The translations under genes and the position numbers were made by a program. The notes beneath the pieces were generated by a model. The model was not told where the DNA came from, ran no database searches, and saw only the letters and a list, made by a program, of their open reading frames with translations. DNA of 55,868 nucleotides from Saccoglossus kowalevskii (lineage: Eukaryota; Hemichordata; Enteropneusta; Harrimaniidae): the NCBI RefSeq assembly GCF_000003605.2, contig NW_003143305.1, positions 221,571-277,438 of the forward strand. The letters are read 5' to 3'. Numbering within the stretch: position 1 is the first letter of the stretch; each line of letters begins with the position of its first letter. Shown here piece after piece: positions 1-55,868 of the stretch.

Positions 1-265
1 GTCCCCAAAACGTCACAAGAACACTTAAATGCCTCCATGGGCTGGGTGGAGCTTAGGATTCTAATTTGACTGACCATTCAACGACAGCAACTGTCAATGG
101 CTCATTAAATGTAGATAGTTCCAATCTTTTGTTTATGTGTATAGATTGTGGTTGTCATTGCCCTAGCAGTGTTCCCGCGCTTTGGTTGGTCTCATTCCTT
201 TGTCGGCGTGATGTGTACACATAAATACGCAAGTTTATGTTATTATTTTCTGAACGTATACTCTG

Positions 266-680
266 TCGCTGTCGGATAAAAAAAATAATTCCTTTAGTTT
301 TTTTCCAAACCCCCCTACCCCCCACTGAAACTTAATTGATAAATATTGGTCATGACGTCAGACTACATTCACCATTACATACAAATTGATAATCGGACAG
401 TAGTATTGCATAGCTGTTGGTTGTAGGGTGGGTGTAAAAAGATTTTACAAATGCACCTCATTTGACGCACAGATTTACACTCGAACCAAACCATTTTTCT
501 GTTTTTTTCCCCTTTCTGTTATTTCTGTCCATGATTGGATAGAAAAAAAACGAACTACAAATACTCCAAGATTTTTTTGACTTCATTAAAAAATAAAATC
601 GTTTTTGTAGGATGGAAACTTTTTGAGGTTAAAACCCCCACCCCCAAACTAAAGAAAATAAGTTTTTTATCCGACATCGA
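266..680. repeat. MITE-like inverted-repeat element
   Basis: The left arm (266-300) begins TCGCTGTCGGATAAAAAA. The right arm (646-680) read on the minus strand begins TCGATGTCGGATAAAAAA. Both arms continue into an AT-rich stretch containing CTTTAGTTT, so about 35 bp pair with a few mismatches and a small indel. The 345-bp interior has no supported ORF. Size and layout suit a non-autonomous DNA transposon, but I see no convincing target-site duplication, so the outer limits are approximate. Confidence 0.55.
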
Positions 681-2500
681 TCTTTTGACGTCGTCCCTTA
701 CAATCTTCATAATGTTGATCGTGAAGGTTACATCAGTGTTTTGCGTGTATTTCTGGTGACGAGACAGTTTGTTGGAATCCGAATTTAAGTCGGGTATACT
801 AGTATGCACAGTTGATTCTAAATTGAGGCGGTCTATTCTACAATGTTCTATAAATATATTCACAGACATACATTTTTGTAGAGTAAATCTCTGGTCTCTG
901 AGCGATCACTTTTTACCTCAGACAACTAAGAGAACTGTAATAATTTGAATTTGAATTGTAGTCGTTCACAGACATTGGTCAGAGAAAATAAGAATTGTGA
1001 ATCTGCTCAAAATCTGCCGGTCTAGTCAAACACAAGAATGCGTAAATGTGCTTTTTTAACGGATATATATCAATTTGGCCCGAAACGGCAAAACCTGGCC
1101 GAGCAATTTCACAAAATGTACTCTGTCTGTACTCATTTCGCATACGAAATTGTACGTGAACGTCGACATGTTGTGGTGCTTCTCTACTAGCCGGAAATAA
1201 AACATATTACCAACCAGCACGGCGCGGCGGCAGTGAATCCTTTTCGCTCATTTATTCACAATTATGTATTTAGAAAAACGCTCAATACCAGTCATGTGGA
1301 AGGCGTCAACAATTCGTTGAATGTTTTTCATGACAATGCGCATCGCATTTTATTCCAAGCGTTTCTATATTGAACACGGTTTGATTAGAATAAGAATGTC
1401 GACCGACCACACACCAGTGTGTGGACTTTTCCTGGTGAGTAGAGTGGGCAAAGGTTGTTGAATAAAAGGTACATCGATTGCATCTATATCATAACTACAG
1501 GCAAAATTGTTAGGAACGGCTTATTAATGCTGTTTATCTTTGACAAGTTGATTTCAACCACCGTATGTGTATTCAGACAGACACTTTATATTCTCTCTGG
1601 TTTTGACAACCTCATGCCCAACTTGCAAAGAAGCTCGTCTGTGTTTTCTTTCCTGTAATTCATTCCATTGTATTCTCTGACATGAGACAGCGCACTGGTG
1701 GCGTTTATTTCACCTCGTATACAAAGTAGGCATTTTGAAAACGATGTGGGTGGAGCTTACAGTGCCTGGAAATTCGAGACACGACGCTTTTGAAACCATT
1801 TTATCCGGCAAAAGTAAATAGTCTATCTGTCCAATTCACTACTATTTTTATTTATGGTACCCTGAACAATTATGGCGCCACTTACGTTTGAAAAATAGAA
1901 AATATAATGCAATGTTTTCTGTTTTTGTAGAGCTTTAGGTCACTGTTCGTTATTGATGTGAGTGAGAGTGTCTTTATTTGAATAATGGACTCCACCTGCG
2001 ACTGTTTATATACCATGTCAGTCATTAAAGAATCCCTTGACCTGTAAACCGTTTGTAGAGTGTCATAAAAAGTGAACCATCTTACTTCAAGAATTTTCTT
2101 CACCTTCATTTGTGGATCTTAAGCATTTGTTCCACCTCCTTTAGACAAGAACGTATTGATTATTGTTGAAAACAACATTGTAACAAATCAATTTAACATA
2201 ACATTGTAACAAATAAATGAATAACCCTCCCACTGCGTTTATTTTTATGTCATGGTGTCGTTGCTGAGGACAGGACTGTCACAAGGTTCGTTATGATATA
2301 CATGTTGGGTTAAATTTAGTATTTGGAGAAAAGGTATTATATTATATTAGATTACAGCCAAAAGTAGAATTATTTCACAGCCGAGCTAGTAGATTTTGAC
2401 ACACTTACACATGTCGAAACTCCATTCACAAGAGACGCGTGCCATACATGTGCTGGATATTCATTGTAACCACCTGCTAAGTGATTACCGAGAATGATGG
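681..2500. other. Non-genic stretch
   Basis: Only short ORFs with no recognisable motifs. It contains an 18-bp perfect palindrome (CCACACAC-CA-GTGTGTGG, about 1408-1425). No RNA gene or mobile-element coding remnant is visible. Confidence 0.5.
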
Positions 2501-2565
2501 TGCCCAGTGACTTATGTGCGGATTTCAATTCTGTTGTCGTGACAATGATTCCAGGTGGGGGACGT

Positions 2566-2573
2566 TATAAAAG
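2566..2573 (+). promoter_or_regulatory. TATA box-like element
   Basis: TATAAAAG lies 81 bases upstream of the longest plus-strand ORF in the first 30 kb, in a locally GC-richer stretch (2530-2700). It could be a gene promoter or the U3 promoter of a solo LTR. No matching second LTR was found. Confidence 0.3.
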
Positions 2574-2646
2574 GTCAAGGTAGATGCAGCCGTGGGGAAG
2601 GACACTACGATACTCGGAAGCAGCCAGAGCCAGTCTTGTGATGTGA

Positions 2647-3234
2647 GTGAACGGGGAGAATAAGTCCATCCCCACGTGGTGTGTAGGTTACTCGCCTAGT
2701 CGACGGACGTTGTGTAGAGACAGTGGCAGACTAGACTCCTTTTCTATGGGCAGTTCTACAGAACTTCTGTGTTGGACACGAGTTTTACAAAGTATTCTAC
2801 GAGAAACCAGGCCTGGGTATCGAACTGAATCTACATGTAGCAACGTTTTCTACTATAGCCCGACAGAAGCCGGTAATTTATATCACGCTCGTTACACGCA
2901 CATTAGTCTAGGGACCATTGGCTGTGTTTTGAATGTTATTTGGGTAATTATTTGTGTAATTTATTGTCTGAATTATTGTTACAGTATTTTTATTTGCAGG
3001 TGCTCTGAAATTGTAACAGTATTAGTTTCATTGTATTTTATAACAGCCCGTTTTCTGCTTCAAAGTTTTGCGCGCCTATCGGCACAGTTAAGTAGCGGCG
3101 TCGTTCGATACGTAAAGGAGGCGTTGCCCATTATGAATCATCCTGGTTTGGGTGTAAGTATATGGATTATCTACGGGACGCCACTGCTTTGTCCTGCCCT
3201 GACATTAGTGTTAATTTCTCTTATTGTACGGTGA
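2647..3234 (+). CDS. Hypothetical 195-aa ORF with hydrophobic segments
   Basis: This is the longest uninterrupted ORF in the window. The first 80 residues are polar. Residues about 85-145 hold two or three hydrophobic stretches rich in Ile, Val and Cys that could be membrane segments, and another hydrophobic stretch lies near the C-terminus. I do not recognise a family. A TATA-like box lies just upstream. The Cys- and Ile-rich composition could equally arise from AT-rich non-coding DNA, and the whole block could be LTR or untranslated sequence. Translation is unproven. Confidence 0.2.
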   Translation: MNGENKSIPTWCVGYSPSRRTLCRDSGRLDSFSMGSSTELLCWTRVLQSILRETRPGYRTESTCSNVFYYSPTEAGNLYHARYTHISLGTIGCVLNVIWVIICVIYCLNYCYSIFICRCSEIVTVLVSLYFITARFLLQSFARLSAQLSSGVVRYVKEALPIMNHPGLGVSIWIIYGTPLLCPALTLVLISLIVR

Positions 3235-3796
3235 ATTCATATCTGTGTACTATTGATATCATAAACCGGTTGTACAATTAAACCATCTTTTACGATGTTA
3301 CTTTGCATTTAGTTGTGTGCGAGCGGGTCTGGTACGATAATAATTTATACAGGGGACAATCAACTAATCAGCTGGCTTATTTTGATATTTTAATGAGTAG
3401 GGTGTCGAAGAACCCACAACACGAGATCGGGGCGTCCTCTTATCACATCTGTGGTCGGATGCAAGCCTACCCCGTGACATGGACATAAAACGACAGATTA
3501 CAATATATTTGAACCTTATGTTTACAGCTTTGGTTTCAACATAGTATTTATGACCACAGTGTTGCGTATGATGAATTTCGTTTATTCCTGGGCCAGCCCA
3601 GGGACTGTAGTGCTAGCGGCATGTTTGTGCCCTACATTTGATGCTTTTAGACGTGTCTAACAAATAGATATATAGGATCGTTGCAGTGCTTTTATCATCT
3701 GACATGCATTTATGTTCAAAGTTTTATGTACCGTAAACATATGTATATGCTCAGCTACGCTAGAACAATGAATTTATTTATAAGTTTTTTTTCTTT

Positions 3797-3830
3797 GTTT
3801 GTTATATATATATATATATATATAACAAAC
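3797..3830. repeat. Perfect palindrome with TA core
   Basis: GTTTGTTA and TAACAAAC flank an uninterrupted TA run, giving a 34-bp perfect palindrome. Further TA microsatellites lie at about 6107-6128 and 9069-9083 without such arms. Confidence 0.9.
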
Positions 3831-4089
3831 GTAGTTTTTTTTTAATATGGGGTGCAAGAACTTTTCTACCTTATATCCTGCAATAAAGATTTAATAATAT
3901 TTGCGAGGGGGAAATGTTGATGTTCAAAACTGCCACATATGATTTTAATCTATGTATGTACTGACGCCATAATTGGACGAATAAGTGAATTAATGGAGAA
4001 ATCTAAACCAGGTGCATCTGCTGGGATACCTGTATCACCTTAATAATCTTTAAGAAAGTACTGCACTGCAAAAGAATCATCAGAATCGC

Positions 4090-4760
4090 CTATCTATTTC
4101 ATTGATAGTGAAAACCTCAAACACATGCTGTGCAACTGCACTGAGAAAAGGACTGGGCTTTAACAGGTTTCTGTGTACAGTATGTATTCTATCGCCTTCT
4201 TCACACTTGATAACATGGGAAGATTTGGCTTTTTCCCATTTATCATGTTGAATCTCCAACAAACTACATGGAGATGACTTCGATCTACATTGAAAGTTGG
4301 CAGTATAATATGACGTGCAATTGTATGCACGTGTCTTGGGGCCCCAGGTTCACGGATGGATCTAAAGTACTGAGCATGTTTGCCAATGAATGGTTGAAGC
4401 AATTTCTCACTCATCAATGTAGTCTCATGCAGATAACATAATTACAAGAGAAGTTATTCCACAGTGCTTGCCGTCTAGTTTTTTGTTCCACATTCCTGAG
4501 CGTATTTTGAAAAGTGATCTGTAATAACCAACACGCTTTCATAACAAATTATGGAACATTCCAATTATAGGTGGTCGATGCAAACAATTTTGTGTTCTGT
4601 GGTAACTGTTCTAGCAGTGGGTGACTTTTTTGTACCTAAAAAGAGCGTGTTCTAACTAAATCCATGGTGTCATCAAACCCAAATTGACCATTGGCATCAT
4701 GCAGATCACCTCTAAGCTCGCGTGTTAGTCCTATATGCTGAGTTGACCTAAACAGCACAC
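4090..4760 (-). pseudogene. Ty3/Gypsy-like integrase remnant
   Basis: Read from high to low coordinate, three integrase landmarks occur in order. At about 4760-4640 there is a zinc-finger-like stretch with LHDANGQFGFDDTMDLVRTR, which resembles the H2C2 module of Gypsy integrases with one His replaced by Gln. At about 4550-4430 the start of the catalytic core reads VLVITDHFSKYAQECGTKN, including the first catalytic Asp, then changes frame. At about 4262-4100 the C-terminal part has DRIHTVHRNLLKP, typical of the Gypsy integrase C-terminus. The rest of the core is shortened or lost and frames change repeatedly. No LTR, protease or reverse transcriptase was recognised nearby, so this is an old, partial copy. 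Confidence 0.7.
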
Positions 4761-4769
4761 AATTTCTCA

Positions 4770-6180
4770 CTGATAAATTCTCTTACTGGTTCAAAAGAAG
4801 TTGAGTCAGCCTATACATGTGTGATCTCACTGGGATGTACCGAGTTTTCTGTTTTCTTACGTTTATGCAAATGACAATTAAGTAACATCGCATCGCTCTT
4901 CTCTATTATATATTACTATCCATTTAGTTTGTCTTTGCCAAGTTAATTTTGAAAATGGCACATTCCAATGAAAAGTGAAACCTGAGTTTCTTCATAGCAA
5001 AACAGTCGGCAACAGACATGTCGTGTGAAAATCCAGGGACTCCAGAACTACAATCAACAGTACACAGACTGTATGAGTGGGGGAATGTATCAGCTGGTAT
5101 CTAGTGTAAGAAATAGACAAGGGACGAAGGCTCCAGCAAGCTCACATTTTTTAAACTGGAAAACAGACAAAAAGTATTAGAAATTGAAGCGGCTTCAGCA
5201 AAGACCATGCTAACAGGATTCTGTTTCATAATTAATGTCACATGATAGACAATCAAGTAGTTTGAATAATCTGTGCCATGTATTTTTATGGTTTGGTTAT
5301 CAAAATATGGTTTTTAGAATATATAATGAGCCATGTGCTTATATAGTATACAGTAATCTTTCAGGTCAGTTATATAGTTTGTTTTATGCTTTTATTACAA
5401 AAAAGCATGTGTTCATGAGGTTGCATCTGTTGTTCAATGATTTCATCAATACATTGCTTGCATGCTGCAAGTGTTGCTGATATCAAATTTCTTGAATGTG
5501 GTCCAAATGCAAGTAAACGATGATGCATTTAGTGTGGCAAAAGTTACTTTATTAAAAATTATAAAACAATAATGAAACTGACAATGCTTTGTGCAATGTA
5601 TTATTCAATGATAAAACAAACCTTTTCTGTATGCTAGTGGGAATTCATTAAGCCAACTTAATTATATGTACTTATACATGTATATATATACAGTTTTGGC
5701 ACGTCTGGAAAGAAGTGGCAATTAGATAACATAGGAAACGATAGAAAGCTCAAATAAAGCATAATACAACTAATCTTCCGGCCTGGCATTCAACACCACA
5801 GAAACTGTTGAAATTAATAAGTTCTACCTCAAGGTCTTGTTGAAGTAGGAAATCTTTTAACCTGCCACCATCCTCTGAAAGATGTTCTTGTTTGATTGAA
5901 GCACAAAACTGAGTCACGTTAGACGTAGAAGCTTCATTTGTTCAGGGTAATTTTGTACCATCATGTTGAGGGTCATTGTACGTCTTATGGTCGCTGACGT
6001 CTGTTTCATCGCACAAGAAGAACATCAGAATACGGCACTGGTGGGGAATGCATGCATTTGGTATTGACATGCAATACAATGACATGTTAACTTTCCATTG
6101 ACAGATTATATATATATATATATATATACCCGAGATGATCCTATTTTGAGGTATATCTGGTTCTTCTTCTGATGTAAGAC
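4770..6180. other. Non-genic stretch
   Basis: AT-rich sequence with short ORFs and a TA microsatellite. One open minus-strand stretch at about 6030-5750 (containing LSEDGGRLKDFLLQQDLEVE) has a single stop and might be a lost exon, but I cannot place it in a family. Confidence 0.4.
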
Positions 6181-6185
6181 CAACG

Positions 6186-6409
6186 TCATTGATACATGTA
6201 ATAATGGTTTTCTTTGTATCGCTGTATCACATTCTTGAAAAAGTTTAGTATATTCTTTTGCATACTATAACTCATCCCTTTAATTAAATCACGCGAGCAC
6301 CAAGTGGACATTTCTATAGCTGCTGAGGCATCAGTTACAATGTATTTGGTTAGCGTCATCTGTTTTACTTGTTCGGTCCAGATATTATTTTGAATTTTGG
6401 TGCAACCTG
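6186..6409 (-). CDS. Candidate terminal exon, unknown protein
   Basis: A minus-strand open stretch of about 74 codons ends in a stop at 6186. It is preceded at about 6410 by a strong 3' splice-site-like sequence (TTCCTTGTTTGTCAG) on the minus strand. The peptide includes KYIVTDASAAIEMS and is soluble-looking. I do not recognise it and found no upstream exon. Exon status rests only on the splice-like acceptor and the open frame. Confidence 0.25.
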
Positions 6410-6419
6410 ACAAACAAGG

Positions 6420-7505
6420 AAAAATGTTTAGTTACTGTATATGTATATAGTTTTTACAGTGGACGGCAAAATATATACATAATGGAAACTTACCCTATCA
6501 ATTTACCTTGGAACATTGTATATCCGTCAAATGTTTCTTACTGTTTATTTACCGTGTACAGCATGAACTGGCGTCAATGACGTCTCCTCTTTATATATTT
6601 ATTGCACAGATATTATGTCATATCTCAAATTGTAGTTTGGCGACATAGGCTGCAAAAATTGTATACTGTGAATGAAAGGGTATTTTATGTTTTCCACAAT
6701 TATTTCAACAATCTGGGTTTTAAAAAATGCTATTTTCCCCTTAACATTGTATTCTATGGAATTGTATAAAATGTATACATGTACACTTACTGGCTTATCA
6801 TCATTTTGCTTGATGGTGGAGCATGATAATTGAAATCCACACTGGTGACTGGACAAGGACGCGTGGTTTGATGACACTAGATATTAAATGCTCCAGGATA
6901 CATCATACCTGTAACAAAATAGATTCATATACACGTGTAATATCCTTCAAGCTTGATTCCAGTCAATGTGGAGCAATGTTTATCACATATCAATCGTTAA
7001 CACAATGTATCCGATAGCAGTGCTACAGGCATCATCTGTACAATACAGTTTAGACTTGCTTCAGAAGACTCCGTTTTGTACAACGTTTATCACATCAGCT
7101 AGCCACAAGAGGGCGCCATTGTTTAATGCTAATCACCAACATCTGTTTTTTTTGTGATTCAAATAGTAAAAGAAAATAATTTCAGAACAACATTTCTTCT
7201 AATTGTGTTGAGTCGTACTAATCATAGACACATCGTCTAAAGAGGGGAGGTGTTACATAGCACGTTTGTATTGTTTTTAAAATAACATGATTACTGACTT
7301 TTTCGGTGACAGAAGTGTGTTTATTTTTAACAGTAGCCATGCTTCTTTAGCGAGAGACATACATCGTCGTGGTACTAATCTCTGCTTGTTTGAAATGTGA
7401 AATTGAAATAAGGATTTCCTGTCCTTTCGGCGTGTCGCATTATATGAAAATCCAGTTCCAACATCCAAGCTACCTTTTTCTGCAGAACCATACATACAGA
7501 ACATT
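6420..7505. other. Non-genic stretch
   Basis: Several short overlapping ORFs on both strands without conserved motifs. No repeat or RNA gene recognised. Confidence 0.45.
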
Positions 7506-7510
7506 AAAAT

Positions 7511-8362
7511 ACCTGATTAAATTTTGCGTATTATCATCAAAAAACGATCAGGTATTTACTGAAATTGCCTCATATGCTGTTACAACACAATGAGTAGGTA
7601 AATGGTCTGTAGAAAGTATTTTCTCTTTGAGGCATCTTCCTTACTCACTCTTCTTCAACCGATGTGAGACGGTGACATTGTTTGCACCTGCCGAAACGAG
7701 GAGCTGCATTTTGGTGTATTGTGAACTGTTGACGATGTCTGGTTGCTGAGTGAGCATTGCATGCAAACGATGATGTGCGTTTAACTTGCCTTCTTTCTGA
7801 TCGGTCTTGCTTCATTTTCTTTTCAGTCTTTGCAGCTATCTTAGCTCTATGGGTCTTTGTTTTTTTTCATTGTAAGTCTTTTCTGTTGTCTTTAAAAAAT
7901 TGTCCTGCTCCCATTCTCATGTATAGTTTGACAAGATGCTTGAAGAAAATCTTTATAGCCATGGTGTTGAAAGTGGTTCCTGGATAGTTTATGTATATAC
8001 CAGCAAAGATGATATAGATGTTATCATTGTTGATCAATTGCTCAGTAGCATTGGATATGAGCTGGAATTTTATCAAGTTTTTAACAGTTAACAACTTGAT
8101 TCATTCTTGCTCGAGCATGATGAAAAATGTACAAGCTTCATAACTTACATAGATAAGACCACGTTTAATTTATGAACTGCCTCCCGTCAATGAAATCATG
8201 TGTCTATGGATACATTTGTGTTTGATCACCTATAAGAAGAATCCGCTCCTTATTTGCAAATTCCCGTTTCACCTTTTCATGGATGTTACATTATTTGCAA
8301 TGTGTTGGCGTGATGCTTGTAATTCAAGATTTTTTTATTTCAGAACTAAACTGATTTATTAT
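7511..8362 (-). repeat. Dispersed repeat copy 1: lone 3' end of a pogo-like element
   Basis: About 850 bp match 20095-20903 in the same orientation, with many substitutions and indels. Shared blocks include ACCTGATTAAATT near the left end, TTGCCTCATATGC, CACTCTTCTTCAACCGA, GGTTCCTGGATAGTTTATG and TTATTTGCAAATTCCCGTTT. In the other copy this block starts at the stop codon of a pogo-type transposase (minus strand), so it looks like that element's 3' untranslated/terminal region. Here no transposase precedes it, so this copy is truncated or non-autonomous. Short minus-strand ORFs in both copies drift out of frame relative to each other, which argues against coding. Confidence 0.75.
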
Positions 8363-8369
8363 TATGTCG

Positions 8370-11300
8370 GAAGAGTATGGTCATATTATGAGCTTTGTTG
8401 CCTATCAGTACTCTGTAAAACCTGATCCAATTGTTTTCAATGCATTCCAAACATTCGAGTAAGAAATAGTGTTAATTTATCATTCCTGATATCATCAGCT
8501 TCCAAGCTCTGCAGTTAGGAAAAACAAAAAAAACAGATTTGGGTTTCAGGCGGAAAATTTACTGCACTTTTAATATTATTTGTTTATAGAAATTATTGGT
8601 CAGAAACAACCATTATAATACACTGTAGAAACACTGTTATATTTTGTGGTTCTGTAGCAACACAGAAGTCTTCCACGCTAGCTGATGGGTTCACTAGATG
8701 GTATACAAATTCACTATGCAATATTTAGTGATACAAACGGTGGCATTTTCTTGTTTCTTGTGAGATATTACAATAGTAAACATCTGTTAACCTGTATATA
8801 TTCCCCTTAAAATTCATTCAAACCAATACTGATCATGGTATTTGTATTGTGTACCTATAATTTAGTATCTGCCGGTATTTATAATATTTCAACACAATTA
8901 TGTATATCTAGAAAACAATGCAAGACTACTCATGTAATTTATATTGCATCACGTATGTCAAATGTGTGAGAAATCGATTAATAAAATATCAAAATCAAAT
9001 ATACAGATTACCATATACGGATCTGCAATTATAAAATGAATTGAATTTTAGTATTTCAAAAAGCAATACAATATATATATATGCCTAACTTATGCCTATG
9101 CCGTTTATGGGATGTTCCCAATTTAGTTTCAACAATCATGCAAGAAGTCTAATGTACTTATTTACCACAAACCTAATCAGGTCTGAGAAATACAAAGAAC
9201 ACATGAACTAATTTATATTATAATAAACTGACTGTTCTTGAGATTTTAATGGGACACTCTGACAACTTACGACTTGAACTTCCCATACATAAAATAATAT
9301 GGAAGGATTTTATAAATATATATATATGGTTTTGCAGTCATTTGATTTGGTAACTGGAGATCCATAAATGCATGTCAGTCTCTGAATGCAGACTTCATTT
9401 AATTACAAATTGTTATGCTACTTTAACTTGGTACACGATTTACACTGTTCGCATCATATTCCTTTCTAAATTCTCACAAATTAACATTATTAATTACTCA
9501 CGAACCGGAAAGCAATGGCTTAAGAACATCCATGGTCGCTGAAGCAATATCTTTTAGCTGAAGACAAACGCCTGTAATCAACAGCAACGTACATGTACAT
9601 AATTAAATTATTGAGATTTTTGAAAGTACACCTGCTTAGAGGTAGAACAGCTTGTTGGCTCTTCGCTAAAATTTGTGGGTTATATGACTCCATAACTGCA
9701 ATTTAAGCTTAATTATTACACAATGAATGAAGAGAATTGGCGCAGTGATGACGACAATAGTTCTTTATTGTACTTGTAAAAAGTCACTAAACTGGACGAC
9801 AAAGTTCTTCCCCACATAACATTTGAATTTCCATTCTGTTTTGACAAATTATACACAACATACTGTTCATGTGAAGCACTCCTCGTACTGTATGCCATCA
9901 CAGCCTGTTTATTTATTAACACCCACTTGGTTGGTATGGATAATGAGAACTTGCAGTGGATTTTACTTTAGATAAATGCTTGGGCTTTTGGCACCAACAT
10001 ATTTTTCTGACAAATTAGTACCATGGTGTCTGAGTGACAAACAATCTGAAATGTATTGCTCCACTTTACGACTCCTTTTACATCATCACAGGTCACTGAG
10101 GTACAACAGCTCCCTCATTCACTTTGATATAATATCATTATTTGAGAATTTGTTTTGAATCTAGACAGCAACACATCCTGAATATAGATTGAGATTGCCT
10201 TTCATGGACAGAACATACATTAATTGAGAAACAGATAAGCACATTGAAGATAAGTAAGAATGCAGAAAATGATTTGTGCAAATTGTCGCCAACAAACATC
10301 TACAGTTTTCTGCACAGAAATTATAAACAATATCGACTACCGAGATGCCATAATGTGAAGAAGGCGATGAAGGGCTTGATTTCGACCCTGGTGCGTTTAC
10401 ACGGTTTGTCATATCTAAGCTCAACCACCAAATCAGGGCCTGCTAATTGAAATCCAGTCTATGAAACGTGCCTTTGTTGAGCTATTATCATTTACTTTTT
10501 CCATTGACAATTTGTTAAAGACTCCATCGTTGTTCATATATTTAACATATGTTCAAGGTAACCTTTCCTCAATCACATAGCAATGAACTAAATCGGTCAA
10601 CAGTAAATTGGTACAACACAAATGAAAAATTGCAGTTCTGTTTGTCCAATCAAAACATATTTCTTTATCGTGTCTTGTTATGCAGTAACGTGGCTCCATA
10701 TACATGGTTAAGAATTACATCACAAGGAATTAATCAAAACGTTGTTATTATCTAGGGCATTTTTGTGGCATTTTCACTTGATGACAAAAAACAAATATTC
10801 AATGTTTTCTGGAAGTGATCAGTCCGCATTTTTTAGTTCATTCCAATTATTGTAAAATTGGGACAAGCTTATTTATACATCTATGCTATACTCTGGTATG
10901 ACAAATGCCATAAAGACTTAAAGCATCTTACTTTGATTCAAATCAATCATAAAACATTAAATACAAATTGTGTTAAGATCAATTTATGCAAAGAAAGGGT
11001 TAAATATGAACTTGACATTCGGGTTGGGGTGATTATCAATGGTGTATAACACTTATCTAAAGTTATAACTCGCTGGTTTTAGGCAACATGCAAATATCAG
11101 TACTGATAAAAATAAATTGTAGTACAATGTTGAAATACCAAACTTTACCTTGGATGTACCCCCAAATCAGGAGGTGCAAACTCGAGGACATCATGCATAT
11201 TTGACTGCGCTTACATTGAAATATAGTTAATAGTTAATGATGGTGAATAATTTGTAGTGAATCTCGTGCATTGTATTTTACTGTATATCTGACTAAGTGG

Positions 11301-11430
11301 CGGGCAACATATTCCAGTACATGGCATCAGACCTAAAATCGGGTAGAGGTTTAGTGCCACTGAGCCTACAAATGTGTGTGTATTTTTTACTCCTGTGTGC
11401 GAAACACAAAAGGGAGTCTTTGCAGTTACC
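8370..11430. other. Long non-genic stretch
   Basis: AT-rich with a TA microsatellite and only short ORFs (60-87 codons). No motif, intron-bordered exon or inverted repeat that I would defend. Confidence 0.45.
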
Positions 11431-11439
11431 ATGTCTGTA

Positions 11440-12590
11440 TGTCACTTTTTTGTTCCACCATTATCTCAAGAACCACTAATCACATTTTGATACATATAAT
11501 GCGCAGAGTTGATTAGGATTTGGTAAAAACCTATGAATATTAATTACCTAATTTGAATGATAATTAACTGATTTTTAGCTGTTCCAAGACTGTTACACTG
11601 ATATCTGAGGAACCACTCATTGGATTTTGATGAAACTTGGCACATGAATGCTCTGAACCAATACGCAGATTTGATAAGTTTTGAGTAAAAATCTGTTAAT
11701 ATTATTAATTACCTAATTTCCATAATGATTAATCTATTTTCGGCTTTTCCACTTATATCTCAAGTTCTAATCATAATATTCCAATAAAACTTGGTACATA
11801 GATGACACTGCACAGACCTGATTGTTTTTTAGGGTAATATCAGTACATATTAATTACCTAATTTGCATAATTAAATAATTTTCAGCTTTTGATATTTTGA
11901 GTAGTAATAATCACGTTTCAATGAAACTTGGTACATAGTTACTTGAGAACTGTGCACATACCTCATTAGTTTATGGGTAAATATTTGTGCATATTAATCA
12001 CGTTATTAGCATAATTAGTTAATTTTCAGCTTTTCACCTGATATCTCAAGTACTAATCATCACATTTCAATGAGACTTGCGACAGATATTCTAGGACTAT
12101 GCAGAGACCTGATTAATTTTGGGATAAATAATTGTGCCTATTAATTACCTAATTTGCATAATTAGTTAATTTTTTCGTTCTATGGCTGTTGCACTGATGT
12201 CTGAAAACCACTCATTGGATTACAATGAAACTTTTAAAGAGTACCCATCAAATTTCAATGAATCTAGGACTATACACCATATTAGTTTTTGGTAAACATT
12301 TATGCTTCTTAATCACCTAATTAATTAATACTGATATCTCAAGTATTGATCATCACATTTGAATAAAATTTGGTACATACATGCTTTAGGACAATAAACA
12401 GTCTGATTAATTTTGGGTTGAAATCTGTTCATATTAATTTTCTAATTAGCATAGTAATTAATATTTTTTTGGTTCTAATCACATTTCAATGAAACTTGGT
12501 CCATTGTGCAGACCTTATTAGTTACCTTATTTGCATAATTAGTTTTTTGCGTTTCCATCAACATCTCAAGTTCAAGTAATTTTGAATTAA
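11440..12590. repeat. Degenerate ~145-bp tandem repeat, about 8 copies
   Basis: A block beginning with ATATCTCAAG recurs at about 11462, 11602, 11754, 11889, 12042, 12198, 12330 and 12565, so spacing is mostly 130-156 bp. Each unit carries, in order, a segment like ATCACATTTCAATGAAACTT, a segment like TGCAGACCTGATTA, and ATTAATTACCTAATTTGCAT followed by AATTAGTTAAT. Copies differ widely, so the array is old. Confidence 0.85.
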
Positions 12591-12599
12591 TTTTTAATG

Positions 12600-15500
12600 T
12601 GTCTCCAATACTCTCAGCACACGGGAGTTCTTTCTAAGCTTTCTTTGATTATACCAATGTTTTGACAAAATCCATAACATTATATACTATACTACAATTT
12701 TTTAAACCCATGGTTATATCAAATATAGACAAGATAACACTTTTATTCGATTTAGTACACATGTGCAAAAACAGCATGTAGTTATTAATGGAATTACACC
12801 CTCTATTTTACTGTTTATATCTGCGTGGGCTACGTGAAAAACGTCGCTGTAGGTGATCGGTGAACAATTTAAAAATCGAGTAGGGATATTAGGTATTGCA
12901 TATAGATCAATTTATATTCAAATAAAGTACCCTATCTACAGCTCAAATATTGCCAATATTTATACTCTGTATTTATACTTATTTGGACAAAAAATAGGAC
13001 TTGTATTTATACCTACAATCCTGAAAAATATAACGTGTTCCTTATTGTTCTCGGTCATTGTTGATTTTTTATCCATTGTTTATGGTGGCTAGTGACTGGT
13101 ATAGCGGCCAATTAACACAGTTTAACGTGACCGCTGGCCGCTTTAAACAGGTGTCAGCTCTATCCAGTGACATTTACATGGTAAATTGCAAGGGACTGAA
13201 ACAATACGGCCATTAAACATCTAAGCTTTCTTTGATTTCCTCTTACAGGAAAATATGTTACGTATTAGTAAAGATGTTTGTAATATTATTAATGCCATTC
13301 TAATACTACAAGAGACCAACTGAAAGATACACAGAAAATACATATAATCAAAATCTCTTGTTTTGCCCACCCCGGTATTGATGTACCGAATTGCGATCAT
13401 CAGCTGCCGCGAAGAGGGACAAGAACTATAAGGGATAATTACCTTTGTGAAATATAACAATTTCCACCTCCACCCACCATGTAACTGAAACTATCTCCTA
13501 AATACGTTATTAACATGTACAGTTTTACAAATCTGTAAAAAAATATTTATGTAAAATAAATATACAAATATGTAAGCAGGAAACATGCGACCTTGGGGGG
13601 GAAACCTTTTGAGCCCAAGAAGCAAGCAACCATGCCGAAGACAGACCCCAATATTGAATAGCACCCATATACATGCAATTACCTTGAAGTTTTTGGAAAA
13701 CATTTGGGGCCATCAACTATCACAAAAGCCCTTTAGTACCAATACACATGTGACCTCGAAGATTACACAACACCTGTATACCAAAGGAACCAAAAAATAG
13801 AAAAAAAATAACATTTTCCACTATTTTCTGGCTTCTATTTGCAGAATTAATGGTGGATTCTCTTATGAACAAATCCCCATCTCCAACGCAAAATGTTTTA
13901 ATAATTTTGTGGGATGCCTGTTCCTCATTGGACCATTGAGAATATAAATTTCGTATTCTCTCGTTGCTACCTTAATAGCTGAATTTAGAAAATTATCAAC
14001 AGACTCTTAATGATTTGTTAACGTCATCATCCTAGGATCCTTGCTTTATAATGGACAGCCGCATATGGAAACCTGGTGTCTCCCAGTCTACTTTAAAAAA
14101 TATATCATCAATTATACATTGGCCTTATCTTTGTGTAGATGTTCTAAAACTGCCTGTCTCTTGGATGTTCTGGTTACACCCACTACTCTAAAATGGTAGC
14201 TTGTGTGATGTAATTGAAATGGCATTGTCATCAGTATCTGCAAGGTGAACTAAACACTAAACAGTGAAATTTCACTCAAATTATCTGACAACCCTTTTAA
14301 ATGAAATCCCACTCCCAAAGAACAAAATACGTCAATTTGCATTTCACATTGTTTAGTGACAGAAATATCACAAGCCTGCCATAACTGCCATGGCTTGATC
14401 TGCTTTCAGTAAAACAACAACTTGTTTGTTGTCAACTCTAGTTAACGGTACATTGACCACTTCTAACCCACTTTCCTTTCAGCTTGTGGAAGTCACCATT
14501 GCATTTCAAATAATGTTTTCTCTACCTGTTGCATTTAAGAAACTTGCTGTCGCCAGTATGTGTTTGCATCAACTGGTTTACTGATATTCATTAAGAAAAT
14601 AATGTGTTATATTCTCAAGGGCCCTAGGGCCCCATACATACAAAACTATGGAAATGTAACATAATCTTAGAGCCAACCAACCACTGCACTCTAGAAAAGG
14701 ATACACTCCAGCTAATGGTGTTCAGATTTTCTCCATAATCCATGCCCAGGCATGGGTACCAAATCATTTAAGAAGTCAAATTACGTTTATAATATATTTT
14801 GTACCAATACCTCCAGTACCAAAAACTGTGTTGCATTGGCAATACCGATCCCTGGAATGGATATAAAATAATCACAGCCAGCCAAAATGCTGAAAAATTT
14901 TTGAAATCATCAAATGACCACAACCACTGTACCTGTCCCATGTATAAATAACCTGCAACGATTAACTTAATGAAATAACCCACAGTATAAGGTATTATAA
15001 TTATAATGGTATATAAGTATAAGGTAAGTAGTAATTTATTAGGACTGAATTTATTGCCAGGTGTAGTAAATAGTCTTCATACAAAAAACAAGAAAATATA
15101 TTTTGGTTCTTAGTACACAATAAGGATCTCAATCATGACCTGGTATTGATGAGATGTGGTTCTCAGCACTGCACACAAATCCAGCATAGCGTCAATTTGA
15201 ACAACAGAATTCCCTTTGGTGCTCCCAAAACCAGTAGATCTGCATCCTCTGTTATTATGTAATCAACAAGTCCCATCTTTGATAAATAAGACAGCTGGCC
15301 GTCGGCCTCATTGGGGGCCACAATTTAATCAACCCTGGCTTGCTGTAGTATCTAAAAATACGATCTATGAATGCTATTTATTTTTGAAATTGATAGACAA
15401 TCTAAATAATGTTGGCGATTTACTTGCCTGAATTAACTGATTAACCATTTCCTTTGTTACAAAGACAGCCCTACCAAATGTCATTAGGGCCTGAAATGAC

Positions 15501-15950
15501 TGTCCCTGTCTTTTCAAATCTAAAGCACCCTTTAAATTTAATGCTTAGCTCCTGTAAGAAATAAATGGGATTGCATATTAAGAATTGGATTATGATTACA
15601 ATAATTGATGACCAAGTAAAGGTTTAGAGAGGCATCCAGTTGTGAGGCCTCCATTGTATAAATTATATTTTTGTCACTAATATACAACGAATACAAAACC
15701 TTAGGAGTAATATTCAGCCAACATTTTTTGGGAATCAGTATGCACCTTCATTTGGCATTTACAAGAAATGTAGATTTATTGTTTTGGTGACCTGTTTATC
15801 CTTTTTGGATTGTTTACTGGTTGCCGCTTTGGAAAGTATGGAAACCTCAGAAACATGAAAAGTTGGTTTGCAAATGATCTTTTGTGGGCACACTTCACGG
15901 AATCCACATAGCATAATATCAGAAGTAAATAACATAATGGTATAAATTGG
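12600..15950. other. Long non-genic stretch
   Basis: Nothing I can annotate as a gene. A perfect 8-bp inverted pair (AGCGGCCA/TGGCCGCT) lies at about 13103-13142. ORFs of 60-82 codons have no recognisable domains. Confidence 0.45.
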
Positions 15951-15998
15951 ACGATATATCAGGTCAACCAGAACTTAATCTTTAAGATTTTATTTCTA

Positions 15999-16023
15999 CT
16001 GACGTTTCGACAATTCATCAGAG
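15999..16023 (-). other. Hammerhead ribozyme-like motif, probably a Penelope-like relic
   Basis: Read on the minus strand, CTGATGA is followed six bases later by GAAAC and then GTCAG. CTGANGA...GAAA is the conserved core of hammerhead ribozymes, and terminal repeats of Penelope-like retroelements are known to carry such motifs. The segment where stem II should lie is only six bases (ATTGTC) and cannot form the usual stem, so the motif looks degenerate and probably inactive. No GIY-YIG endonuclease or Penelope reverse transcriptase was seen nearby. Confidence 0.35.
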
Positions 16024-16396
16024 TCAAACAACTGGCAAAAATAAATGGAAATAAAACATAACTGAACAAGCGGAAGGCTGGTTGGCGATCCGCTTCGCTC
16101 AAAAAGCATGCAACAAGTTGTCATAATAGGACATGAACGTGAAGATAACATTGGTTTATAACTAAAACCATTGCGAAGTTACTTTATATTATTATAAAAT
16201 TTATTATTTCCAACCGTTTTGCGATATTTTTTTAGATTGAAGCATATACCTCTATGATTGAAGGCAGCATATACAGTTCATTCAAATTTCAAAGTTGCGT
16301 TGGGATTACGTTGATACTATGTCGCGCCGGTGGTCTCTTACCAGTGCGCAACGTAGCCAAAATAAAAAGCATGATCATCTGAACACTATTATTACT

Positions 16397-16841
16397 GGTA
16401 GGAGGTAATAAATGTGGGGCGAAAGTATTCAAAAATCAGTTTTTGGCTGTGTCCATGACAGCGGTGGGCCAAGTTTTTTTTCCATTAGTGATGGTACGAC
16501 CTGCCTATCAGCCAAGCCAAAAAAATCACAGAGCAGTTAAAAGCCATTGCTGGTGAAAAAGTTACCCCAACTTTCATGTCAATTTTCTCTGAAATGAAAA
16601 TAGACATAAAAATACAGTAAATTTATGCCCACACTGAAGCTGAGCTATGTTATTAGGTGTTTTATTCCAAATTTGTAGGAAGAGATACATTTGGCGCGAA
16701 GCTATCCAAAAAGTTTTTTGGCTGTTTCTATGGCAACAGTGGACCAATTTTTTTACAGATTTTTCCTAATAACTAGGATGTAGGTGTGACCTACCTGCCA
16801 AGTTCGAGGGAAATCGGCCAAGCCAAAAAAATCACAGAAGA
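16397..16841. repeat. Two tandem copies of a ~170-bp repeat
   Basis: Copy 1 (16397-16550) and copy 2 (16671-16841) share TTTTTGGCTGT, then ACAG.GG.CCAA followed by a T-run, then ACCT.CCT, and end with AAGCCAAAAAAATCACAGA. Copy 2 is longer by an internal segment. No coding potential is evident. It is likely an interspersed repeat family inserted or duplicated in tandem. Confidence 0.75.
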
Positions 16842-16849
16842 AATAATAC

Positions 16850-17375
16850 GTGGAAACACTGGAAATCATACAGACACGCACACAAGGCCACAAAAGTGAT
16901 TATCAGGGCAATCCTAGCGAAACGGATCACCAATAAACGAATAAATACGTAATAGGGGATAAAAAATAAGAGTGAATGCAACAAAACACAATGCAATAAA
17001 AATCGATGTAGAATGACGAACAAAGCAATCGGTAAAATACTCCCTAGGGATGACAATAAAGTGTGGACCCCCTCTCCCACGATACACCACTGAAAGAGGT
17101 ACAGTCTGGGCGGAAATGCCTATAAAAACTGGCCTCAAGTTGCATGAAAAACAAAGGAACTACTGGATACTGGATAAATACATTTACCAATCATTCCTGG
17201 TAATACTGTGGGTGAAAGAGTGTCTAATATATTTAAGTTGCATTGAAGTCTCTGTTCTGTGTATCTTGCAAAGACCACAGTAAAGCTTTTTTCTTTTGGC
17301 GTATAGCAACATTATTTCAACTCCAATAAAATCAATACCGAAATCGATGATATAATGGCTGTCCTCTGCCCTAAT
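16850..17375. other. Non-genic stretch
   Basis: Sequence between a repeat pair and a transposase remnant. Overlapping ORFs of 74-82 codons on both strands show no conserved motif. Confidence 0.4.
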
Positions 17376-17379
17376 CTAT

Positions 17380-18890
17380 TTTCCGCTGCACTGTTGCTTC
17401 CATTAAATTCACTCGCCCATTTGTAGGACTTCCTACTGACCCATGATTTTCTTGCTTTTGGACAACTTGTACTCCTCTGGTGTTTACCTGCTGTTGTGAT
17501 CTATTGCTACCAGCTGTGTCCATGCTACCATTTGGTCATGGGCGAACTCTTGGTTATTTGGACAATACTTCAACATAAGACTGTGGTAGACTTCAATCTG
17601 GCCAGTATGGCAAAACCTTGTCAAATGCTTTATGTCTCTTAATATAAGTGTTGAGAATGACCTACTCCATTGCTGCTTAGGCCTTGCTTCCTTTCTTAGG
17701 TCACTTCTTCTTTCTTCTGTTGGTAAAATTGGTGGATGAACGCAACGTGTTACCTTCTCTCCTGGAAATTCATGCATGACAATTACAGATGTGGTGCAAA
17801 AGAAACTTTCATTGTTCATGCAGGTACACCACATCACCATCACAATGCCGTATGGATCACCTCAGATGATTAATGATAGACTTCATTCATGGCATCAACT
17901 CCACACAACCTCTCTTCTTACTGGCTTGTGCCCATCTCTTCTTTATAATATTTAAGAAGTGACATATGTCAAACTGGTGTTCTACTTCAGGATATTCATT
18001 CTTTACCATAGATCGGATTTGTACATGTCTATCAGTTGCTAGGGTGTCCACTGTTATCCCTCTTTCTTTCATATTGTCCAGTGACCACCAACATCCTTCT
18101 TTTTCCATTCGAACAGAACTACCTGTTTCAGTACACTCAATAACACTGAAGTATAGAATGGTTCCAGTTATCTGTTGCATTAAGGTGCAAGTGCCATACT
18201 TGGCTGAATATCCAGGCGAATCACACCTTCCATCTCCAGAAAACCCATAACCACAGGTTTTGCTGGTGCTCCTTGCAATTTTTATTCAAAACATGAAGTA
18301 GATACTGCCGCTGGTTTGTGTAGTTTGTTTGCTTGGAGAAAAACTGTAAGTTAGGAAGGTTGGCAAAATTCTTGATGTGCTTATACGTTGCAGCTGATGC
18401 AAGAAGATTTGTGACAGGCATTTGTTCAATGGATGGCTGGGAATACCACTGTAGAATTGTATGCCCACTAAAGCATAATGACAGTGACAGTTGTGTTCAT
18501 TTTACAGCTTTTCCTAGTTTCTTCTGGACATGTTGACAGACCACATTCACTACACTGTATTACTGACAACAGACTATCAAGTAATAACTCATGGACAATA
18601 TTTTTTTTCATTGATATGCCGAATAGATGCCTTGTTTCATCTTCAATCTTCAATGATTCTGGTTTTTAGTCTCTTTATCTTTGTTATCTTCTTTGGTTTC
18701 AGTCATTTCATATTTGCAAACATTCCCCCAATGTAGGCAATACTGGATGCCAGTGTTTCACATATGTATGGTCATGTTGAATGGAATTGACATCAGAACT
18801 TATACCACACTGTTGACAGGTGTAATTATGTGCCTGCAATACCTTTTGTTGAAGGCAGGTTGATCTACACAGAAAAAGGTGAAAAAATAG
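17380..18890 (-). pseudogene. Transposase-like gene (DGRCDSPG / ATDRH / CHTG family)
   Basis: Read right to left, the ordered landmarks are: a Cys-x2-Cys segment (about 18560); SQPSIEQMPVTNLLASAA (about 18440); GDGRCDSPGYSAKYGT (about 18230); MEKEGCWWSLDNM then LATDRHVQIRSMV (about 18110-18010); GCVELMP..MKSIINHL (about 17890); and CHTGQIEVYHSLMLKYC (about 17600) followed by DHN. This pattern is that of a multi-copy family in invertebrate and fish genomes that I take to be a DDE transposase, perhaps Kolobok-like; that superfamily name is a guess. The conserved D of DGR, D of TDRH and E of the CHTG block would be the catalytic candidates. Frames change near 18260 and 17850, and two expected Trp codons near 17880 and 17855 read TGA. 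A splice-like acceptor (TTTTTCTGTGTAG, minus strand) near 18865 may mark an exon border. Confidence 0.75.
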
Positions 18891-19023
18891 ATAATAAATA
18901 TACTCACTTATTTGATTTAATAAAACGAAAACAGAATGAAAAAAAGCATGTACATGTGTTAATACAGACTGGGAAAGAACAAACAAATTATCAACAATAA
19001 TCTGAAACTTTTAAAGCAGGTGG

Positions 19024-19161
19024 GTCGTCACTTGCGCACGCGCGGGAATTGAGTCCCAAGCGACGACAACAACACAGCTAAAAACGCAAAGGCTCATGGG
19101 TAGACGCTTGTTTGTAAACAATGACACACTATGGCCATCTGACGCATGCGCAGGTGACGAC
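19024..19161. repeat. Foldback with NRF-1-like sites
   Basis: The arms are GTCGTCACTTGCGCACGCG (from 19024) and, on the minus strand, GTCGTCACCTGCGCATGCGTCA (19161-19140). They pair with about three mismatches across 138 bp. TGCGCACGCGCG at 19033-19044 fits the vertebrate-type NRF-1 consensus exactly, and the opposite arm fits less well. The block is CpG-rich against an AT-rich background and lies just upstream of the minus-strand transposase-like gene. It may be that gene's promoter, or a short inverted-repeat element. Confidence 0.5.
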
Positions 19162-19169
19162 ACTTCTCC

Positions 19170-20090
19170 CCCCCCCCGCTTTAAATAAAGAGCAAAAAGT
19201 GGAGCTTTGATCCAAATTATCAGGTGGTTGCAAGATAAACAAGGAAACCCACTCAAGGTTACACATCAAAGCACCAGCACCAGAGCATTTATTTGCACAA
19301 CAATGTGCATTTTACATTCACAAAATAATCCTCGCTGAGACGTTTGTCCGACATATCTGAAGTTTTTGTGTACAGTTTGATGTTACATTAGTTTCATCTG
19401 TCATGTGTCCGGAAAGGAAGGCTTCAGTCTCGGCAGAAATATACATCAATATTTTCATAGTTTGCTGTTCTATCAGGATTTAGTATGTTGTTGATCTGAA
19501 AAATGAAATGGAATTGAAAGAAATCCACATGTTAGTTCAATTGATTAAATTTCAATGCACAGAAATATACATAAATTCTAAAAACAAAGGCTCCCATTGC
19601 AGTCCACAAAAAGACAGTTACACTATTTAGAATAAGAAAAATGTTTACCTTTCTTTTTCGTAAGAGTGCCAGCACTGTTTCTTTTTTTTTTACTTTCCAA
19701 ATCACTTTTCTACATTTTATACACAAAAAAATAATTACATGTAGTAAAATTATACAATTTTATATAAATAGATAGAAATAATGGTCATGGAAAAATAAAT
19801 TTGTCAGACATGCGTGCTACTTGTCTAGTTCAATCAATCATGTACCTGGTGATTTGTCATTCTTGGAGACAAAGATTTATGTTGTCATCTGTTCAAAAAA
19901 ATAAAATATTTTTCACCTGAATTTTAAGTGTGTCTATGGTCAAAATAAGTTGCATTTTAATAAATCAAGACGTGCAACTTTTAGGGAGATGTACTGAAAG
20001 ATACTTCATACAGTATCCTGATTTGTAGAATTTATATTTTGTAAACCTCTTCTAAGTGTAATATTTGATATTGTATACATAAATATTATC
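19170..20090. other. Non-genic stretch
   Basis: AT-rich; one short minus-strand ORF (19532-19726) without motifs. Nothing else supported. Confidence 0.45.
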
Positions 20091-20094
20091 TTTA

Positions 20095-20903
20095 CCTGAT
20101 TAAATTCCGCATATCCTCATCACAAAACGATCAGCTACATCTACTGGAATTGCCTCATATGCTTAACAGCACCAGAACAGTATTTTCTCTTTGAGACATC
20201 TTCTGAACTCACTCTTCTTCAACCGACATGAGCCGGCAACATTGTATGCATCTGACAAAACGAGGAGCTGCACTTTGTGGTGTATTGTGAACAATGCATG
20301 CAAACGACGATGATGATCGGTCTTGCTTCAAATCACTTTGCTTCATTTTCTTTTCAGTTTTTGCAGCTATCTTAGCTCTATGGGTCTAATTTTTCTTTCA
20401 TTGTAAGTCTTTTCTGTTGTCTTGCTCCCATTCACATGTATTGTTGGACAAGACGCTTGAACAGAATCTTTATAGCCATGGTGTTGAAAGTGGTTCCTGG
20501 ATAGTTTATGTATATACCAGCAAAAGATGATATAAATGTTATCATTGTTGATCAATTGCTCAGTAGCACTGGATATGAGCTGGAATTTTATCAAGTTTTT
20601 AACAGTGAACAACTTGATTCATTCTTGCTCTAACTTGATGAAAAATGTATAAGCTCCATCAGTTACATGGATAAGACCACGTTTTGTGAACTGCCCAGTG
20701 TTTCTGGATACATTATGTTTCTTCTTGTATTTGATGCTGAAACAATTAGGTGATTAATCAGCTCCTTATTTGCAAATTCCCGTTTTACCTTTACATGGAC
20801 TTTTCTATCTTTGGATGTTACATTATTTTTAATGTATTAGCGTGAGGCTTCTAATTCAAGCTTTTGTGTATTTTTGAATTTCGAAACTAAACCGATGTAT
20901 CAT
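20095..20903 (-). repeat. Dispersed repeat copy 2: 3' flank of pogo-like element
   Basis: Matches 7511-8362 along its length in the same orientation. Its right edge coincides with the stop codon (20900-20902, minus strand) of the adjoining pogo-type transposase, which suggests the repeat is the element's 3' untranslated and terminal region. The left edge, near ACCTGATTAAATTC, is a candidate element end. Confidence 0.75.
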
Positions 20904-21573
20904 TTCCTTTTTGTTTCAATTGGTATTCCACGTTTCAAAGCTAATATAGTTCTAGCTGCTCTACATATATTGCCATCTTCGTTGAAGTCCGCGTTACTGT
21001 CGTCGAACAAAATCCCTACAGCTTCGTCATGAAGTCTATGTCGTCGCACACAATTTTCTCAGAAATCAAGTCTTCTTGAGAACTGTCTAAATTATTTGCA
21101 ATGGCTGTCACTAGGAATGACTTTCTGACTACATCAGTGGACACAGCTTCCCAAGCCTGACTAACCCAGTCTATAATGTGTTGTCTCGTTGGCTGATTCA
21201 GATTGTTCTTTTCCGTGTGCTGTCCTTCCCGCATGTTTTTCACCCACTCTATTCTAAGATGATCTTTAAATGGTTTATTAACACTGACATTCATGGGTTG
21301 AAACTATCGCAGTACAACCAGCTGGCATAAATACCAAGTCAGTGTCACAGCTATCGGCGGCAGGTCTTGCATTGTTGGTCATATGCTGACGCCCTGTCAA
21401 TAATAAGGAGGCGTCTAACATCGTTGCTGTTTCCCCCCCCCCCCCAAGTACGATTGTACCAAGTAATCATTTTGTTCGATGTCATCCACCCATTATTAGT
21501 TGCCGTTATTCGTACATTTTTGGGGATAAAGAGCTTAGACATCACCCTGGGACTAAACTTCCCGTCTTCCTTC
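20900..21573 (-). pseudogene. Pogo/Tigger-type transposase, C-terminal half
   Basis: Minus-strand reading gives the DDE_1-type order. FIPKNVRITATNNGWM lies near 21520; in related transposases the NGWM motif precedes the second catalytic region. RRLLIIDRASAYD (about 21410) holds the second Asp. CDTDLVFMPAGCTAIV runs on, after a one-base frame change near 21300, into QPMNVSVNKPFKDHLR, where the usual third Asp (QPxD) is Asn. The tail reads VVRKSFLVTAIANNLDSSQEDL and, after another frame change near 21025, an acidic C-terminus ending in TGA at 20900-20902. The 5' edge is a strong splice acceptor (TCTTTTTTTCACAG, exon edge 21573), so the element had introns. The N-terminal DNA-binding part was not found adjacent. 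Inactive on these lesions. Confidence 0.8.
21433..21445. repeat. C13 homopolymer
   Basis: Thirteen consecutive C within the transposase remnant (G-run on its coding strand). Such runs are prone to length errors. Confidence 0.9.
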
Positions 21574-22017
21574 CTGTGAAAAAAAGATAAAATATATGGC
21601 TATCGCGATGGGCTTGAAGTACGAAGAATTTCTTTTCTCTAACAACTGAAGAATAATTTTGTTATTACAGCGAGCGCAAGATATTTACATATACCTAACT
21701 CCCGCACCCGGTAGGTAATTACCGAGGGACTTTGCAACATCCCCCAGAAACTTCAAAACAGACCAGGGTTTGAGATGGGTTCAACTATTAAAACGTGTAA
21801 GCGTCCAGTCAAACATTCATCAAACAATCATTTTTTATTCATTGTTGAAATCGAACACTTTATTATTTTTATCAGGTGCGGCCAACGAGCAATAAATTAA
21901 AATAGTCAATTCTCTGGGACAAAATGTATTGTTATGCTAATTAATATAAAGGAAAGACGGGAAATTAAAAGCTGTTCATAAGCTATCCTCCACCTGAAAA
22001 AAAAATTTCTTACCCTT

Positions 22018-22460
22018 TTGACCAAATTCATCTTTCCCCTGCCCTCATTAAAAAAACTTTTTTGTCTACTCTCCTACCGCCAACTTGCCTTTCTTGCCCT
22101 CCTGCTTACCAAACCATCTTTTTCCTCCCTCTCATTAAAAAGCTCTCTACTCTTCTCTCGTTGTGTTACCTTCCCCTTGGGAGGATGCTGCCTTTTCCCC
22201 ACTGCCCACTTTCAGCATACTGTTTGAAAGATAATCACCCATTTAGTAATATGTCGTGCGGACTGCATCAATGTATACGCCTACCAAATTTGATTGAACT
22301 CCATTGATTTATTCACGATAATCCCAATTTAGAAAAAAACAATATGGAAATTATCCCCAACAATAATATGGCATGCATATTACATCAACATTCAACCAAA
22401 TTTTATCCTAATCTGTTGAGTTGTCCACGAGATAATCCCAATTCAGTAAAAACCCTATGC
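22018..22460. repeat. Pyrimidine-rich tract and degenerate ~115-bp dimer
   Basis: 22018-22227 is strongly C/T-rich on the plus strand, with repeated CTCATTAAAAA. From 22230 to 22460 two units of about 115 bp share a CATCAA...ACCAAATTT core, CCATTGATT/CTGTTGAGTT, CACGA..ATAATCCCAATT and GCAAATTAT. No coding sign; the plus-strand ORFs across the pyrimidine tract follow from its composition. Confidence 0.6.
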
Positions 22461-22599
22461 AAATTATCTAATTTACCCTGAACAGATTTGGCCCAAAAAC
22501 TAATCAGATCTGATACCCCAAAGCATACATGTATCAAATGTCATCAAAATATCATAAACGGTTCTTGACTCAAACACACATTCAGGAAGACACCTTAAA

Positions 22600-23970
22600 C
22601 TCCAAAAAATGGATAAAACAACCAATTTTTATTTCATCATACAGTTAATTTCATAAACAAAATCTTTGTACAAATGTCATATACCAGTTTCAGCAAATAT
22701 GAATTTTAAATACGTTCGGGGGGTAACAAAAAAACATCAAACTGGTGTGCATATTTTAAAGCAAATGTAATGCCAACAAAGTTATTAATGGGCTCAGTCG
22801 CTATCTTTAGTACACACTTAATACTATTCAACATTTACCCTACTGTAAGCTCCGACCGTTGATATTGCAAATGTACGATATCAATGTCAGAGAATTCAGT
22901 CTGAGAATTACTGCCCAATAACGGTCGACCATTCATTTTGAACATCCAAAATTGTAATTTAAGATACAAAAACATGTGTAAATATGCAAACATAGTTGCA
23001 TTCCCACTTTGTAAATATTTATGATATACATGGGTAAGGATGGTGAATAATTTTGGAATTACATTTTCAGAATGAAAAGTCAAATTTTTACTCTTTTTGG
23101 GCCTCTGCATCTGTCACCTCCCCTGAACTCAGTGAGAGCAAACTTTGGAATGTCATCAGGATATTCCCTTTTTTTTTATTCTAGATGCATGCATGCATCC
23201 AGCTTTTTAAATAATTCATTCACTTCTTCAGATCTCCATGGAAAAGCTAAAACAATGAGACACTTCCTCGGGTCTTGTCCTTCCTCCTCCGAACAAGATA
23301 ATTTACTTGACATATAATTGACAGACATGATCTGGCTGTACATTGCTTTTTTTTACTTCTGTAATCGATCTTCTCTGATTTAACTCCTGTTTTCTTCTGT
23401 TTAGTTTCTGTAAAATATAAATAAAATTGTTATTTAATTAAAATAATTATGTATGAATTATTATAAGCAAAATGGACAGACATGGACATGTATACCTATC
23501 TGATGGATAGATAGGTTAGGCAACTACGCTTGACTCGAATTAGTAAAATATTGTTAACAGAAATCACCTAATGCCCACAGTTAGTCAATACGTTTTAGTT
23601 TATATGGTGGTATATGGAAAAACACTTGGTGTGACGATCTAAACAAATACAAGTACAGTTTTCTGCATACAGCAGAAACTAGAGAAATATGGGGTACTAT
23701 GTATGTATACTTTGTATTTGTTCATTTATCTCTATTTATCCACTGTAAGAATCATTCAAAAATCATGTCACAGCAACCATGATAGAATCACCAAGATCTA
23801 TAGAGACAGTGGAGCTATTTCGACCATCACTTGTTATTTTTAAAGTTATGACAATATTAATAATACAATATTAGAGGTAGAACTAGTTTGTGTGCAGAGT
23901 TCCTGTGCGCCCACTTTAAATGCACCAAGATAGCGAAACTGTAGTGATTGTCTGGACCTTTATTTACAAT
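22600..23970. other. Non-genic stretch
   Basis: Short ORFs of 80-90 codons on both strands without motifs. Nothing recognised. Confidence 0.4.
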
Positions 23971-23974
23971 AAAA

Positions 23975-24452
23975 TTAAACTATTATTTCCAGGTCTCCAT
24001 TCTTCATGTCATCTTGTAACTTGTAAGAGTACACTGCCTCCACATTGCCGCCTTCATATACTATATTGTACCATTTCGGGAATTCAGACGCCTGAAATAT
24101 ATAATAAAGTATTATAATTATTGAGATGCCACAGACAACTGCCATGGAATAAAATATTACCACATAAAAGGTATTATAATGATTCGATGAGATTACCAAT
24201 TGGCTAATGAATAAAAACAAATTTGGTGACTGCATTCCAGGTAAAATTGAGTGGTACAATATAAGCCAATGAAAATAATCTAAATTCTAAATACATATTA
24301 TTATCAGTAATTAAGATATATGTCTGTTCTGATCATACCTGTGAGAGAACTGTGCCTCTGTAATCTACAAATTTCCGACCTATGTCGCACTTTTTGCCAA
24401 CAAGGAAAGCGGTTTCTGGGTCTTGTGAATCCGACATTGCTGGCCAATTCAT
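23975..24452 (-). CDS. Family X, copy A: two-exon C-terminal Tudor/chromo-like module
   Basis: Exon 1 (24452-24339, ATG at 24452) ends TCACAG|GTATGA. Exon 2 (24091-23975) begins after ATATATTTCAG. Both borders are in phase 0, and the join gives 76 codons ending in a stop. The joined product reads LVGKKCDIGRKFVDYRGTVL, then SEFPKWYNIVYE and VYSYKLQDD, ending GDLEI. It aligns end to end with the intronless module at 41806-42168 (LVGKDVDHKC...GRVI...PGFPTWYNIKY...YTYQLQDD). The short beta-rich layout with conserved aromatics resembles Tudor/SAWADEE/chromo-like reader folds; ligand binding is inferred. The ATG chosen may really be internal to a longer exon, since related proteins carry this module at their C-terminus. 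A stop lies just upstream in frame. Confidence 0.6.
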
Positions 24453-24599
24453 TGCAGGACAAGTTTACTCTCTTCCTTCCTTGTTCACAAAAAAACTGAA
24501 GACCGATTTGTCTCCTGCATCTCGTTTCAATACATTATTATTTTCAGAGCTTGATCTTTTCCTTTATTTGAGCGCATTGATTCTAACATAGAATCAACT

Positions 24600-25004
24600 T
24601 ACCCCATAGTTTTCTAAAGAACATATTTTCTTTTTTGGAATGCAGCACGGATAGACTTCATTCCTGCAGCAGCAACCAATTTTTGACTTGTGTCATCATC
24701 CTGAGATGATAACCACAGATCAGTCTTGTTCATAAGAAACATTGTAGAGGCCTCTGAGGCTAATACCATTATATTGGGCTAGAAACGCATAAGTTGATCA
24801 AGATACCCAAACAGACGCTCCACATATTTATCGTGCTTAAGCACTAAGCGTCTGTTCACGAAATTCATGGTTATTACCTCATAAAGGCCACCTTTCATTA
24901 GTAACTTCGTAAGAACTGGTAACAAGGACCTCGGGATCTTTTGAGTGTGACCATCATGATACTCTTGACTATGCATGATAAAAGCATCCAAGACAGTAAA
25001 GTGA
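24600..25004 (-). pseudogene. Family X, copy A: FGYLDQLMR region
   Basis: The minus-strand frame (from 25004) contains KYVERLFGYLDQLMR, a stop, then PNIMVLASEASTMFLMNKTD and KSIRAAFQKRKY. The same order occurs in copy B (35590-35735: IFGIVDFLFRY, PNETYIMYSVNTTRDWL). A splice donor-like GGG|GTAAGT lies at about 24605. It could link this part to the C-terminal module at 24452, though a stop (TAG after KYVL) precedes it in this frame. The segment begins within 20 bases of the 5' splice site of the promoter/exon-1 repeat at 25019, so a deletion has probably joined the gene's 5' end to its C-terminal third. Confidence 0.6.
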
Positions 25005-25310
25005 AGGCAGAGTCTTACCTTTCTTTAGCTTTCTTTCAGTGAGTATAAACACACGTCAAGTGATTATCTGAGTGAATCTAACGAAGATATGGTAGCCAAG
25101 GCATACGCTCGTTCTTCAGGTTCAGATCAGACGATCCCGGATGTTGGAGAGTGGGAACTTCGGTACCTGTCGGGATCGTTCAGCGATATTTCAATCACAT
25201 CGGCCATTTATACTACACTCTCCTCAGTCATCTTTTTCGGTGGTGGTTACATCATCCTGTACTTTTTCTTTTCCAGTATCAGGCCCATGTGATTTAGGCA
25301 GGTATCGCGT
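25001..25310 (-). promoter_or_regulatory. Promoter and first-exon repeat, copy 1
   Basis: On the minus strand, TATAAATGGCC (TATA at 25212-25205) is followed by about 190 bases and a splice donor AAAG|GTAAGACTCTGCCTT (exon edge 25019). The block matches 55541-55858 in the same orientation through TATA box, leader (CGACAGGTACCGAAGTTCCC) and the first 20 intron bases. Conservation of both a core promoter and a 5' splice site suggests the 5' end of a multi-copy transcription unit. Here it sits directly upstream of family X copy A. Confidence 0.65.
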
Positions 25311-25460
25311 CAGTAACTCAGATGGTTATCAAATGCATTGTTACATGATATGGAATAACTAACAAAACGCAACTCAACATCCATCATGTTCCAATACATT
25401 CAAAATCCATCTGATCAGTTAGTCCATCAGTCTATTTACCCATACAGATACGTAGTGCTA

Positions 25461-25505
25461 TCAGTCAGTCAGTCGGTCATTCATTCATTCAGTCAATCAG
25501 TTGTA
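25461..25505. repeat. Degenerate CAGT/CATT microsatellite
   Basis: Runs of CAGTCAGTCAGT then CATTCATTCATT, imperfect tetranucleotide repeats. Confidence 0.8.
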
Positions 25506-25605
25506 AGCCACCCATAATGGTGGGTAGAGTCTGGTCAGTCAGTTAAAAATCACCCACCACAGAGGGTACACTTCCACCCATGTTAATGGTTTCCCTGTGG
25601 CACTT

Positions 25606-26240
25606 CTATTCAGCTGGAGGCTGTTCTTCAAGGAACAAGTTCTTAAAATGTTCCCTCTGACTTGACGTCAGCCGTTTCAGAAGAACCATGACAACTCTCC
25701 AGTGGATCAGCACCACAGGGCTGCTCGGTGGGCGAAACGTATACCTAGGTGGGATCAGCCAACCATACTCTCTGCAAATGTTGTTCATCTTCCACACATA
25801 AGTGGGGGTCACATACCAGTTATCAGTAAATTCTCTATGGAAGAAATTAACCAACCAGATATATATCCTTTCCCACCTTGCTTCTCTTCCCAAGGCTAGA
25901 GATCCCAATGTGGTTATTGCAAAAGTAACTTTCCTCTCAGGGGATACGGATTTCTCCCTCAATACCACTCTTTAAAACAGTGCACTTTCACGGATCTTGT
26001 CCAAACCCTACATCCAGGGAGCGGGCACATGGAAGTTCTCTCCATAGTTCTCCCTGGCTGTGGCGGTGCAGGAACACACATTGGGATCAACTTCATTTTC
26101 TGCTCTTCAGGACATGTTAGCGTCACTTTGCGAGTTGGCAGTGACGTCATTGTAGAACCAGAAGCCTCGCCTGCTGGTAATGCTGGCAGTGATGATGGGT
26201 TTTTTTCATTCACACTAACCTTGATGTTACCACCCATCAA
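25606..26240 (-). pseudogene. Zinc-finger-like ORF remnant of an uncharacterised family
   Basis: Two overlapping minus-strand frames. The upstream frame (26240-25959) has LTCPEEQKMKLIP and then CPLPGCRVWTRSVKVHC, a C-x4-C...H pattern suggesting a zinc finger. The downstream frame (25968-25606) has MNNICREYGWLIPPRYTF, then SPVVLIHWRVVMVLLKRL and a terminal EEQPP. I recall multi-copy invertebrate and fish proteins with this order (Cys-Pro-x-x-Gly-Cys finger, then a helical domain with a VLIHWR motif), often near retroelements, but I cannot name the family. One frame change at about 25965 separates the halves. Confidence 0.5.
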
Positions 26241-26249
26241 ATGTGCTCT

Positions 26250-28160
26250 TATCCTCCTTTCCCTTATGTTCTTTGCGTCAGAATTCCCAGTTTCTAGGGA
26301 TACTCTGCTTTTTCCTAGTTCTAATCTAAATTTCTTTACTTGAGGTTCCGGTCTTCATCCCTCTTTTTTGGATCTCTCTTCTCGCCACTGGCTCCACCCT
26401 AGATTTCATTTGGATTTCCATTTCAGGACACAATAGCAGTCATTGAAACAAAGTATTACCATGTACATTAAACCAAGGATTTTTTCAAACAAGGGAAGAG
26501 GGGTGCAGCTCCCTCAAGCCATAGAATGATCCATTTTAACTTGGAATTATCAAAAACTCCACACCTTGGTAGGGAGAACCCTACCCACCCCCACTTGGTG
26601 GCGCCACTGAATTGCAGTGCTCCCTCTTGCTGTTTTTTTTTCTAGAGATAAACCCTGTTAAACTTTTATTGAACAAAAGCCATTGTCAATGACATAGTCC
26701 CAGTTTGTATTAGCATTTTAGGATGGACAGGTCACAGTACAAGATGAGAGGATGGTGATTACAGCGATCATAGCAAAGGGTGGGGAAAATCATCTATGTA
26801 TATAGATATATCTGTAAAATGTTAATAGTAATCACCTAATTAGAATGTAGCAATGGTTTTTTAAAGCAACAATTTAGAGAAATTCAAAAACGTGTGTAAT
26901 ATGCACAGAAACAAGAGTTGAAGTTATCCATGCTGTTTATTTATATTGAATGATCTGGCCCTTTTTTTATTTTTTCATTTGTCAAAATTATTGTGAATTT
27001 GTTTATCATAAACTACAAAAAAATTCATAATCAATCTGATGAGATTACAAGAAATTATGACTGCACATTCCTCCTCAGTTTGCTGAATTATTTAGCTCTA
27101 ATTAATACCAGCACTGTCCCTTTAATATGGTAAAACAAGTAAACATTTATAATATATATTTGTTATTAAATTTATATGCCTACTGCTGGTAAAGATGCCA
27201 GTGAATACTATTCTACTCAAACATAGCTGATTAGCTCTACTCAACAAAGAAAAGTGTTTTATCTATTTTACCAACACAACAATCTCAAAATAAATAGATT
27301 AATTGTAAATTGATGTACTATGACTTTGGAAATGAAACATCAAAATAGAACAAAAATACAACACCAGCAAATGCTTACATGATTCTGTGGCATTTAAATC
27401 ACCTACACACTCATGGACGGGCAGACATTTGTACAAGACTACCTACTTTGATAATTTTCTTGGTAAGAATCTTAGCAGTATGTCATATGTTCAAGGAATG
27501 TTTAATTTCTGAATATATAGTAAATGAAGATGTGATTAGGCCATCATTCAAACCGTCGATTAATAACAAAGTAGGATTTAAAAATACGTTGTATAGGAAA
27601 ATATAGTCCATTGTGCCTTAAAAGCAATACTATATTTTTCATAATAATGTCACCAGGTAACAACGTCATACATACTATGGCTTGCCAGTTCATTTATTCA
27701 GCTTTGACTAGACTGCTTTGAATCTGGACAGAATTTAAACTTACTCATCTCAGCTCCAATTTGTGGATCAACAAGCAGCTGAAAGCCACCTAGAAACTGT
27801 TTACAGTATCTATGTACCTTTACATGGGTTGGCGGCGTCAAACAGTACCCGTGATGGGAGACAATACAATACAATACAAATAATCAACAATCAGTTACTT
27901 GACAATACAAAAAGCAAAAACAGAAATCACCACATGCTTTAAACATCACAAGCATGTCAGTCTACGTTCAATAGACAGCTACTGGTCTGTCCTGTCGGTG
28001 TGCATATTTCGGTGACACAAAAACGACGAATTCGGCCAAATGTTGTTATCGGTTGGCTTAATATAACGGACCGTATTTTTGTGAAAGATTGGTATTTTTG
28101 TCCTGATTGGTAGGAATCTGGAAAACGCATTTCACAACTTGTCTCTTATTTAGTTTTATG
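26250..28160. other. Non-genic stretch
   Basis: Contains a short (AATAC)n run near 27868 and short ORFs only. No recognisable exon or element. Confidence 0.45.
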
Positions 28161-28167
28161 CGTCATT

Positions 28168-28180
28168 CAAGATGGCGGCC
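28168..28180 (+). promoter_or_regulatory. YY1-like site
   Basis: CAAGATGGCGGCC matches the YY1 consensus (AAGATGGCGGC) and lies about 230 bases upstream of the Tigger-like first exon on the same strand. In animal promoters this motif often lies near the start of transcription. Function is inferred from the motif and its place only. Confidence 0.45.
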
Positions 28181-30175
28181 CCCATATAGTAAATATCGTA
28201 TTTATTTTATTATCACGTGTGCGCCAGCTGACTGTGGATTAAAGGGGTCAACCATTTCGTAACTAGGGTATGTCAAAAAGATTTTTGAAAAAAATATGTT
28301 ACGCAAATTGTGTTGGGGTGTTTTCATTTTCGTGTACGTTGTAGGGATCAATAAATCACTGCTGATTCTGTCCCTTTCTAGTTCTCAAAGTTTGAACTGT
28401 GGCGAATAAATCTGAAAGAAATGTGTTGAGTTTGGATAAAGGGTTAGAGTAATCCAGCTTTATGAAAATGGGAGGAGTTCAAGAAAGGTAGCAGAGATTC
28501 TGGGTGTTGGCAAAACACAAATAAACAGTGTTATGAAACGAAAAGCTGAGGTATTGGACGAATTCGAGAATAATGCTCTCAGTGACAAAAAAAGAAAAGT
28601 AGAAAAACTGGTAAGTAATTTATTTCAATTATGAGAAAAACACCACAGACTTTCAATTTCATAGCTACAGTCTATACATACATTCAATGCCTATTTATTT
28701 TTTAGGAAATGAGCTAAATGATCTGAGCTGCGAGTCGTTTAAGCATCACCAGAAATGAGTGGACAAGATGGCTGACATCCGCCCTGGCCAGTGTTCCCCA
28801 GTCAAATAAACATCACAGAATGTGCCATAGAGAATGCATTGCATATATTAAAAACATATATTAAAACCAAATATAATTTTGAGTTTATATTTTTCATTTT
28901 TTTTCACTTTTGTGTGCTTCGTAATAGACAGGTGACGTTCCAAGCTTACGATATGTTATAGATATTTCCATTAAAACTCCACCATTAAATGCCCAACTTG
29001 CCGTAAAACATGATGACAAATTCTACACTGGCCCAATGTATTACCAATGGACGATGTGTATTTGTGTGCCAGACTGTTTTTACAAATAAGAAAATGCAGT
29101 AACGCAGGTGACTGTTCAAGTTTGTTTGCTTCGTTCTGGATACTCTCTGGTTCAATGAACATGGCGACGCAGCTGACGCAGTATTTGCTGCCCAAATTAG
29201 ATTTGAAATTCATGCATTTTTTTACACATATGTACGGTCCAGTTGTTAGCAAATATAACTGTTTTAATCCAATTAACAACAGGAAGTAACCTGAATCAAG
29301 ATTATTTCAGATTATGTTATGATATTCCATGTTAAATCACCTCACCTTTCAAACGCGAACCACTAACGCCATACTGCTTTTGATGCTGATGGTCAGACCA
29401 CAAGATCAATGTATTGTATCCGCCGTTTTTCCTCTTTATAAAAGAGGGCTTTCAGCACACTGTCTGTCCGTGAGTTGTGTATTGTTCCACGACCGTCTCT
29501 ACTTTATTTTGTAATGCGTCAGACAAACTTAATTTGCATATCAATTGCCATTGGCGACCACAATGATATTTACAAGATTAGTCTGTTCACATATTTTTGT
29601 ATTAAGTAATATAGCAGGTGACTGTCTTCAATGCCATCATAAGAGTATACCTAAGGGTATCCCGTCCTCTGGCTACCACAACCATGTATTACATGGCTTC
29701 ATATTATCAGCTAAAAAAAATACAAGTGGGCACAGAACAACGGAAACAAAAAATTACCTCACTTACTATTATTTCCAACCCCAAGCTGTGAACTACTTAA
29801 CATAACAATAGACTCTCAATTAGACTAAACAATAGACCTTTAAAGTCTATGAAATCATCAGTTGTCTTGAATAATTTTGCATGTAATTATAGTCAATGCA
29901 ATGGGATAGACAGGAAATCCCTACTTGACCAGATTCTATTGTCCATTTCTGGCATGCAGCATCACGCCGGCTACCCATAAGTGGTACTATGATTGAAAAG
30001 CGAGCTCTGAAGTTGGCTGCTGACCTCCACAATGATGATTTTAGGGCATCCAATGGTTGGCTGGAGTTTTTTCGTAAGTGCCACAACATCGTGTTTGGAA
30101 GAATGACCGGCGATCTTGGTGATGTGTCGAGATTGCCAGTCATATGCGAAGGCATATTGTCGCATACGACTTCCG

Positions 30176-30635
30176 TGTCACTGAGAATGTTCTAGAACCG
30201 TATTGTGTCTGGGTGGAATTTTTAGAAGTTGGTTGAATAGGTAATAGGACACTGTAGAAGGCAATATAATGTAATAGAACATTCTAGAAATTTGTAGTAA
30301 GTTGCAGACTCATTATGTATGCTGATGTAATGGTCTATTTATAGACAGTGTGGGTATATATAGGGGAGTTGTTCAGCACTGAGATCAGATCGGAGATCTT
30401 GTTGAATTGTATTGGAGTTTAAGTATCTAGTTATTGGAGTAGTGGAGTTTTACCGCGTTATTGTACTTGATGTTTGCAGAGTATAATAATACCAGTACCA
30501 GTTGAAACCTCATCTGTTGGCTCCGTGTTCGTATTTTATCATCGCCGCCAGGGAAGTCTTTTTGTTACTGTTGCCATTTTGGTATATGTGATATATTTTA
30601 TAAATGCACAACTGATAGTCCCCTGTATATATATA
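30176..30635 (+). mobile_element. Candidate solo LTR or insertion inside the Tigger-like gene
   Basis: The segment begins TGTCACTGAG, separates the CENP-B domain from the DDE core, and has promoter features (two heat-shock elements, TATA). A TG start fits an LTR. I found no clear CA end with matching flanks, no polypurine tract and no second LTR. It could alternatively be an intron with regulatory sequence. Confidence 0.35.
30185..30363 (+). promoter_or_regulatory. Two heat-shock elements and a TATA box
   Basis: GAATGTTCTAGAA (30185-30197) and GAACATTCTAGAA (30277-30289) are both perfect three-unit HSF sites (GAAnnTTCnnGAA). TATATATAGG follows at 30355-30363, about 65 bases after the second site, with a TTCAGCACT initiator-like stretch near 30372. 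The arrangement is that of a heat-inducible promoter reading rightward. Activity is inferred. Confidence 0.55.
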
Positions 30636-31089
30636 AAAGGAGAAGATTGCAGTGGTGACAACAAATCAAAAGAACGTTAAATTCTCATGTTATGCAGCAA
30701 TCTGATAGGGGAAAAGAAAAGGCCACGATGTTTTAAAAACATTAATCCCAGGACATCACCAGTCAGTTACTACGCAAACAAAAAGGCTTGATGATATCAA
30801 ATGTGTTTGAAGACTGGTTGCGTGGCTTGACAGAAGACTAGATCGCCAGATAAAGAAAAGCTCAACTCTTCTTTGACAGAGCAGCATGTCACAAGCATCT
30901 CAATCTGGATTTCATCCTGTTGACATCAACAGCAATACAACCATGGAAAATGAAGACACTGGTGATAATGAACCTCATACCGCCGCCAATGCTCTTTTTG
31001 GCAGTCCAGTGCAACCCCTTATAGACATTGATGTCAACTTGTTGACTACCAACAGTGTTACTGACTGGGAGTGATCTGCTGTAGATTTG

Positions 31090-33180
31090 TTGGCAGAACA
31101 GAATGATGAGTGACAAAGAGAATATAGAAAAGAAAGAATAAAAAAACAACAGTCACAGATTTGACCACAGCAGCAGATAAATTGAAGAGTTGAAAAAAAT
31201 TAACAAGACACAAAGATTAAAAAAACCCTTGACAATCGGAACAGCTAAACAAAGCAAACCGAGACCAAAACTGCTGAACACTACTCATTATTGTGCAATG
31301 ATTTTTAATTCACATAATTCAAAATTGAATATAAATCGTCATTTTTGTATTCGTACTGAAGTGTTTGGATACTGTGTACAGTAGTGTAATAGTGTATGTT
31401 AAATAAAGTTGCAATAACTGTTCTAATACATAGATTCAATGCCTAATTAAATAACTGAGCAATAATGCAATTTATTTCTAGGTAGCCATGAATGAATTTG
31501 ATCAAAGATGGAGATTCCCTAATGCAAACTCTACAGTAAATTGGTTAATGGAACTTTATATTCTGAACACCCAAAATGTAGGACATATTCTTTTTGCCAA
31601 TTAAAGTAGTTGGCTGCTGTTAATAAAAATAACCAAATTGTCTCGACTTGTACAAGAAAATGCTAAATAGATTAATCTGGTCGGCGAGTGCACCACTGAA
31701 ATAAGTGCAAAGCGCTCTTTTTTTACCACAGGGAACAATTCTTTATGGGTTTTGCGCGGAAAATAGTTCAACAAGCACACTTTATTACAAAGTTGTAAGC
31801 GACAGCATAAAATAAAACTGCGTCAAAAGTCTATAAAATTTGGCGATATGCTTAAATGGTAGCCGACTACATTTACAGGTGAGCAACACTTCCCGATAAT
31901 TATGTGCAACATAGTATTATTTATTACAAGACGAAAACATTCAGATAGCAAAATGTTACTTGCCCTGTATCAAAACAAAATGTGACAAAATACAGATACA
32001 TATAGAAATTATCCCTTATAATGAGCTTTTGTTTGAGAGTGTTTGCTCTTATAAAATACTTGGCAGTAGTATTGCTGGTTCTCGGTGTATCGTTGCTGGT
32101 TTTTGTTGCCTCAAATTATGGCAAAGTTCCGGGATGCTGACCTATTATTGGAGGATGTGGAGAATAAAAGATATGCAGGTTGATAGATTGATTTATAGGC
32201 TTACTTGTGGCGGTGTAGTGAAATGCCAAAAACTTGTACTGGATGAAGATTGGCGAAGATTTGGCTGATGTGTTTGCTATCATCATACTAAAAACATTTG
32301 TTAGTTGATCTCTATCTGCTTTTCTTGCCTGGGCTTCTCTCTGCATCATTAGATCAAATTGTTCTTGTTTTTCCCCGCCTTATTTCTATTTGCTGTAACT
32401 TATTGAATTGTTTTCCTTCAAAATCAACCAAGTTGTAGGACATGGAAGACATGTCTCCCTCTAATTTTGCTTCCCGTTTTAGCAGTATTAGGCTCTGAGT
32501 ATGAAATGGTGGGAAAACATTATTGGTTGATGTAATTGAGAAATGATTATTATAGGAGAGAGAAATAATGTGTTTATAATATAAACTTTGGTTGGTAACA
32601 ATAAGTTTTTTTTATTTGTACAAATAACTAAAGTGGTGTGAGATAATTGGTGACAAAAAATGTCAAGCATATTTCTATTTGTATTGAAATATACTAGTAA
32701 CTTTTTAAACTGAAGTACTTTCGCCTACTTGCAACATTATTCCTTTGAAAGAAATACAATAAAATACAGTTCTAGTTTTCAAATGAAGCTCATGGTCGAT
32801 AAGACATTTAAAAGTTTAAAGTTACCAGGTCATTGTTTCATTGTGCCATGGAACTACAGATTTATATTTGCAACAATAATAAAACACCGAACATTGAACT
32901 TTATCAGCCAAAAACATTTGCTTACCTTTGCAATCAACATTTCTCCCACTGATCTTTAGACTAAATGCACATTAACCGAAATCATCCTTTCAAACTTGTA
33001 CATTGCTCATTAGAAACTGTTCCATGGCTTCCAGGACTTGCACTACCGTCATCGGTAATATCGTCAATGTCTAAATTTAGTTGGGTGTCATCTTAGTCCT
33101 ATCTGTGTCTGTAAGGTCTAAAAGAAAATAAGATTTATCATACAATGATATTTCCTAAATGAATACAATAAACAAAATAT
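31090..33180. other. Non-genic stretch
   Basis: AT-rich with short ORFs on both strands. No motif supports a gene. A lysine- and glutamine-rich stretch just after 31080 may be the decayed tail of the Tigger-like gene. Confidence 0.4.
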
Positions 33181-33184
33181 ATTA

Positions 33185-33515
33185 TAACAAAGGCAATAGC
33201 GTGCCCCTTGCACTTCTTGATCCAAACCATTGTTCCATTGTACTTGGACAATTAACCCGTATCGTATGTCTAGCATTTCCACAGAAAATGGAACACAACA
33301 ACAAACAACCAAAGTTCACGTACTGGAGATTCATACAATTCATGAACAAAAAATAGAAATGCACAAAAAGGAACAACTGTGGCATTACTTACATGCCAAA
33401 TAATAAATAAAATAGTGAGTGACAATCCCAACATCAGTTCGAACCATCGTCCTAGAACTATTAATAGACAATTCACACGCATTGTATGCCTCCAACACTT
33501 CCACAGGAAACGGAG
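33185..33515. repeat. Local direct duplication
   Basis: Unit 1 (about 33170-33300) and unit 2 (about 33405-33515) share CAATTAACCCGTATCGTATG/CAATTCACACGCATTGTATG, then CTAGCATTTCCACAGAAAATGGA/CTCCAACACTTCCACAGGAAACGGA-type sequence. On the minus strand both encode a similar short stretch (ARHTIRVNCPST and RHTMRVNCLLIV), so a duplicated exon or domain is possible. Confidence 0.55.
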
Positions 33516-33899
33516 CATTGGCGAGCACGACGCGAATCAACCGAAATCGAGCAGATCGCCTATAGCGGGCGCTTTAGCTGACACATACTCGAAGTCGATT
33601 ATATTTCAAAGCTCTTGCCGTGTTCATCTAGTACATGCCCACAGTGTATCTTGTTGGTAAGTATAGTGTAAGTAGAAGTTATATATTTCATCAGTCAACT
33701 CCATATCAGGTAATTAAAATTGAAGATTATTTTTCGATGTAATATGTTTGAAATTCAATGACCTTTAACCTGCCGCCCAGCCATCCGTGGACGACTACTT
33801 CTCCAAAAGCGCTAGACCGTTTTTGAGAAACCATACTGCGCTGTGTATATATACTGATTAGTAATGCATGTCATTTTTTTAGTCATTTCTGTTCAGCAA

Positions 33900-35740
33900 G
33901 CTGTAGATGTGAAGCCATTTGACATAAATGGATCAGAACTAAAATTTATAAGGTCAAGCGAGATACAAAATCTCTAAAAGGTTAGCACAGAAAATTAATC
34001 CTAGAGACAGATTTTGTTGTACCAGTCAATAAACCCAAAGAGCGTCCACCTAAAATAAGAGGAAATGGTTCCCATGAGTGTGGCAAATGACCTGGCTAGA
34101 GAGCTATACCAGAAAAGGCCAGCCAATCCCAAATCGACACAATAAAGAAACAAAACCAGTCTTTACAAGAAAAAGACTGGTTTTGGAAATCTCTCAAAGC
34201 AACACATTTGGTCAATCACAGCCTACGAAAAGTAGCGAGGACAAAGAATAAACATGCAACCTCCATTATTAGTCTTAAGAAACATTTAAATAAGAAAGTG
34301 GAGAGCTGCAGTGTATAGACTTCATCATAGAAACTTTCTGGCAGAAAATACCCATGAAAGAGGCAGTTTATTGTCAATGTTGGAGAATGAGAAACTAAAA
34401 GTATTTGAGGAGGCCTACACGCCAGCCCTCATGGAGTGTATTATGAATCTTGGCAGTAAAAACGTTGCCAGTGGTAAGATGAGCTAGGTAATTGCTAAAA
34501 TTCTGGCACTGTGTGGGAAAGGCAAATAGGTTGCCATCATAGAGAACCATTGATAACATCATGGATTCAAGAGTACCAGTACGTCACAAGCTGTAACCCC
34601 AGCTTTGAACACTTGTTATTCCAGGATGAAACCAGGAAGTTTGGACGGACATTCAACATCAATGTCGTCAGCGATGAACAGCAGACTGCATTTGTGCTTG
34701 AACTTGGGGAGATAGAAAATATAACATCAAGAACACTATTCAGCACTCTCCAAATGATCCTGATGGACATCAGTGAAATTTCAAGTACTTCTGTTGGCAA
34801 GACCATTGCAAGTCACATGAAAAACATGTTGAGTGACCGAGCTAGTAACAACATAGCTTTCAACGACCTGAATGAAGAAGAACAGGGAATCTACTCAAAA
34901 ATAAATAATTTCTTCTGTGGATTGCACCTCCTAGTCAACTATGCTGATTGTTCATCAGAAATCTTTCGCAAGTTCGAAACATCATATACCATCAACGGAA
35001 GTGAATGATCCATTCAAGATGCTGGTGCTCTTAATCTGGTGAGGATGGCTGCCAATTGCTTTGCAAGGGATGGGGGGTGAAAAGTCTGGAGCTTATGGAG
35101 AATTTACCACTTTTCTTTGTTCCATTGGTCATTGACATTCTTTGGTAACCTTTCGTGGCAACAGATATAACATCATCTTCCTTCTGCAGAAAGCTCTATT
35201 AACCAGCTTAAAACATCTTTTGTATGTCGCAGGAGTTAAGATACTGAATCTACTGGACAAACTTGTAACTGTACTTTATGGCGAATCATTGAGGGTACAA
35301 ACCACATTCTGGAACTGAATACCAACCATCGGCTCCTACATTTTTCACGTGTGCAGCAGAAGATGCCACAGAATTTATCAAAGGCAAAGATCACTCATTT
35401 ACTGAAGATTGGCTCCATAAAAATGTTTGAAGCTCTCGTCGAGGAATATAACATGGATGAGATTGCCTTGCCCTTGCCCAATCCATTTTTCTGGGGCTAC
35501 CCACTTTGTTACAACGTGGTGTATTTCATCAGCCATCGAACAGCCTTAGAACCAAATCAGTTCTACCAACTTACAAGATGTCAGAATTTATCTTTGGTAT
35601 TGTTGATTTCCTGTTCAGGTATGGACCCAATGAGACATACATTATGTATTCAGTAAACACAACAAGGGACTGGCTTAGGTCTCTACCCCAACAGGAAAGA
35701 GACAATCTACTCTTATCGTCCAAGAAAGAGGGTAGATAAA
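33900..35740 (+). pseudogene. Family X, copy B: N-terminal and middle regions
   Basis: Plus-strand fragments in consistent order: EEAYTPALMECIMNLGSKNV (about 34405); the longest frame (34511-35008) with ETRKFGRTFNINVVSDEQQT, HMKNMLSDRASNN and INNFFCGLHLLVNYAD; SIQDAGALNLVRMAANCFAR (about 35015); FRGNRYNIIFL (about 35150); a segment ending ILELNTNHRLL (about 35310); and MSEFIFGIVDFLFRY, TTRDWLRSLPQQERDNLL (35580-35735). I recognise the order (SDRA, NNFFCGLH, FRGNR, FG.LD.L.R) from an uncharacterised multi-copy family in invertebrate genomes. Its function is unknown; high copy number suggests mobility. At least five frame changes or stops. The C-terminal module is absent here, but copies A and C carry it. 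Confidence 0.65.
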
Positions 35741-35744
35741 CAAG

Positions 35745-36460
35745 AAAAAAATGTATAGAACGTTGTATAGAGCTCAATCCTCTTTTTCCCCCATGTCTTA
35801 CTATGGTGCATCATTTGTCAGTTCCTCTGATTGACATCATATCCGAAGTCTAACTTACTATGGCAACCATAAATCTATTCTCTTTTATCCTAAGTTAAAC
35901 TTTGTATGGAAAGCACATCTGACCCTCCCCAGGGGGTAAGTCAATGTCTTATGTCAAACTGCTAGGCAGTGCAAAAAGCAAACATACTTAGCATAAATAT
36001 ACAGTGTACTGCATTGTTAGCTTCTAGCACAGCCCTTTGGTGCTCCAAGCAGAAACTTTTCCAGCATTGTGACACTTGGTGAACTCAACTTGAATCATGG
36101 GCAAACCAAGTAAGTACAATCTGAATAGTTGTAACTCTCAATGAATTGAACTTGAGTGGGCTTGGCTACAAATGAATTAAACTCAAGTGAGCTTGCATTG
36201 AACAGAATTAGAGTTAGGTGGACTCTGCTACAAATGAATTCAACTAACTGACAACTATCGGTCGTGGTCTCAGTTATCAAGAATCTCACATCAGGGGCAA
36301 CAGTCAAAGATTTTTCACCACAAATTAAAAAATCACAAAATGCAATCTTACAGGTGCAAGTGGAATCGATGAACATGGATTTTTTCTTGCTGTCTATACT
36401 TAATTTTGCTTTATATTTTAAATTTGTCTAAAACCACTTTCTAGCACTCCTTAATACTTT
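35745..36460. repeat. Intergenic, with short degenerate repeats
   Basis: Between 36070 and 36260 the string TACAAATGAATT with AACTCAAGTGAGCTTG-like flanks recurs in diverged form. It resembles, loosely, the sequence around the 31-bp minisatellite near 41.2 kb. No coding signal. Confidence 0.4.
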
Positions 36461-36469
36461 TTTTCTTAG

Positions 36470-39034
36470 GTAAACACACTATTGCCTGTGTTAAAGGCAA
36501 GGAATTCTATGAAACTATCAGATTCTTTCAGGGAAGTGATTGCAGAGATTAATAAAATAATGGAACAGAAAAGCTTTAGTTTTTTCTTGGAGGCGATTAC
36601 AAGGTATTTGCACAGTACCTCCTACAAACACACCAGAATTCAACTTGTCCTGTAGCATAATAGAGAGCAGCCTTATAATAATTTTCTGAAGATTATTGTG
36701 GTGGTGCCCTGCTAAAAGTGGTAGTGCACATATACAGTGTAATGGCAATAAGTATCATGTATCAATAAAGTTTTTATTATTTTTCAGTTTATTCTTATGG
36801 TCCTTGGACTAAAATGAGCCACAAGCCAGTATGCATGTGCATGGTGTCATTGCCCAAAGAAAGAAGGGTACAGTTATCTTATAATTCAACATAATTTGAT
36901 CAATATGTTTTAAAATGTATGAGTATATATAATGTCAATAGAAATTGCCTAACTATGGAACAGACTCGTACATTGTACATGCCAGTCAGTGTACTGTATT
37001 TGATCTATCACTAGCACATTTAAATTAGAGATTTTTCTATGCTCAAAACAAGCAATATTTTAATAATTCAGTATACAGCATATGGATTTGTTATGTTTAT
37101 ATGTGCTTCTATGGGAAATGTACTTCTAATGGAGTAAATATGGTATCTTGAAAGCCGTGCATGTAAGATTTGTAGTAGTTACTGTTTTTTCAATTAATAG
37201 GCATGATATTAGCAAAGACAATGATCACTGGACTATTCAGCCTCACTGCATGTCAATAGAAGGATTGGTTAAAGGACAGTTCTCAGTTCATCTTGATCCT
37301 ATTTTTTCAATCCCATTGGATTGTGTTGTGATAGATGAACCGCACTTGTTACTGCGGATAATGGATGTCCTGCTTAGAGCCGTTGTTCTGGAACGTCATG
37401 AGTTGGACTTAAAGGTACTGAATATTTACTGTAAATAAATTAGTCTAAAAATACACTTCAAATTTCCACACTTTGAAGCAGTTCTCACTTATATGCTCAC
37501 ATATATCCACCACATTATATCCTTTAGGAGAAGAAAAACGCAGTGAAGTCATTGGTCGAGTGTATCAACAACACAGTATATGTTACTTTCAACGTTTGGG
37601 TCAAAAAAGGAACCTCTGAATTGGACTGGACTAGTCTGACAGGTGGCAATACGAAGTTGTTGTTAAAGAAATTACCTAGTCATTTATCAAGTATTCTGAA
37701 CAGTGAAACATTAGAAATAGTCAAGACAATTTGGGAGGTTAGTTTTGTTCATATTCATCTTATATTTGTCTTTGTAATTAACTGCCAGAGATACATGCAT
37801 GGGTCAATTAATTCAACCCTGCACAGTGATCCATTTAGCTACTTTGCCTGATTAACATGATTCTTGGGGCAATGTGCAGTTTTTGCTTCAAATTTCAAAG
37901 TGTATACCTGCTACATTCAAATCTGGCTCCCCGTACTCAAAAAGTGGAACCTCTGCCTACAGGTATAGTTTTCGTTGATGTGGGGGGGGGATATATGTTT
38001 ATGCTTCCCAAGATAATCGTTGTGGAATATTCAATATGGCAAAATCATAACCTAGAGGTTGTATATTCATTTTATATCTACAGGTTGCTACAGACTAACA
38101 CTGATAGTTCTTTTAATCTATTATAACAGACATTTTGTTTCTATTTTATTAGAATTTCAATGATTTATACCAATTGATGAAGAACAATCCAGTTCCACAT
38201 GTGTTCCAGGAGAAAGCTAAAGAATGGGTAAACCTATTTCTAACGCTATCTGACAGGCGTACAGTCTACCAAAGAGAACGAATCACCCCATACATGCATA
38301 TTAAGTACCCAATATGATGAAATTTCATGGTGATATCACTCTTTACTGGACAAGGTTAGTAACTGATTCCATGCTCTTAATAGAGCAGTGATAGTAAATA
38401 AGTACTCCAGTGATATGTACGGGGGGGGGGATAACTGTATATCAATTATTGTAAATTTTGTTATTCAACTTTTGATCAATCACTATAAAATAACAACTGT
38501 TTTGTTTCATTATGTAGTATTACTCATTTTAACCAGTCTATTACAATAAATATACATATCCTTTGATATTCAGGTGTGGAAAAGAACAATGATGATGGTA
38601 GGCGAGTGTAGTTCAGACGCAGCAATAAAGCTGATACTCCTGCTGATATTCTGCAGTCTGAGAAGACACAGAATATGCTAAAGGATTTCCAAAGGCATAG
38701 GCGAGAATACGTCAAACGAAAGGCCAAGTACTGGGAGGATGGCATCTATGACGAGAGGAATGCAGGCCATGCATTAGCAAAACCAATGCTGCTGCAATTA
38801 TAGTATCAAACCAGCCTACATTCCAAACAGAACAGTGTGACAGAACAACACAGAATATTGAACAAACTGTTTCACAGACAAGTGAGCCATCACATATACC
38901 AGTAACAGACAAGCAGACAATTATGAAGATGCGGCTTCCTGAACTTAAAGATCAGTGCTGCAGTCATAATCTTGCTGTATCAGGGACTAAAAAAGAAGTT
39001 ACAGGAAAGACTTGTTAAGGCTTTAAAACTGTAA
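36470..39034 (+). pseudogene. Six-exon gene of an uncharacterised family with C-terminal SAP-like motif
   Basis: Exons with GT-AG borders: 36470-36603 (HTIACVKGKEFYETIR ... FFLGGDYK); 36788-36867 (FILMVLGLK, stop, ATSQYACAWCHCPKKE); 37201-37414 (VVIDEPHLLLRIMDVLLRAV); 37528-37737 (VTFNVWVKKGT, LDWTSLTGGNTKLLLKKLP); 38153-38354 (EKAKEWVNLFLTLSDRR, RITPYMH, frame change, VPNMMKFHGDI); 38574-39034 (VEKNNDDGRRV, stop, FRRSNK, then MRLPELKDQCCSHNLAVSGT). Phases agree at every junction. The last part fits a SAP DNA-binding motif, completed as KLQERLVKALKL after a one-base frame change at an A-run near 38991. I recognise the DE.H.LLR...FLGGD...VEKNND signature from multi-copy cnidarian, mollusc and lancelet proteins, probably transposon-derived. 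Three or more frameshifts and two stops make this copy look dead, unless the base calls are wrong. Upstream exons not found. Confidence 0.75.
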
Positions 39035-39059
39035 AAATGTAAATGCAATATCAATATCA

Positions 39060-39300
39060 ATTTTGTCATTTAATCTTGATGGCCAGTGCATTAACCAGAA
39101 TAGCCATACGGGAGGGGGGGGGGGCTTGTATTTATTATTGGCATGTTTACAATGAGGGATATTTATTGTTATGTTTCAGTCCTGAGTTGTATATGATATA
39201 AATTTATTTTTAAATGCACTGATTGATCTTAATGGCTGTAAGGGCGGGGGGGGGCTTTATATTTATAATTGTATAAGGACGGATAATACAATCTCATCTT
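39060..39300. repeat. Duplicated unit with poly-G tracts
   Basis: ATCTTGATGGC ... G11 (39114-39124) CTTGTATTTAT and ATCTTAATGGC ... G9 (39246-39254) CTTTATATTTAT are two related units. Further G-runs lie at 37982-37990 (G9) and 38421-38430 (G10), inside introns of the preceding gene, all on the plus strand. Confidence 0.7.
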
Positions 39301-39379
39301 TGTTAAATATAAAAGAATACGGTAGTTCTTTTTTTGGAGTATGTGGTGGCCCTGAAAACGGCCGTTTGGTTTGTGTGAA

Positions 39380-39913
39380 TGATTATTCACTTAAGCACAC
39401 CATTCTTTGGTTACACGTACAGATACAGTTTCAATCTTGTAAATCTCCCTGGTAACATCATCTGTGATTAAAACACTTGGTTTACTGGTCTTCAATGAAA
39501 ACTTCATCTCCATGTTAGCCACCTTGCACTTGGTGCCCAAATTGGTGGTATACTCTTACCATTCACGAGGAAAATACACCGGGCTGAATATGTCCTTATT
39601 GGTGGGGTCAAAACGCCTCGGGTGTTTCCTATATTGTTGGATACCAATATCCCCACCAAATAAGGCATCATATACATCCCGGTGCATTGGGACAGTGTCA
39701 GAATATACCATCTTAAGTGGATTGCCAAGTGCTTGACGGACCATCCTGAATTGCTGACTTCTCTGGAGGTATCATTTGATAGAATCGCTGAATGGGACCA
39801 ATGGGAACATCATTTTCACACAGCCATTTCCACTTGTTGGATGGCTCGTTGGGATCAGCCAACAGAAACAACTCAACATTGCCTACTTTCCTTGTTGCTG
39901 TAATATGGTACAT
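39380..39913 (-). pseudogene. Decayed ORF of unknown family
   Basis: A frame from 39913 (VGNVELFLLADPNEPSNKWK, IQRFYQMIPPEKSA) is followed, after a frame change near 39745, by a second (NPLKMVYSDTVPMHRDVYDA, GIQQYRKHPRRFD, a stop near 39556, then KVANMEMKFSLKTSKP and TREIYKIETVSVRVTKEW). The amino acid mix is protein-like over about 170 codons, unlike neighbouring AT-rich shadows. I do not recognise it. The zinc-finger remnant at 25.6 kb is not clearly related. Confidence 0.4.
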
Positions 39914-40370
39914 GTTGTCAGGACTTAGTAAACTGGTATAATACTGGGCAATTCCTTGGTTATATGCACAATGTTATGCAGCGGAACAAAGAAAACAATT
40001 AGAAAAAACAGCTTGGGTTACGAAAACAAAGAACCACTCATAATAACAAAGGACTGTGCTGGACCCTTGAAAACAATGGATTAAGTTCTTGGCTCTTGCA
40101 TCTAATTAAAGGCAGAATTCCCTGAGTCAACAGGAAATCATTAGAATACACCCCAAGCTGACAGGAAATGACTTTTGACCAGCTTCTATTGTTCATTTCT
40201 TGCATGAAATATGACTTTGAGAGAGGTGGCTTCTTTGAAAATTACTGACCAAGAACATGATCTTTCTGCAGAGATATCAAGCAACAGATCGGGTAGAGTG
40301 AAAAAGGTTTTTCTGCCCACATGTACACGAGTCTAAAAAGGTAGGATCTGACAAATATTTACCTATACCC

Positions 40371-40860
40371 ATGGACACAAATAGTTACAGTTTTGTCCCT
40401 GATAGTTTCCATTCTCCAGTTACTGATACTGCTAGTACTAGTACTAGACGTAGAAAACTTAAAAAACACCGCAGAAAGTCAGAAAAAAAAACATATGATC
40501 GCAATACTAGTGACAGTGATGAGGAAAACAGCTGCAAGCCTAGAAAAAAGCCAAGAAGCCATAGAAAAAACATCACTTGAGTAGCAGCACTGACAGTCTT
40601 AGTTCTAATTAAGGCACAGGTGTTGGCAGGTCTATGATAACAATGTACATGAGATAATTGGAGAAATTGATGGAGAGCATGAAAATGTACATGGGAATAC
40701 TGAACATATGGATAGTGGGTCGGAACATGTACTGTTTAAGGTGGAGATGACAATAAGCGTGAGGATGAACAGGTTGAAGATAAAGGTGAGGGTGGTGGTG
40801 ACGGCAGTGTGCTCGAGGAAGGAGAAATCGATGATGTTGATAAAACTTGGATCCTGTTTC
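40371..40860 (+). pseudogene. Basic-then-acidic low-complexity coding remnant
   Basis: MDTNSYSFVPDSFHSP opens a frame rich in Lys, Arg and Ser (RRRKLKKHRRKSEKK, SDSDEEN, KPRKKPRSHRK). After frame changes, acidic stretches follow (GEIDGEHENVHGN, then KREDEQVEDKGEGGGDGS and LEEGEIDDVDK). The layout suggests the start of a nuclear protein or an element's accessory ORF. No family is recognised, and low complexity makes any call weak. Confidence 0.3.
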
Positions 40861-41180
40861 AAGTTATTATATAGTATGGATTGGGGGTATTACCGATATA
40901 ACTTATATATCATGCATACATATATTGTACATGCATATGTTATGAATTCAAAATGTATGTATTTATGATACATTGCTTTGTTATATGTATCTTACAAATT
41001 AGTAATATAATACTACAAAATTATTAGACTTGTAGATTTTGTTGTCCACAGAAGAGTACTTGTTCTCATGAAGGTAATCAGACTACATAGTCTGATGACA
41101 GTATGTGGACCCAAGTCAAAAATAGTTATATTCAACAGTCACCCAAGTTGAAATTAATTGTAATTTCCACCGACAGATTT

Positions 41181-41381
41181 GAATTTACTTGTAGTTAAAA
41201 ACAGCCCTATTAGAACTTACTTGTAGTTACTTTAGCCCCATTAGAACTTGCTTGTAGTTAATTTAGCTCCATTGGAACTTACTTGTAGTTACTTTAGCCC
41301 CATTAGAATTTACTCGTAGTTACTTTAGCCCCATTAGAATTTACTTGTAGTTACTTTAGCCCCATTAGAATTTACTTGTAC
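41181..41381. repeat. 31-bp minisatellite, about 6.4 copies
   Basis: Units of GAATTTACTTGTAGTTACTT followed by TAGCCCCATTA start at 41181, 41213, 41244, 41275, 41306, 41337 and 41368 (partial). Copies 4-6 differ at very few bases, so the array is fairly recent. Confidence 0.9.
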
Positions 41382-41579
41382 ATGTTAAGCTCAAGTCCAA
41401 TAAATTCGTAGCAATGGTTACCCAACTTAAATTAATTTGCAGTTACTTGCACTCAAATGAAATTAGGTAAGTTGTAACGTAATACTCAAGTACAACTTAG
41501 TATGCAACTTTGCACCCTTGGTTAAATGACATTTCAAATGAGTCACCATAGAAAGTTTGACTTGGAATAACATGTGTGT

Positions 41580-42168
41580 AGTAGCCCCCAGGGAGAAAGA
41601 GGATTAAGAAAAGGAGAATTGAAGCATTGCACAAAAAACAATTGCTGGGGGAAAAACATAGAGGTCTTGAAAGAAAAAACAGACTTAGCGACGAAATGGT
41701 GTTCTTCAGCTTGTGGCAGTCGGTTGAGGAAGTTGCCGCTAAGTTGGGAGGAATGAACACAATTAAAAAAAAAATTTAACGACACAATTAAAATTCAGAA
41801 AGACGATGCTACAGCAATCTTCCACCAATCCTCAACTGTTTACCTTGGCCAAGAAACTGCCTTCTGGCAAATATGTTCCAAAGACAATGCCTGATCTGAA
41901 GTGTGTAGAAACTTTAGTAAATGAAGCAAAAGCTTGCGAGGCCACATTAGAAAATGTGGATGGAAGAGTTCCACTCTTGGTAGGTAAAGATGTGGATCAT
42001 AAATGTGATGATGGCATAACTTATACAGGAAGAGTGATTAATGTAGTGCCAGGATTTCCAACATGGTACAACATCAAATATGACCACTTTGATGCCATAT
42101 ATACATATCAGTTGCAAGATGATTACCAAGAGAGAATTCTGAATATTAATATGAAACCAACTTTTTGA
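41580..42168 (+). pseudogene. Family X, copy C: coiled coil, WQSVEEV segment and C-terminal module
   Basis: A first frame (about 41600-41778) reads KKRRIEALHKKQLLGEKHR and FFSLWQSVEEVAAKLGGM. After a frame change near 41800 the ORF 41806-42168 continues with MLQQSSTNPQLFTLAKKLPS, a linker, LLVGKDVDHKCDDG, PGFPTWYNIKYD and IYTYQLQDDY, ending at a stop. The C-terminal ~55 residues match the two-exon module of copy A and are intronless here, which suggests either intron loss by retroposition or ancestral intron variation. The ATG at 41806 is probably internal to the original protein. A Tudor/chromo-like fold is inferred from size and conserved aromatics. Confidence 0.65.
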
Positions 42169-42169
42169 G

Positions 42170-43080
42170 TTAGATAGTTATCTATCTGCATATACATATG
42201 GAAATTGCACATAATTTTAAATTAAAAACACTTCTGTTATAACCCACAAGTAAAAAACAAAAAATATCACATTGCATATTTATGCAGCATTTACCACAGT
42301 AAAACGAGTTGAGCACATATGTCTATACATTTGTTAGTGTATAAAGGGTGTGTTTGTTTAGATTTTAAGTGTAATAACCATTGTACTTTTTAAATTATAT
42401 TTCATCAAACTTATTTTAATGTCAGATTCCTGTCATTCATTTATTTCAGAAACTACAAGTTGTAAATAACATTAAAATTGTACATATTAAGAAGATTTAT
42501 CATTCTGGCTGTCCTGACTTACATAAAGGTAAATACCATGAATTTGTTCTGCTAATGGTTGGTTTTAACTTTTGCCCCACCATGCAAATTCCGACAATGT
42601 GGTGATACATTGGTTATTTCTCAAATGTCAGTATACTTTCTATGCATGGCACACCTAAAATCGGTTAGTATATTATTGTATTATTTCTGCAGTTGTCATT
42701 TTTTCCAATCGCCCTCACACAGCAGGTGGACATTCATTACCAAGGTCAAGCTGTGGATATTATCATTATTGAACTATTGCTTAATTTCCAACACAAATAA
42801 TTGGTATAACTCTTTCGAATATGAATGGTCTGCCTTGCCTAGACTATCCATGTATATTAAAGTATTTATTGGGGATTCACACAATATATAAACCCAAAAC
42901 AGAAATAAATGTGAAAACATGTGACCTCACCCAAATGTACATAAATAAAATAAAATAGTGAGTGACAAATTTAGATCATCCCCGGGAAAATCATCGATCC
43001 CGGCTCCAGTTTCTGAACAACAGTTGTTCAAAAATAACTTCCCTAAAATATCTACGACAATCGCGGGCGGTGGGTTTATT
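42170..43080. other. Non-genic stretch
   Basis: One 110-codon plus-strand ORF (42559-42891) without motifs. The sequence AAATAAAATAGTGAGTGACAA near 42950 also occurs at 33405-33425, hinting at a shared dispersed repeat. Confidence 0.4.
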
Positions 43081-43084
43081 GTCT

Positions 43085-43401
43085 TTACCTCAGAGGATTT
43101 CTTTTAGTTCCTCGTGAAAAGGACATGTTATTTTGGCACGTTCACTTCTTCAGCTATGGTCTTCAGTTTCCTTGAATTTCTGTTTCAGTTTCTTTACTTT
43201 GGTCTTGATTGCGTCACAGGACCATCCGACGAACCCCACTGCCTGCAATTTCTCTCTCATCGTCTCATACACTTGCTTATTGTTCCTTACGGAGCTGTCA
43301 ACTTGAAATACAATGTCATCATCTCGCCACACACTAATGTGCTCTAAACTTCAGCATCTGACCATACCTTTCTCGACAAGCTAGCAGTACTTTCCTCCAT
43401 T
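43085..43401 (-). pseudogene. Myb/SANT-like DNA-binding domain protein
   Basis: From a minus-strand ATG at about 43401 the frame reads MEESTASLSRKVWSDAEV. After a one-base shift near 43355 it gives LEHISVWRDDDIVFQVDSSV, RNNKQVYETMREKLQAVGF, DAIKTKVKKLKQKFKETED and, past one stop, CPFHEELKEIL. The spacing (W near the start, RN..VYE, K.KKLK..F, C.F.EEL) fits trihelix/Myb_DNA-bind_4 domains, which occur in host factors and as the second protein of Harbinger elements. A Harbinger transposase lies 2.3 kb away on the same strand, so an accessory-ORF role is possible, though the MITE between them suggests separate insertions. Confidence 0.6.
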
Positions 43402-44222
43402 GCCACATGTCATATAAATCAGTGTATCTTCTATTATATTCACCACAGAGGGCGTGATTTCGGCCAATCGCGGCAAGTGCAGCGTTTCCCAAGCATCTAT
43501 CGGGAACGAGATTGAGTTTTTTTTAGACTGTGATCTCTAACGCCAAGATCTATAACGTGAACGCCACAAACAACCGATTTCAATTTGCACACTTGATTAT
43601 ATACTTCTACACAAATCAAACATTGACTGCGTAACTACATATACCTCGCACAAAAATTATACAACAGGTACTTAACAATTTCACAATAAATTCAAATTTT
43701 CGTTTTAAAGATAAATTATTTCGTAACAAAACAGTACTTTAGACTTAGACTTTAAAAGTCAAATACCAATGTATGTAACAATTGGAACAAGTGAAGAAAT
43801 TGATGCAAAATTTTAAAGCGGCAGAGGAGAAATCCTGGGATTTAAAGATTCCATAAACCCTCCAGCAAGTATGGTGATCGAAATTACTGGTACTGTAAAC
43901 ATTTTTCTTTCATATCGCGATATGTGAATAAATTAATATAACCTGAACTGAATTCGTCTTTCGTTGGTGAATTATGTTTTGCGGTAATAGGCATTTCACA
44001 TTGATTTTCATAAAAAGTAGAATTGTCATGTATCAACTTCCAAAACGACGCCATGTTCTTGAAAATATATGTTTTATTGTCTGTCTGGTGGGAATAATGT
44101 CCATTGTTAGGGGAGTATCTTACAATACATACATGGACAAAGGGAAAACATAACAATAGTGTGTAGTTTTCTATTCACAAGTAAAATCTAGTTTTCGTTG
44201 TTAGTATTTTTCCATGTGATAG

Positions 44223-44481
44223 GACATTATTTTGACCCACCCACAAAATATAAGTGATGAGGTGCAGTCATCTAGCGGATCAGACCTAGAGGATAGCACA
44301 CATGAGCAAACTACAGGTGAGGTGTTTGTATAATAAGATACAAGTGAATAAGCAATTTTCTACATTACTATTTTGCCTTTTTCTGAATGTCAAAGCATTT
44401 CTCAATCAGGTCAAAAAAATGTTCCATTCAAGAAAAGAATGTTGGAAGTAGCAGAAGGTACATCAGCAGAGAAAGTAAAAG
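44223..44481 (+). CDS. Two candidate exons of an unknown gene
   Basis: Exon a (44223-44316) follows a TTTTTCCATGTGATAG acceptor and ends ACTACAG|GTGAGG. Exon b (44410-44481) follows CTCAATCAG and ends AAAAG|GTGAGT. The frame stays open across the join (phase 1 at both ends), giving an acidic Ser/Asp-rich stretch (EVQSSSGSDLEDSTHEQT) followed by NVPFKKRMLEVAEGTSAEK. No homology recognised; further exons were not found before or after. Confidence 0.35.
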
Positions 44482-44545
44482 GTGAGTCATCAATAGGTGT
44501 TATTTATTTGTAACATGTTATAATCGCGTGTAGATCCTACATTAA

Positions 44546-44935
44546 TGTAGCCTAGAATGCATGCGTCGGTTTCACTCGCCGTTCTCGCTACACTATCGTG
44601 TAGACACGCGCCCAGTAATTCCTAATTACCTATTCAGATTTATGCAAACGTCACAGAATATGGGCGGTAATACAGGGTCTCATTTGAATCTTGGGAGAAA
44701 AATAACCCATTGCTCCTTGGTTCGACCAGTTGATTGACAACTCAAACTATAAATCATGCTTCCCAATACGTGTTCTCCAGACTAGTGACAGCGCTCGCGG
44801 TGGCGTCAATAATAATTTAGCCAATGACATTCATGGTCAGTATAGGAGCAATAATTCGAAATTACTGGGCGCGTGCCAAGGCGTTATAGTGTAACGAGAC
44901 CGGCGAGTGAAACTGACGCATGTAACTGTTCTACA
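44546..44935. mobile_element. 390-bp MITE with ~85-bp terminal inverted repeats
   Basis: The left arm starts TGTAGCCTAGAATGCATGCG and continues TCGGTTTCACTCGCC, ACACTAT and ACGCGCCCAGTAATT. The right arm read on the minus strand has the same order, starting TGTAGAACAGTTACATGCG, then TCAGTTTCACTCGCCGGTCT. TTAA directly flanks the left end (44542-44545) and lies two bases beyond the right end (44938-44941), a possible TTAA target duplication as in piggyBac or Kolobok elements. No ORF inside. Confidence 0.8.
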
Positions 44936-44939
44936 TTTT

Positions 44940-45695
44940 AAGCTCCAACCAATGTTTGTCTCGCTTTGTAGGTTGTTTTCAATGAAATCTCTAACTTTAT
45001 TTTATCCTTGTTATCCAACTGACGAGACAACATCACTGTCTAATGCTATACATTTCATTGTCTGTCGTCGATATTGTCTGCGTTGACTGAACATGAATAG
45101 AACTGTAACCGTCTTGTGCACTCGGTAGTATTGTGTAACCTGCATTGTGATTGGGTCTTGCTTGAACAAGATGTAGGTAGGGCAACATACTACAAAGAAT
45201 AACAAAACTATGTAAAAATGATTAATATAGCAAAAATAATTAAAACATAATAAAAAATATTCAGACAGAATTCAATCAGATTGAAGTGCACACCTTTTTA
45301 TTGCAATTCAAAATCAACAGAACAACTGTATTACAGTTTACAACCATGAACAAAAAGTCAACCAGGTTTATCTTTTTAAAATTAGCAGACAAATAAATAA
45401 TTGTTAATTTAAAATTCACAAAGTGAAAACAGATATTCAAAACGTGCAGTATATATACAATAATATAACACAGGATAACCTAAATATGATTTAGTTCAGT
45501 CTCAAATACAAATACATTAAACTTGAAACAAAAAATTCATTGCAATTCGAATTTGTTTATTACCAGGAGTACAAACAATAAAAAAAAGGTTTTGTCGCAG
45601 TATAACTTGATTTGAATTAACCATTCTTAGAGCTGGTCAATGAAGACTGAGGGCATACTGAAATTGAAAGTTATGATGTAGAAACATTTTTTTTT
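44940..45695. other. Non-genic stretch
   Basis: AT-rich flank between the MITE and the Harbinger remnant. One 64-codon minus-strand ORF without motifs. Likely holds the element's 3' end, but no terminal repeat was identified. Confidence 0.4.
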
Positions 45696-45700
45696 AAATA

Positions 45701-47361
45701 CTACAAATGCCCCTTTAACTTATTTACAAAAAGGAATCCATAAAATTGTACAGTGCTTACAATGAAGGATAAAGTACTCAATGTTGTGCAAAAATACTCG
45801 AGTAAACTGTTTCTCACGGGTATTACAGTAGGATTACCAGCACCTTGATATGGTACATTTGGCACATCAAACTTGTCAATACCTTTCAATAGTTGTGGAT
45901 TAAAAGAAACATTGCTATCCTCACACATGTTGTGAAGTATACAGCATGTAGTAACAGTTATTGGAACATTATCTAGACGTAAATCATTTCTTTTCATCAA
46001 GCATCTCCATCGCCCCTTTAAACGCCCAAATGCATTTTCAACGACCACTCTTGCTCTACTAAGCCTATTGTTGAATCTTTCCTGATCTTGAGTTAGCTGC
46101 CATTGTCCGAAAATGGTTTCATCACAATGGGCATTAATGGATAAGCAGGATCAGCCAATATTACCGGTCGTATTTGGTGATCTTGATGTTTTTGCTCTGG
46201 AAACAAAGTACCATCTGTCAACTTGCTATGAATATGAGAGTTAGCAAATACTCTGGCATCGTGTACGCTACCAGCCCTACCTACATTTATATCAACAAAT
46301 TTACAAGAGCCTGTAAAATAACAGAATAAAATGACTTTCTGTTGAAACAGTCGCTGAGATTATTCTCTGGGGCAATAATTGGTACGTGGCATCCATCTAT
46401 TATAGCAACAGCATATGGGAAGCCCCACCTTTGCTAAAAACTGTCCATTGTTGCCTGAAAAATAATCGTACAAATCACATCACTGTAAAATTTAGGAAAA
46501 ATCCAGACATGAGAATAATAAATTAATAATATATGTGTGACCAATCCATTCAACAAACGAAAATATAACTACATATACTACCATTCAAGATGATTGATTC
46601 TCACTAGTCCTTATATAATATAAATAATAATTGAAATATAGAAATTGTATGCTAATTATAAACATTTTTGATTCAATAAACATTTAAATATCAACTTTAA
46701 CTACAGATTGTCCAATCAGCAGAAATAATAATTTTAGTGACGCCACATGAAAAATTACTGACAATAATTTTAACCCAGATTTTATTTTAACCACCTTCAG
46801 TAAAAAAACTTAATAAAATTCCACACGATGAAGAAGATGGAAATGTAGTTGAGGTTGCACCAAAGACATGCACAATTGTTGACCTACCAATTCCAAATAA
46901 ATGAGCAATAGTTCTGTAGTGTTGCTGCAATTCTCACGTCCACTGAGATGGCATATCGCATTCTAGTGTCTGATTTCTTTAAATATGGACGCAGTCGATC
47001 ACATATGTATCTCTGTTGATTCTGAAATGAAGTAAATTAAATTTATCAGTTTTCTAAAATATCCACATATTACGACATGAAACATTATAATAAAAAGCAG
47101 AAAGTTGAACATAAGCATCACCAAACATCGAATTAAAAATGCAATTTCAGCTTACCTAATGTTTTCAATAAAATCTTTGTTATCCCAGGTTGGTAAAACT
47201 ATCCTGTCCCACCAATGAGTACTCCTTGTACGAAGGACAGTTGTTGTTCGTAAGCCAGCTTCTTGTATGAAAAGTACAAATGAATATCTCAGTCGACGAC
47301 GTGCATTCATATAACGCTGTAATCGAATTCTTTGTTCAGTGATATATTGACGTGAGCGCAC
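45701..47361 (-). pseudogene. PIF/Harbinger transposase (HARBI1-like)
   Basis: Minus-strand exons: 47361-47156 (MRSRQYITEQRIRLQRYM ... WWDRIVLPTWDNKDFIENIR), donor TTAG|GTAAGC; from 47021 after CATTTCAG (QQRYICDRLRPYLKKSDTRM, frame change, LFGIGRSTIVHVFG, the helix-turn-helix region); and from 46454 after ATTTTTCAG. The last part carries the DDE_Tnp_4 core: GFPYAVAIDGCHVPIIAPEN (first Asp), FVDINVGRAGSVHDARVF, PVILADPAYPLMPIVMKPF (second Asp) and VVENAFGRLKGRWRC (Glu), then CCILHNMCED. All three catalytic residues are present. One in-frame stop near 46435 and short frame changes near 46320, 46100 and 46925 disable it as read. Harbinger proteins cut and paste DNA, usually with a Myb-like partner. 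Confidence 0.85.
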
Positions 47362-47578
47362 GGCAAATAGACGGATTATTCATTGTCTCTCGTGCTTGAA
47401 GATTCGTTATACTTATCAGCAAACTTAAATCCTTGACTGTCTGTCACTGGGCAACAAGGCTACGGTGGACACAACGAACAGGTGTTTGGAAAAACAATAG
47501 GGGTAGTTTATACCATTGGTACCACTACTACTAAAACCCAGGTTCTAAAGCAGGGAGCGCTGGTACACTACTAAAATT

Positions 47579-49250
47579 CTAAATTGGTACATACTGGACC
47601 AAAGTACCTACAAATATCCAAACACCTGTAAAAGTATATAGGTAGAGTAGGTTAGTTAAGAGCTGCACCACGGGTAGTTGGGATGCCAAGCGGTGGGCAG
47701 TGTTAATACATAAGGGCAGAGAAGGATACAGATACTTCTGAAAAGCTTCACTTTTCCAATCCCCCATAAATTTAATCAACTCTGTTGGTATCCCACGAGG
47801 CACCTCCATGACTGGAACTATGAGTCGAGTAGTGGGATGTCATAGGAACGAGCGATTTTAACAGAGTGAGAAGCCTAGAGTTAAAGTGAGCTGAAAGTAT
47901 GGGTTAGCGAGTAGAGGGCTTAGTGAGGCCAAGCAGGTTGAGAGGAGTGACGAAACCGGGCAGAACGGGTGTCTCTCTGTAAGCGTGGCAGTGGCAAAAT
48001 TAGTTTCCTCTCCTTGGTCTGGATAGTTTTAGACCATCAAATAATCAGCCCCATGTAAACTCCGAAAGTCTTGATGAGTGACCTGTCAAAACTTTGAGCT
48101 GTCTTCGGCAGTACATTGGATTTTCTCAGTAATGCAACAAATAGTAACAAACAAATAGCCCAGAATACTTTATCGTCAGTCAGAGTTAAGTTTAGTTGGG
48201 AATGGATACCCAGCAAGATCGGTGGTGTATTGGTACTGCCTAACAGAGGACAATGCCAGACGTCTGGCAAGAAAGGCAGCATACCGACAGACGACAGAGG
48301 ACTACAGGATCAACTGGGACAAGAGTATAGCCATGCTCTAAGCAAAATGAAAGGTAGACCCTGCGGTGGGTTGCATAATTCTCGCATTGCTGCCATGACG
48401 ATAGGGTGGCGAAAGGTATCACTATTATTATTAGCCAGTGCTACCTGGCTATCTGTATAAATAACGACAGAATGGTTTCGCTAATATGGTGCCCAACGTT
48501 TGGCTGCTAACAGGATTTATAGAACTTCTTTATGGTTAATGTGCAGCGAGGCTGTGGCCGGCCAGTCAGTGTGCCAGGCAACATATTGCCAGTCCCCGCG
48601 ATGTGTACATCAGTAATAGGACGTGGATCAATGAATTTGTGGCAACCATTAAATACTTTTAAATATGATAGCCATCATTTGATATTCACTTGGCAGTCGT
48701 TGAAGAGTCGGATTTTATGGGATGCTTGCTTGAGCTGGTTCATGTCATCCAGTATGCACCAGAGGAAAGTTCTACCTCCTTTGACAACATGACAAGCCCA
48801 GGCCAGTTTACCGGCAATAGAAATTGCAGCTGGTGCCCAGCAAAAATTATGAAACTCATTGGCGACAATTGTAGCGTAAGGTTAACCGTGTCAATTTCAA
48901 TACCCAGGAAAGTGAGCTTTTGTGAGGATCCCACTACCTTATGCCAGGCTATACGAATACCAAGCCGTCTTAGAAGTTGAAGCAGCGTGTTGAGGGCAGT
49001 GTCACACTCGTCATATGTTTTTGAAATGATCAAAAAGTCATCCAAGTAGGCCACCATAGCCTCATAACCCGGCTTAGCCATCATGTGACGGACGCTTTGG
49101 GTTAGTCTGTGAAAAATGCCTGGGGAGCGTCGAAGTTGAAGCTGGCACGCGTTGAAAGTGTGATGTCTCGTGATGGGTAGGACGTTGACAACTTTGTGGT
49201 GCTTGGTTATGTACGCCAAGCTGATGGAGAAAATGCCAGCGGTGTCCTAC
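47579..49250 (-). pseudogene. DIRS-type retrotransposon: RT, RNase H, tyrosine recombinase
   Basis: Minus-strand order: reverse transcriptase (49219-48800) with SPGIFHRLTQSVRHMM, AYLDDFLII (YxDD active site) and LTFLGIEIDT; LAWACHVVKGGRTFLWCILD (about 48800-48750) linking to RNase H, seen as HINHKE and VVIYTDSQVALANNN (about 48470); then a tyrosine recombinase with ENYATHRRVYLSFCLEHGY (about 48390), FWAICLLLFVALLRKSNVLP (about 48180), WSKTIQ (about 48025), a degenerate YSTHSSSHGGAS box (about 47835), and GIPTELIKFMGDWKSEAFQK followed by YLYP, where a Tyr nucleophile is expected. RT plus tyrosine recombinase in this order is diagnostic of DIRS-like elements, which integrate without an integrase. 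Several frame changes; gag and the terminal repeats were not found. Confidence 0.85.
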
Positions 49251-49259
49251 ACAATCAGT

Positions 49260-50540
49260 GACAATAGATCAAAAACTGGATGGAATTTCAGTGGACCCAA
49301 GAACACTGACTCTGACGAGGTGTAGTAATGGTCGAATACGTCAGTTGTGTTTGAAGCATTGTTATATGTTGTAGTAATACAAAAGTAGCACCATTCTTGG
49401 CAACAGTCTAACAAGCGAGCTAAACTTGGTTCTGTTTCGAATAAAATGTAGTAAGCGTACCATCTGTTTGAAATCAATGAGAAGAGAGAAGGAATGGAAT
49501 GTACATTTGTTTCGGATTCACTGCTGGAATACGACACACAGCTCCACAAGTGATTGAGAAGTTCTCGTACATCAAACTCTTTCAAAAAACCCTGGCATGT
49601 GTCTTTGATTAGCATGGAAGTGCCATTTCGGACACAATGGGGCTAGTTGAAAGATTCTTTTCAATCATGTATATTTTACTTTGTGGAACTATATTTGCTT
49701 TTAGGTCTGCAACATTACAGATAATCGAGTGTCCATGGAAAGTTCTGATACCACCCCCAGATGTAGCATTTCAAAGCCCCCACAGTCACGCAACTGGGAA
49801 AACCCTACATACTCTCCATTTCCATTGTGTAGTCTTTCATTGGAAGTCAACTTTTCAATCATTTCTTTGGCACTGCTTTCTGCATTCAACTGAATTTTCT
49901 TATATCCCAATCCCATTTTGTGAAAGATTTGTTTTTCAGCTTCGTTTGGTATTTTGGACGCACAGCGGTCCGACAGACACAAGAAATGGCCTGTCCAAAT
50001 ACATTTTACATCTTTGTAATAAAGATATACATTAAAGTGAAGTTTTACATTATTTTGAGGATCTGTACCTCACTGTAGAGAAGCTATTCATGACTGAAAT
50101 TGTATACATTACTGTAAAAAGATACATGTAATACATTATTGTAAGATCTCGCACAATGTACCCCATTGTACAGAAGTTATACACTACCTAGAAGATTTAC
50201 ACCATACTGAAAATTTTATGTTACAATTTTAGGGAAACTTGCCCATTTTTTTATATGGAAATTGAGCTTATTTTTTCTAATAGCAATATGGAATTCAATA
50301 TTCTGGATATTTTATAAGAATCTTTGATACGCCATTAAACTCAGTTTTTGTGTTTTGCAGCTTGATATATAGATATAGCGTTTAGCCACAAGTATTACAA
50401 AATTTAGCAATACAGAAAATTGTTCTTCTCCCAGAATAATTTGTTTTGCATTGGGAATATCAAGAAGCCCTAAATGTCTTCCCCACAACATATACATACC
50501 CAGAACTCCATAACAAATTCACAATTATAAAATGAAAAGT
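49260..50540. other. Non-genic stretch between DIRS and LINE remnants
   Basis: ORFs of 93-132 codons on both strands (49247-50035) show no motifs. From about 50040 to 50240 a loosely repeated pattern like TACATTATTGTA/TGTACAGAAG suggests old simple repeats. Part may be the DIRS element's decayed 5' region. Confidence 0.4.
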
Positions 50541-50543
50541 GTA

Positions 50544-53500
50544 TTAAAGTTTCTTTTTCTCTTCGCCGCAAAAAGTAAATTTCTCAGTTTCTACTCTTGG
50601 TGGCACCATTTTGGACAGAATAACATTAGTGGGTAATACATTGTGCAATATCTTAAATTGGACGGTTCTTACTCTATTATCAATTGTCACTTTATGAGTA
50701 AGCTGGTACAATGGATCCCAACATTCAATATGTTCATTGAATAAAAGAGTGTAATACATTTCAGACCTGGGAGGAATAAAATAAAAATCTACAAAGCATT
50801 TGGTTACATTTCTGGTGTTAGTCTTTAATTCCCCTTAATACTGCTCCAACTCTGAAAAAAGTTTCCCTATTTTAAAATTAGCAATATTGTTTGCAGTAAT
50901 AGAATTTCTCCATACTCGTGGTACGGCATTAGTAAGACTAACACATAATAGACTGTGCAACTCCCATTGCCCTCACATCCTCCCTACCAAAATATTGCTA
51001 TTTTTCTTGAATAGCTGCCCCACATACATAATTCCGGCTCTAATAAATTTTTTACATATATGTTGATTGTTCCAAATTACTTGTTTTAACAATAATTTCT
51101 CATTATCGTTGCCCAACTGATTAGCTTCTGACCACACATGTAGCATGTTTTTAAAGAAGCCAGATAGTTTAACTGACAATATTTGAACCTTAAAATTACT
51201 TTACAGTAGAACTTCCACCTACTTTTCCTACTTCACTTTCCAACACTGTCCTCCAGGGATATTTAATATTTGTATCGCAAAACCTCTGGATCCAATTAAT
51301 ACGCTGTGCCTTATAAATTGCTCCTATGTCAGGCATGGTTAACCCTACTTTATCCACAGCACCTATCATTGTTTGTCGAGCAGTTTTGTCCGGCCCACTC
51401 CAAAGGAATTTGAAAATTAATTTATTTACATCCCTGAGACCATGTGTCGGAAAATCTATCATGTTCATAACATATTGAATTCTCGAAATAGCCATACTCT
51501 TAATAATTTAAATCTTGCCATATATAGTTAAATCTCTAGATTTCCAGAAATTTAGACTAATTCTGAGTTTTTCCAACTGTTCTGCCAGATTCAGATCAAG
51601 TGCCTTATTTTTATTATAGGACACATAAATGCCTACAATTTTAATTCGACTTTCTGGCCACTTGACTCTCAGTGGTTTTTCTTTACAATCTTTATTTTTC
51701 CCTTACCACATTGCTTCATTTTCGTTAATATTAACCTTGAGGCCTGATAGACTCTCAAAGCTTTCTAACAACTAGAAAACATTCTCCCCAGATTTTACAT
51801 CTTCAACATAACATGTGAGGTCATCTGCAAATGACACATTTTTAATTTCTTAATTTTCTATCTCTATAACTCTGATGCCTTTATCGGATCTAAGATTTAT
51901 TAGGAAAATTTCCAGGGCAAGAACAAACAGTAATGGGGAGATGCAATCTCCCTGTTTGACTCCCCTGGCAAGCTTGAAGTACCCGGTGACTGCCTCTATT
52001 CATAACGCAACTTTGGTAGTTGCTTTATAATGCTTTTATCCAGCTTATGAAATTCTGACCAAAATTTAACTGTTTAATACCTTGAATAAGCAAGACCAAT
52101 CTAATGAATCGAAGGCTTTTTCTAGATCTATTTGTTATTAAAATGCCAGATATATTAATTTCGTCTGTATAGTTCATCACCCCTTCAATTAATCTTATTG
52201 CGTCTCCAATAAACCTAAAAATAAAATAAAATAAAAATTGTATAGTCCACATTCAAGAGCGTTACTGGTCCCCAATTACGAATGAATCTTTTGTCTTTAC
52301 CTTTTGTCTCGATTAGGGAGATAACCCCTTGCCTCTGTGATGGTGAGAATTCTCCCTTCTCAAATGTAGCGTTAAACGAATCTATCATATAAGGCTTTAA
52401 GATTGGCCAGAATTGTTTATAAAATTCGCACGTTATCTCATCATTACCAGGGGTTTCATTAACCTGCATAGATTTTATCACCCTTTCAGCTTCCTCCTCA
52501 GTTATTGGCCCATCACACATTTTTGATTTGTTTTCAACCATCTTGGGAATTTCAGGATTATTAAAAAACATATTTTCATTCCTGATAATATTCTCTTTAT
52601 TCTTTTCTAGTTTACTGGAGTATAAGATCATGTAGAACTGTTTTATCTCTTTGTTTATTTCATCTTGCTCACTTATCTCTACACCATCTTCCCTGGTATT
52701 TTATTTAACAGCCTTTTATTGTTATTGTATTTCTCCATTTGAAAAAAATATTTTGTGTTTTTCTCTCCTAATTCTACCCTGTTTCACCTAGATCTAATCA
52801 TTAATCCTTCAATTTTCTGTTCAAATTCTTCCTCCAATTTTTCTTTAACTCTGTCTCTCTGTGTAATTAGTTCCTCAGTTGGCTTATTGCTCATTTTTGC
52901 TATTTCTGTTAATTCCTTTTTTAATTGTAACACTTTTTGTTTTCGTACAGCAGCTTGAATTTTACCAAATCTCATTGATTCTTATTTAATTTAAAATTTT
53001 ATCCAATCCCACTTCACCCCAGGATCCTGAATATCTACTCCTTCCTGTGCCCAGTTTGTCCTCAATCAAAGATACTTATTATCTCTCAAGAAACTATTGT
53101 TTAGTTTCCAGTAAGATGGCCCACGGCCACTTCCCTCCCATGACATTTCAAGAGTAACTGCTTAATTATGAAATTGTCAAGTCTACTTTGCACTACTTCA
53201 GGGTGGAAGCGTCTCCAAGTATAATTTTTTTGTCTGCATTTCTCACCCTCCATATATCAATTAAGCCAAATGACTTCATTATTTCTTTTATTAGTTTTTT
53301 GCATTTTTTCAGGGTGTTGGATTTCCCCCTTTATGATCATTTTTCAGATCCATCATAATGTTAATATTGGGGTCTTGAACATATTCTTTTAGTTAAATAT
53401 CGCCTTCAAAGATAACATATGATTAACTTCGTCGTTTGGTGCAGACGAGTTCACAATTACAAACTGTTTCTGAGCGATGTTAACATCTGTGATTAGAAAT

Positions 53501-53600
53501 CTCCCTTTAGGATCGTTTGTTACGGTATTAATGTTGAAATCTACACCCTAAACACGGTGAGGACTCCCCTGCTATTGCTGGAGCCATGCGAAAAATCTTT
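50544..53600 (-). pseudogene. L1/Tx1-like LINE ORF2 (endonuclease and reverse transcriptase)
   Basis: Reading right to left: AP-endonuclease pieces (about 53560-53440, KGRFLITDVNIAQKQFVIVN; about 53270-53170, LIDIWRVRN then RLDNFII), a charged linker (52975-52784), then the RT domain: GPITEEEAERVIKSM, GNDEITCEFYKQFWPILKPY, SPSQRQGVISLIE (52500-52310), FIGDAIRLIEGVMNYTDEIN (about 52190), FADD (51831-51820), and a C-terminal domain with LIFKFLWSGPDKTARQTMIG, GAIYKAQRINWIQRF (51420-51290), AGIMYVGQLFKKN (about 51010) and VQFKILHNVLPTN (about 50650). ORF2 nicks DNA and primes reverse transcription on it. Intervening stops, frame changes and an A-rich interruption at about 52205-52235 show it is dead. 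The FADD active site remains. Confidence 0.85.
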
Positions 53601-54070
53601 AGCTGAGATGCCCAGTTTTATCAGTACTGTGAGTTTTCTGTAACATAATTATGTTTCAGGATTTGTTTCTTTAAGCCATTTAAACATTTTTTCCGCTTTT
53701 TTATCTTATATAGACTTACAAACTTTATATTAGAGCCCATAACGTGCCTGATTTTTCTGTCAGTATGAACACAGTGACAACCACAAAGTACCTCAAGTTT
53801 TCAACTCATTTTTTAACAATAAAACACTTAACTAAATACAGAGTAAACCTCTATGAAACAAAACTCAAACAATAATTAAAAGAAACTCTTACTCCATAGG
53901 CCCAAACACGGTTCAGTGAAACCACGGAACAAGACATTGGGTAGCCTAACAAAAAATGGCTTACAATTTCAAAACAATATCCAAACAAACAGAACGCCTT
54001 CCCAGTCACACACTATTATTGTATACAACTGTGTTCGACATGTTTACATTTCATTACTAACCGATTATTG

Positions 54071-54872
54071 TTAACTCCGACTCTGTCTTCGATCAGCTAT
54101 TTCTCCTCCTGTGTATCTATGTCCATCTATGAGCACGACGCCATTAGAAAACCGCACTTTATGACTTTTATCGAAGGCTTCCTTTATCAAGGGCCTCATT
54201 TTCTTCTTTTTTGTGTAATCCAACTCACAAAGGTCCTCCTTTACATAGATACCGCTTCCCTCGAATTTCGATTTATTCATGAGAGTTTCACGGCGTGTGG
54301 GTCGTCGAAGAAATTTGGTAATTATATGGCGCGGACGGTTTTGTGCTTGTTGGCCAATGCGATGTGCGTACTCTACTTCTCCTTTTTTCTATGTTGAAAA
54401 TTTTGCCTAGCACTTTTTTCAACATTTCCATTGGGTTTTCCCCTTGTCTTTTTTTGATACCTCCGAATCTAAGATTGAAGCCGCGACAATATCTTTGTAA
54501 CCTTGATTTCCTTCAACTCTGTGTCCATTCGTTCTAGATCTATCTGCGTTTCCTTGTAGTCTAGGTTATTCACTGTCTCTATGATTCCCTCCATTTGATC
54601 TTGGAACTTGGTCTGTTGTTCTTCTAAGCCTTTCTAAAGATTCTTGAATCTCTCTGTTGTGTGCATCAGTCTTTCTATCCAACCTTTTCAGTAGAGTGAA
54701 CACCATTTCGATTGTTATTTTCTCCCACGCAGTAATCGTCGCTTTCTTCACTGTGGTCTTCGCGCGGAGGGTTATTTGTTGACTGTGATGTGTTTCCTCG
54801 TGGTAACATATTTTGAGAACTGTCCTTCCCGGATTTCTTTGCCTTATTTCCCGAACCAATGTAGACTCTCAC
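54071..54872 (-). pseudogene. L1-like LINE ORF1 (transposase_22-type RNA-binding protein)
   Basis: Upstream of ORF2 on the same strand. An N-terminal charged stretch with SESDD-type residues (from 54872) leads, after a frame change, into a coiled coil near 54700-54600 (EMVFTLLKRLDRKTDAHNRE, IQESLERLRRTTDQ). The C-terminal half has the ORF1p RRM/CTD signature: YAHRIGQQAQNRPRHIITKF (about 54380), then GSGIYVKEDLCELDYTKKKK and KVRFSNGVVLIDGHRYTG, ending at a stop at 54071. ORF1p trimerises through the coiled coil and packages its own RNA. The C-terminal frame is open for over 100 codons, better kept than ORF2. Confidence 0.8.
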
Positions 54873-54933
54873 TCAAACTTCATGACCTCTGACCTCCAAA
54901 TATGACTGTTGCCTTTTTTTTTGACTTTCCCTG

Positions 54934-55202
54934 TCAATCTCTGGGTCGTACTCTTGAAGGACCTAACTGAGAGCGAAATAACAGGTTTCGTTCAGTTCTG
55001 GCGTCACGGGCAAACGTTTTGGCACATACTGATCGAGGCATACCCAAAACGTTACCTGCCTGTCCATCTTTCGCCGTTTCTCTGCAAAGATCGCGAATAC
55101 TTACGCGATCACCGTTCCGCGTTACTCCGAGGCCTATCAACTCGCCGTCAGTCATGGACAGAACGGTATCGTCACTTAAACGTAACATTCGCCCTCTATA
55201 TA
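54934..55202 (-). CDS. SAM-like domain exon
   Basis: A minus-strand frame from ATG at 55188, preceded by an acceptor TTTACTCATTCTAG (exon edge 55202), encodes 84 residues. Residues 2-42 (LRLSDDTVLSMTDGELIGLG, VTRNGDRVSIRDLCRE) fit the C-terminal half of SAM-like domains (L..MT...L..LGV...GDR..+..LC). The rest is Arg-rich without motif. The promoter/exon-1 repeat at 55541-55858 lies upstream in the same direction, so this may be the second exon of that transcription unit, later truncated by the LINE whose 5' end lies just below 54934. The SAM assignment is tentative. Confidence 0.4.
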
Positions 55203-55229
55203 CTAGAATGAGTAAATCATATACTAGTA

Positions 55230-55540
55230 AGAGTGAATAATTTACTGACGGATAAACAAGTAATAGAGTGCGCGCATTGTATAACTACGAATTTATATAA
55301 AATAATTAAATAGCGAATGTACATAAAACAATAGAATATGATAATGAAATAGCGAGTGTACATAAAATAATAGTATTTGATAATAACGAAATAGCGAATG
55401 TACATTAAATAATACTATTTAAAAATGACGTATGTACATAAAATAGTAATAGACAATAAAATGACGAGTGCTCAAAATGTAATATCGTTTTGTAGTAGTA
55501 GTATAACGAATGTACATAGAATAATAGTGGTTGCTAGTAA
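55230..55540. repeat. Degenerate ~45-bp tandem repeat in the presumed first intron
   Basis: GCGAATGTACATAAAATAATAGTA-like units recur about six times between 55310 and 55530 (GCGAATGTACATAAAACAATAG, GCGAGTGTACATAAAATAATAG, GCGAATGTACATTAAATAATAC, ACGTATGTACATAAAATAGTAA and so on). It is a local minisatellite with no coding potential. Confidence 0.8.
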
Positions 55541-55858
55541 AGTAAAGGCAGAGTCTTACCTTTATTAAGCTGTCTCTTGGTGAGATGATACACACGTTGA
55601 GAATGGATATCTAAACGAAACTAGCGAAGGAACGGTAGCTGAAGCTTGCGTTATTTCTCTAGGTTCCGATCAGACTGCCGAAGTTCCCGGATATTGGAGA
55701 ATGGGAACTTCGGTACCTGTCGGGATCCTTCGGCGATACGTAAATCACATAGGCCATTTATACTACACTCTCCTCCGTCATCTTTTTCGGTGATGGTTCC
55801 ATTATCCTATAATCTTCTTTTCCAGTATCAAGCCCATGTGATTTAGGCCAGTATCGCC
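55541..55858 (-). promoter_or_regulatory. Promoter and first-exon repeat, copy 2
   Basis: Same orientation and structure as 25001-25310: minus-strand TATAAATGGCC (TATA at 55762-55755), leader with CGACAGGTACCGAAGTTCCC, and splice donor AAAG|GTAAGACTCTGCCTT (exon edge 55560). This copy has an extra inverted GAAGTTCCC/GGGAACTTC pair in the leader. Promoter, leader and 5' splice site are all retained. Confidence 0.65.
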
Positions 55859-55868
55859 TAGGTGTCAA

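Follow-up and report, generated by a model that had tools for sequence, protein, structure and literature searches.

The 55,868-nucleotide stretch of Saccoglossus kowalevskii DNA analysed here (contig NW_003143305.1, positions 221,571 to 277,438; hereafter the window) holds three fragments of an uncharacterised protein, A, B and C, within 18 kb, and raises the question of what kind of gene or element left them there. A first-pass annotation, made from the letters alone, took them for three copies of one decayed, possibly mobile family with a reader-like C-terminus, and saw no catalytic triad. In our analysis the fragments are very probably decayed copies of a cut-and-paste DNA transposon of animals, as yet unnamed, whose transposase joins a D-D-E core to a C-terminal Spindlin-type Tudor module.

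When 129 relatives were compared with the whole window by tblastn (E<=1e-3), family matches were found only at A (24994-23978, minus strand), B (34350-35775, plus) and C (41767-42147, plus), with 118, 128 and 78 of the 129 proteins, respectively, matching in the best 500-base bin. The fragments thus belong to one family, as had been claimed. The pairwise overlap claimed for them holds for A with C and for A with B. A and C have a module of 33 amino acids in common (48% identity, E ~1e-6, six-frame pieces of the window alone), and VERLFGYLDQLMRF in A and SEFIFGIVDFLFRY in B are the same stretch of the family, an overlap not visible when the window alone is compared with itself. B and C, however, are consecutive: with the relative P0046 as a ruler, B corresponds to residues 258-820 and C to residues 823-1009. 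Further, at locus L038 on contig C347 of the same genome, B-like and C-like pieces lie at most 36 bases apart, the locus lacking the first ~170 bases of C. Because B and C are consecutive on P0046 and adjoin at L038, they are one copy, cut by ~5.8 kb, and three independent copies are ruled out; A stands as a separate copy. The window fragments are two decayed copies, A and B+C. The earlier placement of B at 33900-35740 is supported from 34350 onward, the segment 33900-34349 giving only a weak colinear match (P0039 residues 68-123, E 0.25). The reading path of B was chosen by hand. In a search with a read-through of B, 16 relatives were matched at E<=0.01, the best at 4e-56, and Spin/Ssty is carried by 3 of them in precomputed annotation. 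Copy A matches the DNA of the copy on contig C1912 at 83, 73 and 77% in three blocks. Both window copies are truncated, neither having its ends; for the second copy, no element end was found past 42168..42840. The features are collected in Table 1.

Table 1. Features of the two decayed copies of the family in the window
Feature	Position	Strand	Basis
Copy A, 3' half of decayed transposase gene (core end, second coiled coil, tail)	23975..24996	-	tblastn; DNA match to C1912
Copy A apparent intron inside tail module, GT...AG, 247 bases	24092..24338	-	limits read by eye, approximate
Copy A Spindlin-type tail module, two exons, 24404-24339 + 24091-24008	24008..24404	-	
B, catalytic core of second copy, with stops and frameshifts	34350..35766	+	P0046 258-820; read-through search best E 4e-56
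QDETRKFG motif, first catalytic Asp (B)	34622..34645	+	
LSDRASNN motif, second catalytic Asp (B)	34829..34852	+	
FFCGLH motif, CxxH (B)	34910..34927	+	
SEFIFG motif, catalytic Glu (B)	35581..35598	+	
~5.8 kb of other DNA splitting second copy	35767..41602	.	between P0046-matched B and C
C, C-terminal half of second copy	41603..42147	+	P0046 823-1009
Second-copy Spindlin-type tail module	41977..42123	+	PF02513 4.3e-10; PDB SPIN3 6.5e-19; motif places
3' non-coding stretch common to C347 copy	42168..42840	+	DNA match

The DNA match of copy A starts at 24996, where a repeat occupying 24995-25308 begins, and this repeat probably cut the 5' side of the copy. The same repeat is also found at 55536-55857, in the same orientation and with 80% identity over 323 columns. 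The DNA that splits the second copy gave no Pfam match in the five open frames tested, and the ends of the insert were not found; within it, 41172-41411 is a tandem array with a 31-base unit, and its edges bear an inverted pair of 18 nt. Elsewhere in the window are remnants of a Mutator-like transposase (17887-18285, minus; PF20700 6e-5, below its cut-off), a DDE_Tnp_4 transposase (45701-46150, minus; 8.2e-16) and a reverse transcriptase (48740-49246, minus; RVT_1 1.8e-11). A repeat pair at 7510-8363 and 20093-20904 shows 76% identity over 889 columns, and two adjoining open frames of 121 and 131 amino acids at 25606-26354 (minus) are without a Pfam match.

Evidence for movement came from related copies in the window's own genome (572 Mb, 4,830 contigs), where 57 scored candidates yielded 51 matched stretches on 23 contigs. 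Stops were present in 34 of the 51 by hand count. The family is multi-copy and decayed, as had been claimed. The best copy seen, on C1912, keeps an open frame of 723 aa; the last exon of the tail follows past the intron, and the N-terminal piece lies in another frame. Homology among the copies on C1912, C2920, C3528 and C379 begins at the same base or within one, with TAGCGATAAC. The other end of the C1912 element is GTCTGTTATACCTA, so that its inverted ends agree in 12/14 positions; the element is 6,067 bp long and both flanks read ATTGTGA. At C379, where the 3' end was placed at repeat-like sequence at the point where homology stops, both flanks read ATCATTG and the ends agree in only 9/14. 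Both ends were also seen at C2920, where the flanks differ and no duplication was found, i.e., target-site duplications flank two of the three copies with both ends seen. The 3' end of C3528 was not found. The duplication is 7 bp long with symmetric TAG...CTA ends; assigning the 5' T to the target makes it 8 bp (ATTGTGAT, ATCATTGT). Among 361,714 random place pairs, 4 reach 12/14, and a 7-bp duplication at the same four offsets occurs in 169. One stretch of C1912 (3130-6897 of L031) is missing from both C2920 and C3528, with an identical deletion junction, a pattern like that of non-autonomous derivatives. The mobility suggested earlier is supported by terminal inverted repeats, target-site duplications and a pair of derivatives with one deletion junction. 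In the C3288/C347 subfamily no ends were found beyond TAGCGA near the 5' side; it lies 71 and 12 bases upstream of the stretch in common and, as a six-base word picked out after the fact, is a weak sign of a 5' end. The tail-module intron lies at the same place in window copy A, C1912, C2920 and C3528. Since it was kept in four copies, the family spread through DNA, and copying through spliced RNA is ruled out. On C1166, two family copies (L034 and L035) form a tandem duplication with 98% identity and adjoin a ~157-base satellite-like array.

The enzyme itself was studied in the relatives. A profile built from five cores matched 241 proteins at E<=1e-3; among the 120 of these that were listed, the named hosts are bivalves, gastropods and the sponge Dysidea avara, and the annotations are "uncharacterized", "hypothetical" and "SPIN3-like". 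Two queries each against collections of genome contigs and viral contigs confirmed no relative, although sequences close to the genome of the window may be missing from such collections, and a prokaryotic or viral origin is without support. The element encodes one protein, which is ~1,000 amino acids long and consists, in order, of a small helical N-terminal domain (predicted to have four helices), a coiled coil, the DDE core, a second coiled coil and the Spindlin-type Tudor module. The alignment (A3) included 110 of the 129 proteins, with a mean column identity of 24%; sets A4 (40 members) and A5 (74, hand-picked) were drawn from the same 129. In the numbering of P0033, the D140 column of the 110-protein alignment holds D in 105 of its 106 letters, and D217 and E538 are kept in 110/110. 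C263 is present in 109/110, and H266 and W419 in 110/110. Window copy B retains the D, D and E codons. The core is predicted to adopt an RNase H fold with a large helical insertion, as the structure prediction called for earlier was meant to reveal, and the conserved D-D-E lies on this predicted fold, as expected of a DDE cut-and-paste transposase. The reading that the family has no catalytic triad is ruled out by this conservation.

Whether the family maps to a known transposase received a divided answer, the predicted fold pointing to one and the Pfam hAT and DDE sequence models not. No hAT or other DDE model matched the core in Pfam searches with 13 members, with 40 members at E<=0.01, or with 5 members at E<=10. 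The Pfam matches were to the tail, to coiled-coil models and to weak singles such as Exu_RNase_H_like (0.075, 13-member search); HTH_Tnp_1, a helix-turn-helix model, was matched by 1 of 40 members (0.0029). In NCBIfam, five members gave nothing near a cut-off. It is quite possible, although we lean slightly the other way, that the family is a divergent one inside the hAT superfamily which took up a Spindlin-type domain, with no separate group involved. Hermes is the best match to the predicted fold, the D-D-E, the CxxH and the helical insertion are all present in the core, and both duplications reach 8 bp when the 5' T is assigned to the target. Against this placement stand the missing Pfam hAT match, the 7-bp reading of the duplication with its symmetric ends, and the failure to find a BED zinc finger. 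Membership in hAT is the smaller claim, and is compatible with our best explanation, a cut-and-paste transposon with a Spindlin-type tail.

The reader-like C-terminus noted earlier is a Spin/Ssty (Spindlin-type Tudor) module. Window fragment C alone matches PF02513 above its cut-off, and 17 of the 20 PDB rows that it matches at E<=10 are Spindlin sequences. The modelled tail fits Spindlin1 with an rmsd of 1.5 over 66 residues, and Spin-Ssty was matched by 30 of 40 members at E<=0.01. The PTM/DIR17 Tudor model was matched by 6 of the 40, a set that may overlap with the 30, which hints that the tail module has been exchanged or has drifted. According to PMC7878818, the K4me3 pocket of Spindlin1 is formed by F141, W151, Y170 and Y177. 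We mapped this pocket onto our alignment rows, choosing the cage columns by hand, and found each of the four occupied by F, W, Y or H in 66 of the 88 rows in which none was empty. These 66 rows, the Spin-Ssty matches and the predicted superposition on Spindlin1 argue against the possibility, which we regard as real but do not favour, that the core is a transposase but the tail has lost, or never had, the ability to read histones and is instead, for example, a DNA- or protein-binding Tudor module. Such a tail would be consistent with the lack of a fully aromatic cage in the other 22 of 88 rows, with the PTM/DIR17 matches, with the Cys that window C has at the F141 place, and with the absence of a PF02513 match in P0012 (five members searched at E<=10).

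It is very unlikely that the family consists instead of ordinary host genes, or of a domesticated transposase, spread by duplication with decayed copies left behind: the many annotated mollusc members (one named SPIN3-like, among the listed matches), the kept intron and the tandem duplication on C1166 would fit it, but inverted repeats and duplications occur at copies on different contigs, two derivatives have the identical internal deletion, and matches are spread over 23 contigs with stops in most stretches. Domestication, which may have befallen single genes, is not supported as a general explanation.

For the cut-and-paste transposon, then, we propose that the transposase would pair the transposon ends, aided by the N-terminal domain and the coiled coils, cut them by DDE chemistry, and insert the element with a 7-8 bp stagger. 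The Tudor module would bind a methylated histone tail and tether the enzyme to chosen chromatin; the Spindlin-like tail might in this way help the transposon choose its landing site. Targeting by histone mark is the least certain step of the proposal. It is possible, but less likely than not, that the family is a separate, unnamed group of animal DNA transposons with its own Spindlin-type histone reader choosing sites by chromatin mark; further out, the three-module Spindlins and the one-module tail may share a mobile origin. A possible steering of integration by reader domains is a topic in work on chromodomain retrotransposons. With a Spindlin-type reader on its cut-and-paste transposase, a DNA transposon may pick its target by histone mark and, if this is true, would offer targeted integration a natural model. 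A set of "uncharacterized" and "SPIN3-like" mollusc genes would, in addition, be explained as transposon proteins. In the literature searched we found no title or abstract start describing a transposase with a Spindlin tail; Repbase or Dfam may list the family.

Among known systems, Hermes of the hAT superfamily is the nearest solved structure to the predicted core, and the helical insertion would be common to both; Foldseek TM-scores to Hermes are low, 0.23-0.32 when scaled to the model length. The window family differs in having coiled coils and a Spindlin-type tail. According to PMC4763223, hAT elements have an 8-bp target-site duplication, and Kat1 and its relatives an N-terminal BED zinc finger. 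The Pfam matches of 40 members did not include a BED finger, and the C-terminal hAT dimerisation domain gave no Pfam match (40 members; 5 at E<=10), although the predicted fold alignment reaches Hermes residue 609. By analogy, the enzyme should work like hAT transposases; it is not filed as a hAT member because the duplication can be read at two lengths, no sequence match to the dimerisation domain was obtained and a BED finger was not found. Mutator elements (MULEs) make target-site duplications of 9-11 bp. In the window family the duplication is 7-8 bp; only C1912 would give 9 bp, with both terminal bases assigned to the target, a reading not borne out by C379; further, no MULE/Mutator model was among the Pfam matches (40 members; 5 at E<=10). 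The P element has an N-terminal THAP domain followed by a coiled coil, the latter a likeness to the window family; no THAP domain came up in the Pfam search with 40 members. P element and THAP9 transposases also resemble the family, as described in PMC8230255, in their D-D-E, their [C/D](2)H motif and an insertion, there between strand 5 and helix 4. The tail has matches to SPIN1-4 in sequence as well as in predicted fold. Spindlins have three tandem modules, whereas the window family has one, fused to a transposase core: P0033, P0001, P0048 and P0007 have one PF02513 stretch each, and the single module of window C matches all three Spindlin repeats. Judged by these matches, the family is not a Spindlin. 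Finally, Gypsy-10_Ec32 of Ectocarpus is also mobile and carries a Tudor domain at its C-terminus (PMC12477816, 2025); to the knowledge of the authors of that paper, no TE with a Tudor domain had been reported before. It is an LTR retrotransposon of brown algae, whereas the window family is an animal DNA transposon.
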